From positions 124,001 through 188,000 of the forward strand of contig NZ_PKOJ01000005.1 in assembly GCF_002860325.1 (NCBI RefSeq): a stretch of 64,000 nt of DNA, written 5' to 3'. Below are positions 1 through 64,000 of the stretch, piece by piece. Below the pieces are notes generated by a model that was not told the origin of the DNA, did not search any database, and saw only the letters and a list, made by a program, of their open reading frames with translations. The translations under genes were made by a program, and so were the position numbers. Within the stretch, counting starts at the first letter, position 1. Each line of letters begins with the position of its first letter. This stretch comes from Neptunicoccus cionae. GTDB taxonomy: Bacteria > Pseudomonadota > Alphaproteobacteria > Rhodobacterales > Rhodobacteraceae.

Positions 1-973
1 TGCAACCGCGCAAACAGAATTGTCATTTAATATCTTTTTCCCGCAAACGCATTTTGCGTGGTCGGTGTTCCAAGCGTGGTCGGACGATGTCGCTAAGGCA
101 ACCGATGGCGAGGTAAAGATCACATTCCCCGCACAATCCGTATCCCCGCCCCCCGGCGTGATGGATGCGGTGCGCAATGGTGTGGCTGATGGCGGTTTTA
201 TTTTCAACGGTTTCATCGGCAAGGCCGCGCCAGCAACGCTGCTCAGCCAGATGCCATGGATGCACAAGGGCGATAGTGCTGCCATGTCTGAAATGATGTG
301 GGAAAACTATCAGGAACATTTTGCAGAACACGAAACCCTGCGCGGTGTGAAGCTGGTGTCCATGTTCAACCTTGGGCCGGCTTACCTGTGCAGCGTAAGC
401 GACACGCCGATCACCTCGCTCGAAGAGCTGAGCTCCCGCCGGATCTGGGCGCTGCCCGGTACAATCGCAAACATTCTTAAAGATATGGACCAGTCGATCG
501 TTGCCGGACCTGCTGTTCAGGTGCAGGAACTGACATCTCGCAATACGGTTGATGCCCATTTCGGGCTGACGATGGAAACGACCAACAGTTTCGGCGTGGC
601 ACCCTATACGAAATCCTGTGTAGACATTTCGCCGTCCATGCAATCCGCCAACTTTTCTATCTTCTTTAACGAACGCAAATGGGACCGCCTTTCGGATGAG
701 CACCGCGCTGCAATTACTGAACTTTCGGGTTCTCATCTGGCAAGACGTCTGGGCGTGGCAACTAATGAAGCCGAAGCAAAGGGCCGTGCAACGCTTGAAG
801 AACAAGGGGTGACGTTCACACCCGCAAATCCTGATCTTATGGCAGCGTTTGAGGCTTCAGCCGCAAAGATCTCTGGCGGATGGGCTGCAGAAGTCTCGGA
901 CAAATACGGCGTGGACGCTGCCGCGGTTGTCGAAGAGATGCGCAGCGAAGTTGACGCCGCTTCCGGAAGTTAA
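1..973 (+). CDS. dctP: TRAP transporter substrate-binding protein DctP, 5' partial
   Basis: Periplasmic solute receptor of a TRAP transporter, binding an organic acid-type ligand and handing it to the DctQM membrane pair. The reading frame is open to the first base of the window, where residues ATAQTEL look like the end of a signal peptide, so the true start lies upstream; about 323 residues are visible. The central part has the family's ligand-cleft pattern (SSRRIWALPG, then a VDAHFGLTMET stretch). It is followed by a stem-loop and then dctQ and dctM, the standard DctPQM order. The ligand cannot be read from sequence; the aldehyde dehydrogenase downstream hints at an alcohol, aldehyde or acid substrate. 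Confidence 0.9.
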   Translation, partial: ATAQTELSFNIFFPQTHFAWSVFQAWSDDVAKATDGEVKITFPAQSVSPPPGVMDAVRNGVADGGFIFNGFIGKAAPATLLSQMPWMHKGDSAAMSEMMWENYQEHFAEHETLRGVKLVSMFNLGPAYLCSVSDTPITSLEELSSRRIWALPGTIANILKDMDQSIVAGPAVQVQELTSRNTVDAHFGLTMETTNSFGVAPYTKSCVDISPSMQSANFSIFFNERKWDRLSDEHRAAITELSGSHLARRLGVATNEAEAKGRATLEEQGVTFTPANPDLMAAFEASAAKISGGWAAEVSDKYGVDAAAVVEEMRSEVDAASGS

Positions 974-984
974 ACCCGCACCAG

Positions 985-1014
985 AACAGGCGGACCAGAA
1001 CCGGTCTGCCTGTT
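985..1014 (+). promoter_or_regulatory. Stem-loop between dctP and dctQ
   Basis: Inverted repeat AACAGGCGGACC / GGTCTGCCTGTT (985-996 and 1003-1014, 11 of 12 pairs, 6-nt loop) followed by a pyrimidine-rich TTCTTCT. It lies 11 bases after the dctP stop and 19 bases before dctQ. Such hairpins behind binding-protein genes usually stabilise the upstream mRNA or partly terminate transcription. Confidence 0.65.
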
Positions 1015-1033
1015 TCTTCTAAAAGGGGGGCTC

Positions 1034-1522
1034 ATGCTGTTTTTAAGAAAATTCACGGTGATTTTAGGGGCGCTCAGTCTGGTTGCGATGATCCTGATCA
1101 CCTGCACGGATATCGTAATGCGGTATATCTTTAACGATCCGATATTCGGCTCGGGCGAGATGATCCAGCTTCTGCTTGGCGTGGCAATTTTCGCAGGGAT
1201 GTTTGTTGTGACGCTTGATCGTGGACACGTCAATGTCTCGCTGTTCGAGCCCTTTTTACTCAGCCATTTTCGCACCGCCTATCGCGGGATTTTCGACGGG
1301 TTTTCATTGATCGGGGTGGTGTCCGTCACCGGTATCCTTTTGTGGAAGACATGGGATCTTTGGGAATATCCCGAAGAATCCATCGTGCTGCAAATACCGA
1401 TGATCCTTGTGGTCGGAACGATGGCCGCCTTGTCGTGCCTGTCGGTTTTGGGGGCGCTGTTTGCGATCCTGATTGAGAAACGCCAAACCCGCGCGCTCCC
1501 CTCTAAAGAGCAGGAAAACTAA
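1034..1522 (+). CDS. dctQ: TRAP transporter small permease DctQ
   Basis: Four-helix small membrane subunit of the TRAP transporter, 162 residues, the usual family length. Hydrophobic helices lie near residues 10-30, 48-68, 88-108 and 125-147; the segment with DIVMRYIFNDPIFGSGE after helix 1 is typical of DctQ. An AAAAGGGGGG ribosome site sits just before the ATG. It begins 60 bases after dctP and is separated from dctM by only one base, so it is translated in the same operon. It pairs with DctM as scaffold for the sodium-driven transport unit. Confidence 0.9.
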   Translation: MLFLRKFTVILGALSLVAMILITCTDIVMRYIFNDPIFGSGEMIQLLLGVAIFAGMFVVTLDRGHVNVSLFEPFLLSHFRTAYRGIFDGFSLIGVVSVTGILLWKTWDLWEYPEESIVLQIPMILVVGTMAALSCLSVLGALFAILIEKRQTRALPSKEQEN

Positions 1523-1523
1523 G

Positions 1524-2819
1524 ATGGAACTTGCACTTACCGGCTTTACCATACTTCTCATACTGGCCTTTATGGGTGTGCCACTGGCCTTCGCAACGCT
1601 CGCGGTCGGTTTTTTCGGGCTGATGTATCTGCGCGGGTTTGATGCTGCGGTTTCTGTCTCCGCCCAATGGATCGTAGAGACCGGAACCAATTACAACCTG
1701 TCAATCATTCCCCTGTTCGTCCTGATGGGGGCGTTCATCCACAGGTCCGGCATCAGCCGCGATTTGTTTGCGGCTTCCTATGCGTGGATGGGCCGGTTTC
1801 GCGGTGGTCTTGCCCTGTCCGGTGTGATGTCTTGTGCGGGTTTTGCGGCTGTTTGCGGGTCGTCTTTGGCCACAGCGGCCACGATGACACGGGTTGCCAT
1901 TCCCCCGATGCGGGAATTCAAATACAACGAAGGCTTTTCTGCCGGAACAATCGCTGCCGGAGGAACCTTGGGCATCATGATCCCGCCATCTGTACCGCTG
2001 GCCATCTACGGGATCGTGGCGGGGGAGGACATCGGCCTGTTGTTCATCGCGGGCATCCTGCCGGGCCTGTTGTTGATCGGCCTCTTTATGCTCGCCGTAC
2101 TGATCGTCACAGGGGTAAAACCCGAATTGGGCCCAAAGGGAGAGGCGATGAGCCTTCGGAAAACGCTGCGTGCGTCCTATTCCACCTGGCCTGTTATCAT
2201 GCTGTTCGGGGTGGTCCTCGGGGGAATCTACTCCGGTATTTTCACCCCCACGGAAGCTGCGGGCGTCGGCTGTGCCGGAGCGTTCCTGTTCGGTGTTGCA
2301 CGGGGGCATTTCATGGATCGCAAAAGTCTTTGGGGCGTGTTTGAAGAAACCGTTTCTACTTCTGCCTTGATTTTCGCCATTGTGTTCTCGGCGCTTATTC
2401 TGGCGCAGTTCGTGAACCTGACCGGGATGCCTTACGACCTTCAGGCACTGGTGCTGGGCTGGGGGCTCGGGCCGGTTGGGCTGGTGTTGATGATCTGCGG
2501 CATCTGCGTGCTGCTGGGTATGGTTTTTGAATCCATTGGCATCCTGTTGCTGATCATACCGGTGTTTCTGCCATCGCTCAGCGCGTTGGGGGTTGATCTG
2601 ATCTGGTTCGGAATTCTGGTGATCATTGTAATCGAGCTTGGGTTGATTTCCCCACCTATCGGCATGAACGTCTTCACGGTGAAATCTGTCGCACCGGAAA
2701 TCCCGCTTTCGGCCATCTTTCTCGGTGTGCTGCCCTATATTGTGGCCATGATCATCGGAGGTGTTCTGATCCTCTTCTTCCCGCAAATCGCAATCTGGTT
2801 ACCCGGCGCCATGCGCTAG
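1524..2819 (+). CDS. dctM: TRAP transporter large permease DctM
   Basis: Large membrane subunit (431 residues, about 12 helices) that carries the transport path and the sodium coupling. The sequence has the family's conserved GTLGIMIPPSVPLAIYG motif around residues 150-165, and a TPTEAAGVG motif in the second half. I chose the ATG at 1524, right after the dctQ stop and preceded by AGGAAAAC, over an in-frame start 17 codons upstream that would lie inside dctQ. It ends 94 bases before the aldehyde dehydrogenase, which is probably in the same transcript. Confidence 0.92.
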   Translation: MELALTGFTILLILAFMGVPLAFATLAVGFFGLMYLRGFDAAVSVSAQWIVETGTNYNLSIIPLFVLMGAFIHRSGISRDLFAASYAWMGRFRGGLALSGVMSCAGFAAVCGSSLATAATMTRVAIPPMREFKYNEGFSAGTIAAGGTLGIMIPPSVPLAIYGIVAGEDIGLLFIAGILPGLLLIGLFMLAVLIVTGVKPELGPKGEAMSLRKTLRASYSTWPVIMLFGVVLGGIYSGIFTPTEAAGVGCAGAFLFGVARGHFMDRKSLWGVFEETVSTSALIFAIVFSALILAQFVNLTGMPYDLQALVLGWGLGPVGLVLMICGICVLLGMVFESIGILLLIIPVFLPSLSALGVDLIWFGILVIIVIELGLISPPIGMNVFTVKSVAPEIPLSAIFLGVLPYIVAMIIGGVLILFFPQIAIWLPGAMR

Positions 2820-2872
2820 GACCATTTGAGAACTGATCATCCCCCAAACCAAGATGCCGAGGAGAAGCCAGC

Positions 2873-2917
2873 GTGCTGAAATCCTTTGCCAAAAACAGTC
2901 CGGAGTTGCAGCCATGA
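2873..2917 (+). other. Possible 14-codon leader ORF upstream of aldehyde dehydrogenase
   Basis: A GTG-started frame of 14 codons (MLKSFAKNSPELQP) has a good ribosome site (GAGGAGAAGCC) and its TGA overlaps the ATG of the aldehyde dehydrogenase as ATGA. It could couple translation between the two, or be the remnant of a larger gene. No known leader peptide is recognised, and chance cannot be excluded. Confidence 0.2.
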
Positions 2918-4389
2918 GCGCAGGTATAGAAACGCAGTTGTTTATCAATGGCCGGTCCGTTCCGGCCTCGGATCGCGGGACTTATGAAATCTTTAACCCT
3001 GCACGCCCGACAGAGTTGGTGGGGCGTGCTGCTGCCGGAACGCCTGATGATGTGGAAGCCGCTGTTACCGCTGCGCATCGGGCCTTTCCCGATTGGGCCG
3101 CGCTCAGCTATGAGGAGCGCGGCGAAATGCTGCTCAAGGTTGCGGCGGCAATCACGCAGGACATGGATGAGGTCGAAGACAGGGCACGTCTTTTCACCCG
3201 CGAGCATGGCAAGATCCTGCGCGAAACCCGTCTTGAAATCGGCCGTCTGGGGGAACGTTTTGTGCAATGTGCCGGCTATGCCGAGCGGCTGGAACAGGAT
3301 GAAATCATCCGCGCGGCCCCCAATGACACCATTATCACACGCCAGCCGCGCGGTGTTGCAGCACTTGTCGTTCCGTGGAACTGGCCGCTTGCGATTTTGG
3401 GGGCAAAACTGCCGCAGGCTTTAATGGCGGGGAACACCGTCGTGGTCAAACCTTCGGCCAATTCCGCGCTCGCCCCAGCGATGACGCTGCACCGGATCGC
3501 AGAAATGCTGCCCCCCGGTGTGGTGAATATCGTCACCGGATCGGCAAGCCGGATCGGGGATGCCCTGATCGGCCATCCTTTGGTGCGGTATGTGAATTTT
3601 ACCGGTTCCGTCGATGTCGGGCGACACGTAATGAAAGTTGCGTCCGAGAATATCACCCCAGTGACGCTGGAGCTTGGCGGGAACGATGCAGGTATCGTCT
3701 GTCACGACGTTGACCTGAGCGGTGACGCTTTTGAACGGTTATACCGTGCGGCCTTCATGTCTACGGGGCAGATTTGCTATGCCATGAAGCGCCTTTATGT
3801 GCATAAATCCCGCTTTGACGAAGTGGCCGACGGGCTTCGCGCAGTGGTTGATGCACAGGTGATTGGCGATGGGTTGCTGCCTGAAACCACAATGGGCCCG
3901 ATGAATAACCCCAAACAGTTAAAAACCGTCACCGATATGATCAAAGAGGCCCGTGCAGCAGGGCAGGATGTTCACGAACTGGGGCAGGTGCCCGATCAAG
4001 CCCTTTATGAGGAAGGCTTTTTCCAGCGTCCGGCTTTGATCTTTAACGCCGATCCCTCTTTGTCTGCGGTTCGCGAAGAACAATTCGGCCCCGTCCTACC
4101 CCTCATCCCGTTTGAAACCGAAGACGAGGCAATTGCCTTGGCAAATGACGATCCGTTCGGGTTGGCATCCTCAGTCTGGACGACAGACACAGACCGTGCA
4201 GTTGCGCTGGCCCGCCGGATCGAGGCTGGCTACAGTTTTGTGAATGCGCACGGCCCTTCGGCGATGGACAACAACGGCCCGTTTGGCGGCTTTAAAAAGT
4301 CCGGCATCGGTCGCAATTTCGGGTATGAAGGTGTCACCCAGTTTCAGGGATTACACTCCATCGCCGGAGGACCGGGCACTCTTGTCTAG
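2914..4389 (+). CDS. NAD(P)-dependent aldehyde dehydrogenase
   Basis: Oxidises an aldehyde to the acid with NAD(P) in the cytoplasm. The 491-residue protein has the complete ALDH set: N156 in the PWNWP motif, general base E253 in LELGGND, and nucleophile C288 in GQICYA, plus the C-terminal PFGGFKKSGIGR motif. Start chosen at the ATG preceded by CCGGAG; an in-frame upstream start would add 20 residues with no homology to the family. It follows the DctPQM genes on the same strand, so it may act on the imported compound or on a product of it. The exact substrate is not readable; succinate-semialdehyde/betaine-aldehyde-like clades are both possible. Confidence 0.9.
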   Translation: MSAGIETQLFINGRSVPASDRGTYEIFNPARPTELVGRAAAGTPDDVEAAVTAAHRAFPDWAALSYEERGEMLLKVAAAITQDMDEVEDRARLFTREHGKILRETRLEIGRLGERFVQCAGYAERLEQDEIIRAAPNDTIITRQPRGVAALVVPWNWPLAILGAKLPQALMAGNTVVVKPSANSALAPAMTLHRIAEMLPPGVVNIVTGSASRIGDALIGHPLVRYVNFTGSVDVGRHVMKVASENITPVTLELGGNDAGIVCHDVDLSGDAFERLYRAAFMSTGQICYAMKRLYVHKSRFDEVADGLRAVVDAQVIGDGLLPETTMGPMNNPKQLKTVTDMIKEARAAGQDVHELGQVPDQALYEEGFFQRPALIFNADPSLSAVREEQFGPVLPLIPFETEDEAIALANDDPFGLASSVWTTDTDRAVALARRIEAGYSFVNAHGPSAMDNNGPFGGFKKSGIGRNFGYEGVTQFQGLHSIAGGPGTLV

Positions 4390-4409
4390 GGTGCAACCCT
4401 TCGGCCCGC

Positions 4410-4610
4410 AGGATCCGCAACCACATGGCCACTACGGAGAGCGACCACAAGTTCACTATCAAAAACAATCTTCCGGAATGGAACGTCATTCCTACCCAGC
4501 CAAACCAAGTCAGAATTGGACTGGCGATATCACCTATGTGTGGACCCGTCAGGTTAGGCTAAGGTTCCTTGTTTTTCTTCACCGCATTTCCGGTCTCTCA
4601 AAAGACAGGT
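4410..4610 (+). pseudogene. Decayed IS3-family transposase fragment
   Basis: Two frames together spell the region just before and at the DDE core of IS3-type OrfB. From 4425 one frame reads MATTESDHKFTIKNN and continues to PTQPNQ; a shift near 4515 moves into another frame reading NWTGDITYVWTR and then a degenerate LRFLVFLHRISGLS. In intact members these join as PNQxWxxDITYxWTxEGWLYLAVxLDLFSR. No OrfA, terminal repeats or rest of OrfB are left. The piece fills the gap between the aldehyde dehydrogenase and the convergent nitrilase gene. Confidence 0.6.
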
Positions 4611-4671
4611 CGCACAAACGCGCACGTAGGGCAGCATCAAACCGTGGCTGGTCCACATCAAGAATATGTCG

Positions 4672-5484
4672 TTAATTCAATTGCCTCTCGTTCGCGAGAG
4701 AGGGGATCTTCTGACGGGTCGCCTTGACCAACGTCAAATCGATCTCCGACAGAACGAAACCGGGTTGATCACCGGCATCGGCCAGTACCTTCCCCCAGGG
4801 ATCAACGATCAGTGAGTGACCATACAGTTGGCTCCCGCCCGCGATCACGCCACATTGGGCTGGTGCAATCACGAAGGCACCGTTTTCGATCGCACGTGCC
4901 CTTTGTAATACGTGCCAATGCGCCTCTCCGGTGGGTTGGGTAAAGGCGGCGGGAGTAAATAGAAGGCTGGCGCCTGCTTTGGCCTGTTTTCGGAAGAGAT
5001 GTGGAAATCTGAGATCATAGCAGATCGACAGGCCGACAGTTTGCCCGCACAGACCTGCCGTCACCACCGTATCGCCCGGAGACATAACATCACTTTCGCA
5101 GTAGCGGTGACCGCCACCGAGATCGATATCAAACATGTGGATCTTGTCGTATCGCGCTGTGATCTCGCCATCGGTTCCGATCAACAGGCTACGATTGCGC
5201 AGACTATCGCCGTTGATGACGGCGACAGAGCCTACAAGGACGTCGACCTTGCGGGTTCGGGCAAAATTACGAAAGGCGCGGATCGCCGGGTGCTCGGTTT
5301 CCGGAAAGGCGACAGGCGCCAGTGCGCCGTCCTTGACGTCAAGGCCTGCGCAGAATTCAGGAAGTGCTATTACATCGGCACCTTTTTCGGCGGCCTGCTG
5401 CATCAGGCTAAGGTTGGTCTCTATGTCGGCCTGAACGTCGGGCGTTGCGGTCATCTGGATGCAGGCTACGGTAAAACGTGTCAT
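4672..5484 (-). CDS. Nitrilase-superfamily amidohydrolase (Nit2-like)
   Basis: Carbon-nitrogen hydrolase of about 270 residues, the size of Nit2/omega-amidase and deaminated-glutathione-amidase relatives. The catalytic triad is visible: E43 (ALPEF), K114 (YDKIHMFD) and C155 (ICYDLRFP). I chose the ATG at 5484 because the family starts near MTRFTVACIQM; a TTG at 5505 would add seven residues and overlap the upstream stop as TTGA, a possible coupled start. It is the last gene of the leftward TRAP 2 operon, 17 bases after the FAD dehydrogenase, suggesting that the imported compound carries an amide or that a ketoacid amide is formed. The substrate is not known. Confidence 0.88.
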   Translation of the reverse strand: MTRFTVACIQMTATPDVQADIETNLSLMQQAAEKGADVIALPEFCAGLDVKDGALAPVAFPETEHPAIRAFRNFARTRKVDVLVGSVAVINGDSLRNRSLLIGTDGEITARYDKIHMFDIDLGGGHRYCESDVMSPGDTVVTAGLCGQTVGLSICYDLRFPHLFRKQAKAGASLLFTPAAFTQPTGEAHWHVLQRARAIENGAFVIAPAQCGVIAGGSQLYGHSLIVDPWGKVLADAGDQPGFVLSEIDLTLVKATRQKIPSLANERQLN

Positions 5485-5501
5485 GGATCGGATACTTTCT
5501 T

Positions 5502-6887
5502 TCAAGTTGCGGACGACACCGGCGGCAGTAGCTTGCCGGGGTTCAGAATGTTTTTGGGATCAAGTGCTGTCTTGATGCGACGCATCATGCCGATCTCCTC
5601 CGGGCTTCGGGACAGGTGCAGCCATGCCAGCTTGTCGGTTCCGATGCCATGCTCGGCTGATATCGCACCGCTTCGGGCTCCGGCTGCGGTGAGTATCCGG
5701 GATTTCAGCGTGGTGGCATCTGCATCTGGCGCCCCGTCAAGGATCACAGCAAGATGCAGGTTGCCGTCACCGAGGTGACCAAAGCACATCATCTGCGATC
5801 CCGGCGCTAGCCGGGCAAGCGCGTCAATGCATTCATCGTGGAACGCCTGCATCTGTGCACGTGGTAGGCTGACGTCAAAGCCGATGATGTTGCGGTATTT
5901 TGTGCTGAGCGCCTCGTTAGCTTCGCGGATATCCCAGAGGGCTTGGGCCTGGGCTTCGGACTGCGACAGCACCGCATCTTCAATGACGCCGTTCTCCATC
6001 CACGGCACCAACGCAGTTAAAAGTGCCTCCTGAAGCGCCGCCTCGTCGGGGCCGGTGATTTCGACCAATAGTAACACGCCTTCGCCCGCTGCTATCGGTT
6101 CGGTCCCGGTGGTTTCGCATGCATAGGCGTAGTATGACGGCCACATGACTTCGAACGCATTAACGGGCACGCTGGTTTTTAGCATATCCAGCAGGCGGTG
6201 GGCAGCAGCAGTATCGGGCACCCGCAACAAGGCCACGGCGCGTGCGGGTTCGATCGGGACCAACCGCAGGTGGGCGCGAGTGATTATCCCCAGCGTGCCC
6301 TCGGAGCCTATGAAGATCTGGCGCAGGTCGTAACCGGTGTTGTTCTTCTTTAAAGGGTTCATCGACGTCACCACGGTGCCATCCGCGAGAACGGCCTCAA
6401 GGCCCAGCACCTGATCGCGCATCATACCGTAGCGGAGCACGTGCACGCCGCCGGCGTTGGTGGCGATCATGCCGCCGATCTCGCAAGAGCCGCGGGCGCC
6501 AAATTCTACCGGAAAGACCAGTCCCGCATCAGCAGCCGCCTGTTGCAGGGTTTCCAGCACGGTGCCGGCGCCCACCTCGGCGATACGGGCGTCGCGGTTG
6601 ATTTTCGGCGCGGGCGCGAGACGCGACAGGTTGATCACCACACAATCGGCTGACGGCATGGCGCCACCTACAAGCCCGGTCAGCCCGCCTTGCGGAACCA
6701 CTGGTATTCCTGCATCGTTGCACATCCGCAGAAGAGTCGCCACGTCTTCGGTGCTGCGTGGGAGCGCCACGGCCAATGGCTGTACGGGCTCGCGTGCAGT
6801 CCAGTCCCGGTGGAATCTGGTGTCGGACCTGGCGCCGGGCCAGACGACGTCGGCCCCGAGGGTTTCGATAAGCCTGTTAACGATCAT
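5502..6887 (-). CDS. FAD-linked D-2-hydroxyacid dehydrogenase (GlcD/D2HGDH family)
   Basis: Flavoprotein of the vanillyl-alcohol-oxidase fold, oxidising a D-2-hydroxyacid to the 2-oxoacid. Over 461 residues it has the FAD-binding PQGGLTGLVGG and GSCEIGGMIATNAGG motifs in the first third, and HLGDGNLH plus EHGIG in the C-terminal cap, all typical of D-lactate, glycolate and 2-hydroxyglutarate dehydrogenases. The ATG at 6887 overlaps the dctM stop as ATGA; longer in-frame extensions run inside dctM and are not real. Sitting directly after TRAP 2, it probably oxidises the imported hydroxyacid. Confidence 0.9.
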   Translation of the reverse strand: MIVNRLIETLGADVVWPGARSDTRFHRDWTAREPVQPLAVALPRSTEDVATLLRMCNDAGIPVVPQGGLTGLVGGAMPSADCVVINLSRLAPAPKINRDARIAEVGAGTVLETLQQAAADAGLVFPVEFGARGSCEIGGMIATNAGGVHVLRYGMMRDQVLGLEAVLADGTVVTSMNPLKKNNTGYDLRQIFIGSEGTLGIITRAHLRLVPIEPARAVALLRVPDTAAAHRLLDMLKTSVPVNAFEVMWPSYYAYACETTGTEPIAAGEGVLLLVEITGPDEAALQEALLTALVPWMENGVIEDAVLSQSEAQAQALWDIREANEALSTKYRNIIGFDVSLPRAQMQAFHDECIDALARLAPGSQMMCFGHLGDGNLHLAVILDGAPDADATTLKSRILTAAGARSGAISAEHGIGTDKLAWLHLSRSPEEIGMMRRIKTALDPKNILNPGKLLPPVSSAT

Positions 6888-8173
6888 CGGCTTGCTCCTG
6901 TGAAGAAATCGAGAGGGGCGGTCACCAGAATTGGGAAGGCAACAAGCAGCACAAGGATCAGAACCTCGGCCGTCAAGAAGGGCAGGACCCCTGTGATGAC
7001 CTTGTTCATGCGTGTGCCCGATACCCCGGCAACCACGTTGAGGACATTGCCCACCGGCGGTGTCAGAAGCCCAAGGGCACCGGCCATAATGAAGACTACG
7101 CCGAAGTAGATAAGGTCGACGCCGGCTGCCTGGCACAGGGGGATCACGATGGGCATCATGATCAGCATCAACGGGGTAAAATCGAGAACCATGCCAAGCA
7201 CCAAAGTCAACAGCACAAGAAAGCCAACCAGCAAAACTGGAGAGTCTATAAAGGGCTGTGCGAGGGCAATAACCGTGGCCGGCAGGCTTGCGGTGGTGAT
7301 CAACCAGGCGCTGACTCCGGAAGCCCCGATCAGAAAGAGTACCGAGGCACTGACCAGCGCGGCACGGGACAGGCAGCCGTAGACGCCATTCCAATCAAGA
7401 TCGCCGTAGACGAACATGCCAACCACGAAGGCCACCATGCAGGCTACAACCGCGGCTTCTGTCGGGGTGAAGATACCCGCGCGCAAGCCGCCAATGATTA
7501 CCACCGGCAGCAGTAGCGCCGGGATGCCCTTGACCAGCGCGCGAAGTCGACCGGTGCTATCGACGCGGGGAAAGACTTGATAGTCGCCTCCGCCGCAGAC
7601 CAGCCGCCAGGCGAGGATCAGTGAAACCGCCATCAGTAAGCCTGGCACTACGCCTGCAAGAAACATCTTGGTGATCGAAACGTTGGCCACCGCGCCATAG
7701 ACGACAAAAGCTATTGACGGCGGTATGATCGGCGCGATGACACCACCAGCAGCCAGAAGGCCGACGCTCTGGCCTTCCGGGTAGCCGGCCTTGCGCATCA
7801 TCGGCATCAGGATCGCGGCCAGCGCCGCACTGTCTGCAATCGCCGAACCCGAGAGCGAGGCGAGGATCAGCGCGGCGAAGATGCCGACATAGCCTAATCC
7901 GCCCTTGAGGTGACCGAAAAAGGCCAATGCCACGTCGATGATACGCTTGGACAAGCCGCCTTTGTTCATCAGCTCACCAGCAAGAATGAAAAAGGGAATT
8001 GCCAGAAGCAGAAAGTTGTCCACCCCGAGAATCATGTTCTGAGACACGATCTGCGGATTGAAAAAATCGATATGCAGCATTAGCGCGACACCGACCAGCA
8101 CAAGCACATAGGCGATGGGCAGCCCGATCACAACGCCGAGCAGCAGCGTTCCCAGAAAGATTGAAATCAGCAT
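6884..8173 (-). CDS. dctM: TRAP transporter large permease DctM (system 2)
   Basis: About 429 residues with some twelve hydrophobic segments, beginning MLISIFLGTLLLGVV; transport-path subunit of the second TRAP system. Conserved parts are GGVIAPIIPPSIAFVVYG and FTPTEAAVVAC. The chosen ATG has a GAGGAAAACCC ribosome site that overlaps the dctQ stop codon region, so dctQ and dctM are closely linked. The end overlaps the start of the FAD-linked dehydrogenase by four bases. Confidence 0.92.
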   Translation of the reverse strand: MLISIFLGTLLLGVVIGLPIAYVLVLVGVALMLHIDFFNPQIVSQNMILGVDNFLLLAIPFFILAGELMNKGGLSKRIIDVALAFFGHLKGGLGYVGIFAALILASLSGSAIADSAALAAILMPMMRKAGYPEGQSVGLLAAGGVIAPIIPPSIAFVVYGAVANVSITKMFLAGVVPGLLMAVSLILAWRLVCGGGDYQVFPRVDSTGRLRALVKGIPALLLPVVIIGGLRAGIFTPTEAAVVACMVAFVVGMFVYGDLDWNGVYGCLSRAALVSASVLFLIGASGVSAWLITTASLPATVIALAQPFIDSPVLLVGFLVLLTLVLGMVLDFTPLMLIMMPIVIPLCQAAGVDLIYFGVVFIMAGALGLLTPPVGNVLNVVAGVSGTRMNKVITGVLPFLTAEVLILVLLVAFPILVTAPLDFFTGASR

Positions 8174-8183
8174 TGGGTTTTCC

Positions 8184-8693
8184 TCAGTGGAGTTCCGGAT
8201 TTTCGGAAGTGATCCCGAAATACGCATCAGTGGTCATTGTGCCACGTAGCAGCGCGATAGCACGACAAGCGGTGATCACGGCAAAGGCACAGGCCGCAAA
8301 GACCCCGGGTGCAAACACGACGGCGAGTGGCAGGCCTGAAACCGGAAGGTAATCGGTTAGGCTGAATTTCAGTTGCTGCCAGGCGCCCAAACACAGCAGC
8401 ACATCACAGAAAATCATCAGCGCGGCCCCGATAACTGCAAGTACTTTGGCTGAAGTCTGAGGGAGGCGCTCCACCGCCATGGTCATCATGATGTGCTGGC
8501 CACGTGCCAGCACAACGATGGCGGCTAGAAACACAAGCCAAACCAGCAGGATGCGCGAGATTTCTTCGGTCATCACAAAGCCGGAATTGAAGCCGAAGCG
8601 CATGACAACGTTGATAAAAACCCCGACGACCAGCACGCCGAGAATGACCGCGCTGATGGTATGGATCAGCGGGATTGGGGTAAGACGGGACAT
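8184..8693 (-). CDS. dctQ: TRAP transporter small permease DctQ (system 2)
   Basis: 169-residue membrane protein with four helices, the second TRAP system's small permease. The N-terminal NVVMRFGFNSGFVMTEEISR stretch (NxxMRxxF...EEISR) is the family signature. The ATG has a GGAGGTTCTC ribosome site. It follows the binding-protein gene after a 59-base gap occupied by a perfect stem-loop and is followed by dctM 10 bases on. Confidence 0.9.
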   Translation of the reverse strand: MSRLTPIPLIHTISAVILGVLVVGVFINVVMRFGFNSGFVMTEEISRILLVWLVFLAAIVVLARGQHIMMTMAVERLPQTSAKVLAVIGAALMIFCDVLLCLGAWQQLKFSLTDYLPVSGLPLAVVFAPGVFAACAFAVITACRAIALLRGTMTTDAYFGITSENPELH

Positions 8694-8714
8694 GAGAACC
8701 TCCGATGATACGTT

Positions 8715-8738
8715 CGGCGCGGCGAAGCCGCCGCGCCG
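8715..8738 (-). promoter_or_regulatory. Perfect stem-loop between dctP and dctQ (system 2)
   Basis: CGGCGCGGCG (8715-8724) pairs perfectly with CGCCGCGCCG (8729-8738) around a four-base loop. It lies in the short gap behind the binding-protein gene and has no T-run, so an mRNA-stabilising or processing role is likelier than full termination. Confidence 0.65.
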
Positions 8739-8752
8739 GGCTGGGCAGCCGT

Positions 8753-9754
8753 TTACTTGCGGCTGTCTTCGATGGCCGTTAGCATGTCTTCATAAAGAGG
8801 ACGCAGGTCGTCAGTGACATTCTTCTCGACCACGGATGCCACCGCCGCTTGAAGCTCGCTTGCCGCTTCCGGTGTCAATGCACGCACGGCCTCCATGCCG
8901 CCTTCGGATATCAGCAATTCAACCGCATCTGCATCCGCCCGGCGCAGGATCTGGCGCTGTTCTACACCGAACTCCCGCGCCGCCTGAGACAATGCAGCAC
9001 GATCCTCGTCGGACAGTCGCTTGAAGAACCGCTCGCTGACCAGCGGGATCATCGCGCCGTAAATATGATTGGTTGCGGTGTAATGGTCTTGCACCTCGTA
9101 AAACTTAAGAGATTGGACAGCCAGCGCCGGGTTGTCCTGAGCATCGACCGTGCCGGTTTCCATGGCTGAATAGAGCTCGGGGAAGGGCATCGGAACCGGG
9201 TTGGCGCCCAACGCGGTGAACGTGTCGATAAACACCGGCGCACCGATCACACGCACCTTAAGCCCGTCGAAATCCTCAAGGCTATCGACGGCCCGTTGAG
9301 AATTGGTGAAAGCGCGAAATCCGTTTTCCCATAGGGCCAGACCGCGCAAGCCATTCGTCTCAAGCCCAGCAACAATCTCTTCCCCGACGGGACCCAATGT
9401 TACGGCATCTGCATCACTATAGCTGGTGAAGACAAACGGCAGGTCCAGCAGTTTGAACTTGGGGTTCATATTCGACAGGTTGGTCGTTGATGTGACCAGC
9501 ATTTCCTGCAAGCCGCCTTGAAGTGCGCTGATCTGTTGTTTTTCGTTGCCCAGTTGACCCGCAGGGAAGACCTTGACAGCAAGACGCCCGTCGCTCAGTT
9601 CGGAGACACGCTCCGCAAAGGTCTCGATTGATTGGGAAAACGGATCCGGCCCCGGGCCGAAGTGGCCCAGCTTTATCGTAGTCTGCGCCTGTATGGGCAG
9701 TACAGAGATGGCCAAAGCGGCAACCGTGGCAAGGCTAGTCAAGTGTATCGTCAT
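8753..9754 (-). CDS. dctP: TRAP transporter substrate-binding protein DctP (system 2)
   Basis: Periplasmic receptor of the second TRAP system, 333 residues including a signal peptide (residues 1-23, ending PIQA before QTTIKLGHFG). The central conserved motif DGLKVRVIGAPVF with GANPVPMPFPELYSAMETGTVDAQDNP is the DctP ligand-cleft pattern, whose Arg usually binds a carboxylate. Start chosen at the ATG with a GGGAGGAACC ribosome site. It heads a leftward operon with dctQ, dctM, an FAD-linked hydroxyacid dehydrogenase and a nitrilase, and is divergent from a LysR gene that probably controls it. Confidence 0.92.
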   Translation of the reverse strand: MTIHLTSLATVAALAISVLPIQAQTTIKLGHFGPGPDPFSQSIETFAERVSELSDGRLAVKVFPAGQLGNEKQQISALQGGLQEMLVTSTTNLSNMNPKFKLLDLPFVFTSYSDADAVTLGPVGEEIVAGLETNGLRGLALWENGFRAFTNSQRAVDSLEDFDGLKVRVIGAPVFIDTFTALGANPVPMPFPELYSAMETGTVDAQDNPALAVQSLKFYEVQDHYTATNHIYGAMIPLVSERFFKRLSDEDRAALSQAAREFGVEQRQILRRADADAVELLISEGGMEAVRALTPEAASELQAAVASVVEKNVTDDLRPLYEDMLTAIEDSRK

Positions 9755-9917
9755 TGGTAAAGGTTCCTCCCGATGAAATGATCTGTGCTGTCGTACCGAA
9801 AGCGGGGCAAATCCATCAAACCAATTGTTTCGGTCCGCCCTCCCGATATTTTTCGGCGCTAGACATTTTCCCGTGCTATCAATGCGTTCGACAGGCTGAA
9901 AGTTAGGACCCGATAGT
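9755..9917. promoter_or_regulatory. Divergent promoter region, TRAP 2 operon / lysR
   Basis: 163-base gap between divergent genes. It holds ACCGAAA (9795-9801) and its inverted copy TTTCGGT (9828-9834), and a nearby CCGA-N6-TCGG (9843-9856). These could be sites for the adjacent LysR protein, but no clear T-N11-A box or sigma-70 promoter stands out. Confidence 0.35.
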
Positions 9918-10793
9918 ATGAATGTTCGATTTGTAAGCAGTTTCGTGGCCACCGCGGATCTTGGCAGTTTCGCCAAGGCGGCCGAGGCTCTGTTTTCGAC
10001 TCAGGGCACTATCGCCTCTCGCATCGCCAAGCTGGAAGAGGAACTGGGCGTGCCCCTTTTCCTGCGCGACGGATCGAATCTCGTGCTGACCGAACATGGC
10101 CATGCCGCCCTTCCGGCTGCCCGTAGTTTGCTCGAGGCGAGCAATGCATTCGTCGCCGCCGCCGGAGGAAACCGGACCGAGGGCGTGTTGCGCATCGCAT
10201 GGACGGATTACATCTCTTATTTCCTGTCCTCAAAACTTCTGACAGAGCTTAACCGTCGCCATCCCGCGCTGAATATCGAGGTGCAGACCCATTCCAGCAT
10301 GGATGTCGCCGAACTTTTACAGCAGGGCCGGATCGATCTTGGTGTATTCGTCGGCGTGGAATCCCGCCGCAATGTGACGGCAATGCATCTGTTCGATCTG
10401 CCGTTGCGCTGGATCGCCCGAAAGGATTTGCTGGGGGATTGCCGTTCGCTTGACATCCTTTCACAGGTGCCTCTGGTAAACTACCCGGCTGGCACCCTGC
10501 CTGCACAAGCCATAGATAAGCAGTTAAGCGATGCAGGCATCAAACCTGGGCTGGTTTATTGGATGGACACTTTGCCGTCAGTGCTATCGGCAGTGCGTGA
10601 AGGGCTCGCTGTTGCCTTGGTGCCGCCGAAGATCCTGCAGAGCGATTTGCAAAAAGGCGACCTTGTAGAGCTTGGTGCGCCGTCCCCCATCACGTCTCTG
10701 CCGTTCTATTCCCACTTTCGCAACAACGCTCGGGCAGATCTGTGTGCAGAGGTCAGTCAACTGATGGCCGGTTTACTCAGCTTCGACAAATGA
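9918..10793 (+). CDS. LysR-family transcriptional regulator
   Basis: 291 residues: N-terminal winged helix-turn-helix (residues about 3-62, with FAKAAEALFSTQGTIASRIAKLEEELG) and a LysR substrate-binding domain from about residue 90. The HTH recognition region carries TQGTIASRI where most LysR proteins have SQPAVSxxI. It is transcribed away from the TRAP 2-hydroxyacid dehydrogenase-nitrilase operon and is the natural candidate for its ligand-responsive activator. The ligand is unknown. Confidence 0.9.
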   Translation: MNVRFVSSFVATADLGSFAKAAEALFSTQGTIASRIAKLEEELGVPLFLRDGSNLVLTEHGHAALPAARSLLEASNAFVAAAGGNRTEGVLRIAWTDYISYFLSSKLLTELNRRHPALNIEVQTHSSMDVAELLQQGRIDLGVFVGVESRRNVTAMHLFDLPLRWIARKDLLGDCRSLDILSQVPLVNYPAGTLPAQAIDKQLSDAGIKPGLVYWMDTLPSVLSAVREGLAVALVPPKILQSDLQKGDLVELGAPSPITSLPFYSHFRNNARADLCAEVSQLMAGLLSFDK

Positions 10794-10934
10794 CCCTGTG
10801 TTCATATCCCGCTGCTTAATAACAGAAAAAAGTTAAATCACTGGTCGCCTTATCACCTCATCACCAGTGGCTTCCTCCAGACACCTGCAAGTTTCGCCAT
10901 AGTTTTCGTCTCCCAGGACATTTTCGATCGGTTT

Positions 10935-11071
10935 TCAGGCTGTACTTGTCAAAAGGCGCAGCCTGATGCAGCTTTAACTTCCAGAGATTCTTCCAGTTCT
11001 CGGACAGAGCCTTCCTGACTGTTTGAAGCCGCCAAATGGTGTATCAACGCCCAACACATCCGCGTTGATTG
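10935..11071 (-). pseudogene. C-terminal aldehyde dehydrogenase relic
   Basis: Immediately after the stop of the GMC oxidoreductase, the same strand reads VTINADVLGVDTPFGGFKQSG, the end of an ALDH catalytic domain with its PFGGxKQSG motif. A frameshift follows, after which RELEESLEVKAA continues the expected GRELG...E..LE.K tail. Everything upstream, including the catalytic Glu and Cys, is missing, so this is debris of a gene that once lay downstream of the GMC gene. The rest of the gap (10794-10934) shows nothing I recognise. Confidence 0.6.
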
Positions 11072-12694
11072 TCACCATGTCGGAGCGCAATTGCCACGCC
11101 CCCGGATAATATCAGCCGCTTTTTCAGCGATCATGATCGCGGTAGCATTTGTATTGGCGCTTACGATTTCCGGCATAATAGAGGCATCAACCACCCGCAG
11201 TCCATCAACTCCGCGCACCCTGCATTCAGGGTCTACAACCACATCTACGGCGTCGGCATTGCCCATTTTACAGGTGCCGACCGGATGATAGCAGGTTTCC
11301 AGCGTGTCTGTGATCCAGCTATCGATCTCGGCGTCTGTGCGCACCTTTGATCCGGGAAACAGTTCGGGACCGGCAAACCGTGACAACGCAGGCTGGGCCA
11401 GAACCTCGCGCAGGATCGAAAGGCTATTGCGCAGGTCCGCCCGATCCGCCGGATCGGCAAGATAGTTGAAAAGGATTTCGGGAGCCTGCCGCGCGTCGGC
11501 ACTGCGCGCCCTTACATGTCCGCGACTTTTGGGGCGCATAAGGTCAATGTGTACCTGAAAGGAATGTTCCTGCCTGATATCCACAGTTCCCGGTATTACC
11601 GAGAGCGGCATAAAGGTGAATTGCAGATCGGGATGCTCCACATCGGGGCGGGATTTGACAAAGCCGCCCGCTTCGAAGTGGTTGGTTGCAGCCGGTCCGG
11701 TCCCGCGCAGTGCCCACTCGGCACCGGCCAGCCAACTGCGGCCGGGACGGGTGACGGGATAAATGCTGACAGGTTCGAGACATTTATGCTGGATTACCAG
11801 ATCGGGGTGGTCGTTCAGGTTCTCTCCGACACCGGACAATTCATGACGCACAGGTATTCCCGCATTTTCCAGAACGGACGCGGGACCGATGCCGGACAGA
11901 TGCAAAAGATGCGGAGAGCCGATGGCACCGGCGGCAAGGATAACTTCCCGCTCTGCGCGCACCTCGACAGTTTTGTTCTTGGCAACATACCGGATGCCAC
12001 GGGCCCGGCCCTGTTCCAGAATGATGTTCTGTGCCAGTGCGCCTGTGACAACGGTCAGGTTTTCGCGGGCGCGCGCGGGTTTCAGATAGGCCCGCGATGC
12101 GCTAAAACGCTTGCCGCCGTAGGTGCTGCGTTCTATCGGGCCAAAGCCTTCTTGCTCGGCACCGTTGAAATCCGGCAGGATCGGATATCCCGCCTCACCG
12201 CCGGCATCCACAAAGGCCCGGGCCAGCGGTGTTGCATCCAGTGAAGGACGCGTGACACGGATCGGTCCATCATCACCCCGCAACGGATCGGACGTGTCCG
12301 GTGCTGTTTCGGCGCGGCGGAAATAGGGTAGTACGTCTTCATAGCTCCAGCCGGTGGCGCCTCTTTGTGCCCAGCCGTCATAATCCCTCGGATTGCCACG
12401 CAACCACACCATACCGTTGATCGATGATGACCCACCCAGCACCTTGCCGCGCGGATGGCCCAGCCGACGCCCGTTCAGATGCGGCTCCGGTTCGGATGTA
12501 AACGCCCAACTGTATTGTGTTCCCCAGACGACGCGCGACATTCCAGCGGGCATCCGTAACCAGATCGACCGGTCTTCGGGTCCTGCCTCCAGCAGCAGAA
12601 CCCGCGTGTCGCGGTCCTCGGTCAGGCGGCTTGCCAGAACGCAGCCCGCAGAGCCGCCCCCGACGATCACGTAATCCCAAGATTGCGTCGTCAT
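11072..12694 (-). CDS. GMC-family FAD oxidoreductase, choline-dehydrogenase-like
   Basis: 540-residue flavoprotein of the glucose-methanol-choline family, oxidising a primary alcohol. Visible are the N-terminal dinucleotide motif VIVGGGSAGCVLASRL, the GMC signature GKVLGGSSSINGMVWLRG, and the C-terminal catalytic CYHPVGTCKMG with ANTNATAIMIAEKAADIIRG. The last residues (NCAPTW) are not family-like and run into an aldehyde dehydrogenase relic, so a deletion may have given it a new end. The ATG overlaps the Rieske gene's stop as ATGA. With the Rieske oxygenase and GbdR-like regulator it suggests oxidation of choline or a similar quaternary amine alcohol. Confidence 0.88.
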   Translation of the reverse strand: MTTQSWDYVIVGGGSAGCVLASRLTEDRDTRVLLLEAGPEDRSIWLRMPAGMSRVVWGTQYSWAFTSEPEPHLNGRRLGHPRGKVLGGSSSINGMVWLRGNPRDYDGWAQRGATGWSYEDVLPYFRRAETAPDTSDPLRGDDGPIRVTRPSLDATPLARAFVDAGGEAGYPILPDFNGAEQEGFGPIERSTYGGKRFSASRAYLKPARARENLTVVTGALAQNIILEQGRARGIRYVAKNKTVEVRAEREVILAAGAIGSPHLLHLSGIGPASVLENAGIPVRHELSGVGENLNDHPDLVIQHKCLEPVSIYPVTRPGRSWLAGAEWALRGTGPAATNHFEAGGFVKSRPDVEHPDLQFTFMPLSVIPGTVDIRQEHSFQVHIDLMRPKSRGHVRARSADARQAPEILFNYLADPADRADLRNSLSILREVLAQPALSRFAGPELFPGSKVRTDAEIDSWITDTLETCYHPVGTCKMGNADAVDVVVDPECRVRGVDGLRVVDASIMPEIVSANTNATAIMIAEKAADIIRGRGNCAPTW

Positions 12695-13848
12695 TCCCGG
12701 ATCGCCTGATAGCAGAGTTTGTGGAAATGATAGACAAGATGCTCGCTCTGGTTCGGCAGGCTGTCGTCTATCAGATACCGCCCCGATCCGAAGCCCATCG
12801 AGTGCAGCCCTTTCTGGTTGGTCACGTTAAGTTCGATATCCTCCGGTCCAAGCTGGGTGTTCATCCAGTGGATCGCGGCTTTTGTGACTTCGGGAACCTT
12901 GCGCCTTTTGGGGGCATAATAGCTAAACCGCAGCAACGATTTCTCGGGTGTGAGAGGGATCATGATGAAGGCGCCAACCATATCCGTGTAAGGGAACGAA
13001 TAGAACGTCGTGTTCGGCCACAAGCCGATGTTGAAGAAGTAATCCGTTTGCCATGTGGCCCCCTCGAGCGGCTGGCCGTAAGCTTCGGTAACATCTGTGT
13101 TCGGCGGGCCAATGTAGGTCCACCATTTGTCATAGGAGGTCAGCGTATACCCCTTGAAGTCGATCAGAGCGGCGAGTTCCTTGTGGACAGGTCCGCTCAG
13201 GTCGAAATGGTATCCTTCAATCGAGTTTTCCTGAATGACCTTCCAGTTGGCATCGACAATCACATCGGTTTCTTCGATCAGCTCTACATTGTCCATGTCG
13301 GGCAAATATTTGCGCATTTCCTCTTCGGCACCTGCGGCCATCTCGGAAACCGGTTGTGCGTCATCGTCAAGGGTGATGAAAACCCAGCCTGCGTAGATTT
13401 CCAGACGCACTTTCCGCAAGCTGTGATCAGCCTTTGAGAAATTGCTCAGGTGTTCCGTGCGCGGTGCGGCCCGCAGACCACCGTCAAGGTTGTAACACCA
13501 TGAATGGTACGGGCAGCGCAGCACGCCACCGACCTTGCCCCGCCGTTCGTTCATCAGGCGGTTTCCACGGTGACGACATACATTGTGCCACGCGTGAATC
13601 TTCCCGTCCTTTTCAGTTGTGACCACAACACTCTGTTCGAAGATGTTCTGAACAACAAAACTGCCCGGCTTTTCAAATTCGTTTACATGGCCCACAAGGT
13701 GCCAGCATTTCATAAAGATATTCTGTTTCTCTTCCTCAAAGATTTGAGGGTCGTAGAAATACGGTGCCGGAATGGTCGGACCATTCACCGGATCACTGTA
13801 GTCCCAAGTCAGGCCGGTCTTGTTTTGCGGGGTTTCAATCTTGCTCAT
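12691..13848 (-). CDS. Rieske non-heme iron oxygenase alpha subunit (GbcA/CntA/choline-monooxygenase type)
   Basis: 385 residues. The Rieske [2Fe-2S] ligands are C91, H93, C112 and H115 (VCRHRGN ... RCPYHSW). The mononuclear iron site is in the C-terminal domain, with E207-N208, E211, H214 and H222 in a QENSIEGYH..xxVH pattern. This layout is that of glycine-betaine, carnitine and choline monooxygenases, not of dihydroxylating aromatic dioxygenases. No reductase subunit lies nearby, so electrons must come from elsewhere. A GGACGC-type site (AAGGA) precedes the ATG. It leads an operon with the GMC oxidoreductase and is divergent from a GlxA-like regulator. The precise substrate remains open. 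Confidence 0.85.
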   Translation of the reverse strand: MSKIETPQNKTGLTWDYSDPVNGPTIPAPYFYDPQIFEEEKQNIFMKCWHLVGHVNEFEKPGSFVVQNIFEQSVVVTTEKDGKIHAWHNVCRHRGNRLMNERRGKVGGVLRCPYHSWCYNLDGGLRAAPRTEHLSNFSKADHSLRKVRLEIYAGWVFITLDDDAQPVSEMAAGAEEEMRKYLPDMDNVELIEETDVIVDANWKVIQENSIEGYHFDLSGPVHKELAALIDFKGYTLTSYDKWWTYIGPPNTDVTEAYGQPLEGATWQTDYFFNIGLWPNTTFYSFPYTDMVGAFIMIPLTPEKSLLRFSYYAPKRRKVPEVTKAAIHWMNTQLGPEDIELNVTNQKGLHSMGFGSGRYLIDDSLPNQSEHLVYHFHKLCYQAIRE

Positions 13849-14084
13849 GCCAGCGTCCTTCAGATCGGTGTGTGGTGTATTCTCCCCAACACGGTAAACA
13901 TTAAAATGCGCAAGAGTTGACTAATTGCGACACGCTTGCACGCTTGGCGGCGATTTCCGGTTATTGAATTTTGCGTTTTATTCCAGAAAAGTGTGGGGAA
14001 ATTTTGACAGGCGAAAATGAATATTTGTAGCTTTTGACGTAATGCGCCAGATACTGTCGCGAATGATTGAATTGGGGTGGCATC
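13849..14084. promoter_or_regulatory. Divergent promoter region, Rieske operon / AraC regulator
   Basis: 236-base AT-richer gap. A TTGACA-like hexamer at about 14009 (TTTTGACAGG) followed by TATTTG points toward the regulator gene. No operator could be assigned with confidence; a GCTTGCACGCTTGGCGGCG stretch near 13930-13950 is a candidate activator site. Confidence 0.3.
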
Positions 14085-15110
14085 ATGTCGGATCAGGATA
14101 CAGTACTTCACCGCTACGGGTTGTTTCTTGTGCCGGGGTTTTCCAATCTCGCGGTGACACTTGTCACGGAGCCTCTGTTTATTGCCAACTGGCTGGCCGG
14201 GAAAACCCTGTTCACCTGGACCACGCTGTCGACCGACGGCTTCGCTGTGCAGTCGAGCAGCGGAACGCAGACGGCTGTCGACGCGCCTATTGCGGGCGGC
14301 AGCAAGCCAATGTTCGATACTGTCTTTGTGATCGCCAGCTTTGACACACGCGCCTCTGCGCAGGATCACCTTTTAATGGATTGGCTGCGCAAGGAAGCCC
14401 GAAACGGGGTAAGGATCGGGGCTATTGAAACCGGCAGCGAAATCATTATCGACGCCGGCCTCGTGCAAAGCGGCAGTGTGCCGACCCATTGGTATAACGC
14501 CAAAGGCAGTGAGGAGCGGTTTCCGAATCTTGATATTACGGAAACGCTGTTTGATGCGCGCGGCAAGCATCCCCTGTCCGCCGGTGGCATGGCGACAGCG
14601 GATATGATGCTGGATCTTATCGCGCAGGATGTGGGGGACGGATTTGCCGAGGAGGTCGGAAAGCACCTGCTTGTGGACGCCCGCCGCCCCGGTTCGCGGC
14701 CCCAACCTTCCAGCGCGGAAAACCTGCCTCCGATCGCAGAAGCCCGCCACCATCACGATCCCGTTGCCCGTGCCCATGCGATTATGGAAGAACAGATTGA
14801 GGAACCGATCTCTTGCGCAGAACTTGCCGCGCTTGTCGGCGTATCCACGCGACATTTGCAAAGGTTGTTTCGGGCGCGGCTGGGTCGGGGGATGGAGGCA
14901 ACCTACCGCGAACTGCGTCTTGCAAAGGCGCATCAGCTTGTGCAGCAGACCGATATTTCCCTCACGGAAGTCGGCATTGCCTGCGGTTTTTCTTCGTTGG
15001 AGGTCTTTTCGCGGACCTACCGGAACCGTTTTGGCGTTGCGCCAAGCCGTGACCGCCGCCAGTCGCTGGAGGCCACGGTCTATCACAGTATCCCTTCGGA
15101 CCGGAGTTAG
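14085..15110 (+). CDS. GlxA-family AraC regulator with DJ-1/PfpI domain (GbdR-like)
   Basis: 341 residues: an N-terminal DJ-1/PfpI-like ligand domain (about 10-190) and a C-terminal AraC helix-turn-helix pair (about 230-330, with ELAALVGVSTRHLQRLFRARLG and EVGIACGFSSLEVFSRTYRNRFG). The nucleophile-elbow Cys of true DJ-1 proteins is not evident. This two-domain form is that of GbdR, CdhR and ArgR-type activators that sense glycine betaine, carnitine or arginine. ATG at 14085 has GGGGTGG upstream; a TTG six codons earlier is less likely. Its divergence from the Rieske-GMC operon supports a role in quaternary amine use. Confidence 0.88.
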   Translation: MSDQDTVLHRYGLFLVPGFSNLAVTLVTEPLFIANWLAGKTLFTWTTLSTDGFAVQSSSGTQTAVDAPIAGGSKPMFDTVFVIASFDTRASAQDHLLMDWLRKEARNGVRIGAIETGSEIIIDAGLVQSGSVPTHWYNAKGSEERFPNLDITETLFDARGKHPLSAGGMATADMMLDLIAQDVGDGFAEEVGKHLLVDARRPGSRPQPSSAENLPPIAEARHHHDPVARAHAIMEEQIEEPISCAELAALVGVSTRHLQRLFRARLGRGMEATYRELRLAKAHQLVQQTDISLTEVGIACGFSSLEVFSRTYRNRFGVAPSRDRRQSLEATVYHSIPSDRS

Positions 15111-15205
15111 CAGCGGAGGGCTGACGCGGGCGCTGAGCGAAGCGGACGCCGGAACGGGCCGAGCGGGCGGCGCAGGTTTGCAGTTGTCTGCTTATCAATC
15201 GTCGC

Positions 15206-15754
15206 TCACGGTTGGGTAAAACTGATTTCCGGTCCGGTGATCGCGCTGATCTGTTCCCCAATATTCACAGCGCAATAGATTGATCGCGGCGGTCGCGCGG
15301 TTTCGTCAACGCGGCGATGCACCCAATCCTTGTCTTCCATAGATTTCAAAGACTGTGACAGAGCACGATCCGTAATCCTGTGCAGGTTTCGCTTGATTTC
15401 GTTAAAGTGGCACGGTTTTTGAAGCGTGGACAATACCGGTACTGTCCATGATTTACGAAGCAACCTTTGGTCATCCTCCGAAGCGATGCGCTGGATTTTA
15501 TCTGCAATTGCCGCCGCTTTCTGACCCAGCTTGGTCAGGCGGAATTCAGGTCTGAGCGGGTGGCCGTAGCCGGGGTTTCTTTCAAGCAATCCATGTTCAA
15601 TGAGATGCTCCATGCTTTGGGCAAATGCCGTTCTGCTGGCGCCGGTGGCGGCCAGCAGCGGCGCCTGACGCCCTGCAACGCCCATGTGCAGGCTTGATAG
15701 AATTGGCAACGCCCAAGCCCGCGACGTGATCTTGACAAGTGAATTAATGTCCAT
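15206..15754 (-). CDS. Tandem HxlR-like winged-helix regulator
   Basis: 182 residues made of two winged-helix units. Unit 1 (about 10-80: SRAWALPILSSL ... SRTAFAQSMEHLIEHGLLERN) and unit 2 (about 98-170: RKSWTVPVLSTL ... TDRALSQSLKSMEDKDWVHRR) both follow the HxlR pattern of W-(T/A)-(V/L)-P-(I/V)-L start and an S-L second helix. Single-domain HxlR proteins act as dimers, so this looks like a fused dimer. It is divergent from a VOC protein gene, probably its target, with only 40 bases between the two starts. Confidence 0.8.
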   Translation of the reverse strand: MDINSLVKITSRAWALPILSSLHMGVAGRQAPLLAATGASRTAFAQSMEHLIEHGLLERNPGYGHPLRPEFRLTKLGQKAAAIADKIQRIASEDDQRLLRKSWTVPVLSTLQKPCHFNEIKRNLHRITDRALSQSLKSMEDKDWVHRRVDETARPPRSIYCAVNIGEQISAITGPEISFTQP

Positions 15755-15794
15755 AAAGTATAGTTAGTATATTTTTAGTTTAAAGGAAAGCCTC

Positions 15795-16169
15795 ATGGCG
15801 CTAGTTACGTTGGATGAAACAATTACGATTGCGCTGTCTGTCAAAGACCGTCAGGCAAGCGCCGAATGGTACGACAACATGCTTGGTTTCAAGCTAATCT
15901 ATCATGCAGACGAAGCGGGCTGGTCAGAGCTGCAAACCAACACCAAAGGCGTAACAATCGGCCTTGGCGAACATACCAGACCGGCCCCCGGGAATAGTGT
16001 GCCTGTATTCGGGATTGCCGATCTTGATCTTGCCCGCCAAAAGCTGGAGCAGGCCGATGTGAAGTTCGACGGGGAAACAGATGTTGTCGAAGGTATGGTC
16101 AAGACTGCAACTTTTTACGACCCTGACGGCAACGCCCTGATGCTGGCCCAAGACCTGACGGCGGGATAA
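15795..16169 (+). CDS. VOC (glyoxalase/bleomycin resistance) family protein
   Basis: 124-residue single VOC protein with paired beta-alpha-beta-beta-beta units (ALSVKDRQASAEWYDNMLGFKL and GMVKTATFYDPDGNALMLAQ). The C-terminal half has the FxDPDGN turn common to metal-binding VOC enzymes, with the usual final Glu replaced by an M-L-A-Q ending, so catalysis is uncertain. RBS AAAGGAAAG. It is transcribed away from the tandem HxlR regulator, which suggests stress- or ligand-induced expression. Confidence 0.82.
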   Translation: MALVTLDETITIALSVKDRQASAEWYDNMLGFKLIYHADEAGWSELQTNTKGVTIGLGEHTRPAPGNSVPVFGIADLDLARQKLEQADVKFDGETDVVEGMVKTATFYDPDGNALMLAQDLTAG

Positions 16170-16408
16170 TGACCGTGTCGTCCTGTCCGGTGCTTAGGCC
16201 TTGTAGTCGGGTTCGGGAAAGCGCAAGAGAGCGATTAACCCGAGACAAGGACCAAAATGCCCGTACCGATCTATCATTTCTGCGCAAACCCGCCGGTTGT
16301 CGTTTTGCGGGCATTCCGGAAGGTTAGCCATCGCACAGTTTGCGGGCACGGTATTGCGCACGGTTTGATGAGTCCGGTTTTCACCTACCAGACGGGCGGG
16401 GTATTCCG

Positions 16409-16993
16409 ATGAATGCGCCTTTGCCGGTCGGGGACTTCCAGTTCATTGCACTTGATGTGGAAACCGCATGTGGCAACAGCGCGAGCATTTGCCAGATCGG
16501 GATCGCCTGTGTCGGATACGACGAGACCATCCATACGTGGTCCACTTACGTTGATCCGCAAATGCCCTTTGCACCGTTCAACGTTGATCTGCACGGGATC
16601 GGACCGGAGACTGTAAAATCCGCAGGTAACTTTGCGCAAGTCTGGCCCGAAATGCTGCCGCTCCTGTCGCGCCATCCGATGGTGCAGCACAGCAGATTTG
16701 ATGAAAAGGCTATCAATGCAGCTTGTAAAGCCCACGGGCTTCCGCGTCCGCGCCTTGTCTGGCATGACAGCGTAACCATCGCGCGGGCGGCCTGGCCGGA
16801 GTTGAAAGGCAACGGTGGCCACGGGCTGGCCAATCTGAAACAGGCGCTGGATCTGGAGTTTCGGCACCATGATGCAGGTGAAGATGCCCGCGCTGCCGCA
16901 ATGGTTGTCTTGCGCGCGAAGGAAGTATCGTCAAAATTGGCTGCACGGCACGCAGTACGGTTCAAGCCGGTGCAACTGTCTTTTCCGTTCTAG
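16409..16993 (+). CDS. DnaQ-like DEDDh 3'-5' exonuclease
   Basis: 195-residue exonuclease domain protein. Exo motif I (ALDVETA with D and E), the GIG motif near residue 68 (HGIGPETV), motif II (HSRFDEKAI) and a C-terminal HHDAGEDARAAA (motif III, H...D) are in order. It resembles free-standing epsilon-like exonucleases rather than the polymerase subunit, having no C-terminal alpha-binding region. ATG at 16409 is preceded by GGGCGGGG. The 239 bases upstream hold no other gene. It stands alone between unrelated regulators and may act in DNA repair or RNA turnover. Confidence 0.85.
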   Translation: MNAPLPVGDFQFIALDVETACGNSASICQIGIACVGYDETIHTWSTYVDPQMPFAPFNVDLHGIGPETVKSAGNFAQVWPEMLPLLSRHPMVQHSRFDEKAINAACKAHGLPRPRLVWHDSVTIARAAWPELKGNGGHGLANLKQALDLEFRHHDAGEDARAAAMVVLRAKEVSSKLAARHAVRFKPVQLSFPF

Positions 16994-17053
16994 CGATCCT
17001 TTGGCCGGAATGACAACGGCGGCAGAGTATAGCCCGTTTCCACGCCCGAAACA

Positions 17054-17926
17054 TCAGCTTTGCCGCAGATCGTCCCAGATTGCCTGTGCCACAACGCCAT
17101 TCGGTATATCCCTGCGACGCATTGCAAAATGCGGGACCTGCACGGGCGGATAGCTTTCGATGTTCAGGCGGACCAGCTGTTTCTTTTCCAACGCGTCGCT
17201 GATCATATGTTCGGGCATTCCGCCCCAGCCCATATTGGCCAGAAGGATTTCCTTTTTCGTGGCAAAATCCGATACGGTCCAGCGCAGACCACCGGGCAGC
17301 AATCCCCGACTTTGCCGGATCGTCTGCCCGCTGTCCGCAACAACGATCTGTGTGTAGCTCTGCATCTCGGCATCGGATTTAAACCTGCTGTCGCGGGCAG
17401 CAGGAAAATCCGGATGGGCAACAGGCAGGATTGCCACAGAGTCCAGCGGCAGAACATCAACGCGATCAAGGGGCACATCGTCCAAAGTTGAAATGGCGAT
17501 CTGGACCTCGCCCGCCAGAAGCATCTCCAAAGAACCGCCCATGTTTTCGCGGGACAGTTTAATATGGGTCGTCGGAAACCGCGATGTCATGTCACCGATC
17601 AGTTTTAAAACGGGCGCGAAAGGAAAGGTGGCAGTCACGGTCATCGCGACTTCGGCTTCCTGCGCCGTACCAAGGGTCATGGACACGGATTTCAGATCCT
17701 GAACACCCTGTAGAACGCGTAAGGAATGCCGGTAGAAAACCTCGCCTTTTTCTGTAAGGGCAGGGCGGTAGTTTTCGCGGGACAGAAGCGCAAATCCGAT
17801 TTCGTCTTCCAGCTTCTTGAGCATGTGGCTGACCGCCGATTGTGCCTTTCCCAGATTCTCGGCCGCTGCGCGGAAAGTTCCCTGTTCCACGATGGCGTTC
17901 AGGACCACTAACTGTTCCAGAGTCAT
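17054..17926 (-). CDS. LysR-family transcriptional regulator
   Basis: 290 residues with a clear N-terminal HTH (GTFRAAAENLGKAQSAVSHMLKKLEDEIG, about 16-45) and an effector domain with the usual two-lobe pattern. It is divergent from an NADPH-dependent FMN reductase-like gene; an ATC-N9-GAT LysR box lies just upstream of its own ATG. It therefore likely represses itself and activates the FMN reductase-DUF2798 pair. The effector is unknown. Confidence 0.9.
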   Translation of the reverse strand: MTLEQLVVLNAIVEQGTFRAAAENLGKAQSAVSHMLKKLEDEIGFALLSRENYRPALTEKGEVFYRHSLRVLQGVQDLKSVSMTLGTAQEAEVAMTVTATFPFAPVLKLIGDMTSRFPTTHIKLSRENMGGSLEMLLAGEVQIAISTLDDVPLDRVDVLPLDSVAILPVAHPDFPAARDSRFKSDAEMQSYTQIVVADSGQTIRQSRGLLPGGLRWTVSDFATKKEILLANMGWGGMPEHMISDALEKKQLVRLNIESYPPVQVPHFAMRRRDIPNGVVAQAIWDDLRQS

Positions 17927-17942
17927 GCAGTGCTCCTCAGAT

Positions 17943-17961
17943 TGATCTGTTTATTAGATCA
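17943..17961. promoter_or_regulatory. LysR-type operator TGATCT-N7-AGATCA
   Basis: Perfect 6-base dyad that contains the classical ATC-N9-GAT core (17945-17959) of LysR binding sites. It lies 17 bases from the lysR start and about 170 bases before the FMN reductase gene, in the gap between them. Confidence 0.6.
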
Positions 17962-18133
17962 TTAACATGAAAAATCAATATTATCAATTTATCAAGATCG
18001 CCCGTAAGTCTGAGTCAGCCGAAACAACGACCGTGCCCGTTCAACCCGCTTGTATCTGGCAGGTCAGCGCCACGCCTGAGTGGCACGTTTTTTCGGCAAA
18101 CAATTTGAACACGACATAAATCGGAGACAGATC

Positions 18134-18679
18134 ATGAAGATTGTAGCTTTTGGTGCCAGCACCAGTTCAACATCCATAAACAGATCTCTGGCTGCCTTTG
18201 CCGCATCACTTGCGAAAGGTGCAGAGGTTGAAATTCTGGATCTGAACGACTTTGAAATTCCCCTGTTCAGCGAGGATGCAGAGATGAAACTCGGTCAGCC
18301 CCAAGCGGCGCAGGATTTCCTGAACAAGATCAAATCCGCCGATGGGGTCATTGTGTCTTTTGCCGAACACAACGGTTCTTACACAGCGGCTTATAAAAAC
18401 CTGTTCGACTGGGCCAGCCGGATTGATCAAAAGGTATATCAGGACAAATCGACAGTGTTTCTGGCCACATCACCCGGTGCGGGGGGTGCAGGCAGTGTTC
18501 TGGCAGCAGCTAAAGCCTCCGCGCCTTTTTTCGGTGTTGATCTGAAGGCGGCGGTGTCGGTCAAAAGCTTTTATCAGGCCTTTGATGCAGAAACCCAATC
18601 CATCACCGATCCGGTCGCGCGCGCAGAACTTGAAACTGCTGTTCATCACCTGACCGACGCTCTGAGGGTCACACAATGA
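18134..18679 (+). CDS. NADPH-dependent FMN reductase-family protein
   Basis: 181-residue flavodoxin-like oxidoreductase. The N-terminal phosphate loop (GASTSSTSINRSLA, residues 7-20) and the EHNGSYTAAYKNLFDW segment match chromate/azo/quinone reductases of the FMN_red family, though the usual P-E-Y-N is E-H-N. A GGAGACAG ribosome site supports the ATG. It overlaps the next gene as ATGA and is divergent from LysR. Likely a NAD(P)H:quinone or flavin reductase for redox stress. Confidence 0.85.
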   Translation: MKIVAFGASTSSTSINRSLAAFAASLAKGAEVEILDLNDFEIPLFSEDAEMKLGQPQAAQDFLNKIKSADGVIVSFAEHNGSYTAAYKNLFDWASRIDQKVYQDKSTVFLATSPGAGGAGSVLAAAKASAPFFGVDLKAAVSVKSFYQAFDAETQSITDPVARAELETAVHHLTDALRVTQ

Positions 18680-18915
18680 TAAGTCCAGATGTGATGCAAA
18701 AGCTGTCGGGGGCGGTGGTGAAGTCGGGGTTCATGTCCGTCGCTTTGTCGGGCGTGTTCACCGGTCTGGAATTCGGCCTGACGCTGAACTGGCTGGCACA
18801 TTGGGGGCAGAGCATTCTGATCGCATGGCCGGTCGCGATCGCTCTGGATCTGGGCTTTGGATCAAACTTGCGCCGGATTTCCGGTGCGCTGGCAACCTCC
18901 TTTTCGCGCCAGTGA
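18676..18915 (+). CDS. Two-helix membrane protein, DUF2798-like
   Basis: 79 residues with two hydrophobic segments (about 15-37 and 46-66), arranged as in DUF2798 proteins (KSGFMSVALSGVFTG ... W..ILIAWPVAIALD). Function is unknown. The start overlaps the FMN reductase stop, so the two are co-translated, and probably both respond to the divergent LysR protein. Confidence 0.7.
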   Translation: MISPDVMQKLSGAVVKSGFMSVALSGVFTGLEFGLTLNWLAHWGQSILIAWPVAIALDLGFGSNLRRISGALATSFSRQ

Positions 18916-18921
18916 TTACAA

Positions 18922-19031
18922 ATTAACAGGCACTTCTACTGCGGCGTCTCACCGCCTTCCTGTTCACGACCGGCAGTTCGCTGCTTTGGCAAAACAGGGC
19001 CAAACCCCAAGTTGCATGTGTGCCTGTTAAT
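18922..19031. repeat. Perfect 12-bp inverted repeat flanking ~86 bp
   Basis: ATTAACAGGCAC at 18922-18933 recurs as its exact complement GTGCCTGTTAAT at 19020-19031, followed by CTTTTTG. The pair brackets 86 bases between DUF2798 and an AraC regulator. It could be a looping operator pair for the AraC protein, or the ends of a very small non-autonomous element; no target duplication is visible. Confidence 0.5.
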
Positions 19032-19094
19032 CTTTTTGTCTCTCTCCGCCGATTGTCCTATTCTGGGCCCGTATTTCCAAGGGCGGCATTTTGA

Positions 19095-20099
19095 ATGGGA
19101 GAAATCACAGCACTTTTTGTTAGAAAAGTCGTCGCCGCTGTCGGGGATGGCGCTGATCAGAATGCTTTGCTGGGATCGGTTGGTCTAAAGCCGACTGAAA
19201 CTGATCTGGGCACGATGGTCACGGATGTGGACTATTACGCGCTGCTGGAACGGATTGGGGCGATTGTTGAAGAGGCAACCACATTTCCGTTGCGGGTCGG
19301 GGCGTCTATGCGATGCGATGACTACGGCGCTTTCGGTCTGGCGTGGAAAACGGCACCCAACCTGCGTGGTTCGATAGAGAGGGCGGCGCGCTATGCCCGT
19401 CTGCTAACATCTGTTGCAGGGCACGAAGTCCGCGGACATGCCAGAGGTACGTTTTTTCTGTTGCACCGCGACGGTCCGCGGCGGCTTGGTCTTCGAATGT
19501 CAAACGAAGCAACACTGGCAAGCACGGTGTCCATTATGCGGGAGGTTTCGCCAGAGCCTGTGGTGCCACTAGAGGTACACTGCCGCCACGCCGCCCCGGC
19601 CTCGGTCGCCGGACACGAAGCCTTTTTCGGCTGTCCTATGATTTTCAACTCGGATTTTGACGGTTTGTTAATGCGAGAGGCCACGCTGGCGCAGGCGAAC
19701 CGTTTGGGCGACCCCGCGATTGCGCAGTTTCTGACACCCCATCTTGACGAGCAGCTTGCCGAAATTTCCAGTCGGACCTCTTTCCAGCAAACCCTGTTGC
19801 GCCGGATTTCCGACCGCCTGAGCGAAGGGCCGCCACGGGCCGGCGACATGGCAAAGGCGATGGGGATAAGCGAACGGACGCTTCACCGTCGTCTTGTGGC
19901 TGAAGGGGAAACGTTCCAAACCCTGCTGGAACAGGCGCGGCGCTGTCTGGCGGAAGGCCTTCTGGACCGGACCGACCACTCTATTGCCGAAGTTGCATTC
20001 TTGACGGGCTATTCCGAACAAAGCGCGTTTACCCGTGCCTTTAAGCGCTGGGTCGGTCAGACGCCCGCCGCTTTTCGGGACAACCGGATAAAGCATTAA
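19095..20099 (+). CDS. AraC-family regulator with arabinose-binding-like (OruR-type) N-domain
   Basis: 334 residues. The N-terminal region (about 20-200) matches the AraC ligand domain of OruR/ArgR-type proteins, and the C-terminal HTH pair (about 235-330) is complete with DMAKAMGISERTLHRRLVAEG and EVAFLTGYSEQSAFTRAFKRWVGQTP. It sits upstream of the NmrA, DUF4345 and DUF1772 genes on the same strand and probably regulates them. The ligand is not identifiable. Confidence 0.87.
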   Translation: MGEITALFVRKVVAAVGDGADQNALLGSVGLKPTETDLGTMVTDVDYYALLERIGAIVEEATTFPLRVGASMRCDDYGAFGLAWKTAPNLRGSIERAARYARLLTSVAGHEVRGHARGTFFLLHRDGPRRLGLRMSNEATLASTVSIMREVSPEPVVPLEVHCRHAAPASVAGHEAFFGCPMIFNSDFDGLLMREATLAQANRLGDPAIAQFLTPHLDEQLAEISSRTSFQQTLLRRISDRLSEGPPRAGDMAKAMGISERTLHRRLVAEGETFQTLLEQARRCLAEGLLDRTDHSIAEVAFLTGYSEQSAFTRAFKRWVGQTPAAFRDNRIKH

Positions 20100-20209
20100 C
20101 GACATGCGCTTTGGCAACTTCCGTCAAAACACTGACCGAATGTGTCAAGACCGTCAAAGGCGCCTTCCGGCATACAAAGTGCATCCAAACAACTCATGGA
20201 GAGAGTGTG

Positions 20210-21043
20210 ATGCATACCAAACCGATCCTCATAATCGGCGCTAATGGCAAGACCGGCCGTCGAATTGCAAAAATCCTGTCAGAGCGCGGATACTCTGTCC
20301 GCTCCGGCACTCGTAGCGCGGCCATCCCGTTTGACTGGGACGATGAAACAACATGGGCGCCTGCCCTTGAAGGTGTTGCCACTGCCTATGTTTCCTATTT
20401 CCCCGATCTTGCCTTTCCCGGCGCTGCCGAGAAAATCGAGGCGCTTGGCGCGCTGGCAAAAGAAAAAGGTCTGGAGCGGCTTGTTCTTCTCTCGGGGCGG
20501 GGTGAAACGCAGGCCGAACGGTCCGAAGAGATCGTGCGCGCTTCCGGCGTTGATTATACCCTGTTGCGCTGTTCGTGGTTTGCGCAGAATTTCAGCGAGG
20601 GGTATTTGCTGGAACCGGTGCTTGATGGGCAAATTGCCCTGCCGGCGGGCGATGTCGGCGAACCTGTTGTAGATGTGGACGACATTGCTGATGTGGCTGT
20701 GGCTGCCCTGACGGATATGGGCCGCCATTCAGGCGAGCTGTACGAAATCACCGGCCCGCGCCTGTTGCGCTTTTCAGAGGCCGCAGCAGAACTGTCAGCT
20801 GCGATTCACAAGCCGGTGCAATACATTCCGATCACGCTCGATCAGTTCCACGCCGCAATGAGTGAAATCGGCGGCACTTTTATCGCCGATGTTTTCACCC
20901 ACGTCTGCGAAGAGGCTTTGGACGGGCGGAATGAATGGTTGGGCGATGGCGTGCAGCGGGCGCTTGGCCGCCCGCCCCGTGACTTCGCAGAGTTTTGCAA
21001 ACGAGCAGCCGCAACCGGCGTCTGGGCTGCCAAGGCCGCCTGA
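20210..21043 (+). CDS. NmrA/SDR-type NAD(P)-binding protein
   Basis: 277 residues, atypical SDR of the NmrA type: an N-terminal IIGANGKTGRRIAKIL nucleotide-binding motif and no conserved YxxxK pair, as expected for this group. The middle has LVLLSGRGE and LRCSWFAQNF, common in NAD(P)H-dependent quinone/azo sensor-like proteins. ATG at 20210 with GGAGAGAG upstream; a longer in-frame start adds residues without similarity. It is the first of three genes behind the AraC regulator, followed by two small membrane proteins. Confidence 0.85.
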   Translation: MHTKPILIIGANGKTGRRIAKILSERGYSVRSGTRSAAIPFDWDDETTWAPALEGVATAYVSYFPDLAFPGAAEKIEALGALAKEKGLERLVLLSGRGETQAERSEEIVRASGVDYTLLRCSWFAQNFSEGYLLEPVLDGQIALPAGDVGEPVVDVDDIADVAVAALTDMGRHSGELYEITGPRLLRFSEAAAELSAAIHKPVQYIPITLDQFHAAMSEIGGTFIADVFTHVCEEALDGRNEWLGDGVQRALGRPPRDFAEFCKRAAATGVWAAKAA

Positions 21044-21095
21044 TGCCTGAAAACGGCGGCATCTTGCGGCCGTGTCTTACAGAAAGGAGTATTCA

Positions 21096-21515
21096 ATGCC
21101 ATTCTTTTCCAAAGCCGTGCTATTTCTTGCCGGTGCAATCTCTGTGGGCATAGGAGCCGCAGTTCTGATAATCCCGGAGGCTTTTTTTGCCTATAACGGG
21201 ATCGTGCTGCATCAGGATCCGAGCCTGCTCAGCGAGGTCCGTGCGCCGGGGGGCACGTTGCTCGTGCTCGGGGTTTTCATGCTGGCGGGGGTGTTCAGAT
21301 CGGGTTTAGCAACTGCCGCCCGCAATATCGCTGCCGCCGTTTTCCTGTCGTATGGCTTCGCGCGTATCCTCTCGGTTGCCGTTGACGGAACGCCGGATGA
21401 GAAGCTCGTTATCGCTGCGGTATTTGAAATCGGGATCGGTTTGCTCTGCATCCTTCCGGTCCCGCTGCGCCGGAAGGTGGAACCGTCCGCTGCAGCGGCT
21501 CTCGCTCCTCGGTGA
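21096..21515 (+). CDS. DUF4345-like membrane protein
   Basis: 139 residues with four predicted membrane helices (about 5-27, 48-68, 73-92 and 106-125). The arrangement SKAVLFLAGAISVGIGAAVLIIPEAFFAYNG followed by RAPGGTLLVLGVFML is that of DUF4345 proteins. RBS AGAAAGGAG. No function is assigned to the family; here it is co-directional with NmrA and DUF1772 genes. Confidence 0.72.
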   Translation: MPFFSKAVLFLAGAISVGIGAAVLIIPEAFFAYNGIVLHQDPSLLSEVRAPGGTLLVLGVFMLAGVFRSGLATAARNIAAAVFLSYGFARILSVAVDGTPDEKLVIAAVFEIGIGLLCILPVPLRRKVEPSAAAALAPR

Positions 21516-21587
21516 TCAGCCGGACCTAAACTTTGTCGTGCCGTTTCGGGCGGCGCGACGTCGCTCCTGCCAAGAAAGGACACTTTC

Positions 21588-22067
21588 ATGTCAAACTGGT
21601 TTCTACTTCTTTGTCAGTTCTCGGTCATCGGTTTCGCCCTCGTCGCCGGTGTATTTCTCGCGTTTTCGGATTTCGTTATGCGATCCCTGTCCAAGGCAGA
21701 CGGCCACGGGGGCGTTGAGGCCATGCAGATTATCAACCGCGAAGTCTTTCGCGTTGTCTTCATGGCGCTCTTTTTGGGGCTGGTTCCTGTGTCTGCGGCC
21801 CTGACTGTCTACGCCATAGTCGTATTGTCCGGTTTTGACAGCGCTCTCATCGCGCTGTCCGGATTGACTTATGTGGCGGGAACCTTCGGTGTCACGGTCG
21901 TCTTTAACGTACCGCTCAATCAAAAGCTGGCCCCGTTGGATCACAGTCTCCCCGAGACAGAACGGTTCTGGAGGCACACATACCTGCCGCGCTGGACCTT
22001 CTGGAACAGCGTGCGAACTGTGGCCTCCGTCATGTCTTCGCTTCTCTTGCTGTTGGGGCTGACCTGA
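21588..22067 (+). CDS. DUF1772 (anthrone-oxygenase-like) membrane protein
   Basis: 159 residues, four hydrophobic helices, with FLAFSDFVMRSL near the N-terminus, FNVPLNQKLA in the third quarter, and a WNSVRT segment before the last helix. These are the marks of DUF1772, named after a fungal anthrone oxygenase but mostly uncharacterised in bacteria. RBS AAGAAAGGA. It is the last gene of the AraC-NmrA-DUF4345 group. Confidence 0.78.
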   Translation: MSNWFLLLCQFSVIGFALVAGVFLAFSDFVMRSLSKADGHGGVEAMQIINREVFRVVFMALFLGLVPVSAALTVYAIVVLSGFDSALIALSGLTYVAGTFGVTVVFNVPLNQKLAPLDHSLPETERFWRHTYLPRWTFWNSVRTVASVMSSLLLLLGLT

Positions 22068-22109
22068 TGGTCGAACCCTTTCTTCCTAAAAATCCCGACG
22101 CCAGATCAA

Positions 22110-23057
22110 TCAGACCGGCCAGTTGAACCCTGTTGCCTCTTCGGAAACTTCCCACAGTCGGGCCATTACCTGCTTGTCATGGGCGTGGGGTTCCAGTTTG
22201 CCGGTTCCGACCGGACCACCGGTCTGCATCCGTCCGGTGGGGCCGTGCAGGGCGCGTTGCTTCAGGCCGGTTTCTGTAGCGCACATGACTTCCGGATAGG
22301 CCCCTTTTTCGGCGGATTGCACGAAGGGTGTCTTTGTCATCAGCCACCAGAGCATCCGCGTCATGGTTCCGCCGCTGGTGCTGATAAGCGAGGTGGCCGA
22401 GGCGCCCGGATGACAGACGTAAACCTCCAGATCCCTGCCCGCAGCTTTGACGCGGTCCTGCAATTCGTAGGCGAACATCATTTGGGCCAGCTTGCTCTGG
22501 CTGTAGACGGGGTTGGCGCTATAGTTCTTATCCCAGTTCATATCGTCGAACTGGATGGTCTTGATCCCCAGATTATACCCGAGGCTGGCAACAACCACGA
22601 TCCGGCCTCCGGAGGATTCGAGCCGTTCGAACAGTTTTCCGCACAACAGGAAGTGGCCGTAGTGGTTGGTTCCAAGCTGGCTCTCAAACCCGTCAACTGT
22701 CAGCTTTTGTGTGGGCACCTGAGCAATCGCAGCGTTGCAGATCAGCGCGTCAATTCGGGGCAGGGTCGCAAGCAGGTTTTCCGACGCAGCGCGCACCGAT
22801 GACAGGTCTGCCAGATCCATGCGGATAAAGCTGACGTCCGCGCTTGGCCCGAATTCCTGCTTCAGATCTTTCACTGCGGCGGCTGATTTTTCCTCGCTGC
22901 GGTTCAGCATCACCACTTTCGCGCCCTTGGACAAAAATATCCGTGCCGCCTGAAATCCCGTGCCTGCATTGGCTCCGGTAATCACATAGGTCTTGCCAGA
23001 AAGATTGCCGAGACGCGCTGGCGTCCAACCGTCGGGGCCAAATTGAGTATCTGCCAT
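22110..23057 (-). CDS. Short-chain dehydrogenase/reductase (retinol-dehydrogenase-like)
   Basis: 315 residues. The cofactor motif is TGANAGTGFQAARIF, with an R/K-rich NRSEEK loop that favours NADPH, followed by ALICNAA and the YSQSKLAQ active-site motif. The length and C-terminal extension match the RDH/WWOX-like SDR branch. ATG at 23057 is preceded by AAAGGAATATAC. It is divergent from an AraC regulator that probably controls it; the substrate is unknown. Confidence 0.88.
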   Translation of the reverse strand: MADTQFGPDGWTPARLGNLSGKTYVITGANAGTGFQAARIFLSKGAKVVMLNRSEEKSAAAVKDLKQEFGPSADVSFIRMDLADLSSVRAASENLLATLPRIDALICNAAIAQVPTQKLTVDGFESQLGTNHYGHFLLCGKLFERLESSGGRIVVVASLGYNLGIKTIQFDDMNWDKNYSANPVYSQSKLAQMMFAYELQDRVKAAGRDLEVYVCHPGASATSLISTSGGTMTRMLWWLMTKTPFVQSAEKGAYPEVMCATETGLKQRALHGPTGRMQTGGPVGTGKLEPHAHDKQVMARLWEVSEEATGFNWPV

Positions 23058-23222
23058 ATTGTATATTCCTTTCGTAGCGGCACAGGGTTGTGCAATGCGT
23101 TTCACTGTTAGCAATGGAAATAAGTGCCGCTACCTGTCAGAAACAGACGAAATCGTCGCGAATACTTGCCTGATCGTATCGAGGTGATTGAAACGGCAGT
23201 TTGCATCGCCTTTATTGGGGGC

Positions 23223-24110
23223 ATGAGCAAACTTCAGATCAGACAACTTATCGAAGCCCGTATGCCTGTAGATGGAATGATAGACACCGGCATCGCAGGC
23301 GTGAAACTTTTCCGCGCAACCGAGGCAGTGCCCTGCGTTCCGGCGGTCTATGAACCCTGTGTCATCGCCATAGTCAGCGGTGGTAAGGAAACCGTTCTGG
23401 ATGGCAAACGCTATGTCTACGACAGCAGCGAATATATGTGCTGTCCGATGTCGATGCCGGTGGAAGCAGGGACGCCGGCGGCGTCCGCCGAAACGCCGTT
23501 GTACGGGGTTTACATCGCACTGGATCAGCGCTTGATGACACAGATCACGATCGAGATGGACGCCGCCGGAGACAACATGCACCCTGTCGAGGGCAGTGCG
23601 CGCGGCATCCGGCTGGCCCGTTGGGACGACAGGTTTCTGGAGTCATTGTTGCGGCTGGTGCAACTTGGCACGAAAGAGCCGGATGTGGCGGTGTTGGGCG
23701 AAGCACGCTTGCGCGAACTCTATTATGCAATCCTAACGGGGGAGGCGGGGCAGTTCGCCCGTCAGGCTTTTGCGCCGGGCAATGCGATTGCACGGGCTAT
23801 TTCCGATGTGTCGTCACAGCTTGCAGAGCCGGTGTCGGTTGACAATATGGCCGCCCGCGCCGGTATGAGCCGCGCTGTGTTCTATCGCCGGTTCAAGCAG
23901 GCAACGGCCATGACGCCCACCCAGTTCATCAAGGCAATGCGCCTGAACAACGCCGCGATGAAGATCGCCAGCGGTGTGACCGTATCCGAGGCAGCGCAGG
24001 ATGTGGGCTATGTCAGCGCATCCCAGTTCAGCCGCGAATTCAAACGGCTTTACGGACAGTCTCCACGTCAGTGGGGCGAGGCTCAGGCGCTGCCAATGGC
24101 GCTCGGCTAA
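23223..24110 (+). CDS. AraC-family regulator with AraC_N domain
   Basis: 295 residues: a cupin-like AraC N-terminal domain of the type found in YqhC-like aldehyde/alcohol responders (about 10-160, with YEPCVIAIVSGGKETVLDG) and the C-terminal HTH pair (about 200-285, with NMAARAGMSRAVFYRRFKQATAMTPTQFIK). I chose the ATG at 23223; in-frame extension upstream is not conserved-looking. It faces the SDR gene across a 165-base gap. Confidence 0.88.
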   Translation: MSKLQIRQLIEARMPVDGMIDTGIAGVKLFRATEAVPCVPAVYEPCVIAIVSGGKETVLDGKRYVYDSSEYMCCPMSMPVEAGTPAASAETPLYGVYIALDQRLMTQITIEMDAAGDNMHPVEGSARGIRLARWDDRFLESLLRLVQLGTKEPDVAVLGEARLRELYYAILTGEAGQFARQAFAPGNAIARAISDVSSQLAEPVSVDNMAARAGMSRAVFYRRFKQATAMTPTQFIKAMRLNNAAMKIASGVTVSEAAQDVGYVSASQFSREFKRLYGQSPRQWGEAQALPMALG

Positions 24111-24175
24111 TGGTTCCGGAATTCAGACCCCGCCGGTCCTTAGCTGCGGGAATGAGAAACATGTATCGCGTGCGT

Positions 24176-24751
24176 TCAGCCACAAATGCGCATGGTTAAA
24201 AGGGTGATTGCCTGATCGAACACGGCCGGATCTTCATCTGTACGGGCAAGCAGTTGCGCCCCCTCCAACAGGGAAAGAACAGAGACAGCCTCGCGCTCGG
24301 GGGAGTGAACGCCCGACACTGAACCGTCCTTGCGGCCCTGCTCCAGAGCCTTCTCCAGCCATTCCGTCACCATCCCGCGAAACAGGCCGATCTGCTTTAT
24401 CACATCAGGCGAGAGACTGTCGCGGCTGGCAGAAAATGCCACGCAAAGGCACAGTTGCCTGCCATTATCGCTGCCTTCCTTGTACTGGCGGATCAGGCCT
24501 TGCAGCTTGGCACCACCGGTTTCACAACCGGAATCTATTTCCGCGCAGATCCTTTGAAAGTTCCGGTGATACCGTTCCATCAGCGCCACCGAAAGGTCGG
24601 CTTTGGAGGGGAAATGGTGGTGAATGCTGGCCTTTCGTATACCGACATCCTTCGCCAGATCAGCGTAACTGAAGCCGTCAAAGCCAAACCTGCGTGCGGC
24701 GCTTTCTGCGGAATTCAACAGGGCGGTTTTGGTATCTGATCTAGCTATCAT
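24176..24751 (-). CDS. TetR-family repressor
   Basis: 191 residues with an N-terminal TetR HTH (DLAKDVGIRKASIHHHFPSKADL, about 30-52) and a variable ligand domain. This HTH form is common in AcuR- and NemR-like repressors of electrophile detoxification genes. Its ATG overlaps the stop of the flavin oxidase, and it is the last gene of the cupin-SDR-oxidase operon; a CTACC-N4-GGTAG site at the operon promoter is the likely operator, making it autoregulated. Confidence 0.88.
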   Translation of the reverse strand: MIARSDTKTALLNSAESAARRFGFDGFSYADLAKDVGIRKASIHHHFPSKADLSVALMERYHRNFQRICAEIDSGCETGGAKLQGLIRQYKEGSDNGRQLCLCVAFSASRDSLSPDVIKQIGLFRGMVTEWLEKALEQGRKDGSVSGVHSPEREAVSVLSLLEGAQLLARTDEDPAVFDQAITLLTMRICG

Positions 24752-25809
24752 GCTTCTACGTGCCGGAGTTGCAAAGTCTGTAGTGTGTTTTCAGCGGCTT
24801 CCAAAGCACCTTCGAGGTATCCCCCGAATTGGGGCGCAGCCTCGGTTCCCGAGACATGCAGAAGCCCGTCCCAGAGTGACGCAAGACTTGGTGGCAGTCC
24901 ATAGTCCGGATGGCTGAAAAGGGGAGCGTGATCCGCTTGTGTGGCTGTGAGAGGATCAAATGCCCAGTCCTTGATCAACAACTCTGAAGGGTTGGCTGCC
25001 TCGGGGCCGAAAATCCGGACGAGCTGGTTTTGAATGTGGTGGCGCAAGACCTGCACATCCTTGCGCGCTTTCGGTGGCACACCAATGAAACCGAACAGGG
25101 CATAGGGCCCGCCGGTGGCAGGTGAAGCATCATGTATTTCGACCATCGGACCAAACCGGCTTTGCGCATCGCCGGACAGCCCGTTTTCGCGCCAGAACGG
25201 GGTCTCGTAAATGGCGACGGCCTTGCCCTGTCCTGCCATCCATGTGGGTATGTTTTGCAGGCTGGAAACCGCCGCGTCGGGTATCACCGGATCAAAAAGG
25301 ATGTTTGCGGCCACACGGGGTGGCATCGACAGGACAGCAGTTTGCGCAGGGATAGTTTCGCCGTTGTGCAGGGTCGCTGCCACGCCAGATTTGGTTCGCA
25401 CCAGTTTTATCACCTTGGCGTTCAGCCGTTTGCGATGATCTGGTAAGGAGCCTGTAAGCGCATCGGTCAATGACGCAAGCCCGCCAATCAGGCGCAACGA
25501 TCCTTGCATCGAAGAAAAACCGCGGCCCCGTTGAACCTGCCCCTGTTCATTTTCAAAACTCAGATCGCCGCTCGCGTATTGTTCGAATGGTTCCAGCCCC
25601 AGCCGGTCAATCAGGGCCGCGATGCGCGGCTGTCCCGGCCAGAACCACGCCGGCCCCAGATCAAACTGCGCGCCTTGGTGGTGCAGGGTTTTGATCCGCC
25701 CCCCGAACCGTGAACGCGCCTCCAGCAAGACGTAGTCCTGTCCGCGCGCTTCCAGCGTGTCCGCGAGGGCCAGTCCCGAAAGACCGCCGCCAATAATAAG
25801 CACAGTCAC
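24748..25809 (-). CDS. Flavin amine oxidase-like FAD oxidoreductase
   Basis: 353 residues, shorter than typical monoamine oxidases (about 450). The N-terminus VLIIGGGLSGLALADTLEARG with LLEARSRFGGRI is the amine-oxidase FAD signature, and the C-terminus HVSGTEAAPQFGGYLEGALEAAE binds the flavin pyrophosphate. GTG start with AGAGGGG upstream. It is the third gene of an operon with a cupin protein, an SDR and TetR; the substrate is unknown. Confidence 0.83.
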   Translation of the reverse strand: MTVLIIGGGLSGLALADTLEARGQDYVLLEARSRFGGRIKTLHHQGAQFDLGPAWFWPGQPRIAALIDRLGLEPFEQYASGDLSFENEQGQVQRGRGFSSMQGSLRLIGGLASLTDALTGSLPDHRKRLNAKVIKLVRTKSGVAATLHNGETIPAQTAVLSMPPRVAANILFDPVIPDAAVSSLQNIPTWMAGQGKAVAIYETPFWRENGLSGDAQSRFGPMVEIHDASPATGGPYALFGFIGVPPKARKDVQVLRHHIQNQLVRIFGPEAANPSELLIKDWAFDPLTATQADHAPLFSHPDYGLPPSLASLWDGLLHVSGTEAAPQFGGYLEGALEAAENTLQTLQLRHVEA

Positions 25810-25812
25810 GCT

Positions 25813-26490
25813 CTAGAACCCCTCTGATGCAGGTCGCAGGTCCAGTTCATGGGTCCAGGTCGACTTGGGCTGGTGTGCCAGCTGCCAGTATGCTTCGGCA
25901 ATATCCGCAGGGTTCATCATCTTTGCAGGATCGAGGCTGTGCAAATTGCGCGATCTGTCGGTGTCGATGATCCCGTCGAGTATTGCATGGCAAACGTGGA
26001 TGCCTTGGGGCTGGAATTCCCGCGCCAGAGATTGGGTCAGGCCGCGCAGGGCGAATTTGGCACTTGCGAAGGCCGAGAACCTTGCGCCGCCACGCAACGA
26101 TGCCGTCGCCCCTGACACAATAAATGAGCCGCCCTCGGGCAACATTGCGGGCAGGGTGGCTTGCGCCAGCAGGAACGCGGATTGCACCATCGAAGCCCAC
26201 GTCCGCTTGAAATCATCCAGACCTGTTTCACCAAAGGGCGCGATGACCAGTTCGGCTGTGTTGTGGATCACCACCTTTGGCGCACCGTGTTGTTTTATCA
26301 GGTCCGCCACAAGATCGGGCACTTGCTGTGCATCCGACAGATCAAGGGTTTGAAAAAGACCGGAAGGCCGGTCAGGCGCTGTCCGCCCGAGGCCGATAAC
26401 CTTAAATCCGTCCTGTTCAAATCGGGCGCAGAGGGATTGTCCGAGTCCCGCGCCAGCGCCAGCGACAAGGGCCAGAGGTTTTTGAGTCAT
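25813..26490 (-). CDS. SDR-family protein with Tyr replaced by Phe in the active site
   Basis: 225 residues. Cofactor motif VAGAGAGLGQSL is SDR-like and SGATAS supplies the catalytic Ser, but the YxxxK motif reads FASAK, so the acid/base Tyr is absent. A similar FxxAK form recurs, as far as I recall, in a group of poorly described SDR proteins with the downstream FALRGLTQSLAREF and DGIIDTDR stretches. It starts two bases after the cupin stop. It may bind NAD(P) without classical dehydrogenase chemistry. Confidence 0.82.
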   Translation of the reverse strand: MTQKPLALVAGAGAGLGQSLCARFEQDGFKVIGLGRTAPDRPSGLFQTLDLSDAQQVPDLVADLIKQHGAPKVVIHNTAELVIAPFGETGLDDFKRTWASMVQSAFLLAQATLPAMLPEGGSFIVSGATASLRGGARFSAFASAKFALRGLTQSLAREFQPQGIHVCHAILDGIIDTDRSRNLHSLDPAKMMNPADIAEAYWQLAHQPKSTWTHELDLRPASEGF

Positions 26491-26492
26491 AT

Positions 26493-27161
26493 TCACAGTT
26501 CCGGTGCTTTTGCATAGGCCAGATGGCCGGTTTTGATCCAGAGCTTTGCGCCATCCGGCCCCGCCGTCAGGGCCAGGGGATGACCATCTGGCAATCGCAA
26601 CCACGCGCCTTTTTCGAGTGTGTCGGTTTCGTCGAAAACAGAGCCTCCGATCACGAGCATTTCAATGCCGCCAGCATCGAATTTCGACAGCACAGCCCCC
26701 GCGTCCAAATGGTGGTAGGTAACAATCTCGCGGGGATCTCGGTGCAGTTCGGCTGTTGCGACACCATCAAGGGTCGGCCCGAGTTCTTCGGCCATGGATT
26801 TGCGGAACTGGGTGCGGTCCGCAGGATCAAACTGCCAGAGCTTCACAAAAATCGTACAACCTTCCTTTGATCCGGGTGTGTGCGATGTGGCGGGCGGATT
26901 GCGAACGTAGGTGCCGGCGGGATAATCGCCGTGTTCGTCCTGAAACACACCTTCCAGCACGATGAATTCCTCACCGCCGGTGTGAGTATGGGCCGAGAAC
27001 TGGCTGGCAGGTGCATAGCGCACGATCGAAGTCGCGCGGGCGACTTCTGCACCGATGCGGTCCAACATCCGCCGCTCTACACCGGGCATTGGGGACGCGA
27101 CCCAGTCGAGCTGTTCCGAATGGATAATGGCACGGGCGCTAAAGTCTGCGTTAATTTCCAC
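26493..27161 (-). CDS. ChrR-like cupin protein
   Basis: 222 residues with a duplicated cupin fold. The first domain has the metal-binding pattern [14 protein letters not shown] ... [17 protein letters not shown] of the ChrR anti-sigma cupin; the second (about 125-215) is degenerate. There is no zinc-binding anti-sigma domain at the N-terminus, so it is a free-standing cupin. GTG start with AAGGACACGACC upstream. It heads the cupin-SDR-flavin oxidase-TetR operon, suggesting a role in oxidative or electrophile stress. Confidence 0.82.
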
Positions 27162-27213
27162 GGTCGTGTCCTTGTGATCTGGCGGGCGATATAAGTGATG
27201 CTTGGCTGTCTGC

Positions 27214-27240
27214 CTACCAGTAGGTAGATAAACCTGTCAA
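27214..27240 (-). promoter_or_regulatory. Probable TetR operator with -35 element for cupin operon
   Basis: On the minus strand TTGACA (27240-27235) is followed eight bases later by CTACC-TACT-GGTAG (27227-27214), an inverted repeat of TetR-operator type located between -35 and the expected -10. The operon it drives ends with a tetR gene. Confidence 0.5.
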
Positions 27241-27424
27241 GCGTCAAAGAATCCGACAACACGGCACGGATGCCTGAAGTTGGTTAAAAAACAGGCATTT
27301 ACTACGCCTTTCTGACTTCTTCGGAATTTGAAAAAAAAATGGAACCATAGGGCTGCCCGTGCGTTGGGGCCCAGTACAGCAGAAACTGTGACCTTTTAAA
27401 TTCCGACAGTTGGAGCAATGCAGC

Positions 27425-28726
27425 ATGTTAAAACGCGTATTCTGGGCGACGAGCGCCGTAATTCTTATCGGCGCAGCGGGGTTCGGAATTTACGCGTATA
27501 AACCAGCTATCGAACCGGTTGACGCAAGCAGCCGGACCGCCTTTGATCCCGAAATCGTAGAGAAGGGGCGTGTGCTGGCGGCTGCGGGATATTGCAGCGA
27601 ATGTCACACAGCAGAGGGCGGAGCGCCCTTTGCCGGAAACTATCCGATGGACACTGGATTTGGGACGATCTACGCCACAAACCTCACACCTGCGATGGAA
27701 ACCGGTATCGGCAGCTACTCACCCGAGGCTTTCCGGCGCGCCATGAAAGAAGGCGTCCGCAGAGACGGGCGCCATCTGTTTCCTGCCTTCCCTTACAACC
27801 ATTTTACCAAAATGTCTGATGAAGATGTGGATGCGATCTACGCTTACATCATGACGGAAGTTCCCCCTGTGGAGCTGGAAACCAAGGAAAACGAACTGCC
27901 GTTTCCACTGGATTTACGCTTTCTTCAGGCAGGGTGGAAGCTGCTGTTTGTAGATTTTGACGACTACGCGGTCGATCCGGCCCATTCGGAAGAATGGAAC
28001 CGCGGGGCCTATCTCGCCGAAGGTCTGGCGCACTGCGGTGCCTGTCATACACCGCGCAATCCGTTGGGGGCCGAAATCGAAAGCGACCAATACGGGGGCG
28101 CACAGATCAACGGGTGGACGGCACCCGCCCTGACGCCCCAAAACGCTTCTGCGGTGCCTTGGACAGCAGCGGATTTCAAATCCTATCTGACAGAAGGTGT
28201 GTCCGCCAACCACGGAATTTCTGCAGGCCCGATGGGGCCGGTCGTCCACATTGGAATCCGCGAATTGCCGGAGTCCGATATTGATGCACTGAGCCTCTAT
28301 CTCGGGGAAAAATCGGGGACAAACAATGGTGATCCCGTAGACACTTCGGCTGTAGCCAGCAGTCTGGAGCGGGGACGGCCCGATCCGCAGTACCGTAAGG
28401 ATCAGGGCGAGCGGTTATATGCAACCGCCTGTGCCTCTTGCCATTACAACACGGAACAGATTGCGGCAGGTCGCCCCGATCTCGGCATCAACTCGGCGAC
28501 AAATCTGGATACGCCGGACAACCTGATCCATGTGATCCTTGACGGCGTCAGCGGGCCGGAAGGCATTGACGGGGTGGTTATGCCGGGTTTTCGCGATGCG
28601 CTCAGCCCGACGGAAATAACCGCAATTGCAGCCTATTTGCGGGATGCCCGCGCGAACCAACCTGCGTGGCCTGATCTGGCTCAAACCGTTACCCGCCTGA
28701 GCAATACCGCTGCACCAGCCGAATAA
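27425..28726 (+). CDS. Tri-heme membrane-anchored cytochrome c
   Basis: 433 residues: an N-terminal signal/anchor helix (about 5-25) and three CxxCH heme sites at residues 57 (CSECH), 204 (CGACH) and 336 (CASCH). This three-domain cytochrome is the electron-accepting subunit of periplasmic alcohol dehydrogenases and molybdenum aldehyde dehydrogenases, passing electrons to the quinone pool or a terminal oxidase. ATG at 27425 has TTGGAGC upstream. The next two genes encode the iron-sulfur and molybdenum subunits, 20 and minus 8 bases apart, so the three form one complex. Confidence 0.9.
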
Positions 28727-28746
28727 TCCTGAAGGGGATCAGACAG

Positions 28747-29223
28747 ATGATAGAATTTGAAATCAACGGAAAGCCCGTCAGTGTCGATGCGGACCCGGAC
28801 ACGCCCCTGCTGTGGGCCATCCGCGACGAGATCGGTTTGACAGGAACGAAATTCGGCTGCGGTATTGGCATGTGTGGTGCCTGCACGGTTCATGTGGGCG
28901 GGCGCGCGACACGGTCCTGCATTACGCCGGTTTCCGCGGTTGAAGGCACCTCAATCACAACAATCGAGGGGCTGTCCCCGCAGGATAACCACCCTGTTCA
29001 AGAGGCATGGCGCAATCTGCGGGTGCCGCAATGCGGTTACTGCCAGTCCGGCCAGATCATGCAGGCTGCTGCCCTGCTACAAGATATTCCCGCCCCGACA
29101 GACGAAGACATTGATGCGGTGATGACAGGAAATCTGTGCCGTTGCATGACCTATCCGCGCATTCGCAACGCTGTCCGCGAAGCGGCAGCAGCTATGACAC
29201 AAGGAAACTCTGACAATGGCTAA
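28747..29223 (+). CDS. [2Fe-2S] subunit of molybdenum dehydrogenase (IorA/AldG-like)
   Basis: 158 residues with both iron-sulfur sites of the xanthine oxidase family: plant-type cluster C38, C43, C46, C58 ([13 protein letters not shown]) and the helical-domain cluster C96, C99, C131, C133 (QCGYCQSGQ ... LCRC). No signal peptide; such subunits are usually carried across the membrane with the Tat-exported Mo subunit. It links the molybdenum cofactor to the tri-heme cytochrome. RBS GAAGGGG. Confidence 0.92.
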
Positions 29224-31570
29224 TCTTCTTTCCCGTCTGCGACAGAGCACAAGCACCGTGACCGGCTCCGCCGGTGCGCAAACCCAATCAGGATCGGATC
29301 TTACCCGTCGCGGCTTCCTTGTGTCGGCAACGGCTGCGGGTGCTGCATTCGGCTTTCCTCTGACAGGGCAGGCCGCAATGGACCCTGAAGCCGCAGATGG
29401 TGTTCCGCCCAAACCTGACGGGGCCACCTTCGAGCCGACGATCTGGTACTGGATTGACAGCGAAGGCCTGGTCAATGTGAACATTATCCGCGCTGAAATG
29501 GGCCAGCATGTTGGCACAGCAATCGCGCGCATCCTTGCAGATGAACTGGAAGTGGCATGGGATAACGTGCGGATCACCCATGTGGATAGCGCCGAAAAAT
29601 GGGGTACGATGGTAACGGGCGGCAGCTGGTCTGTCTGGCAAAGCTGGCCGGTTTACCGGAAGGCCGGTGCCGCTGGCCGGGTTGCATTGATCGAAGCCGC
29701 AGCAGAAAAATGGGGCGTCGATCCGTCGACCTGTGAGGCGCGCGATGGCACTGTCAGCGATGGCACCAACACGGAAAGCTATGCGTCGCTCGTGGCTGAA
29801 GGCTTGCAGCGCTCTTTCACCGAAGAAGAGTTAAACGCGCTCCCGTTGAAACCCCACGGCGAACTCCGGCTTGTTGGCAAGGATGTCAAAGCGCTAGATA
29901 TTGATACGAAAACCAACGGTCAGGCAATTTACGGTCTGGATGCGTCGGTGGACGGGATGGTCTATGCCGTGCCGCTGATCCCGCCAACGCGTTTGGGGTC
30001 TTCAGTGGTTTCCGTCGATGACAGCGGGGCAAAGGACGTCAAAGGCTATCTGCAGACCATCACCCTTGAAGACCCGTCCGGCACGGTGCCCGGTTGGGTT
30101 GTGGTGTTGGGGGAAACCCTGATGGCGGCAAAAACCGCCTCAGATTACGTGACGGTCGACTGGCAGGCAGGAGAGCACGCAGGTGTCAGCGAAGAAGACA
30201 TCAATGCCCGCTCCCGCGAATTGATTGCGGATGAAAATTACGGCGCGATCCTGCCTTCGGACAATCCTGACAGCGCGTCGGCCTTTGATGCAGCGGCGGA
30301 TGTGCTGGAGGCTGAATATGTCACGCAAACCGTTCTGCATTTCCAGTTGGAACCGGCCAATGCGACAGTGTTCCGGAACGAAGACGGTGTCTGGGAAATC
30401 CACACCGGCAACCAGTGGCAATCCCTGATCCTGCCGACCCTTTCGGCAGCCCTTGAGGCGCCTGCCGACCAGATTGTAATGCGCACCTATATGCTTGGTG
30501 GCGGGTTTGGCCGACGCCTGAACGGGGATTACGCGGTTCCGGCGGCGCTGGCCTCCAAGGCACTGGGCGGGAAACCTGTCAAACTGGTGTTCATGCGCGA
30601 AGACGATGCGAAGTTTGACAGCCCGCGATCCCCTTCGGTGCAGCAGTTGCGTATGGCCTTTGACGATGCAAAGGCCGTAACGGGTATGGATCATAACGCC
30701 GCTGCCGGATGGCCCACACAGGTGATGGTGCCCTCCTTCATGCCAAAGGGTGTGAACGACGAACCCTATGATCCCTTCGCCATTGACGGTGCGGACCACT
30801 GGTATGATGTCGGCGCACTGCGGGTGCGGGCGATTTCCAACGATCTGGCCAACGCGACCTTCCGCCCGGGCTGGTTGCGGTCCGTGGGGCCGGGCTGGAC
30901 GAATTTTGCGGTCGAAAGCTTTATGGACGAAGCGGCCCATCGCGTCGGAGAAGATCCGCTGGCCTTCCGGTTGAAACATCTGACTGCGAAGGGGCAAAAT
31001 GCGGGCTCTGCGCCCAATTCGGTGGGCGGTGCATCACGGCAGGCCAATGTGCTGCGCCGTGTCGCGGAAATGTCGAATTACGGCAACGCCGATCTGCCGG
31101 CAGATACGGCCATCGGACTTGCCACAACATTCGGTCAGTCCCGCACCATGCCCACTTGGGTAGGCGGTGCGGTGCAACTGCACGTCAATCGGGATACCGG
31201 TTACATCGACATTCAGAAAATGTGGCTCAGCTTTGATTGCGGTACTGTGGTTGATCCTGACAGCGCGCTTGCCCAATGCGAGGGTGCCGCACTGTGGGGG
31301 TTGTCTATGGCGCTTTATGAAGGGACGCGCTTTGAAGACGGCAATGTGGTGGACCGGAACCTTGGTACCTACACCCCGTTGCGGATGATCGACACGCCAG
31401 AGATGGAGATCGAGTTTGTGGACAGCAGTGAAGTGCCTGTCGGTCTGGGAGAGCCGGGCACAACCGTTATCGCCCCTGCAATCGCAAATGCGATCTATAA
31501 CGCAGTCGGAGCGCGGTTGCGCAGCCTGCCCATCACGCCGGATGCCGTGGTCGCTGCACTGAAGGAATAG
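29216..31570 (+). CDS. Molybdopterin-binding subunit, Tat-exported (IorB/aldehyde dehydrogenase type)
   Basis: 784-residue catalytic subunit of the xanthine oxidase family, single-polypeptide IorB arrangement. A Tat motif TRRGFLV (residues 30-36) precedes a hydrophobic stretch, placing it in the periplasm. [17 protein letters not shown] in the middle binds the cofactor and [13 protein letters not shown] near the C-terminus supplies the catalytic Glu. It overlaps the [2Fe-2S] gene by 8 bases. With the tri-heme cytochrome the complex resembles acetic-acid-bacterial AldFGH and isoquinoline oxidoreductase; oxidation of an aldehyde or N-heterocycle at the outer face of the membrane is likely. Confidence 0.9.
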
Positions 31571-31586
31571 CGCGGTTTGCAGGAAA

Positions 31587-31618
31587 GGGGCGGGCAGGCG
31601 GCAAAGCCTGACTGCCCC
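31587..31618. terminator. Bidirectional hairpin between Mo dehydrogenase and cyd genes
   Basis: GGGGCGGGCAGGC and GCCTGACTGCCCC (31587-31599 / 31606-31618) form a 13-base stem with two mismatches in the 51-base gap between convergent genes. There is no long T-run on either side. Confidence 0.45.
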
Positions 31619-31621
31619 GTT

Positions 31622-31771
31622 TCAGGTGATCCACAACCTGATCACAAAAGCGAGTGCGCCAACCGTGCCAACCCCTGCAAGCCAGAGCAGCACAAACCAA
31701 CCCAGTCGCCGCAGCAGGCTTTGCGCAGGCTGGTGCGGCCGGGGTTGTTCCGGCGTTTTCGGCGCTGTCAT
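31622..31771 (-). CDS. DUF2474 small membrane protein of cytochrome bd/CIO
   Basis: 49-residue protein, one hydrophobic helix (about 23-46) after a Pro/Gln-rich cytoplasmic start, with the LRRLGWFVLLWLAGV core of DUF2474. These small proteins regularly follow cydB of CIO-type oxidases and are thought to be a CydX-like accessory. The ATG overlaps the cydB stop as ATGA, so it is translationally coupled. It is easily missed because of its length. Confidence 0.8.
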   Translation of the reverse strand: MTAPKTPEQPRPHQPAQSLLRRLGWFVLLWLAGVGTVGALAFVIRLWIT

Positions 31772-32802
31772 CAGTGGTACCCTGCTTGTGGATCGACCTT
31801 ACCGCGAAAGACCCAATAGGCGTAAGCGGTATAAGCAAGAATAACAGGGATCAACACACAGGCCCCGACCAGCATGAACAGTTGCGCCTTATAAGGCGCT
31901 GCCGCCTCGTAGATGGTTACTTCGGTCGGAACCACATAAGGAAACATGGAAACCCCGAGCCCGACAAAACACAACGCAAAGATGCCAAGTGTCAGAATGA
32001 ACGGCCAATGGTCGTGCCGGTGTATGTGCAAGGCGCGAAACATCATTGCGGCCAGCGCTATAACCGCCAATCCGACCAGAACCGCCAGCGCGATGTTCCA
32101 ACCCTCAAACCAGCGGCTGTAATAGCCTTCCTGAAGGAACGGGGTCCACAGGCTGACAACGCCGATAAATCCGACAGTGGCAAGGCCCAGCGTCCATGCG
32201 CGCTTGCGCATCCGCTCTTGCAGGTCTCCGCTGGTTTTCATCACCAGCCACGTCGCCCCCAGCAGCATGTAACCCACCATGACAGCAACTCCGACGGTCA
32301 GGGAAAACGGCGTCAGCCAGTCCCACCAACCACCGGAGTAAGTCCGAGCGGCCTTGTCGATTTGAATACCTTGCAATAAGGCCCCAAGCGCGATGCCCTG
32401 ACTTAGCGAAGCCACGCCGGACCCGCCGATAAAGGCGATATCCCAAACGCGGCGCCACCTTTCGGTGCGCCAGCGGAATTCAAAGGCTACACCGCGAAAG
32501 ATCAGGGCCAGCAGCATGGCAATAATCGGTGCATAAAGCGCGGGCAGGATCAGCGCATAGGCCAGCGGGAAGGCGGCGAACAAGCCGCCACCGCCAAGCA
32601 CCAGCCATGTTTCGTTTCCGTCCCAGACCGGCGCGACAGAATTCATCATCACATCCCGATCGTCCCGTTTCCGTTCGCTGGCAAACAACATGCCAAGCCC
32701 CAGGTCGAAGCCGTCGAGGATGACATAGACCAGCACGGCAAAGGCAATCAGAAACGCCCAGACGAGTGTAAGATCAAAAGAGATTCCATCAGCAAGTGGC
32801 AT
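31771..32802 (-). CDS. cydB: Cytochrome bd-type (CIO) quinol oxidase subunit II
   Basis: 343-residue membrane protein with about nine helices. The N-terminus contains VYVILDGFDLGLGML and the APVWDGNETWLVLGGGGLFAAFP motif that is nearly invariant in CydB. It forms the cyanide-insensitive/bd-type quinol oxidase with CydA (3 bases upstream), reducing oxygen to water with ubiquinol. No cydDC assembly genes are in the window. Confidence 0.93.
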   Translation of the reverse strand: MPLADGISFDLTLVWAFLIAFAVLVYVILDGFDLGLGMLFASERKRDDRDVMMNSVAPVWDGNETWLVLGGGGLFAAFPLAYALILPALYAPIIAMLLALIFRGVAFEFRWRTERWRRVWDIAFIGGSGVASLSQGIALGALLQGIQIDKAARTYSGGWWDWLTPFSLTVGVAVMVGYMLLGATWLVMKTSGDLQERMRKRAWTLGLATVGFIGVVSLWTPFLQEGYYSRWFEGWNIALAVLVGLAVIALAAMMFRALHIHRHDHWPFILTLGIFALCFVGLGVSMFPYVVPTEVTIYEAAAPYKAQLFMLVGACVLIPVILAYTAYAYWVFRGKVDPQAGYH

Positions 32803-32805
32803 GTC

Positions 32806-34254
32806 TCATTCTCCCCTTTGGGTGTCTTGCGGGTGGTGTGCCCTGTCTTCATGTGCAGGGGAAATCCCTGCGGCGCGAACGGGGCCTTCGGTAATGTCTT
32901 TCAGGCTCGGCTCATCGTACATCGGTGCATGGTTCATCAGACGCAGGATATAGAAGGTTCCTGCGCCAAACACTGCAAAATAGATTACGATAAAAGCGAT
33001 CAGGGACGTACCAACAGCCGCCGCGTCCAGAGGTGCCGCACTTTGGGAGGTGCGCAACAGCCCGTAAACCGTGAACGGTTGGCGGCCGACCTCTGTTGTG
33101 ACCCATCCGGCAAGAACCGCAACCAGTCCGGAAGGGGCCATTGCAAAGGCAGCGCGGTGCAGCCACGGGCTGTCGAACAAACGCCCGCGCCAGCGGGCCC
33201 ACAAAGACCACAACCCGACGCCAAGCATCCCGAAGCCAAGGGCAACCATGATGCGGAAGGCCCAGAAAACGATGCCGACAGGGGGTTGGTCCGCAACCGG
33301 AATAGTATCCAGCCCGTCAAGGGGGGCATCCAGATCGTGCTTGAGGATCAGGGAGCTTAGCTTTGGTATCCCCACGGCATAGTCCAGCCGCTGTTCGCTC
33401 TGGTTCGGTATGCCAAACAGATAAAGCGGTGCGCCGTCGGGGTGGCTTTCGAAATGGCCCTCCATCGCCATCACTTTGGCAGGTTGGTGTTCCAGCGTGT
33501 TCAGCCCGTGCATGTCTCCGAGGAAAATTTGTACCGGTGCCACGATCGCCGCCATCCACATGGCCATAGAGAACATGGTTTTGGTGGCGGCGCCCACAGG
33601 CTCGGCTTTTCTGCGATAGCGCAACAGGTGAAACGCTGCGACACCCCCCACAATGAACGCCGTTGTCAGATAGGCGGCCGTGACCGTATGGGCCAGACGA
33701 TAGGGGAAGGACGGATTGAAGACGATTTCCAGAAAGTTCTCCGGCATGAACTGGCCGGTCTCCGGATCAATTGAAAACCCCGCCGGCGTTTGCATCCAGC
33801 TGTTCACCGAAATGATCCAGAACGCCGAGAAAAACGTCCCCACCGCAACGGCGCTACAGGCGAACATGTGCAAACCGGGACCGACTTTGTCCCGCCCGAA
33901 CAGCATGATGCCAAGAAAACCTGCTTCCAGAAAGAAGGCGCTAAGCACTTCATAGGCCATAGGCGCACCGATAACCGGCCCCGCCTTATCCGAAAATACG
34001 GACCAGTTGGTGCCGAACTGGTAAGACATCACAATGCCCGAGACGACTCCCATAGCGAAAGCAAGTGCGAAAATTTTAGTCCAGTAACGGAAAAGATCGA
34101 GGTATTTGTGCTCTTTCGTCCACAGCCACAGGCCGTTCAGCACTGCAAGGTAACTTGCAAGGCCAATGGTGAAAGCCGGAAACAGGAAATGGAAACTGAC
34201 CGTAAAGGCGAACTGGATCCGCGCGAGAAGAACAGCATCAAACGAGTCAAACAT
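32806..34254 (-). CDS. cydA: Cytochrome bd-type (CIO) quinol oxidase subunit I
   Basis: 482-residue heme-binding subunit. The N-terminus LARIQFAFTVSFHFLFPAFTIG carries the helix-1 His region, and GWVTTEVGRQPFTVYGLLRT is the conserved quinol-site stretch. The loop between helices 6 and 7 is short, which marks the CIO subclass, known for low cyanide sensitivity and often lacking heme d. Start chosen at the ATG giving MFDSFDAVLLARIQF; a longer in-frame start adds 25 unconserved residues. cydB and DUF2474 follow in one operon. Confidence 0.93.
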   Translation of the reverse strand: MFDSFDAVLLARIQFAFTVSFHFLFPAFTIGLASYLAVLNGLWLWTKEHKYLDLFRYWTKIFALAFAMGVVSGIVMSYQFGTNWSVFSDKAGPVIGAPMAYEVLSAFFLEAGFLGIMLFGRDKVGPGLHMFACSAVAVGTFFSAFWIISVNSWMQTPAGFSIDPETGQFMPENFLEIVFNPSFPYRLAHTVTAAYLTTAFIVGGVAAFHLLRYRRKAEPVGAATKTMFSMAMWMAAIVAPVQIFLGDMHGLNTLEHQPAKVMAMEGHFESHPDGAPLYLFGIPNQSEQRLDYAVGIPKLSSLILKHDLDAPLDGLDTIPVADQPPVGIVFWAFRIMVALGFGMLGVGLWSLWARWRGRLFDSPWLHRAAFAMAPSGLVAVLAGWVTTEVGRQPFTVYGLLRTSQSAAPLDAAAVGTSLIAFIVIYFAVFGAGTFYILRLMNHAPMYDEPSLKDITEGPVRAAGISPAHEDRAHHPQDTQRGE

Positions 34255-34589
34255 GGGGTGCCTTTCCACAGATGCCGCTGAAGATTGTGCTTCACCGGCA
34301 AACTTCAAGGTAGCTGACAACCAACGCAAAGTATCGCGTGGTTGCCTTCAACCTAATCCAATTTCGCGGAGGTTAAATGCGACGAAATGGTAGGCCCCGA
34401 AGGGTGTGGAAGGAGCGAAGTCAGTGTAGCTTTTCTTCCCGATCCAAAACCGGCGAAATGCGCTTAATTTGTAGACGCTTTGCCCCCTCACTTTGAGACA
34501 AGGAAGCCGGCAGGGGGGCAAGCAATCACAGCGCCGCGTTCACACGCGAAGTGGTGCAGCAGATAACGGACGACTTTCCGCGTACCTGA
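34255..34589. other. 335-bp gap between cydA promoter side and amino acid ABC operon end
   Basis: No gene is seen here. The left part must hold the cydAB promoter. A TTGCCCCC (34480-34487) / GGGGGCAA (34514-34521) inverted repeat with a 26-base spacer lies behind the ABC ATPase gene and may mark the end of that operon, but without a T-run. A smaller ATTTCG/CGAAAT pair is near 34361-34389. Confidence 0.4.
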
Positions 34590-35351
34590 TTAAGCGGGTC
34601 CGGTCTTTGCCACGCGCCGTAAGAAGGCCTGCGTTCGCGGGTCTTGTGGATTTTCAAGAAGGTTTTCCGGCGTGCCTTGTTCGACGATCTGTCCGTCGGA
34701 CATGAAAATGATCCGATCCGCAATTTCTTTGGCGAACTGCATTTCATGCGTGACGATCAACATCGTCTGGCCCTTTTCGGCAACACGGCGCATCAGGTCG
34801 AGAACTTCGCCAACCCATTCCGGATCAAGCGCGGAGGTAGGTTCATCAAACAGCATCAATTCGGCATCCAGCGCCATTGCGCGGCCTATACCGATACGCT
34901 GCTGTTGCCCGCCCGACAGCGCCGCCGGATAGGATTCCGCTTTGTCGATCAAACCGGTTTCCCGCAGGGTCTCGTCTGCGCGGGCGCGGGCATCCGCTTT
35001 GGACTGGCCCTTAACGGTCACGAGCGCTTGGGTGATGTTTTCCCGTGCGGTCTTGTTTGCAAAGAGCGCATAGTTCTGAAAAACGAAGGAGGTTCTGCGC
35101 CGCAGTGCAAGAATGTCCGAACGTGAAGCCGTTTCGGCGTCAACGGTCAGATCCCCAACCCGGATGACGCCTGTCTCCGGTCTATCAAGAAAGTTCAGGC
35201 ACCTCAGCAAGGTCGATTTTCCGGTACCCGACGGTCCAATGATAACCACCCGTTCGCCGGTTGCGATATCCAAAGAGATATCGTCCAGAACGGTGGTCTC
35301 GCCAAATGATTTGCGCAGACCTTTGATGGAAATGGCAGCCTGTGATGTCAT
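34590..35351 (-). CDS. Polar amino acid ABC transporter ATP-binding protein
   Basis: 253-residue ATPase. Walker A GPSGTGKST (about 39-47), signature LSGGQQQR, Walker B LMLFDEPTSALDP and switch His in VTHEM are complete, and the spacing is that of the GlnQ/TcyC family. Its ATG overlaps the permease stop. It energises import by the permease and binding protein encoded just upstream. Confidence 0.93.
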   Translation of the reverse strand: MTSQAAISIKGLRKSFGETTVLDDISLDIATGERVVIIGPSGTGKSTLLRCLNFLDRPETGVIRVGDLTVDAETASRSDILALRRRTSFVFQNYALFANKTARENITQALVTVKGQSKADARARADETLRETGLIDKAESYPAALSGGQQQRIGIGRAMALDAELMLFDEPTSALDPEWVGEVLDLMRRVAEKGQTMLIVTHEMQFAKEIADRIIFMSDGQIVEQGTPENLLENPQDPRTQAFLRRVAKTGPA

Positions 35352-36022
35352 CTTGCATAAGCCTTGTTCAGATAGGTTTCCAAGTGACGTTGGGCGAAGG
35401 ACAGGGTTTCAACCATAATCCAGTAGATTGCAGCCACAACAAGGAAGGCCTCGAAGTAGAGAAAGCTGCCCGCGGCTTCTTTCTGGGTCGCGCCCATCAG
35501 TTCGGTGACCCCCAGCGTGAACGCCAGCGATGTCCCTTTGATCATATCAATGAAGTAATTGACCAGAGTCGGTGCCGCCACGCGGGTCGCTTGGGGAAGG
35601 ATGATATGACCCATCATCTGCATTTGCGTCATGCCAACGGCTTGCGCAGCCTCCCACTGGCTGCGGTCAACGCCAAGGATTGCTGCGCGGATGCTCTCGG
35701 CCATATAGGCCGAGAAGTGCAGTGTCAGCCCCATGATGGTCGCTGTGACACCATCAATCGTCGTCAGAAACGACAGAACCTGCGGCAGCCCGTAATAGAA
35801 CAGGAACAACTGCACCAGAAGAGGGGTGCCGCGAAAGAAGCTGATGAACAGACGCACAAAAACATCCAGAACCGGCACGCGAAAAACCCGTTCGACGGCC
35901 AGAAGGGAGGCCAGTATCAGGGCGAAAAACATCCCGACCAACGCCATGAAAAGCGTTAGCGGGATATACCCCAACAGAACGGGGACCAAATCCCACATGT
36001 AATTAACGTCCAAACCGCGCAT
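35348..36022 (-). CDS. Polar amino acid ABC transporter permease
   Basis: 224 residues, HisM/GlnP/TcyB type with about five helices. The ABC-coupling EAA loop reads EAAQAVGMTQMQMMGHIILPQA. FISFFRGTPLLVQLFLFYYGLP is the conserved N-terminal family motif. Only one permease is encoded, so it should act as a homodimer. It lies four bases after the binding-protein gene and overlaps the ATPase gene. Confidence 0.92.
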   Translation of the reverse strand: MRGLDVNYMWDLVPVLLGYIPLTLFMALVGMFFALILASLLAVERVFRVPVLDVFVRLFISFFRGTPLLVQLFLFYYGLPQVLSFLTTIDGVTATIMGLTLHFSAYMAESIRAAILGVDRSQWEAAQAVGMTQMQMMGHIILPQATRVAAPTLVNYFIDMIKGTSLAFTLGVTELMGATQKEAAGSFLYFEAFLVVAAIYWIMVETLSFAQRHLETYLNKAYAR

Positions 36023-36026
36023 GATA

Positions 36027-36779
36027 TTATTCCGCTATCGTGATGTCCGTTCCGAACCACTTTTCGGAAATTTCAGCCAACGTACCATTTTCTTTCAACG
36101 TGGTGATGGCCACGTCGATCCGGTCGCGGAGTGCGATACCGTCTGCATCATTACGAAACGGTAGCGCGTTGCGGATTTCGCTGAACGGGTTGCCCGCAAA
36201 GCTTAGCGGCAGTGGGCTTTCTGCGATCAGCTGCGCAGAGGACACGCGATCCATAACAAAGGCATCAACACGCCCCAGCGCGGTATCCTGCGCGATGTTG
36301 CTTTCATAGGTGCGGATTTCGATATCGGCTGCATTCGGAAGCTCTCTGAGCAATTGTTCAAAGTTGGAGCCGAGGTTCACGGCGACAGTTTTGCCGCTCA
36401 GGTCTTCCACACCGGTGATTGTTCCTTCGTTGCCCTTTTTCACCACGACTTGCGCGCCGTCGAAAACATAAGGCTGCGAAAAAGCAAACTTTGCTTCGCG
36501 TTCCGGCGTAATTGTAATCTGGTTGGCAATTGTGTCGATCCGGCCTGTTTCCAATGCCCCGACCAGCCCCGAGAAAGACATGGTGACAAAGTTGACGTCA
36601 TCTCCGGTTTCTTCTGCGATGGCCTTCATAAAATCGACTTCAAAGCCTTGCAGTTTGTCGAGTTTGACAAAGGTAAAGGGAAAGTACCCGCCTGACATAC
36701 CCACGTTCAGTGTATCTGCGTGAGCCGTGCCCAAAGTAAAAGACAGGGCGAATGCTGCGACTGCGACTGATTTTTTCAT
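36027..36779 (-). CDS. Polar amino acid ABC transporter substrate-binding protein
   Basis: 250 residues with a signal peptide (MKKSVAVAAFALSFTLGTAHA). The domain-1 pattern LQGFEVDFMKAIAEETG and SGLVGALETGRIDTIANQITITPERE is typical of the family-3 binding proteins; the latter resembles cystine receptors (FliY/TcyA), so cystine is a fair guess. CGGAGAAATAAC gives a good ribosome site. First gene of a three-gene operon. Confidence 0.9.
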   Translation of the reverse strand: MKKSVAVAAFALSFTLGTAHADTLNVGMSGGYFPFTFVKLDKLQGFEVDFMKAIAEETGDDVNFVTMSFSGLVGALETGRIDTIANQITITPEREAKFAFSQPYVFDGAQVVVKKGNEGTITGVEDLSGKTVAVNLGSNFEQLLRELPNAADIEIRTYESNIAQDTALGRVDAFVMDRVSSAQLIAESPLPLSFAGNPFSEIRNALPFRNDADGIALRDRIDVAITTLKENGTLAEISEKWFGTDITIAE

Positions 36780-37144
36780 GTTATTTCTCCGTTCGTTGAA
36801 GCGGCAGGTAACACATATCTAAACGGCTTCAATGGGCCGCCGGAAGAAAGGACCAGTGTCGCAGTGCTTTCAATTTGTTTGGAAGATTGTTCTTCCGGAA
36901 AATCAATTCGAAGGATAAATACTGCTTCCCTTCCGGGGCAAACCATGTCGGCAGATCAACAGTCCGCGGAAATAAGTGAAAATCGGACCCTGAACTATTG
37001 ACAAGCAAGCGTTCCCGCCCCCTATCCTGAATTCAACTCAAAGCTGATCTGATTTTGCCGTACGCAAGTCTGGCTTGTGGCCAAGGCATCAAAAGAAGCC
37101 ACATCAGTTTTAACAAGTCGAGCGTATCCAGTGAGGGTTTTATT
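36780..37144. promoter_or_regulatory. Divergent regulatory gap, ABC operon / molybdopterin-like protein
   Basis: 365 bases with no gene. GGAAGA-TTGT-TCTTCC (36881-36896) is a perfect 6-base dyad that could be an operator for the ABC operon. TTGACA (36998-37003) and TATCCT (37023-37028), 19 bases apart, could form a weak rightward promoter leaving a 5' leader of about 110 bases. Confidence 0.35.
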
Positions 37145-37618
37145 GTGAAGTTCCGAAATTATCTTATAGCCGTTATTTCCGCATTTTTCCTTGCAATGCC
37201 GGTATCAGGTTTCGCTCAGGCAATTCTGACGGTTTCCACCCATTCCACATCGCAGAGCTATTCGCTCGACGATATTCTGTCGATGCCGCAGACGACAGTA
37301 ACAACCAACAACCATTACGTGGAGGGCAGCACCCTGTTTCAGGGGCCGAGCCTGCGATACGTGCTTGAGCAAACGGGTATCAAAGAAGACGCAATGTTGC
37401 GCATGACCGCGCTGAACGATTTCTCTGTCGATGTGCCCGCATCGGATGCCTTCAAGTATGATGTTATTCTTGCGGTCCATCAGAATGGCGAAAAAATGTC
37501 GGTGCGAGACAAGGGGCCGATCTGGGTCATTTATCCGATGGACGACCATCCCGAACTTTCGGACAGCCTATACAGTGACAGGCTGATCTGGCAGCTATCG
37601 AGCATAAGTGTGAAGTGA
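37145..37618 (+). CDS. Secreted molybdopterin-oxidoreductase-fold small protein
   Basis: 157 residues with a signal peptide (about 1-25, ending SGFAQ). The remainder follows a minimal sulfite-oxidase (SUOX/Mopt_dh) fold: SLDDILSMPQTTVTTNNHY, then SLRYVLEQTGI, then GPIWVIYPMDDHPEL. The usual cofactor-binding Cys is not visible, so it may sense a ligand rather than bind molybdenum. GTG start with GAGGG upstream; there is no nearby ATG. Its stop overlaps the GTG of a histidine kinase gene, so the two very probably form one sensory unit. Confidence 0.75.
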   Translation: MKFRNYLIAVISAFFLAMPVSGFAQAILTVSTHSTSQSYSLDDILSMPQTTVTTNNHYVEGSTLFQGPSLRYVLEQTGIKEDAMLRMTALNDFSVDVPASDAFKYDVILAVHQNGEKMSVRDKGPIWVIYPMDDHPELSDSLYSDRLIWQLSSISVK

Positions 37619-38994
37619 TCTCTTTCGGTAAATTAATCCGTGGTGTGCTTCTGACACTGTTTCTGGCTGCGGCAATCTTTGGAATGTCGACTGTCCATGA
37701 GCTGAACGGCAAGGTGCGCAGTATTCAACCTTCCGGACAAAGCGATCCGTTGTGGGTTGCTTCACAATTGCAATTTGAACTGCTGCGTTTGCAAAATGAC
37801 TTGGGAGAATTTGCACTCGGCTACAAAACGAGCGAATCCATTGGGTTGCGGTTTGATATCGCATGGAGCCGAATAAACATCATTAAAACCGGAAAACTGC
37901 CCCGCACCTTGAAAACCCTTGGGGTGAGCGATGAAGTCGTCACGAACCTTAAAGAAACCTTTGTGGAAATCGAACCGGCGATAGCAGGTCTGTCCGCCGT
38001 GTCGTTGTCTGACGAAGAACGCGTCAGACTGGTGGAGAACATCCTCGCGCAACTTGACGGGTATGACCAGAAAATACGGGCCTTCCTGCTAAATGTGGCC
38101 CATGCCAAAACAGATTCGACGGTCGAAGCCAGTGCAAGCCTGCTGTCCCTGTCAAATGCGCTGCGTTTTCTGGGCGTCACGATTTTCAGCCTGATACTTA
38201 CCTTTACGATCCTGCTTTTGCTTGATCTCAGGAGGGCAAGGAATGCCGAAACAGCAATGCGCCAACTGGCAAAAGAGGCATCATCCGCGGCCCAGATGAA
38301 AATCAACTTCATGACGGTGGTCAGCCACGAGTTGCGCACACCCCTAACGTCCATCCTTGGCGGGCTCTCCTTGTTAAAACGGCGTCTTGCCGGCGATGCA
38401 GAGGATGAAATGGCGCTCAAACTGATTGATGTTGCATCCCGCAACGGGGATCGCCTTCTGGCGCTGATCAATGACGTGCTGGACGCACAGGCTTTAGAGG
38501 AAGGAAAGGTCACTATAAATCCCGAGCGGGCAGACCTGAACGAAATCGTGGCCAGCGCCGTGGAAAGTTGCCAACCCTACGCAGAGCGGTTCGGGGTGAA
38601 CTACGCCATAGACTCGCAGGATACGGGTTTGATCGCCCTGACAGACGAATCCCGGGTTGTTCAGGTTCTCGTTAACCTGATCTCCAACGCTACCAAGTTT
38701 TCATCGGCAGGACAGACCGTCGAAATCAGGTTGAAGAAACGGGGCCAAAAGGCGCGGATCGAGGTTGTCGATCACGGTATGGGCATTCCGCACGAACAGC
38801 AAAAAGCAATCTTCTCATCATTCTATCAGGTCAATCCGGGAACGGTCAGTGCGATCAAAGGCAGCGGACTCGGGCTGAATATCTCACAGAGGTTGATAGA
38901 GTTGCTGGGCGGCACCATCGGTTTCCATTCGGTAGAAGGTGAAGGAACAACCTTCTGGATCGAAATTGACCTTCTTCCCGACGGGGACGATTGA
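37615..38994 (+). CDS. Membrane sensor histidine kinase
   Basis: 459 residues: helix 1 (about 8-28), a periplasmic helical domain (about 30-180), helix 2 (about 183-205), a short linker, HisKA with phosphoacceptor H238 (VVSHELRTPLTS), and HATPase_c with N box NLISNATKF, G1 DHGMGIP, F box FSSFYQV and G2 GSGLGLN. No receiver or HAMP domain is evident. GTG start overlaps the preceding secreted protein (GTGA). No response regulator gene lies within the window, which is unusual. Confidence 0.9.
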   Translation: MISFGKLIRGVLLTLFLAAAIFGMSTVHELNGKVRSIQPSGQSDPLWVASQLQFELLRLQNDLGEFALGYKTSESIGLRFDIAWSRINIIKTGKLPRTLKTLGVSDEVVTNLKETFVEIEPAIAGLSAVSLSDEERVRLVENILAQLDGYDQKIRAFLLNVAHAKTDSTVEASASLLSLSNALRFLGVTIFSLILTFTILLLLDLRRARNAETAMRQLAKEASSAAQMKINFMTVVSHELRTPLTSILGGLSLLKRRLAGDAEDEMALKLIDVASRNGDRLLALINDVLDAQALEEGKVTINPERADLNEIVASAVESCQPYAERFGVNYAIDSQDTGLIALTDESRVVQVLVNLISNATKFSSAGQTVEIRLKKRGQKARIEVVDHGMGIPHEQQKAIFSSFYQVNPGTVSAIKGSGLGLNISQRLIELLGGTIGFHSVEGEGTTFWIEIDLLPDGDD

Positions 38995-39135
38995 TTTAAA
39001 AAACCGTGCAATCTGCAGTGGCTAGTTAATAAATTAACATAATTATGATTATGCGTAATAGGGGCGGCCACACGGCACATTCTATACTGGGTTGCGACAA
39101 ATCCCCTATCTTGCTGAAAAGCAAGGAGAACGGAC

Positions 39136-39207
39136 ATGGCCCACACAGAGCTGGATTTGCGTGAGAGACGCGCAATCGAAGACATGCTCGGGCGGTCTTG
39201 GCCCTGA
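39136..39207 (+). pseudogene. N-terminal relic of an IS30-family transposase
   Basis: Behind a good ribosome site (GCAAGGAGAACGG) a 23-codon frame reads MAHTELDLRERRAIEDMLGRSWP and stops. The M-HT-L-ERR-IE-ML pattern is the start of IS30-type transposases, before the helix-turn-helix. The rest of the element and its inverted repeats are not found in the flanking 140 bases on either side, so it is a truncated copy. Confidence 0.5.
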
Positions 39208-39290
39208 AACCCCAAAGACCCATGCTTTACACTGAAAGATATTATCAAACAAATTCAGTGGCATAAATCCCGCCACCCTCTTTCCTGCGC

Positions 39291-39317
39291 ATTTTGGAAT
39301 TTTGGTATTCCAAAATT
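39291..39317. promoter_or_regulatory. FadR/FCD-type GntR operator upstream of TTT operon
   Basis: A perfect 10-base inverted repeat ATTTTGGAAT (39291-39300) / ATTCCAAAAT (39307-39316) contains a second dyad AATTTTGG-TATT-CCAAAATT (39298-39317). TTGG-TAT(T/A)-CCAA is the pattern of FCD-type GntR operators. It lies 62 bases before tctC, in an operon that encodes an FCD-type GntR protein. Confidence 0.65.
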
Positions 39318-39378
39318 TTAAATGCCATGCTAGACGTTTGGTCGAGCGTAAGTTGCGCTTGATTCAAGGGAGGACACC

Positions 39379-40323
39379 ATGAAGAATTTGCTTGTTATGG
39401 CGGCGGTCGCCGCTGTTGTTGGCGGTGAAGTTACCGCAGATGAATTTCCAACTAAGACGATTGAAGTAATCACCCACGCCGGTAACGGTGGCGGAACAGA
39501 CGTAACCACACGGATGATGATGATCCGCGCCCGCCGTGAACTCGGCACCGATATGGTTGTTGTTAACAAGAGCGGCGGCGGCGGGGCTTCGGCCATGGAT
39601 TACTACCTGACGCAGGAGCCGGACGGGCACAGCATCCTGACCTTCACCATCGGCCATTCGGCTACGGTTGCTTTGGGCAAGACCGACATGACACTGGATG
39701 ACGTGCGCCCGATCGCGCGGGGTACCGATGATCCTCAGATCCTGATGACACGCTGCGGGGTTTACGACTCGGCTCAGGCATTTGTCGACGCACAGAAAGA
39801 CACGCCGCTGACCTATGGCACGACCCATTTGGGCGGCATTGACGATGTGTCCGCCTTCATGTTTGCCCGCCGCGGCGAACTGGCGACCCCAAAAATCGTC
39901 CCGTTTGAAGGTGGCGGTGAACTGGCCACCCAACTGGTTGCCGGTGCTGTCGATGTGGCGGTTCTCAATCTCGCCGAAGCCGGCTCACAAATCTCGGCCG
40001 GTGATATCTGCCCGATGGTGGTTCTTGCGCCCGAGCGGATGAACGGCCTGCCGGATGTGTCCACTGCACAGGAACTGGGGATTGACGCAAACTATTCAAC
40101 CGTTCGCGGTTTCGTAGTGCATGCAGACACTCCTGACGAAGTGGCCGCTAAAATCGAAGATGCCTTGGTCAAGGCGATGAACCACACTGTGTATCAGGGC
40201 TTCCTGACATCTGTAGGACTGGATTCAACCTCTGTCGCAGGCGCGGATGTTTGGGGCAAGCAGCTAACATCCATGCAGGCCGATATGAATTCCGCGCTCA
40301 AAGAGCTTGGCTTCATAGAGTAA
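39379..40323 (+). CDS. tctC: TTT transporter substrate-binding protein TctC (system 1)
   Basis: 314-residue periplasmic receptor of a tripartite tricarboxylate-type transporter, with a signal peptide (about 1-20, MKNLLVMAAVAAVVGGEVTA). It has the beta-strand start TKTIEVITHAGNGGGTDVTTR, where Gly-rich loop and Asp/Thr bind the carboxylate, and the C-terminal KIEDALVKAMN motif. A GGGAGGACACC ribosome site precedes the ATG. The following dehydratase genes suggest that its ligand is a sugar acid (pentonate). Confidence 0.92.
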   Translation: MKNLLVMAAVAAVVGGEVTADEFPTKTIEVITHAGNGGGTDVTTRMMMIRARRELGTDMVVVNKSGGGGASAMDYYLTQEPDGHSILTFTIGHSATVALGKTDMTLDDVRPIARGTDDPQILMTRCGVYDSAQAFVDAQKDTPLTYGTTHLGGIDDVSAFMFARRGELATPKIVPFEGGGELATQLVAGAVDVAVLNLAEAGSQISAGDICPMVVLAPERMNGLPDVSTAQELGIDANYSTVRGFVVHADTPDEVAAKIEDALVKAMNHTVYQGFLTSVGLDSTSVAGADVWGKQLTSMQADMNSALKELGFIE

Positions 40324-40337
40324 CCCTTCGAAAGAAG

Positions 40338-40365
40338 CCGGTCCGCACCCCAAATGGCGGACCGG
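40338..40365 (+). promoter_or_regulatory. Stem-loop between tctC and tctB (system 1)
   Basis: CCGGTCCGC (40338-40346) pairs perfectly with GCGGACCGG (40357-40365), followed by ATTTTCC. It lies 15 bases behind the binding-protein gene, in the manner of a partial terminator or mRNA stabiliser. Confidence 0.65.
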
Positions 40366-40393
40366 ATTTTCCCCCAAGATCTGGAGTCCATTG

Positions 40394-40834
40394 ATGACCC
40401 GTTATGCGGTTCCTTGCGGCACAATTGCGTTTTGTATCGTGGCCTACTGGCTTACGACCCAATTCGACCGCGTCCCTCCTATATTCGTGCGCGGCATGCA
40501 GCCAGCCGATTTTCCACAGATGGTGTTGCTGCTGATTACAGCCCTGTCGGTACTGGTGATGATTTTCGACAAACCGGTCGAACATGATCCCGTTAAAATG
40601 AACGTCTGGACCAGCATCGGACTGTTTGTCGTATTTGCGCTGGTGGCGCAGGTTGACCTGTTCCTTGGCCTTGGCGTTTTTGCTGCAGGCCTTGCGTGGT
40701 CCTGGGGCGAGCGCCGCATCTGGGGTATCGGACTGGTGGCTGTCGTCAGTCCGGCGCTTATTTTTCTTCTGTTTGATCTGGTCTTCAAGATCCGCTTCCC
40801 GCGCGGTCTGTTAACCAATCTTTGGTACGGGTGA
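40394..40834 (+). CDS. tctB: TTT transporter small permease TctB (system 1)
   Basis: 146-residue membrane protein with four helices (about 5-22, 38-55, 72-100 and 108-130), including the RGMQPADFPQMVLLLI segment common in TctB. It is translated behind GGAG at the ATG 40394. Together with TctA it forms the membrane unit of the transporter. Confidence 0.88.
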   Translation: MTRYAVPCGTIAFCIVAYWLTTQFDRVPPIFVRGMQPADFPQMVLLLITALSVLVMIFDKPVEHDPVKMNVWTSIGLFVVFALVAQVDLFLGLGVFAAGLAWSWGERRIWGIGLVAVVSPALIFLLFDLVFKIRFPRGLLTNLWYG

Positions 40835-40839
40835 GCCTG

Positions 40840-42336
40840 ATGGAACCTTTCTTCGCAGGACTATATGTTCTTCTGGACCCGCAACTGCTTATCCTGTTGT
40901 TTGCGGCCACATTGGGGGGCGTCATCATCGGCGCGTTGCCCGGATTGAACGCTACCACCGGCGCAGCTCTGCTGTTGCCCTTTACGATCACAATGGATCC
41001 GGTTCCGGCCATTGCGATCCTGACAACAATTTACTGTGCCGCAACCTTTGCAGGGGCGATCACGGCTATTCTGATCAACACGCCCGGTACATCTGCCAGT
41101 GCCACCACCTGTCTGGACGGGTTCCCGATGGCGCAACGCGGCGAAGCCGGACGTGCGCTTGGCATGGCGACGGTGTCTTCGACAATCGGCGGTATCATCT
41201 CGGTTGTCTGTCTGATGCTTGCCGCCCCGATGATGGCACGTATGGCCTATAATTTCGCGCCGCCCGAGTATTTTGCCCTGACCGTTTTCGGAATTTCCAT
41301 GCTGGCCTCTATTGGCGATGGCACACCGCTGCGAAACATCATCGCCGGATCGTTGGGCATCCTGCTTGCGACAGTAGGTAAGGATCTTCTGACCACAGTA
41401 GAGCGGTTCACTTTCGGCTTTAACGAACTGTCCGAAGGTATCGGGTTTGTCCCTGTCATGATTGGTATCTTCGGGATTTCAGAGCTTCTGGTTCAGGCCG
41501 AGCAACGCAAAGGCGATCGCAAGCTGATCCAGATGAAAGCCATCAAACTGCCAAGCCGCGAGGATTATTCCCGTGTCTGGAAAACAATCCTGCGCAGTTC
41601 GGGTATCGGTACGTTCATCGGCATCCTGCCCGCTGAAGGTGCGACCGTCGCGTCGATGATTGGCTATAACGAGGCACGGCGCTGGTCAAAGACCCCCGAA
41701 GAATTCGGCAAGGGTTCTATTGAAGGTATCGCCGGTTCCGAAGCGGCCAACAACTCTGCCACGGGCGGGGCGATGGTTCCGACACTTGCGCTCGGCATTC
41801 CTGGCAGCCCGACTGCGGCGGTTATTCTGGCCGGTCTGATGGTGCACGGTTTGCAGCCGGGACCGACCATGTTCACCGAACAGGCCGAGTTTGCATATGC
41901 AATCTTCTGGGCCATGCTGCTGGTCAATATAACCTTCATCTTTGTCGGGTTGTTCGGCGCAAAACTGTTCGCACGGGTCACTTTCGTTCCTGTGCAGATC
42001 CTCTGGCCTATCGTCTTTTGCTTTTCGATCGTGGGGGCCTATGCGTTGCAGCAGTCGATGCTGGATGTTTACATCGCACTGGTGTCCGGCGTTATCGGTT
42101 ATTTCATGCGCCGCTTTGGCTATTCGGTTGTGCCTCTTGCCATCGGGTTGATCCTTGGCGGGATGCTCGAAAAGCGGCTTGGTCAGTCCCTGATCATGCT
42201 CGATGACCAATGGTGGCTGATGTTCACCCGCCCGCTAAGCCTTCTGTTTTTCATTCTCACCTTTCTCGCGCTGTTCGGACCGATGTTTATCCGTCTGTTC
42301 CGGCAACGTGACCCACTGGTTTCTACTGGGGAGTAA
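40840..42336 (+). CDS. tctA: TTT transporter large permease TctA (system 1)
   Basis: 498-residue permease with about 11-12 helices. The conserved GALPGLNATTGAALLLPFT motif near residues 30-50 and the repeat-related GILPAEGATVASMIGYNEARRWSK motif in the middle are the two TctA signatures. I chose the ATG at 40840; a GTG at 40831 overlapping the tctB stop (GTGA) is an alternative. It carries the transport pathway of the system. Confidence 0.92.
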   Translation: MEPFFAGLYVLLDPQLLILLFAATLGGVIIGALPGLNATTGAALLLPFTITMDPVPAIAILTTIYCAATFAGAITAILINTPGTSASATTCLDGFPMAQRGEAGRALGMATVSSTIGGIISVVCLMLAAPMMARMAYNFAPPEYFALTVFGISMLASIGDGTPLRNIIAGSLGILLATVGKDLLTTVERFTFGFNELSEGIGFVPVMIGIFGISELLVQAEQRKGDRKLIQMKAIKLPSREDYSRVWKTILRSSGIGTFIGILPAEGATVASMIGYNEARRWSKTPEEFGKGSIEGIAGSEAANNSATGGAMVPTLALGIPGSPTAAVILAGLMVHGLQPGPTMFTEQAEFAYAIFWAMLLVNITFIFVGLFGAKLFARVTFVPVQILWPIVFCFSIVGAYALQQSMLDVYIALVSGVIGYFMRRFGYSVVPLAIGLILGGMLEKRLGQSLIMLDDQWWLMFTRPLSLLFFILTFLALFGPMFIRLFRQRDPLVSTGE

Positions 42337-42339
42337 TCC

Positions 42340-43515
42340 ATGACCAAAATCAAATCTGTTCGTACCCGCGTTTGGAACTGGAAAGGCCCGACTGTGCCGC
42401 CACACGGGAATTTCTGCACCAATGCTTCTGATGCCCTGTGGATGAAAGGGGATGCGATGGCATCCTTCCGCTTTCACCAGTGGCTGACCGTAGAGGTGGA
42501 AACCGAAGACGGCACCATCGGCATCGGGAATGCCGCCCTTGCCCCGAGTGTGGTCAAGAAAGCAATTGACGATTGGTATGCGCCACTTGTGATCGGGGAA
42601 GACCCTTTTGACTACGCCTATATCTGGGAAAAGATGTACCGGCGCACCCATGCCTGGGGCCGCAAGGGGATCGGCATGACGGCGATCAGCGCGATTGATA
42701 TCGCGATCTGGGATCTGATGGGCAAGCTGGTGGGCAAGCCCGTGTTCAAACTGCTTGGCGGACGCACCAAGGAAAAGATCCCCGTCTATTATTCCAAACT
42801 TTATGCAGACAGTATCGACGCCATGCAGCGCGAAGCCGAAGAAGCCGCAAGCCACGGCTATCAGGGGTTCAAGACCCGTTTCGGCTTTGGCCCGAAGGAC
42901 GGTATGAAAGGGATGCGCGAGAACCTTAAACGGGTTGAGGCCCTGCGTGAGGTTCTGGGCTATGACGTTGATCTTATGCTGGAATGCTACATGGGCTGGA
43001 ACCTTGATTACGCCAAGCGGATGCTGCCCAAGCTGGAAAAATACGAACCCCGCTGGCTGGAAGAGCCGGTGATTGCAGATGATGTTGCGGGCTATGCCGA
43101 ATTGAACGCGATGGGCATTGTCCCGATTTCCGGCGGCGAACATGAATTCAGCGTGATCGGCTGTGCCGAACTGATCAACCGCAAGGCTGTCAGCGTCCTG
43201 CAATATGATACCAACCGTGTCGGCGGGATCACGGCGGCCCAGAAGATCAACGCAATTGCCGAAGCGGCCCAGATTCCGGTGATCCCGCACGCGGGGCAGA
43301 TGCACAACTATCACCTGACAATGGCCAATACGAACTGCCCGATCAGCGAATACTTCCCTGTTTTCGATGTCGAGGTGGGGAATGAATTGTTCTATTATAT
43401 CTTTGACGGCGATGCCGAAGCTGTGGACGGGTATCTTCAACTGGATGACGACAAGCCCGGACTCGGGATCAGCATCTCTGACAAACATTTGAAGAATTTC
43501 GAGATTACAGAATGA
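42340..43515 (+). CDS. Enolase-superfamily sugar-acid dehydratase, RhamD subgroup
   Basis: 391 residues: N-terminal capping domain and C-terminal TIM barrel. Candidate metal ligands are E215 (LMLECYM), E241 (WLEEP) and E267 (GGEHE), with H268 and the catalytic-looking H317 ([11 protein letters not shown]), the layout of L-rhamnonate dehydratases. The first ligand is Asp in the known RhamD enzymes but Glu here. Dehydration of an acid sugar to the 2-keto-3-deoxy acid is the expected reaction. Known relatives act on L-rhamnonate and L-lyxonate. The next gene, an L-2-keto-3-deoxyarabonate dehydratase, makes an L-pentonate such as L-lyxonate or L-arabinonate the likely substrate. Confidence 0.87.
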
Positions 43516-44423
43516 CCCATTACACCGGAATATGGCCCGTTGCGCCAACCCCTTTTCACGACGACGGATCCCTTGATCCGGAAGGGATGAAACGCGTTCT
43601 GGACTGTCTGATTGATCAGGACGCGGACGGGATTTGCATTCTCGCCAATTTTTCCGAACAGTTCCTACTTTCGGATGAGGAACGCGCGGTTCTGACACGG
43701 CTTTGTGTTGAACATATTGGCGGGCGTGTGCCTGTTATCGTCACGATCAGCCATTATGCAACACAGATTGCGGTGGAGCGGGCCCAGTTTGCCAAGGATC
43801 TGGGGGCTGACATCGTTATGATGATGCCGCCCTATCACGGGGCATTGTTGAAGGGGACACCGCAGCAGAGCTTTGAACAGTTTGCGGCTGTCGGCAAGGT
43901 AGGCATCCCCATCATGGTGCAGGATGCGCCCCTGTCGGGTGTCGATCTGCCGGTGCCCTTGCTGGTGCGCATGGCGCAGGAAATCGAGCAAGTCCGGCTG
44001 TTCAAAATCGAATGCCCGCGCGCGGCCAATAAAATCCGCGACCTGATTGATCAGGGCGGAGACGCCATTGAAGGCCCGTTTGACGGGGAAGAGGCCATCA
44101 CCCTACTGGCGGATCTGGATGCCGGCGCAACAGGGTCGATGACCAGTGGCATGATCGTAGACCGGATCAAGCCGGTGATTGTCAAACATCACGCCGGTGA
44201 CTTTGCTGGTGCAACAGAGGCTTATGGCCGCGTTGCTATGGCCATCAATCACGAGAACCGTCAGTGTGGCTGGCAATCGTGTAAGGCTGCGATGGTCGAG
44301 GGCGGCGTGATTGCATCCGAATTCTGCCGCCATCCGATCCCGCCCCTGCACCCGGCGATCCGCAGCCGGATGATTGATCTTCTGCGGCCGCTTGATCCTA
44401 TGGTTCTGAAATGGGGGAAATGA
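43512..44423 (+). CDS. L-2-keto-3-deoxyarabonate dehydratase (DHDPS/NAL family)
   Basis: 303-residue TIM-barrel protein of the DapA superfamily. Schiff-base lysine is K165 in [17 protein letters not shown]. The position of the DapA tyrosine (YN.P) instead reads MVQDAPLSG, and [27 protein letters not shown] follows; these are features I recognise from Azospirillum L-KDA dehydratase. It converts L-2-keto-3-deoxypentonate to 2-oxoglutarate semialdehyde plus water. Its start overlaps the enolase-family gene (ATGA), directly supporting consecutive steps; the last gene of the operon makes 2-oxoglutarate. Confidence 0.88.
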
Positions 44424-44424
44424 C

Positions 44425-45150
44425 ATGAATGACACTGGCTGGACCTACGAGCTGAGGAATTTTGCCGAGTTGAAGCCCCGTAAATCGCTGGCGTCAGATG
44501 CGGCGGACAACCTGCGGGAATTTATTCTGCTGGGCAAACTCGCCCCCGGAATGCCGGTGCGGGAACGTGATCTGGCCGAAGCGTTCGGTATATCACGCAC
44601 CCCGCTCAAAGAGGCGCTGCGCATTCTGGAAAGCGAAGGTCTGATCTCTTACGGTCCGACCCGTCGCCCCTTTGTCGCGGATCCTTCGCTGGATGAAATC
44701 AACGACTGGTTACGCGTACAGGGCGCACTGGAGGCACTGGCAGGTGAACTGGCTTGTCAAACCGCCAGCGACAGTGAACTGGCAGAAATCGAAAAGCTGA
44801 ACACCTCGATCACCGATTTGCGCGACGGGGATGAACCGCTTGAAGCCTTCCGGCGCGATATGGCGTTTCACACGGCGATCGTCGCGGCCTCGGGCAATCA
44901 TGCGCTCTATGAAACCCACGCAGTTTACAACGCAAGGCTCTGGCGGGTTCGTTTCCTGTCCTCCCAGCGTACAGCGGGTCAGGATGTCACCCGCCGGGAG
45001 CATCTGGAAATTGTTGCAGCCTTGAAAGCCCGTGATGCGGCGGCTGCACGAACCGCACTTAAACAGCATCTGCGCACCGCAGAAACCAACATTGCAAACG
45101 CCAAAGCAGAGGCGGATGCACAAGCCAATACAAAAGGGGAGTCCGAATGA
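44425..45150 (+). CDS. GntR-family regulator, FCD type
   Basis: 241 residues: winged HTH at about 25-90 (RERDLAEAFGISRTPLKEALRILESEGLI) and an FCD all-helical ligand domain (about 95-225) whose metal-binding pattern includes FRRDMAFHTAIVAASGN. It lies one base after the dehydratase gene, inside the catabolic operon. A TTGGTATTCCAA-like dyad in front of tctC is its probable operator, so it likely represses the operon until a sugar-acid ligand binds. Confidence 0.9.
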   Translation: MNDTGWTYELRNFAELKPRKSLASDAADNLREFILLGKLAPGMPVRERDLAEAFGISRTPLKEALRILESEGLISYGPTRRPFVADPSLDEINDWLRVQGALEALAGELACQTASDSELAEIEKLNTSITDLRDGDEPLEAFRRDMAFHTAIVAASGNHALYETHAVYNARLWRVRFLSSQRTAGQDVTRREHLEIVAALKARDAAAARTALKQHLRTAETNIANAKAEADAQANTKGESE

Positions 45151-46160
45151 TGCGGCCCAAAATCGCAATAGTACCCGGTGATCCGTCCGGCATCGGCCCC
45201 GAACTCGTCGCCAAGCTCCTGTCCGAAGACAGTGTATGCGAGGCGGCAGATATCCTGCTGGTGGGAGATGCACATCTGTGGCAGCAGGGCGCTGCGCAGG
45301 CCGGAATGCCTGTGAAGTTGAATACAATCGAAGAATCCGGCGTGGCTTCCTTCAGCGGTCTTGCCCATCTGGATCTGGACACGATTGCGCCCGATGACAT
45401 CAGGATCGCCGAAGTGACAGTGGCAGCGGGGACGACCTCTTTGCGGTGTCTCGACAAGGCGCTTGATCTGGCGCAGGCGGGGCTGGTGGACGGGGTGATG
45501 TTTGCACCGTTTAACAAGGCCGCCATGACATCCGCAGGCCTGAACGCAGAGGATGAACACCGCTATATGGCGCGGTATCTCGGGTTTACCGGCTATCATT
45601 CCGAAATCAACGTGCTTGACGACCTGATGACCACACGCGTGACCAGCCATATTGGCCTGAAAGACGTGGCCGCCAATATTGACGGGCCAAGCATCGAAAA
45701 GGCGATCGACCTTGCCCATGCTACGCTGGCGCGCTCCGGCAGGACGCGCCCTCATGTGGCGGTGGCGGCCCTGAACCCGCACGCCGGTGACAACGGCAAG
45801 TTCGGACGCGAGGAAATCGACGTGATCGAACCCGTGGTCCGCGCGTTTCAGGACCGGCAGATGAACGTGACAGGGCCTTGGCCATCGGACACCGTCTTTC
45901 TGAAGGCGAAACGGGGCGAAGTGGATGCGGTTGTGACCATGTATCACGATCAGGGTCAGATCGCGATCAAGCTGATGGGCTTTGAACGGGGTGTCACCGT
46001 TGCCGGTGGGTTGCCGATCCCCGTTGCCACACCCGCCCATGGCACGGCCTTTGACATTGCGGGTAAGGGAATTGCCAATGTGGGCGCAACGCGACAGGCA
46101 TTTGACCTACTGGTGCGTATGGCCAATACCGCCAAGGCAGAGGCCGGAGCCGCCGCGTGA
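45147..46160 (+). CDS. PdxA-family decarboxylating dehydrogenase
   Basis: 337 residues, full-length PdxA fold. Metal ligands H168 (TSHIGL), H212 (NPHAGDNG) and H267 (MYHDQ) fall almost exactly where E. coli PdxA has them, and GDPSGIGPE and TPAHGTAFDIAG are intact. In sugar-acid operons, PdxA2 proteins oxidise and decarboxylate 4-phospho-threonate or -erythronate, made by a DUF1537 kinase; no such kinase is in the window, so an unphosphorylated substrate (as for TphB) is possible. ATG overlaps the gntR stop. Not likely to be the B6 biosynthesis enzyme itself, given its context. Confidence 0.87.
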   Translation: MMRPKIAIVPGDPSGIGPELVAKLLSEDSVCEAADILLVGDAHLWQQGAAQAGMPVKLNTIEESGVASFSGLAHLDLDTIAPDDIRIAEVTVAAGTTSLRCLDKALDLAQAGLVDGVMFAPFNKAAMTSAGLNAEDEHRYMARYLGFTGYHSEINVLDDLMTTRVTSHIGLKDVAANIDGPSIEKAIDLAHATLARSGRTRPHVAVAALNPHAGDNGKFGREEIDVIEPVVRAFQDRQMNVTGPWPSDTVFLKAKRGEVDAVVTMYHDQGQIAIKLMGFERGVTVAGGLPIPVATPAHGTAFDIAGKGIANVGATRQAFDLLVRMANTAKAEAGAAA

Positions 46161-47026
46161 GCAGTCGGCGTATCGGCTTTGTCGGGGTCGGCCTGATGGG
46201 ATCAGGCATGGCATCCTGCCTGCTTGCCGACGGGTATTCCGTCAGCCTGCTCGCCCACAGAAACCGTGAACCGGTGGAGCGTCTCATCGCACAAGGCGCC
46301 AGTGAGGCCCCCGACACTGCCACGCTGGTGCAATCCTGTGATGTAGTGTTCACCTGCCTGCCCAACGCCGAAGCGGTAGAGGCTTTTGCGGGACAGGTGC
46401 TGGCGCAATTCCGTCACGGACAAATCTGGATTGATACCTCTACCTCCCGCCCCGAGGTCAGCGAAGCTATGGCCGAACGCCTGCAGGCAAGGGGCGCAAT
46501 CTTTGCGGATGCGCCTGTCACCGGCGGGCCGGAACAGGCGCAGGAAGGGAGCCTCAGTTCGCTTGTTGGTTGCGCAGAACAGCATTTCAGCGCGGTTGAA
46601 ACCCTTGTGGGCAGCTATTCGAAACTGGTGCGCCGCTTCGGGGAAGCCGGTCGCGGCCATGCAGCCAAACTGCTGAACAACCTTGTATCGCAGGGAACGG
46701 CGGTTCTGCTGTCGGATGCTTTTCAATGCGCCCGCAAAACGGGCGTCGACAGCCATGCCCTGTTTGAAATCATGATGGCGGGGGCGGCGCGCTCCGGCAC
46801 ATTGGAAAAGACGGTTCCGGCGGCGCTGGAAGGGCGGTTTGACAGTTCGAAATTCACGATCGGCAATTCCGCCAAAGACCTGCGCTATGCCCGCGACCTC
46901 GTAAATTCTGTCGCGCCGGAAAGAACCGCACTGGCCGGTGTCATCGCAGACCGGCTGTCCGATCTGGAAACACGCGGGCGCGGGGGCGATTACATCAGCA
47001 CCCTGCTTGACCCCGAAAAATCCTGA
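46157..47026 (+). CDS. 3-hydroxyisobutyrate dehydrogenase-family beta-hydroxyacid dehydrogenase
   Basis: 289 residues with GTG start overlapping the pdxA-like stop (GTGA). Cofactor loop GFVGVGLMGSGMA (about 7-19), substrate motif DAPVTGGPEQAQEGSLS, and catalytic Lys in GHAAKLLNN (about 171). Family members oxidise hydroxyacids such as 3-hydroxyisobutyrate, tartronate semialdehyde (reverse) or L-threonate. Its place next to the PdxA-like gene resembles C4-acid modules, where both act on threonate-type compounds. Confidence 0.88.
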   Translation: MSSRRIGFVGVGLMGSGMASCLLADGYSVSLLAHRNREPVERLIAQGASEAPDTATLVQSCDVVFTCLPNAEAVEAFAGQVLAQFRHGQIWIDTSTSRPEVSEAMAERLQARGAIFADAPVTGGPEQAQEGSLSSLVGCAEQHFSAVETLVGSYSKLVRRFGEAGRGHAAKLLNNLVSQGTAVLLSDAFQCARKTGVDSHALFEIMMAGAARSGTLEKTVPAALEGRFDSSKFTIGNSAKDLRYARDLVNSVAPERTALAGVIADRLSDLETRGRGGDYISTLLDPEKS

Positions 47027-47070
47027 TCGCGCCCTCCCCCGCTATTCCCCTTCAAGACGAAAGAAAAAAG

Positions 47071-48576
47071 ATGAACTTTACGCCACATGGAAAACACCTG
47101 ATCGCAGGCACTTGGGTCGGAGGTGGAGAAACCTTTACCTCCTCCCCTGCCCACGGGCCGGAACACACATTCTTCAAAGGCACACCCGATCTTGTGGATC
47201 AGGCCTGTGCCGCTGCCGAAGATGCCTTCTGGTCTTTCGGCTACAGCAACCGCCAGACCCGCGCGGATTTTCTGAACGCGATTGCCGACGAGATCGAGGC
47301 CCGCGCCGATGCGATCACAGAAATAGGCACGCAGGAATCCGGCCTGCCGGAAGCCCGCCTGCAAGGAGAACGGGGCCGCACAACGGGGCAGTTGCGCCTG
47401 TTCGCGGATCACATCCTTGCCGGAGAATACCTTGACCGGCGGCACGATGCAGCCTTGCCGGATCGCAGCCCCCTGCCGCGTCCCGATCTGAAGATGATCC
47501 AGCGCCCCATCGGGCCTGTGGCGGTATTTGGCGCGTCCAACTTTCCGCTGGCCTTTTCAACTGCCGGCGGGGACACAGCCGCCGCTTTGGCCGCAGGTTG
47601 TCCGGTGGTGGTGAAGGGTCATCCGGCCCATCCCGGCACAGGTGAAATCATCGCCGAGGCTGTTCATGCCGCGATAGAAAAGACCGGAATTCACCCCGGT
47701 GTTTTCAGTCTGGTGCAGGACGGAGACCGTGAAACCGGCGCCGCACTGGTGCAGCATCCGCTAATCAATGCGGTCGGATTTACCGGATCGCTGGCAGGCG
47801 GACGTGCCTTGTTTGATCTGTGTGCCGCGCGGCCCAACCCGATCCCGTTTTTCGGAGAGCTCGGTTCGGTTAACCCCATGTTTCTGTTGCCCGAAGCCGC
47901 CAAATCCCGCGGGGCCGAGATCGGCGCGAATTGGGCAGGATCACTGACGATGGGGGCGGGCCAGTTCTGCACCAATCCGGGCGTGACCGTTGTCCTGCCA
48001 GGGGCCGAGGCTTTCATCGGCGCTGCCACTGACGCGCTGAGGGATTCGGGCGAACAAACCATGCTTACAGACGGCATTGCACAGGCCTACCGCCGTGGCG
48101 TTGAACGGATGTCCGGCACTGATACGATCACGGAAATCCTTGTGACCCCTTGTGAGGGGCGCAGCGCGAAGCCCGGCCTCTACCGTGTCACGGCCCGTGA
48201 CTGGCTGGCCGATACCGACTTGCAGGAAGAAGTCTTCGGCCCGCTCGGTATTATAGTTGAAGCGCGGGATACGGATGAGATGGCGCAGATTGCCAAGTCC
48301 ATACAGGGGCAGTTGACCTGTACGCTGCATATGGACGAAGGCGATACCGACCTTGCCAGATCCCTGATGCCGCTGGTCGAGCGCAAGGCCGGACGGCTTT
48401 TGGTGAACGGGTTTCCAACAGGTGTAGAAGTGGCGGACAGTATGGTACATGGCGGCCCCTACCCTGCTTCGACAAACTTTGGGGCAACCTCGGTTGGTAC
48501 ATTGTCCATCCGTCGCTTCCTGCGGCCGGTCTGTTACCAGAATATCCCGGACGCCCTGTTGCCCGAAAGCGTTTGA
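47071..48576 (+). CDS. 2-oxoglutarate semialdehyde dehydrogenase (KGSADH type)
   Basis: 501-residue aldehyde dehydrogenase of the long KGSADH/2,5-dioxovalerate clade. It has FGASNFPLAFSTAGGDTAAALAAGCPVVVKGHPAHPGT, the E263-containing FFGELGSVNP, and nucleophile C300 in GAGQFCTNPG; these replace the standard ALDH motifs and are diagnostic. NAD(P)-dependent oxidation gives 2-oxoglutarate, the end of non-phosphorylative pentonate and glucarate pathways. Last gene of the nine-gene operon, followed by a strong terminator. Confidence 0.92.
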   Translation: MNFTPHGKHLIAGTWVGGGETFTSSPAHGPEHTFFKGTPDLVDQACAAAEDAFWSFGYSNRQTRADFLNAIADEIEARADAITEIGTQESGLPEARLQGERGRTTGQLRLFADHILAGEYLDRRHDAALPDRSPLPRPDLKMIQRPIGPVAVFGASNFPLAFSTAGGDTAAALAAGCPVVVKGHPAHPGTGEIIAEAVHAAIEKTGIHPGVFSLVQDGDRETGAALVQHPLINAVGFTGSLAGGRALFDLCAARPNPIPFFGELGSVNPMFLLPEAAKSRGAEIGANWAGSLTMGAGQFCTNPGVTVVLPGAEAFIGAATDALRDSGEQTMLTDGIAQAYRRGVERMSGTDTITEILVTPCEGRSAKPGLYRVTARDWLADTDLQEEVFGPLGIIVEARDTDEMAQIAKSIQGQLTCTLHMDEGDTDLARSLMPLVERKAGRLLVNGFPTGVEVADSMVHGGPYPASTNFGATSVGTLSIRRFLRPVCYQNIPDALLPESV

Positions 48577-48596
48577 TCCGGCTATAGCCTGATAAT

Positions 48597-48634
48597 AAAC
48601 AGCCCCGCAGTTTTGAACTACGGGGCTGTTTTTT
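48597..48634. terminator. Strong bidirectional rho-independent terminator
   Basis: AAACAGCCCCGCAG ... CTACGGGGCTGTTTTTT: an 11-base stem with a single mismatch, T-run on the right for the rightward operon and an A-rich flank (AATAAACAG) that gives a U-rich tail leftward. It lies between two convergent TTT operons. Confidence 0.9.
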
Positions 48635-48655
48635 GTGCATTGCAGGGTGCCGGCG

Positions 48656-50155
48656 TCAGCTTTGCTTTGCCGCGGTCTTGCGCAACTTGCGGCGTTGCAG
48701 CATCGGGGCCAGTACAGTCGCACTGACCAGAATTACGGCCAGGCCCAGCAGGATCGCGCTGATCGGCCTTTCTGCGAAGATCGAAAAATCCCCGCGCGAC
48801 ATCGCCAGAGAGCGGCGCAACTCGCTTTCCGCTATCGGGCCGAGCACCACGCCAAGAATGATGGACACCAGCGGGAAACCGATCTTTTCAAGCAGGAAAC
48901 CCGCCAGTCCGAACCCCAGCATCAGCCAGACATCCATCATCGAATTCTGCACGGAATAGGTGCCGACAATACAGCAGATGACAATGACCGGACCCAAGGC
49001 GGAATATGGCACATCCAGCAGTTTGGACAGCACCGCAATGAAGGGTTTGGAAAAGACAAGGATCAGCACGTTGACCAGCATCAGCCCCACAAACACCGCA
49101 TAGATCAGATCACTGTTGCCGGTCATGAAGGTCGGTCCGGGAGTCAGGCCGTGTACGATGAACGCCCCCAGAATAACAGCCGTTGTGCCCGACCCCGGAA
49201 TACCAAGCGCAAAGAGCGGCACCAGCGCACCGATGGCGGCCGCGTTATTTGCGGATTCCGGTGCCGCCACGCCTTCGGGTGCCCCGCGCCCGAACCGTTT
49301 ACGGTCCTTGGACCAGCGCACGGTTTCACTGTAAGCCACCATAGCGGCGGTGGACGCCCCGATGCCCGGCAGGATGCCGATTGCGGTACCAATAATAGAG
49401 GACCGCGCGACGGTGCCACGGATTTCGCGGATCACCGGCCAGTCAAAAATGCGGATCTTGAAGGATTTCGTGGACAGGTGGATGTCTCCCTCCTGACAGC
49501 GTTTCAGCACTTCGGAAATCGCAAACAGGCCGATGATAACGGGGATCAGGTTGATCCCGCTCATTAAATGCAGGCTGCCAAAGGTAAACCGCGCCGTTCC
49601 TGTCAGCGGGTCCAGACCGACAGAGGCAATCAGCAGGCCGATACACACGCCAATCAGCCCGAGCAACAGATTGCCGCCAAGTGAGGCGACAACTGTCAGA
49701 CCCAGAACGGCCAGCGCAAAAAATTCGGGCGAGGAAAACTGCAAGGCAATATCCGCCAGCATCGGCGTGGCCACGATCAGCACTATGGTGCCCACGATGC
49801 CACCAAAAGCCGAGGACAGGATACCAATACCAAGCGCCTTGCCCGCTTCACCCTTCTGCGTCATCGGGTAACCGTCAAGCGCGGTCATCACCGCTTCGGG
49901 GGTGCCGGGCGCACGGTAAAGGATCGCCGTAATCAGGCCGGAAAACACACTGGAGGCATAGATCGCTGTCAGCAACATAAAGGCGCCAGTGGGCTCCATC
50001 GTGTAGGTCACTGGCAGCAGGATCACTACCAAAATGACACCACTGATGCCGGGCAAAGCGCCTCCGACAAAGCCGATCAGCACCGCAGAGGCCAGGATCA
50101 AAAGGTTGAGCGGCTGCATGACGACGCCCAAGCCACCGATGAGGTCTTCTATCAT
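48656..50155 (-). CDS. tctA: TTT transporter large permease TctA (system 2)
   Basis: 499-residue membrane protein with GALPGISGVILVVILLPVTY and the internal repeat GILPGIGASTAAMVAYSETVRWSKD, both TctA signatures. AAAGGAC ribosome site before the ATG. It is the last gene of the leftward operon with tctB, tctC and an SAF-domain oxidoreductase. The two TctA proteins of the window differ widely in sequence, so they are not a recent duplication and probably carry different ligands. Confidence 0.92.
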   Translation of the reverse strand: MIEDLIGGLGVVMQPLNLLILASAVLIGFVGGALPGISGVILVVILLPVTYTMEPTGAFMLLTAIYASSVFSGLITAILYRAPGTPEAVMTALDGYPMTQKGEAGKALGIGILSSAFGGIVGTIVLIVATPMLADIALQFSSPEFFALAVLGLTVVASLGGNLLLGLIGVCIGLLIASVGLDPLTGTARFTFGSLHLMSGINLIPVIIGLFAISEVLKRCQEGDIHLSTKSFKIRIFDWPVIREIRGTVARSSIIGTAIGILPGIGASTAAMVAYSETVRWSKDRKRFGRGAPEGVAAPESANNAAAIGALVPLFALGIPGSGTTAVILGAFIVHGLTPGPTFMTGNSDLIYAVFVGLMLVNVLILVFSKPFIAVLSKLLDVPYSALGPVIVICCIVGTYSVQNSMMDVWLMLGFGLAGFLLEKIGFPLVSIILGVVLGPIAESELRRSLAMSRGDFSIFAERPISAILLGLAVILVSATVLAPMLQRRKLRKTAAKQS

Positions 50156-50187
50156 TTTATGTCCTTTTCAGGTGATCACGCGTGGGG

Positions 50188-50682
50188 TCAGGGCAACGGA
50201 ATGTGCAACAGGCGGTCAAACACAAGGGCGACCATCAAAACTGCGGCAACCGTCGTAAACAGGATGCGCAACGGGCGGCGTTCGCCCAGAATAACGTTCA
50301 CAATTGCCGCGAACACGGCTGTGGCGGCCAGATAGCCGGTGAATTCCATCGCAACCGTATAGGCAACGGTCACAGCCAGCACCGCAAGAAAGCGCCAGCG
50401 GTAGCTGCTTGCATCTTCGCGCACGACAGCCTCGTCCGGGACCGTTTCTTCGGGCGGAAGATCATCGTCTTTGGTGATGAAGTGATCCGGTCCGCGCAGG
50501 ATCAGCAGAACGAAAGCCAGCACCACAAAGGCCAGCATCGCAAGGATCACAGCCAGCGGCCATGTGCGCGGGCCGATGAGCGTGGTTACAGAGGCACCGC
50601 CGGGGAGTTGCAGGGCCAGCCACAAAAGCACCACGCCGCTAAAGGCCGTGACAAGAATGAAGGAATAAAGACGTGCGGACAT
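50188..50682 (-). CDS. tctB: TTT transporter small permease TctB (system 2)
   Basis: 164 residues, four helices, with a charged cytoplasmic loop (DDLPPEETVPDEAVV) between helices 2 and 3. Start chosen at MSARLYSF; an in-frame upstream start adds 16 residues without a membrane segment. It lies 32 bases before tctA. Confidence 0.85.
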   Translation of the reverse strand: MSARLYSFILVTAFSGVVLLWLALQLPGGASVTTLIGPRTWPLAVILAMLAFVVLAFVLLILRGPDHFITKDDDLPPEETVPDEAVVREDASSYRWRFLAVLAVTVAYTVAMEFTGYLAATAVFAAIVNVILGERRPLRILFTTVAAVLMVALVFDRLLHIPLP

Positions 50683-50713
50683 GAAGGATCGCCTTGAAAA
50701 TACGAAGCAAATA

Positions 50714-50752
50714 GCGCCGCGGCCAGCCACAATAAGCGGGCCGCCACGGCGC
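50714..50752 (-). promoter_or_regulatory. Stem-loop between tctC and tctB (system 2)
   Basis: GCGCCGCGGC (50714-50723) and GCCACGGCGC (50743-50752) form a 10-base stem with one G-U pair in RNA, in the 80-base gap behind the binding-protein gene. Confidence 0.6.
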
Positions 50753-50762
50753 CGGTTTTAGG

Positions 50763-51722
50763 TCACTTCAATGACAGCAGTTTTTCAAAGTATGCAAGGT
50801 TCTCTTCCAGCACAGCGCGGTAGTCTTCGCTGCCAAGGAAGCCGGGACGAACATGCAGGTTCGCGCTTTTGGCGTAGGCCTGATATTCCTCGGAATTGAA
50901 GACGTCCTGAAACGCAGCTTCAATGATCGCAATTGTTTCAGGCGGGGTCTTGGCATTGATAAAGACGCCCCGTTCGTTCCCGAAGGTCAGGTTCCAGCCG
51001 TTTTCAACCGTAGTTGGCAGGTCGGGATAGGCCTCCAGCCGCTCATCGGCCAGTGCAAGGATCGGTTTCATCTCGCCGGATTCGATATACCCCTGAATGG
51101 CGCTGATTTCGTTGAACATACCGTCGATGTTGCCGCTCAGAAGGTTGGCAGAGGCGCTGCCTTCGTTGTCATAAGGGATGTAGGCCAGATCAAGCCCCGC
51201 TGCATCGTTCAGGCCCAGAAACGCCATCCGGTCCACGCTGGCCGCATGGGTGCCACCGATGATCACTTCACCGGGGTTTTCTTTGGCATAGGTGAGGAAT
51301 TCTTCCAGCGTGTCGTATTTCTCGGTGTTGACCACAAGGGTCAGAACATCCGACTGCATTCGCGCAACCGGTGTCAGTTGGTCCAGACCGATAGGGTTCT
51401 GACCGGCCGCGCGGCTGGTGATGAATGTTGAGGAAGCAAATTCGATGGACTCGCCGTTCGGCTCGCTTTGCGCCGTGCGCTGGTGGGCCATCGCACCGGA
51501 GGCGGACGGCAGGTTGATGATGGTGATATTCGTGTCGAGCCGTTTTTCCAGCATGGGCTGAACGGTACGGGCGAAGTTGTCTGTGCCCCCACCTGCGCCA
51601 GCGGCTACGAAAGCCGTCATTTTCGCAGGTTTGAAAGCCGTTTCCTCAGCCAGCGCCGGTGCTGCAAGCGTCAGCGCGAAAGCCGCAGAGGTAAGGGTGA
51701 ATGTGCGACGGGTAAAATGCAT
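50763..51722 (-). CDS. tctC: TTT transporter substrate-binding protein TctC (system 2)
   Basis: 319 residues with a secretion signal that starts FTRRTFTLTSAAF, resembling a Tat motif. It has KMTAFVAAGAGGGTDNFARTVQPML, the family's carboxylate-binding loop, and the C-terminal IIEAAFQDVFN stretch. GGGAGGACCATC gives a strong ribosome site. It follows the SAF-domain oxidoreductase gene after 82 bases that include a degenerate TTGTATGCAT copy of the GntR-type palindrome. Confidence 0.92.
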   Translation of the reverse strand: MHFTRRTFTLTSAAFALTLAAPALAEETAFKPAKMTAFVAAGAGGGTDNFARTVQPMLEKRLDTNITIINLPSASGAMAHQRTAQSEPNGESIEFASSTFITSRAAGQNPIGLDQLTPVARMQSDVLTLVVNTEKYDTLEEFLTYAKENPGEVIIGGTHAASVDRMAFLGLNDAAGLDLAYIPYDNEGSASANLLSGNIDGMFNEISAIQGYIESGEMKPILALADERLEAYPDLPTTVENGWNLTFGNERGVFINAKTPPETIAIIEAAFQDVFNSEEYQAYAKSANLHVRPGFLGSEDYRAVLEENLAYFEKLLSLK

Positions 51723-51804
51723 GATGGTCCTCCCATAGTTTGTATGCATGTGGTTCTTCAAGTCCCAAGCGCCTCCCAGCGCAGGGGCAGTTTCATAGGG
51801 GTCG

Positions 51805-53205
51805 TCAAATGGCCTCTTTCAAAGTTGCGGCACGGCGGTCCTGTTCTTCGCGCAAACGCAGAAGATCGCTTTCACCGGAAAGATCCAAATCGGCCATTCG
51901 GATCGGCTCCCCCGCGCGGACGTCGCGCAGCAGGGTCCGGTTCGAGGCGATGTAGAACGGGGCAGCGCTTTGCGCGGTTAACGGCGCAGCCGCGACCATG
52001 CGGGCAGAAACCCCTTCGATGGAATGGTGATGCCCGCCCATATCAAGCCGGTTGCCGGCCTTGAAATCCCGGTCTGCAAAGGCAGTCAGATCAACACAAT
52101 GGCGCGGTTGCGCAGCACCCGAAGACACACCCCGCAAAGCAATTTCAAAGATTGTTGTCGCAGCCTCCATCCCGAGCAGATGGCGCGGGATATAGACCAT
52201 CGCGGTGCGTCCGTTGCGGCTCAGCACATGGCCCTTGCCGCGCAGCATGTCCCATGTTTCGTCGTGGCGGCAGCGCACAACGACAAAGACACCGCCGGCA
52301 AAACTGACTTCATCCGGCGTGCGCAGGCAGTGGAAAACATCCAGCACGTTTTCCTGCGTAAGAATGCCACCGTCGGCTTTGGCACACAGGATCGAAGGCA
52401 CTTCGTCAATGCGTGCAATCGGGCAATGCAGGTCGGGGCGGTCAGGGTGCATTTCGCAGGAATTTGCAACAATGGTCATTTCGCACAGGTCCGGCACTGC
52501 CCGTTGTGGCAGGGCGCGGGTTGCTTCTGCACGGCGGGCAACCATGTCCGCAGCCGCTGTATCGCCCAAACGCTCCAGTCCGGCAAATTCGGGGACGGCG
52601 TAGGTTTCACCATTACAATCCAGTGTTCCGCGCGCCGCGTCATAGACAAAATCGTATTCGCTGGATTTACCTGCGCAGATGATCTCAAGCCCGAGCACTT
52701 CGGCCCATGTGATCAACCCGATCAGCAGGCTCGGCTGGTCCCCGTCAACGGGCGAGACAATTACGCCTGCCTCTTGGGCCATTGCCGCAAGGCCCGGACC
52801 AATGACGCTGTCGACCTCTTTGGAGACGAGAGCAACGTGCTTGCCATTCTCGATGGCCAGACGCACATGGCGGGCGCCAACTTCGGGATCGCCCGTGGCC
52901 TCGACAACCACATCAACGGGCAACTCTGCCACGGCAGTAAAACTGTCCGTAGCAATAAAGGCCCCGTCGCGCCACGCCTGACGCGCTGCTTCGGCGTCCT
53001 GACACTGGCGGATTTCTGTTTCTTCAACGCCGACGGAACGCAGACTATCGGCAGCAATACGAACATCACGGTCAACGGCAACACGGACAGACAGCCCGGG
53101 GACTACAAGCCCCTGCGCCAGAAAACTGCGGCCGAATCCGCCAGTCCCGATGATGCAGCACTCTACCTTGCGCGTGCCCCGGTCAAAATAACCGTGGTAA
53201 TTCAT
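51805..53205 (-). CDS. SAF-domain NAD(P)-dependent oxidoreductase (COG4091 type)
   Basis: 466 residues. The N-terminal Rossmann fold (CCIIGTGGFGRSFL, about 12-25) and homoserine-dehydrogenase-like core (VVVEATGDPEVGARH, ALVSKEVD, GDQPSLL) are followed by a C-terminal SAF domain (about 395-450, APFYIASNRTLLRDVRAGEPI). Such proteins are listed as predicted homoserine dehydrogenases or wrongly as FlgA; in sugar-acid and polyol clusters they likely act on branched or C4 substrates. ATG at 53205 has GGGAGGACATC. First gene of TTT operon 2, facing a gntR gene across three palindromes. Confidence 0.83.
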   Translation of the reverse strand: MNYHGYFDRGTRKVECCIIGTGGFGRSFLAQGLVVPGLSVRVAVDRDVRIAADSLRSVGVEETEIRQCQDAEAARQAWRDGAFIATDSFTAVAELPVDVVVEATGDPEVGARHVRLAIENGKHVALVSKEVDSVIGPGLAAMAQEAGVIVSPVDGDQPSLLIGLITWAEVLGLEIICAGKSSEYDFVYDAARGTLDCNGETYAVPEFAGLERLGDTAAADMVARRAEATRALPQRAVPDLCEMTIVANSCEMHPDRPDLHCPIARIDEVPSILCAKADGGILTQENVLDVFHCLRTPDEVSFAGGVFVVVRCRHDETWDMLRGKGHVLSRNGRTAMVYIPRHLLGMEAATTIFEIALRGVSSGAAQPRHCVDLTAFADRDFKAGNRLDMGGHHHSIEGVSARMVAAAPLTAQSAAPFYIASNRTLLRDVRAGEPIRMADLDLSGESDLLRLREEQDRRAATLKEAI

Positions 53206-53226
53206 GATGTCCTCCCATGCCCCGAC

Positions 53227-53359
53227 TTGCATGCAATAACGGGGCAGTATTCCCTTGTGGGTCGAATATGACCCGAATTTCACGTAAATTGCATGCAACA
53301 TTGCCGAATGTCAAACAAAGTTTGTTAAAATTGTTGCCGTTTGCAGTTTTTGCATGCAA
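53227..53359. promoter_or_regulatory. Three identical TTGCATGCAA operators
   Basis: The perfect palindrome TTGCATGCAA occurs at 53227-53236, 53289-53298 and 53350-53359, 62 and 61 bases apart, about six helical turns, so all copies face the same side. The outer copies lie 22 bases before the SAF oxidoreductase start and 10 bases before the chosen gntR start. This is a typical arrangement for a GntR repressor with DNA looping. Confidence 0.8.
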
Positions 53360-53368
53360 TCCAAGAGC

Positions 53369-54073
53369 ATGACAAAACAGACAAGCCCGACCGAACCGCC
53401 CCGTGGCACCCGCTCTGCCTATGTGACCGAGCTTTTGCGCGATATGATTACCCGCGGAGATCTCGAATCCGGCAGCCGTGTGAACGAACGGGTGTTGGTG
53501 GAACAGTTGAACATTTCCCGCACGCCCCTGCGCGAGGCCTTCAAGATACTTGAACGCGAAGGGCTGATTTCAATCCAGCCCAATGTCGGTGCTACGGTCG
53601 TCGCCTTTACAATGGACGATGTGGAAGCCTCTATAGAAGTGCTGATCGGGCTGGAAACCATTGGTGCAGAACGGGCGGCCGAACGGGCCACGCAGGACGA
53701 AATAGACAAGGTTGCAGAATTGCACGCCCGTATGGTCGCAGCCTTTGAAGACTCCGACCTGATGAGCTACTTCCATCTGAATCAGGAGATCCATCAAAAC
53801 ATTATTGATGCTGCTCACAATCCGGCGCTGTCCCGTGTCTATGCAGCAGAATGCGCCCGCATCCGCCGCTTCCGGTTTGCGGGAAACAGGGACCGGTCCC
53901 GCTGGGAACGCGCGGTGCGCGAACACGAACAGATCGCCGAAGCCTTCGCGCGACGGGAAGGCCCGTTATTGCGCGAATTACTGCGCGCCCACCACATAGC
54001 AGGCTGGCAAAAAGCGCGCCGCGCTTTGGAGGATGACAGGGGGGCAGAGGACAAAGCGGGATCGTCATCCTGA
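53369..54073 (+). CDS. GntR-family regulator, FCD type
   Basis: 234 residues: HTH at about 15-80 (NERVLVEQLNISRTPLREAFKILEREGLI) and FCD domain (about 88-215) with the metal-type pattern SYFHLNQEIHQNIIDAAHN. An ATG five codons earlier (53354) lies inside a TTGCATGCAA operator, so I prefer 53369. It is divergent from the SAF oxidoreductase-TTT operon and is the likely repressor acting on the three palindromes. Confidence 0.9.
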   Translation: MTKQTSPTEPPRGTRSAYVTELLRDMITRGDLESGSRVNERVLVEQLNISRTPLREAFKILEREGLISIQPNVGATVVAFTMDDVEASIEVLIGLETIGAERAAERATQDEIDKVAELHARMVAAFEDSDLMSYFHLNQEIHQNIIDAAHNPALSRVYAAECARIRRFRFAGNRDRSRWERAVREHEQIAEAFARREGPLLRELLRAHHIAGWQKARRALEDDRGAEDKAGSSS

Positions 54074-54124
54074 GGCTTTCAGTGATATCCTGAAATCGAC
54101 CCGTCCATTTCGCGGTTTGCGACT

Positions 54125-54166
54125 GGCACAGCGCAAGAGCCGATGGCCCGCGCCGTGCCGATTTTT
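54125..54166 (+). terminator. Rho-independent terminator after gntR
   Basis: GGCAC-A-GCGC and GCGC-C-GTGCC form a nine-pair stem with one mismatch, followed by GATTTTT. It ends the gntR transcript before the convergent esterase-like gene. Confidence 0.55.
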
Positions 54167-54174
54167 ACTTCAGA

Positions 54175-56325
54175 TTAAAGCTGTCCCAGCGACCAGAAGA
54201 AGGTTTCGCCAGAACTGTCATCGACGCCGTCATTGTCGGTGCTGACCCAAGCAGTACCATCCGCAAAGATCGCGAGTCCTTCAACCTTGTCAACGACATA
54301 GCCATTATTTGCTTTCAGGTCCGGAATGAGATCCTTCACCTCTTCTTTGACAACAACCGGCAGCGTTCCACCAAGTGCGGCTGGCACCATCTGATCACCA
54401 GCGATCCGGTAGACCTTTTTGATCACGGCATTGTCTCCGATCTGGTTGTCCCGCTCGACGACATAGACGTTACCCTCATGTGCGACGATCTCGGAAAGAC
54501 CGACCCAGCCTGTGCCGACAGAGGCTTTGGGATAGAGCACTGCGCCCCACTCTTTGGTCTTGGTGTTGTAAGAGACAAGTTTGACGTGGTTTGCAGGATC
54601 GTCTTTCCATTCCCGCTGCACGGCCATCCACAGCGTGTCGTCAATCAGGGTGATACCTTCAAACCCGAACCGCTTTTCAACCGCAAGGAGTTCGGCCGGC
54701 AGGCTGATTTCCTGCTTGATCTCTCCTTTGGCGTTCACGTTGTAAATGCCGTGGGGGATCATACGGTCGGTACGGCCCTCACTGGCGAGCCAGAAACCGC
54801 CCTCGCCATCCCTTGTTATACCCTCAAGGTCCAGTTTTTGTGCTGGGAAGCCACCCCGTGTAATTGGCAGTGCACGGGTAATGCGTGCGGGAAAGGTTGT
54901 GGTATCAATCGTAAAGATCGTTGGCTGATAGCCGTAGAAACTATCATTCACCGCATAAATCATGGCTTCGTCGCCTGCGACCATGCCGGACAGGGCACCC
55001 CAGCCGATCAGTGTTTCCGCACCTTCGGAAGTGATTTGGGGATAGGCGGCGGGTGCGTTCTGGTATTCGTAGATCATTACGTGGCTGCGGATGCCACCGT
55101 CTTCGATCAGGTCCGCTTCATTGGCGGTGACGAATAGACCGCGCGCAGGGATCGCAATTGCACCTTCTGGCGCGATGCCCGAAGGCAACATCTGTTTCAG
55201 GGTAGGTACGGCAGGATTCGAGACGTCATAAACGCCCACAACAGAGGCCCGTTCCGCCAGAATGAAGACATATGGAGTACCTTCAAACGTGGCAAATTCC
55301 ATCCCTTCAGGCTCGGCCCCTTTCGCATCCGAGCGTTTGTCGGGGTAATGGCCAAGCTGAACAATCGCATGTTCAAAGCTGTTGCCCGCTTCATACACTT
55401 CCGTTCCGTTCTTGTTGAAAATGGTCCAGCCACGGGCGCCGCCGTTCATGTCGCCTTCATTGGCGATGGCAAAGTGATCATCATCAATCCACTGAACCCC
55501 GTCCGGTTCGCGCAAGCGGCCTGTCTGGCTTTCGCTAAAGCGCAATGCGCCGCGTTCGTCCGTGGCGTCAATGTCCTTCAGGTCTACAGAACCAGCGGAG
55601 AAATGGCTGAGGACCGCACCGGCCTTGTCGATCACAACGATATGGTTGTTTTCCTGAAGGGTGACGACGATTTCACCCTTGGCGTTCACATCGACAAACT
55701 CCGGTTCGGGATCGTTTGGCCCGATCCCGGCCAGATTGTCCACATTGACCTTAACCATGCTGTCACAAGCCGGAATGCCGTTTTCGATGTCAAAGGTCAC
55801 CACAAAACCGCCGGGCATCTGGCCAAGACCACCGTCGCCCAAATCCTCGTCACGCTCGTTTTCAATGGCGATGGCGATAAAGCTGCCGTCCGGAGCAATT
55901 GCGGTGCTGTCGGGCTGACCGCCAAGATCGCATTGTACAAGCTCGGCTTTGGTGGTGATGTCATAGGCTTTCAACACACCGGAAGGGGCGGTGTAGCTTT
56001 GGGATGTGTTAACTCCGGCCATGGCCACATTGCCCAGCACTGACACAGCAGTCGGTTCACCCCCGAGAGTGATGTTGCCTTTGGGCTTTGGATTGTGCGG
56101 GTCTGTAATGTCGATCAGGCCAAGTACGCCAAGCGGGCTGTCGGAGTAGACCAGTGTCAGTCCGTCACCCGAAACACTAATGATTTCTGCGGAGGATTCG
56201 GCGGCTGCCTCGGCGTTGTTTTTGAAAGTCGCAAAGCTGCTGATGCGGTTGAAGTTCATTTCGGCGGCGGCGCCTGTGGCTGCAATCGCAAGGATTGAGG
56301 CCAAGCCGGACAGTTTAAGTGCCAT
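54175..56325 (-). CDS. Secreted esterase-like/phytase-like beta-propeller protein
   Basis: 716 residues with a signal peptide (about 1-20, MALKLSGLASILAIAATGAAA). The first part (about 50-400) is a WD/YVTN-type beta-propeller with choice-of-anchor-I-like strands (SVSGDGLTLVYSD, LAGIGPNDPEPEFVDV), and the C-terminal third matches the esterase-like activity of phytase domain (DLEGITRDGEGGFWLASEGR, FGFEGITLIDDTLWMAVQREW). It is probably periplasmic or released and may hydrolyse phosphoesters, but no specific activity can be read. No transporter partner is adjacent. Confidence 0.82.
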   Translation of the reverse strand: MALKLSGLASILAIAATGAAAEMNFNRISSFATFKNNAEAAAESSAEIISVSGDGLTLVYSDSPLGVLGLIDITDPHNPKPKGNITLGGEPTAVSVLGNVAMAGVNTSQSYTAPSGVLKAYDITTKAELVQCDLGGQPDSTAIAPDGSFIAIAIENERDEDLGDGGLGQMPGGFVVTFDIENGIPACDSMVKVNVDNLAGIGPNDPEPEFVDVNAKGEIVVTLQENNHIVVIDKAGAVLSHFSAGSVDLKDIDATDERGALRFSESQTGRLREPDGVQWIDDDHFAIANEGDMNGGARGWTIFNKNGTEVYEAGNSFEHAIVQLGHYPDKRSDAKGAEPEGMEFATFEGTPYVFILAERASVVGVYDVSNPAVPTLKQMLPSGIAPEGAIAIPARGLFVTANEADLIEDGGIRSHVMIYEYQNAPAAYPQITSEGAETLIGWGALSGMVAGDEAMIYAVNDSFYGYQPTIFTIDTTTFPARITRALPITRGGFPAQKLDLEGITRDGEGGFWLASEGRTDRMIPHGIYNVNAKGEIKQEISLPAELLAVEKRFGFEGITLIDDTLWMAVQREWKDDPANHVKLVSYNTKTKEWGAVLYPKASVGTGWVGLSEIVAHEGNVYVVERDNQIGDNAVIKKVYRIAGDQMVPAALGGTLPVVVKEEVKDLIPDLKANNGYVVDKVEGLAIFADGTAWVSTDNDGVDDSSGETFFWSLGQL

Positions 56326-56452
56326 TCTGGTTTCCCGATGTCTGTCGTTTTGCGCGCAGTAATTGGCGCGCTTCGTGACAGGGCGATGACATAAGCGTAA
56401 TGGCCGGATGAAACTTGGGCGCAAATCTACTTTGGCTGACTGCCGCTGCAAG

Positions 56453-57022
56453 TTAGTCGAAAATGTTCGACACAATCTCTCTGGCAAAGGCGGGGTTTAA
56501 CGCTCCCCTATTTAGAAGCCGGTACCAGAAGGCGCCGTGAATCAGGGTTGAGATCGTTTCGGGATTGCGCGAGCTTGGCAGCTCTCCGGTGTCTTGCGCC
56601 CGCACCAGAAGAGCGGTGATCATCCTTTCCCGCGGCTTCACGAAACCGGCATGGAACGACGCCTGAAACCCGCTGTCATGCTGGGCTGCAGCAATCAGGG
56701 CGCGCAATGTATCGCCGTCAATTTCAAGATGGTTGAAGACATTGACAAGAAAGGTTTCAAGCAATGTGCGGCAGTCTTTATCGGTGTCGAAATCCGGTTC
56801 GGCCGCATAGTTGTGGGTCTCTTCGAACACCGCTTCAAGGATCAGATCGGCTTTGGTCGCCCAACGATTGTAAAGGGTCTGACGTGCCACGCCAGCGGCC
56901 TTCGCGATGGCTGCAATGGAAACATTGTCATACCCGTTCGCACGGACGAGCTGTAACGCAGCCGCCTTCAAAGCTTTGCCTGCTTCTGCATTCACCGGCC
57001 TTCCGCTGGCACCTTCACCCAT
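56453..57022 (-). CDS. TetR-family repressor
   Basis: 189 residues; HTH at about 30-60 (SIAAIAKAAGVARQTLYNRWATKADLI), with the TetR_C ligand domain of the AcrR-like class after it. It is divergent from an MFS exporter gene; AATAGACT-CA-AGTCTATT between the two is the probable operator, so both genes should be derepressed by a drug-like ligand. Confidence 0.9.
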   Translation of the reverse strand: MGEGASGRPVNAEAGKALKAAALQLVRANGYDNVSIAAIAKAAGVARQTLYNRWATKADLILEAVFEETHNYAAEPDFDTDKDCRTLLETFLVNVFNHLEIDGDTLRALIAAAQHDSGFQASFHAGFVKPRERMITALLVRAQDTGELPSSRNPETISTLIHGAFWYRLLNRGALNPAFAREIVSNIFD

Positions 57023-57092
57023 TTTCCCACACCTTATGTCAACTGGTCACGAGACTTTGAATTGATTAATAGACTGCGGTCAAGTAATTAAA

Positions 57093-57110
57093 AATAGACT
57101 CAAGTCTATT
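57093..57110. promoter_or_regulatory. TetR-type operator AATAGACT-CA-AGTCTATT
   Basis: Perfect 8-base inverted repeat 20 bases before the MFS start, with a further half-site AATAGACT at 57067-57074. It lies between the divergent tetR and MFS genes. Confidence 0.7.
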
Positions 57111-57129
57111 AACTTACGCAGGTTCACCA

Positions 57130-58350
57130 ATGACCCGAATTTCCCTGTTCCCCCGACGCGCTGCTGCGATCACAGCGGTCTTGGGCTTACTTTCACTTTT
57201 CCCGCCGCTGGCGACTGACATGTACCTTGCTGCCCTCGGTGATCTGGCTGAGTCCATGCGGGCCAGCCACACCGCGGCCGGGTTTTCGCTTTCTGTGTTC
57301 TTTCTTGGACTATGCGTTGGCCAGCTTTTGATTGGCCCGCTTACGGATGCCTACGGCCGCAAGGGGCCGCTTTTGGCGGGAACTGCCTTGTTTACCGCAA
57401 CCTCCGTCGCCCTTCCCCTGATGAACGATATTGGCTGGTTTAATACGCTTCGCTTTGTGCAGGCAATCGGTGCAAGTGCGGGTATGGTTGTCGGGCGCGC
57501 CGTGGTGAAAGACTTGTACGAAGGCCAACGGGCGGCACAGGTGATGACAGTTCTGGTCATGTTGCTAACGCTTGGGCCGATCGTATCGCCGACCTTGGGC
57601 AGCCTGCTGCTCGGCAGCTTCGGATGGCGTGCAATCTTTGTTACCATGGCGCTTATCAGCGGTGCAGCTTTTGTGCTGTCTGTGGTTGTATTGCCCGAAA
57701 CTCTGCCTGTTGCGAACCGAAAGTCACGTCCTTTTGTTCAGGGGTTTCACACCGCAAGGGTGTTACTGTCAAACGGGCGTTTCGTGACCATGGCCTTGGT
57801 GGCGGGGTTGGTCCAAGGGGGTATGTTTGCCTTCATCACAGGGTCTTCCGGTGTGTTGCAGGGGGTTTTCGGGTTAAGTGCCATTGCCTTTGGCGCAACC
57901 TTTGCCGGGGTCGCGGCGGCTTTGATTGTCTTCGGGCAGGTCAACGGTTTTCTCCTCCGTCGTTATAGCCCCGCGCAGATTTTACGCGCAGGACTTCCGT
58001 TGTTTGTTGCTGCGGCCCTGACACTGGTTTTTGTCTCTGGAACCACGTCTTTGTGGACCTTTATTGTACCGCTCTGGATCTCGATTGGCATGGTGGGTTT
58101 GCTGTCTGCCAATGCCATGTCGATCACGATGGAGCTTGCAGATGCGGGGGCGGGCATGGGGTCTGCATTGCTGGGGGCCTGTCAGTTTGCCATCGCATTC
58201 ACAATATCATCCTGTGTTGCGATCGGCGGGACAGCGACGGCCCTGCCGATGACGCTTGGCCTGTTCGTGCCCGCCGGTCTTGCAACCCTTTTGTTCTTCG
58301 GCTCTGCACACAGGACCTCGGCACCCGAACCGGCACAAACGGCCGTCTAA
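57130..58350 (+). CDS. Bcr/CflA-family MFS multidrug exporter
   Basis: 406 residues with 12 membrane helices. Motif A reads GPLTDAYGRKGPLLAG, and the LATDMYLAALGDLAE start and GRAVVKDLYEGQRAAQVM stretch are typical of the Bcr/CflA group (drug:H+ antiporter 1). It exports drugs such as bicyclomycin or chloramphenicol-like compounds in characterised relatives. It is transcribed away from tetR and ends in a convergent gap with a HAD gene. Confidence 0.9.
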   Translation: MTRISLFPRRAAAITAVLGLLSLFPPLATDMYLAALGDLAESMRASHTAAGFSLSVFFLGLCVGQLLIGPLTDAYGRKGPLLAGTALFTATSVALPLMNDIGWFNTLRFVQAIGASAGMVVGRAVVKDLYEGQRAAQVMTVLVMLLTLGPIVSPTLGSLLLGSFGWRAIFVTMALISGAAFVLSVVVLPETLPVANRKSRPFVQGFHTARVLLSNGRFVTMALVAGLVQGGMFAFITGSSGVLQGVFGLSAIAFGATFAGVAAALIVFGQVNGFLLRRYSPAQILRAGLPLFVAAALTLVFVSGTTSLWTFIVPLWISIGMVGLLSANAMSITMELADAGAGMGSALLGACQFAIAFTISSCVAIGGTATALPMTLGLFVPAGLATLLFFGSAHRTSAPEPAQTAV

Positions 58351-58378
58351 TACCAAAGCGGCAAGGTGCAGATTGAAC

Positions 58379-58409
58379 GGGTCCGGCAGGTATCGCATCC
58401 TCCGGACCC
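58379..58409. terminator. Hairpin between convergent MFS and HAD genes
   Basis: GGGTCCGG (58379-58386) and CCGGACCC (58402-58409) form a perfect 8-base stem with a 15-base loop in a 63-base convergent gap. No clear T-run is present, so the terminator call is tentative. Confidence 0.4.
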
Positions 58410-58413
58410 TGTT

Positions 58414-58878
58414 CTAGAAATCTCCGGGTGCACATTGAAGGCAAACGAGCCCTTCGCCGCGCCATGCTTCAACGACCGAAGAGCGGTCATCAACCACCAG
58501 CCACGGCTTGAAGCCGTCCGCTTTCATTTCGCTGAGCGCACGGCGTTTCACTTCCGGATCAGAGGCTTCGTCCTGATCTTCTGCCCGCAGATAGATCCCG
58601 TCAAACGGCAGGTCGTGTTTGCGAAGCCATGCGATTGTGTGTTCGGCCCAGCCCTTTGGCCGCCCCGAACAGATGACAATGGTCTCACCGCTTTCCTTCA
58701 GCCGGCGCATCAGTTTTGCAATCGGATCGATCAAAGCCGCATCCGCCATCGCGCAATGAAAATCATCCCAGTGTTTTTCAACGCCATGTACAAGATGGCC
58801 AAGCCGGTCCGCATCAAATTCGGCCAATGTGCCATCTACATCAAACACGACACAGGGGGTTGCTGTTGCTTGGGTCAT
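58414..58878 (-). CDS. HAD hydrolase, polynucleotide-kinase 3'-phosphatase-like
   Basis: 154 residues of HAD fold: motif I FDVDGTLAEFD (D13, D15), motif II VICSGR, motif III/IV KPWLVVDDRSSVVEAWRGEG. The arrangement, with a small insert after motif I, matches the PNK 3'-phosphatase-like domain of T4 PNK rather than sugar phosphatases. It has no kinase domain. Its ATG overlaps the histidine phosphatase stop and it is the last gene of the ABC-MBL operon; it may remove phosphate from nucleotide ends or from a small phosphoester. Confidence 0.83.
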   Translation of the reverse strand: MTQATATPCVVFDVDGTLAEFDADRLGHLVHGVEKHWDDFHCAMADAALIDPIAKLMRRLKESGETIVICSGRPKGWAEHTIAWLRKHDLPFDGIYLRAEDQDEASDPEVKRRALSEMKADGFKPWLVVDDRSSVVEAWRGEGLVCLQCAPGDF

Positions 58879-59420
58879 AAGGTCTTTTCCATCATTCTAT
58901 TGTCTGCCCTGTGAAACAGGAGCGGTGTTGCATTGGGGGGGCGCTGGCCGACATCGCCTGTCGTCCAGAGCACACGGGCCGCGCGGATTATGCCCGAGTG
59001 ACACACCAGAACAGGCAGCACCCCGTCAGAGGCAGCGCAGATTTCAGTGATCGTTTCCTGCACCCGCGCCAGCATATCCGGCCAGCTTTCGCCCTGGTCC
59101 GGTGTGGTCTCTCTCTCGGGCTGTCTGCAAAGGGGCTGGCCCTCGAACACGCCCCAGTTGCGTTCGCATAATCCGGCGTGCTGCGTGAAGCTGCTGTCCG
59201 GAAAAGCAAGCTGTGCAGTATGGCACGCCCGTGCCATCGGGCTGGCGTAAAGCGCGATCGGCTCCGGCCAGTTCCGTCCCGAGAGTGCCTGCGCCTGATC
59301 GCGGCCCTTTTGCGTCAGGGGTACATCCGTCACCCCCGCGATGATGTCGTTGGCATTTGCCGTCGTTTCGCCGTGGCGGATCAGACAGAAGCTTCGGGGT
59401 GGCAAGGGGGCGCAGTTCAC
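58875..59420 (-). CDS. Histidine phosphatase-family protein
   Basis: 181 residues of the phosphoglycerate mutase-like superfamily. The catalytic motif is LIRHGETTAN (R15, H16, E18) and the second His lies in VCHSGI; a WGVFEGQPLC segment is typical of the family's alpha-ribazole/fructose-2,6-bisphosphatase-like members. It is a cytoplasmic phosphomonoesterase in the leftward operon, overlapping the MBL gene (ATGA). The substrate is unknown. Confidence 0.86.
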   Translation of the reverse strand: MNCAPLPPRSFCLIRHGETTANANDIIAGVTDVPLTQKGRDQAQALSGRNWPEPIALYASPMARACHTAQLAFPDSSFTQHAGLCERNWGVFEGQPLCRQPERETTPDQGESWPDMLARVQETITEICAASDGVLPVLVCHSGIIRAARVLWTTGDVGQRPPNATPLLFHRADNRMMEKTL

Positions 59421-60484
59421 AGCCGCACCCGATCATGAAAGAACACTTCCGCATCCAGCCCTTCAACAAGGTAGCTTTCGGGTTGTGTGCAAAAGGCAGG
59501 GGCGAAACGCTTTGCCCCAAGACGTTCCAGCATCCTGATCTGGTCGCGCAGCGGAGGGTGGACGTTCCAGCGTTGGAAGTACCCTCCCGGCACGCTGCAA
59601 ATGCCCCGTGCATGGGCTGTCATATGGCCGGTAAAGATCACATGGGCATCCCGGCCCAAACGCCCGCTTTCGTGCCACGCCCGTACATAGCCCCAAGCCG
59701 CGCCACCATCCGCGTTCGGTGTGTCACAAATCAGAAACCGCGCCTGTTCCATTGGACCACGATCCAGCAGCGGGGCGATCTTGTGGGCGTCTTCGCTCAC
59801 CGTGCCACTGGCCAGAGCAGCCCGCAGCGTCTCCTGACATTCAGGGTCCAGCATCACGCTGTCACAACCAAAATGCCGGATCAGATGCAGGGCCATCTCG
59901 CCTGCCCGCCCTGATGGCGGTACAGGCAAAAGAACTTGACCTTCCACCCCGTCCAGCAACGCATTCAGCGCCTTGAGGCGTTCGGACTGGGGCACATCAT
60001 CAAGGTGATAGGAGCAGTCCAGCACAGCCGTTGCAGCAGCAGGTGGTGTATCAAAAGAAAACCAGTCCGACTCTTCCGACCAGTCGCCGGAATAGAACAA
60101 CCCGTCCCCCAGATCAAAGTGCAGCCAGACCCCGCCCATCGCGTGACCGTTGCGCCCCGTGGTTATTTTGACCCCGTCAATCACGCTCTGCCCCTGTTCG
60201 GGCAGCAAGTGCACATTGGCCGCCGGTGGCAGCGCCTTGGCGGTTTGGGCCGTGGCATAGATCGGCAAACCGGCTTCAACCGCATGGGACGCACCGCCGA
60301 TGTGATCGATGTGGTCATGGGTAATGAAAACGGCTTCTGCCCCGTCCAGCCAGTCGGGATCAAAATGCGCGTTGGCTTCGGGCCCGAAACCGCAATCAAG
60401 CAGCCAGATCCGATCGTTCACAGTCAGTTGCACGCATGCAGGGCCCTTGTCCCCGATGCCCGAGAGAAGTTGTATTGTCTGCAT
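59417..60484 (-). CDS. Metallo-beta-lactamase-fold hydrolase with beta-CASP-like C-terminus
   Basis: 355 residues. Metal site HDHIDH (H56, H58, D60, H61), then GHAMGG and FYSGDW. Behind these, VLDCSYH and VLLPVPPSGRAGEMALHLIRHFG are laid out as in beta-CASP nucleases of the CPSF73/RNase J type, and FTGHMTAHARG plus a final Pro-rich PAFCTQPESY close the fold. This suggests a phosphodiester-hydrolysing enzyme rather than a beta-lactamase. It overlaps the histidine phosphatase gene and directly follows the ABC ATPase gene. Confidence 0.8.
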   Translation of the reverse strand: MQTIQLLSGIGDKGPACVQLTVNDRIWLLDCGFGPEANAHFDPDWLDGAEAVFITHDHIDHIGGASHAVEAGLPIYATAQTAKALPPAANVHLLPEQGQSVIDGVKITTGRNGHAMGGVWLHFDLGDGLFYSGDWSEESDWFSFDTPPAAATAVLDCSYHLDDVPQSERLKALNALLDGVEGQVLLPVPPSGRAGEMALHLIRHFGCDSVMLDPECQETLRAALASGTVSEDAHKIAPLLDRGPMEQARFLICDTPNADGGAAWGYVRAWHESGRLGRDAHVIFTGHMTAHARGICSVPGGYFQRWNVHPPLRDQIRMLERLGAKRFAPAFCTQPESYLVEGLDAEVFFHDRVRL

Positions 60485-61534
60485 TTAGTCCTCTGAAAAA
60501 GCCCAAGGTGTTGTGATGGTCAGGCCCAGTTGTGCCCCGACATCAAAGCGGGCGCGCGTTTCTGCAAACAGGCGGGCGCCGCAGTCGGTCACGGTTTCCA
60601 GCAGGTATTTCCCGCCCATATAGGTAACACGCGCAACCTTGCTGCGCAGATCACCGGTTTCGGTGATTGTCAGGTTTTCAGGGCGCAGGCAGACGTGGCT
60701 GACCCGCGACTCCTGTTGTGCCGACTGCACGGCAACCTCTGCCCCCAGAATCCGTGCCTGTTGTGCTGTACCGTCGGTTCTGAACTGCTGCACCGGCACC
60801 ACCGTGCCGCGTCCGACGAACTCTGCCACAAAGCGGTTTTTGGGACGTTCATAGAGGTTCTGGGGGGTGTCAAACTGTTGGATACGCCCTTGGTCCATCA
60901 CGGCAATCCTGTCGGCCATTGCCATTGCCTCGGCCTGATCATGGGTAACATAAACCATCGTCGCGCCGGTGCGTTTGTGAAAATCGGTAAAGACCCCCTG
61001 CATCGTCGCGCGTAGCGCCACATCCAGATTGGCAAGCGGTTCGTCCAGCAGGACGGCACAGGGATCCGACACAAGGCAGCGGGCCAATGCTACCCTCTGG
61101 CGCTGCCCGCCTGACAGATCGGACGGCATACGGTCTGCATAATCTTCAAGCCCGGTCGAGGCGAGCGCCGCGTCCGTGTGCCTGCGGATTTCAGCCCGTG
61201 ACAGACCGCGGATTTCCAGCGGATAGGACACGTTGCGGCGCACCGACATATGGGGCCACAGCGCATAGGACTGGAACACAAATCCGATGTTCCGCTGTTC
61301 GGGCGGAAGGTTCGCGCCGCTGTCCGCGTTGGCCATTTCGCGGCTGCCGATACGGATGCGCCCCTCAGTTGGTTCTTCAAAGCCTGCAAGTATACGCAGG
61401 AGCGTGGTTTTCCCGCAGCCCGACGGTCCCAACAGTGCGATAAACTCGCCATCGTCAAACCGCGTTGTGATGTCTTGCAACGCAGGCGTGCCTGCAAATG
61501 TCTTACCAACCGAAGACAGGTCTATGTCTGCCAT
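60485..61534 (-). CDS. Fe3+/phosphonate-type ABC transporter ATP-binding protein
   Basis: 349 residues: Walker A GPSGCGKTT (about 36-44), signature LSGGQRQR, Walker B AVLLDEPLANLD, and a C-terminal TOBE/regulatory domain (about 240-345). This size and layout match FbpC/PotA/PhnT-like ATPases. Its start overlaps the permease gene by 13 bases. It drives the importer formed with the fused permease and the binding protein. Confidence 0.9.
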   Translation of the reverse strand: MADIDLSSVGKTFAGTPALQDITTRFDDGEFIALLGPSGCGKTTLLRILAGFEEPTEGRIRIGSREMANADSGANLPPEQRNIGFVFQSYALWPHMSVRRNVSYPLEIRGLSRAEIRRHTDAALASTGLEDYADRMPSDLSGGQRQRVALARCLVSDPCAVLLDEPLANLDVALRATMQGVFTDFHKRTGATMVYVTHDQAEAMAMADRIAVMDQGRIQQFDTPQNLYERPKNRFVAEFVGRGTVVPVQQFRTDGTAQQARILGAEVAVQSAQQESRVSHVCLRPENLTITETGDLRSKVARVTYMGGKYLLETVTDCGARLFAETRARFDVGAQLGLTITTPWAFSED

Positions 61535-63228
61535 GGGACAACTCCTTTGGGGAAACGGCGGGAGAAAAGCTGGATCAGGGCCATCAGGACCACGACCACC
61601 AGAACGATGGTCATAGCCAGGGCGCTGGCCATGCCGGTCTCGCCGCTGTCATCAAGATTGAATATCACCACGCCAAGCGTCTCGGTGCCCGAGGACCACA
61701 AAAGCGCGGAAACTGTAAGTTCGTTAAACGCCGTAAGGAAGACGAGGATCGCCCCCGCCGCTGCCGCCGGGGCCGAAAGCGGAAAGATCACATCACGCAA
61801 GCGCCGGTAAAGTGACGCCCCGACCGATTGGGCGGCTTCGTCCATAGCCGGATCAAACTGCTTCAGGCTGGCCTGAACCGGACGGAACATAACCGCGAAG
61901 AAACGGGCGATATAGGCCAGAAAGATGATCCAGATCGTGCCGTAAAGCGTGGCTTCGGTGAAAGGAAGCTTGATCAACAGAAGGATCATCGCGATGGACA
62001 GCACCACCCCCGGCAGCGCGTAAGGCAGATCAAGCAGGCTGTCGAACAGACGTGCCAGACGGGTCTGGCGCCGCTCCATCAGCCACGCCAGAGGCAGGCA
62101 TATTGCCATCAACGCAACAGAGGCACCTGCCGCCAGACCGAAAGAATTGGTAAAGGCCCGCGATGTGACCGGCTGGCGGAACATAACCTCGTACCAGGAC
62201 GCAAGGGTCACCGTATCAAGGCGCAGCGACACGCCATAGGCTGGCACCAGCGACGTGGCCAGAAGTCCGAACATCGGCAGGACGAGAATTGCAAAGACCA
62301 CCGCCCAGAGACAGATTTCAACTGGCAGGCGCGCGGCGCCAAGTGGCAGGGCCAGCGGTCTGGAGGTACTGCCCACAAGGTGCAGTTTCTGACGGCTTTG
62401 AAAGAGCCGTTGCACAAGAATGCCCGCCACGGCCACCGCCCCGATCAGCATGGCAAGAACCGACACTTCAGCGAGCACTGTCGTCCCCATGCCGGCAAGC
62501 TTTTGATAGACGAGGGTGGGCAAAGTCGCATAACCGGCAGGTATGCCGAGCATGGCAGGTATGCCGAAATTCCCAAGCGCGGTTACAAAGGTTATTGCCG
62601 TGCCAGCAGCCAGACTCGGCAGCGTCAGAGGCATCACCACCTGCCACCATGTCCGCAAACCCCGCGCGCCACTGATGCGGGCGGCCTCGACCACGTCCTG
62701 TGGGATCGCGCGCAAACCGGCACGAAGAGTCAGAAAAATGATCGACATATGCTGGATGCCCAGAAGAAAGATGATCCCTTCAGGCGAATACAGGGGCTGC
62801 TTCGCACCAAGTGGTGGCGCAATTCCTAGCGTTTTCAAAAGAACCGACGACGGTCCCATGATCTGGGTCCACGACAGGGCCGTAATCTGCGGGGGGATCA
62901 TCATCGGAATCATCAGGCAGAAAACCAGAGCCGCCTTGGCGCGCAAATCCGTCAGCGCGACCAGAAAGGCGAAGGCAGAACCCAACACCAGAGAGACCAG
63001 AGTGCCAAAACCGGCTGTAACCAGAGAATGCTTCAGTGCGCTGAGCGTTGACGGCTGTGCCAGCACATCACGCATCAAGCCAAGACTGGGGCTGCCCTGA
63101 TCCGTGACGCCTTCCACAAAAAGGCGCAGTACCGGGGCAAGCGTCAGGCAGATCGCAAGGACCAGAATAGCAGAGAGCAGCCGGGCCTCGGACCGGCTGC
63201 CTCCATGATTTTGCGTGGCGCTCATCAT
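61522..63228 (-). CDS. Fused two-domain ABC permease (iron/2-aminoethylphosphonate type)
   Basis: 568 residues formed by two permease halves of about six helices each, with EAA loops VVEAARISGARGLRTWWQVVMPL and DEAAQSVGASLYRRLRDVIFPL. This double form is found in FbpB/SfuB-type iron and in AEP importers. Its ATG overlaps the binding-protein stop (ATGA). It completes the three-part importer with the ATPase and binding-protein genes. Confidence 0.9.
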   Translation of the reverse strand: MMSATQNHGGSRSEARLLSAILVLAICLTLAPVLRLFVEGVTDQGSPSLGLMRDVLAQPSTLSALKHSLVTAGFGTLVSLVLGSAFAFLVALTDLRAKAALVFCLMIPMMIPPQITALSWTQIMGPSSVLLKTLGIAPPLGAKQPLYSPEGIIFLLGIQHMSIIFLTLRAGLRAIPQDVVEAARISGARGLRTWWQVVMPLTLPSLAAGTAITFVTALGNFGIPAMLGIPAGYATLPTLVYQKLAGMGTTVLAEVSVLAMLIGAVAVAGILVQRLFQSRQKLHLVGSTSRPLALPLGAARLPVEICLWAVVFAILVLPMFGLLATSLVPAYGVSLRLDTVTLASWYEVMFRQPVTSRAFTNSFGLAAGASVALMAICLPLAWLMERRQTRLARLFDSLLDLPYALPGVVLSIAMILLLIKLPFTEATLYGTIWIIFLAYIARFFAVMFRPVQASLKQFDPAMDEAAQSVGASLYRRLRDVIFPLSAPAAAAGAILVFLTAFNELTVSALLWSSGTETLGVVIFNLDDSGETGMASALAMTIVLVVVVLMALIQLFSRRFPKGVVPWQT

Positions 63229-64000
63229 TGTGCGCCGAAAAGCTCTGCGAACTTGGCTTTGTTAGCCTCTGCATTTGCAAGAGCCTCGGCCGGGTCGAAG
63301 GCCATCAGCTTGATTTCTTCGCGGGACGGGAAACCTTCTGGCACACCCATGCCGTTACGGGCAGGAATATAGCCCATGTCGAGCACAAGGTTCTGGCCAG
63401 CGTCGCTCAGCAGGAAGTCGACAAATTTCTGTGCACCTTCCACGTTCTTGGCGGAGGACATGATCGCCACAGGCTCTGTTACATAAGACACGCCCTCTTC
63501 AGGGAACACAAAATCCACAGGGGATCCGTCGGCTTTGTTCCGGATGGCAAGGAAGTCCACGACCATGCCATAAGGTTTTTCACCGGAGGCAACGGCTTTG
63601 AATGTGCCACCGTTTCCACCCTGCGCACGGGCCTCATTTGCGGCCAGATTTTCGTAATAGCTCCAACCCAGCGTTTCATCGCCGGTCAGGGTTGCGAGGT
63701 GGATCAGGGCCGCGCCGGAATAGAGCGGCGAAGGCATTGCAATTTGCCCTTTGATCGCATCATCCGAAAGGTCTTTCCACGATGTCGGAGCGGTTTCGAT
63801 ACCTGTGTTGTAAACGATACCCGTAGTGATCAGTTTGGTGGAGTGGTAGTAACCTTCACCGGAATAGAGAGTGGCATCATATTCAGCGGCTTCAGGGGAT
63901 TGATAGGCGGTCAGCAGATCTTCCTGCGCCATACCTTCCAGCGTTACGGTATCAGCGATCAAAAGGACATCCGGCTGGGGGTTGCCTGCTTCGATTTCGG
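63225..64000 (-). CDS. ABC transporter substrate-binding protein (iron/phosphonate type), 5' partial
   Basis: C-terminal 257 residues of a type-2 periplasmic binding protein; the frame is open to the window end, where NPQPDVLLIADTVTLEGM continues, so the signal peptide and first domain lie outside. The visible part has SGEGYYHSTKLITTGIVYNT and PTSWKDLSDDAIKGQIAMPSPLYSGAALIHLA, common in FbpA-like and AEP/phosphate-ester binding proteins. The tyrosine pair used for Fe3+ by FbpA is not evident in this part, so a phosphonate or organophosphate ligand is plausible. Confidence 0.87.
   Translation of the reverse strand, partial: EIEAGNPQPDVLLIADTVTLEGMAQEDLLTAYQSPEAAEYDATLYSGEGYYHSTKLITTGIVYNTGIETAPTSWKDLSDDAIKGQIAMPSPLYSGAALIHLATLTGDETLGWSYYENLAANEARAQGGNGGTFKAVASGEKPYGMVVDFLAIRNKADGSPVDFVFPEEGVSYVTEPVAIMSSAKNVEGAQKFVDFLLSDAGQNLVLDMGYIPARNGMGVPEGFPSREEIKLMAFDPAEALANAEANKAKFAELFGAQ

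What the first reader, a model, noticed from the sequence alone, without database searches (positions are those of the whole stretch)
58414..64000. ABC importer operon with beta-CASP-like nuclease, histidine phosphatase and PNK-phosphatase-like HAD
Six overlapping genes join an iron/phosphonate-type importer to three hydrolases, all with folds that act on phosphodiesters or phosphomonoesters. This would suit import and stepwise dephosphorylation of a phosphodiester, nucleotide or oligonucleotide. I know of no described system with this composition; it is the best candidate here for a new one.
Basis: inference. Interest (0 to 1): 0.75.

Follow-up and report, generated by a model that had tools for sequence, protein, structure and literature searches.

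The report
Importer operon that dismantles imported phosphodiesters
A conserved but apparently undescribed gene set in many marine and soil bacteria seems to import a small phosphate compound and take it apart with a nuclease-like enzyme followed by one of several interchangeable phosphatases; what the compound is remains unknown.

Summary
Six tightly packed minus-strand genes encode a binding protein (its start lies 194 bases past the window), a fused permease, an ATPase, a metallo-beta-lactamase hydrolase, a histidine phosphatase and a PNKP-type HAD. A divergent DeoR/GlpR regulator lies just outside; a palindromic site stands in 18 of 22 such intergenic regions. The hydrolase model has a beta-CASP (nuclease) fold.

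The association is real. Of 52 other loci with this hydrolase, 50 carry the same importer and 48 a phosphatase. The phosphatase slot is filled by four unrelated folds (histidine phosphatase, HAD, cysteine DSP, SurE), while the binding protein's phosphate cradle and a Tyr beside it are invariant in 48 of 48. None of 24 importer loci without the hydrolase has such a phosphatase. This suggests import, phosphodiester cleavage, then removal of phosphate. Iron ligands and AfuA's sugar triad are absent.

It works like the agrocinopine Acc system with parts that look unrelated. Substrate and activities are untested; a small sugar- or polyol-type phosphodiester is favoured, cyclic nucleotides are a rival, oligonucleotides are unlikely. 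My literature searches listed no paper on this composition. New variant of a known kind.

The parts
58414..58878 (-). HAD phosphatase, PNKP 3'-phosphatase type (154 aa); last gene of the operon
   Evidence: Pfam HAD_PNKP 86.6 bits against cut-off 27.6; DVDGT and DDR motifs in the translation; best solved matches are polynucleotide kinase/phosphatases
58875..59420 (-). Histidine phosphatase, branch 1 (181 aa, GTG start)
   Evidence: Pfam His_Phos_1 103.7 bits against cut-off 21.7; RHGE motif; below the CobC equivalog cut-off (74.7 against 162.9)
59417..60484 (-). Metallo-beta-lactamase-fold hydrolase with beta-CASP domain (355 aa), no signal peptide seen by eye; proposed phosphodiesterase
   Evidence: HxHxDH, H114, D134, D156, H287, H309; model pLDDT 83.1; Foldseek matches
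60485..61534 (-). ABC importer ATPase with TOBE domain (349 aa)
   Evidence: Pfam ABC_tran 123.2 bits and TOBE_2 27.0 bits, both above cut-off
61522..63228 (-). ABC importer permease, two fused membrane domains (568 aa)
   Evidence: Pfam BPD_transp_1 in two stretches; best NCBIfam PhnU2 182.7 bits, below cut-off 593
63225..64000 (-). Binding protein of the FbpA/AfuA/PhnS fold group; the gene continues 194 bases beyond the window (whole gene L009:7226-8194, 322 aa). The divergent DeoR/GlpR regulator (L009:8366-9130) and the CTTTCGTTCGAAAG site (own genome C13:188215-188228) also lie beyond the window end
   Evidence: Pfam SBP_bac_6 and SBP_bac_8; phosphate-cradle residues T56, S159, G160 invariant; site

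Best explanation
An import-and-dismantle operon for a small phosphodiester (or otherwise substituted phosphate ester) with a sugar- or polyol-like end. The binding protein catches the compound by its phosphate in the periplasm and the ABC importer brings it in whole. The cytosolic beta-CASP-type hydrolase cuts the phosphodiester into an alcohol and a phosphomonoester. The histidine phosphatase and/or HAD (in other lineages a cysteine DSP phosphatase or SurE) then removes the phosphate. The divergent DeoR-family repressor probably senses the phosphorylated intermediate and controls this operon. Shown here by computation: gene set, conservation, exchange of the phosphatase, predicted fold and catalytic motifs, conserved phosphate cradle, conserved palindrome. 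Inferred: every activity, the order of steps, the effector and the substrate.
For: 1) 50 of 52 hydrolase loci besides the window carry binding protein, permease and ATPase; 48 of 52 carry a phosphatase of one of four folds within 6.5 kb; 0 of 24 hydrolase-free importer loci do. 2) Phosphatase in the operon, recounted from the rows: histidine phosphatase alone 14, with HAD 19, HAD alone 3, DSP 7, SurE 5, none 4. 3) Phosphate contacts named for AfuA and P5PA (PMC8427247 and PMC4546632, passages) map, by my reading of the alignment, onto T56, S159, G160, invariant in 48 of 48 hydrolase-linked binding proteins; AfuA's Thr150 is Ala in 48 of 48. The further contacts Thr60, Gly38, Gly185 and Ser183 were not mapped. 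4) Position 158, beside that cradle, is Tyr in 48 of 48 linked but 1 of 25 hydrolase-free proteins; that one, L176 (sequence), sits inside the linked group. 5) Beta-CASP fold and metal motifs. 6) Divergent DeoR regulator; TTTCGNNCGAAA in 18 of 22 intergenic regions, 200 shuffle rounds mean 0.025 loci, largest 1; the only perfect CTTTCGNWCGAAAG place in the 4.29 Mb genome is here. 7) The one row of 53 that lost metal ligands (L121) has no importer beside it. 8) Precedent: agrocinopine Acc operon, where the DeoR-family AccR binds the phospho-sugar product of phosphodiesterase AccF (PMC4526662, passages).
Against: No activity or ligand is measured. MBL folds also catalyse other hydrolyses, and the beta-CASP enzymes that I know act on nucleic acids (recalled). 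Motif B His is Tyr, Phe or Ser in 10 of 53 rows, nine of them in loci with the importer. 25 of 44 family genomes have the importer's binding protein without the hydrolase. Four of 52 loci have no phosphatase nearby. The phosphatase profiles were built from these operons, so the 0 of 24 control only excludes like subfamilies. L117 also lacks the importer yet keeps its metal ligands. The DSP example scores just under its Pfam cut-off (32.9 against 33.5). By fold the best match of the modelled binding protein (L055) is iron-bound HitA. The 12-base core of the palindrome occurs at two further places in L009, and one-mismatch sites in the genome are at control level. No Pho-box-like site lies in the intergenic region. 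The one other genome of the same genus in the sample (G120) lacks both genes.
Confidence: 0.6

Rival explanations
1. The substrate is nucleotide-like, for example a 2',3'- or 3',5'-cyclic nucleotide: the MBL opens the ring or cuts the diester, and the phosphatases act as 3'/5'-nucleotidases.
For: Beta-CASP relatives are nucleases; HAD is of the PNKP phosphatase family; SurE is annotated as a 5'/3'-nucleotidase; the SorC-type regulator of a SurE-type locus is nearest the Bacillus-type DeoR model and the LacI-type regulator nearest an RbsR model, both far below cut-off.
Against: Histidine phosphatase and DSP are not typical nucleotidases (recalled); no nucleoside catabolic gene was noticed beside the operons; regulator matches are weak.
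Confidence: 0.17
2. The MBL protein is not a phosphodiesterase but another hydrolase (for example a lactonase, as in UlaG-type MBL enzymes, recalled) acting on an imported sugar phosphate that is then dephosphorylated.
For: MBL folds are versatile; AfuA, VcA0625 and P5PA, close solved binding proteins, take phosphomonoesters; motif B variation; a paralogous importer operon in L052 has a histidine phosphatase and no MBL.
Against: Fold and motifs A and C are those of phosphodiesterases; AfuA's sugar-ring triad is absent.
Confidence: 0.15
3. Iron or 2-aminoethylphosphonate importer with hydrolases that sit there for unrelated reasons.
For: Annotators call the permease an iron ABC permease; PhnS2 and PhnU2 are the best NCBIfam names of binding protein and permease, PhnT2 the third of the ATPase; iron-bound HitA is the best fold match.
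Against: Those NCBIfam scores are far below the curated cut-offs; the Tyr pair of C. jejuni FbpA aligns with F214 and L215; hydrolase and importer stay together in 50 of 52 hydrolase loci.
Confidence: 0.05
4. The beta-CASP protein is an RNase that regulates the operon's own messenger.
For: Its fold is that of mRNA-processing nucleases.
Against: It is with the importer in 50 and a phosphatase in 48 of 52 loci; it is compact (131 residues from D156 to H287) and, by length, has no RNA-binding extension.
Confidence: 0.03

Closest known systems
Agrocinopine catabolism (Acc) system of Agrobacterium tumefaciens C58
   Same: ABC importer, phosphodiesterase (AccF), phosphatase (AccG) and a DeoR-family repressor (AccR) that binds the phospho-sugar product (PMC4526662, passages)
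   Different: Here the importer is FbpA/PhnS-like, the candidate phosphodiesterase is a beta-CASP MBL protein, and the phosphatase is a histidine phosphatase, HAD, DSP or SurE; Acc proteins were not compared here by sequence, their families are recalled
AfuABC hexose-phosphate importer and P5PA pyridoxal-phosphate binding protein
   Same: Binding protein in the same fold group, phosphate cradle partly conserved
   Different: AfuA ring triad H205/D206/E229 and cradle Thr150 are not conserved; that Afu and P5P operons carry no MBL is recalled
PhnS2/PhnU2/PhnT2 2-aminoethylphosphonate transporter models (TIGR03261, TIGR03262, TIGR03265)
   Same: Best NCBIfam names for the binding protein and permease, third best for the ATPase
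   Different: 136, 183 and 304 bits against cut-offs of 393, 593 and 458
Beta-CASP nucleases (CPSF73, aCPSF1, TTHA0252, RNase J)
   Same: Predicted fold and motifs 2-4, A and C
   Different: Compact, transporter-linked, motif B His replaced in 10 of 53 rows
GpxB glycerol-1-phosphate/glycerol-3-phosphate importer of marine bacteria
   Same: Marine organophosphate ABC importer (PMC12718374, abstract and passages)
   Different: GpxB is in the PhnT family 3.A.1.9, clade D-III, which I take to be PF12974 (recalled); this binding protein shows no PF12974 match at E 0.01

Membership tests
Ferric importer FbpABC | Iron-binding Tyr pair and N-terminal His/Tyr ligand of the binding protein | tested here: not met
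   Profile alignment to C. jejuni FbpA (1y4t): its YY aligns with F214 and L215, its RHY with the QPN region; which residues bind iron is recalled
Hexose-phosphate importer AfuABC | H205, D206, E229 sugar-ring triad | tested here: not met
   By the alignment these fall on positions 214, 215 and about 238 here, which hold F/Y/A, L/M/D/N and V/I/F; triad from PMC4546632 passages
Hexose-phosphate importer AfuABC | Phosphate contacts S37, S148, G149, T150 | tested here: inconclusive
   T56, S159, G160 invariant, fourth position Ala: cradle partly shared, one contact lost; other named contacts not mapped
2-aminoethylphosphonate transporter (TIGR03261/03262/03265) | Score above the curated equivalog cut-off | tested here: not met
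   136.3, 182.7 and 304.5 bits, all below cut-off
Beta-CASP metallo-beta-lactamase fold | MBL metal motifs plus inserted beta-CASP domain with motifs A, B, C | tested here: met
   50 listed Foldseek matches; motif columns; B is His in this protein and in 43 of 53 rows
Beta-CASP nuclease | Cleavage of nucleic acid | not testable with these tools
   No assay
PNKP 3'-phosphatase (HAD_PNKP) | Family profile and DxDGT, DDR motifs | tested here: met
   86.6 bits against 27.6, motifs; at 154 aa there is no room for a kinase domain
Alpha-ribazole phosphatase CobC | Score above TIGR03162 cut-off | tested here: not met
   74.7 against 162.9 bits
GpxB glycerol phosphate importer | PhnD-type binding protein (PF12974, assignment recalled) | tested here: not met
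   No PF12974 match at E 0.01; none of 8 PF12974 places of the own genome is at this locus
Agrocinopine Acc system | AccA/AccF/AccG homologues | not tested
   Acc sequences were not compared; likeness is in logic, from PMC4526662 passages
Agrocinopine Acc system | Local DeoR-family regulator | tested here: met
   Divergent DeoR with conserved palindrome

The most novel reading that the evidence does not exclude
The nuclease fold of RNase J and CPSF73 has been turned into a small-molecule phosphodiesterase at the heart of a widespread, modular uptake pathway for an unrecognised class of environmental phosphodiester. One binding-protein pocket and one phosphodiesterase family are kept while four unrelated phosphatases replace each other downstream.
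Probability: 0.4. Interest if true: 0.8.

Novelty: new variant of a known kind. Interest (0 to 1): 0.62.

Why it matters
If right, a set of 'iron' or 'phosphonate' importers in marine roseobacters, Paracoccus, Pannonibacter and Nitratireductor, Halomonas and some Enterobacter plasmids is misnamed, and there is a route by which bacteria take in phosphodiesters whole instead of cutting them outside the cell. It would give the beta-CASP fold a role outside nucleic-acid metabolism. It also offers a clean case of unrelated phosphatases filling one pathway slot, and makes the substrate directly testable with purified proteins from harmless marine strains.

Tried and rejected
Iron importer: disfavoured on ligand residues, although HitA is the best fold match. 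AEP importer: cut-offs not met. AfuA-type hexose phosphate: triad absent. GpxB glycerol phosphate: different binding-protein family. Pho-box control: 9 weak matches in L009 with up to 3 mismatches, none in the intergenic region. Neighbouring genes as a clue to substrate: flanking ORFs were clustered. The commonest in hydrolase loci were a TRAP-type permease in 6 loci and a GGDEF-like and a GntR-type protein in 5 each (named by eye), all common families at varying distance; uronate genes recur in L037, L107, L108. None was taken as part of the system. E. coli: 315 of 5426 genomes match the Enterobacter query, none over 80% of it; the ten listed are fbpC ATPases. Terminator scan at the operon end gave nothing on the minus strand. 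Literature: searches returned no paper; others (6 listed; 8 listed; 8 of 27 listed; 15 of 256 listed) showed no title or abstract start that describes this system. Five papers were read in passages only (PMC4546632, PMC8427247, PMC4526662, PMC10132767, and PMC12718374 with abstract and outline); PMC10130141 was asked for once, the call failed on a bad search word, and it was not read.

Limits of the counts: the 52 loci are related, not independent, and do not include the window. Two duplicates (L042, L122) were dropped before counting. The surroundings of 18 plasmid records were fetched, of 73 matched and 70. Of 25 hydrolase-free importer loci, 24 passed the score limit (L166 did not); several lie on short contigs (L175, L178, L181, L184), so absence is less sure there. 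The count HISP 34 includes one (L052) from a neighbouring second operon. Binding-protein residue counts rest on 48 linked proteins (the window's plus 47 of the 50 loci; L047, L049, L106 were not aligned). Catalytic-motif counts by simple patterns (RHG 33 of 36, second His 33 of 36, DxDGT 20 of 23, SGR 22 of 23, DDR 17 of 23, DSP signature 6 of 7, SurE NDDG 5 of 5) were not checked one by one; some misses may be real. In the binding-protein tree L163 is a very long branch and its place is unsure; roots are midpoints.
Full report
What is there. The binding protein starts 194 bases past the window end; beyond it, divergently, lies a DeoR/GlpR-family regulator of 254 aa. The window is C13:124001-188000 of a 4.29 Mb genome in 17 contigs. 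Pfam assigns each protein above cut-off; among the NCBIfam matches listed (the best 25 per protein) none reaches its cut-off. By eye the three hydrolases show no signal peptide, so they are taken to be cytosolic, and the binding protein has one.

The hydrolase. HxHxDH, motif 3 His, motif 4 Asp, motif A Asp (D156) and motif C His (H309) are each kept in at least 52 of 53 rows (the window and 52 relatives); motif B is His in 43, Tyr in 6, Phe in 3, Ser in 1. The protein is compact (355 aa; 131 residues from D156 to H287). The one row with lost metal ligands, from Falsirhodobacter algicola (L121), stands without the importer; L117, also without it, keeps its metal ligands.

Conservation. A single-protein search found the hydrolase in 19 of 295 genomes of the family, a profile again in 19 of 295, and in 17 of 398 genomes drawn from the phylum, an overlapping sample; tblastn found it in 73 plasmid records. 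The one other genome of the same genus, G120, has neither hydrolase nor binding protein. Neighbourhoods were read for 54 loci besides the window. After dropping two duplicates, 50 of 52 have the binding protein, permease and ATPase of this family, the exceptions being L117 and L121, and 48 of 52 have a phosphatase. Recounted from the rows: histidine phosphatase alone in 14, with HAD in 19, HAD alone in 3, a cysteine-type DSP in 7, SurE in 5, none in 4 (L110, L117, L119, L121). Examples with the record's own annotation are Phaeobacter inhibens, Pannonibacter with DSP, Nitratireductor with SurE and Enterobacter with histidine phosphatase. The Pannonibacter DSP has the HC-x5-R signature but scores just under the Pfam cut-off (32.9 against 33.5); the SurE protein is well above its Pfam cut-off. 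On the hydrolase tree the phosphatase types need 10 changes (least possible 5) against a shuffled mean of 28.8; SurE and HAD-alone each sit on one side of a branch. So the slot changed to an unrelated fold at least for the DSP and SurE groups, and HAD and histidine phosphatase come and go, while importer and hydrolase stayed. That is the strongest single argument that the step after the hydrolase is removal of a phosphate.

Importer without hydrolase. The binding protein occurs in 44 of the 295 family genomes, all 19 with the hydrolase among them. The other 25 loci were fetched. In those with an ATPase in the stretch it mostly faces the permease, and none of 24 scored loci has a phosphatase of the four families near; the profiles were built from the operons, so this control speaks only for like subfamilies. 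On the binding-protein tree 23 of the 25 form one clade; L176 sits inside the hydrolase-linked group as a likely recent loss, and L163 is a long branch. Position 158, next to the phosphate cradle, is Tyr in 48 of 48 linked proteins; in the 25 others it is Thr 19, Ala 3, Glu 1, His 1, Tyr 1 (the Tyr is L176). The two groups may thus take different ligands.

The ligand pocket. By sequence the closest solved proteins are the sugar-phosphate protein VcA0625, AfuA and the pyridoxal-phosphate protein P5PA; by fold, with the L055 homologue as model, iron-bound HitA comes first, then a metal-citrate protein, VcA0625 and AfuA. Papers on AfuA (PMC4546632, passages) and P5PA (PMC8427247, passages) list the phosphate contacts; the equivalents T56, S159 and G160, mapped by me from the alignment, are invariant here, while AfuA's Thr150 is Ala in 48 of 48 and its ring triad is gone. 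The Tyr pair of the C. jejuni iron protein is also absent. A phosphate-bearing ligand with a different second part is indicated. A lost contact to a phosphate oxygen would suit a substituted (diester) phosphate; that last step is inference.

Regulation. TTTCGNNCGAAA lies in 18 of 22 regulator-to-binding-protein intergenic regions, 16-38 bases before the gene in 17 of the 18 and 1 base by my coordinates in L043; 200 shuffle rounds gave a mean of 0.025 loci and at most 1. For some loci the region borders were set approximately. The perfect 14-base site occurs at one place in the own genome, here; one-mismatch sites are no more frequent than the control, and the 12-base core occurs at two more places in L009. 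The regulator thus seems dedicated, though other targets are not excluded. No Pho-box-like site falls in the intergenic region. Other lineages use LacI- or SorC-type regulators.

What it works like. The agrocinopine Acc system imports a sugar phosphodiester, cuts it with AccF, has a putative phosphatase AccG, and its DeoR-family repressor AccR responds to the phospho-sugar product and not to the diester (PMC4526662, passages). The present operon has the same logic with parts that look unrelated (Acc families recalled, not compared). It is therefore filed as a new variant of a known kind, not as a member of Acc, Afu, Fbp, Phn or Gpx. The phosphodiester reading gets 0.6, nucleotide-type ligands 0.17, a non-phosphodiester MBL reaction 0.15.

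Not settled. Substrate, all activities, effector and expression are unknown. Literature searches in open PMC text listed no paper on this gene set; some lists were capped, and subscription papers and preprints are not held.

Noticed in passing
L052:8548-13422 (genome G010): A second, distantly related importer operon (binding protein, permease, ATPase) with its own histidine phosphatase and no MBL lies beside the SurE-type operon: possibly a phosphomonoester importer with a phosphatase.
   Followed up: partly
L121:6941-8014 (Falsirhodobacter algicola plasmid): Solitary relative of the MBL hydrolase that has lost most of the HxHxDH and the motif 4 metal ligand and has no importer of this family beside it.
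   Followed up: partly
L161-L185 (hydrolase-free importer loci): A sister importer clade with a mostly convergent ATPase gene, no hydrolases, and mostly Thr or Ala instead of Tyr beside the phosphate cradle; its ligand is unknown.
   Followed up: partly
L118:9153-10817 and L053:319-1986: A Na/Pi cotransporter-family gene lies near two of the five SurE-type operons; it might export surplus phosphate.
   Followed up: partly
L034 and L122 (Enterobacter plasmids OW849205.1 and NZ_CP059418.1): The importer, MBL and histidine phosphatase operon is carried on large Enterobacter plasmids from human samples, with identical hydrolase, in L122 downstream of an IS5-like element.
   Followed up: no
window 43512-53301: By eye, a sugar-acid type island: DapA-like aldolase, GntR regulators, PdxA-like and hydroxyisobutyrate-dehydrogenase-like enzymes, aldehyde dehydrogenase and a tripartite tricarboxylate transporter. 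No family search was run.
   Followed up: no
window 54175-56487: Large secreted-looking protein (770 aa with the TTG start, likely shorter) that by eye resembles phytase-like esterase proteins; separated from the operon by a TetR-type and an MFS gene, also named by eye.
   Followed up: no
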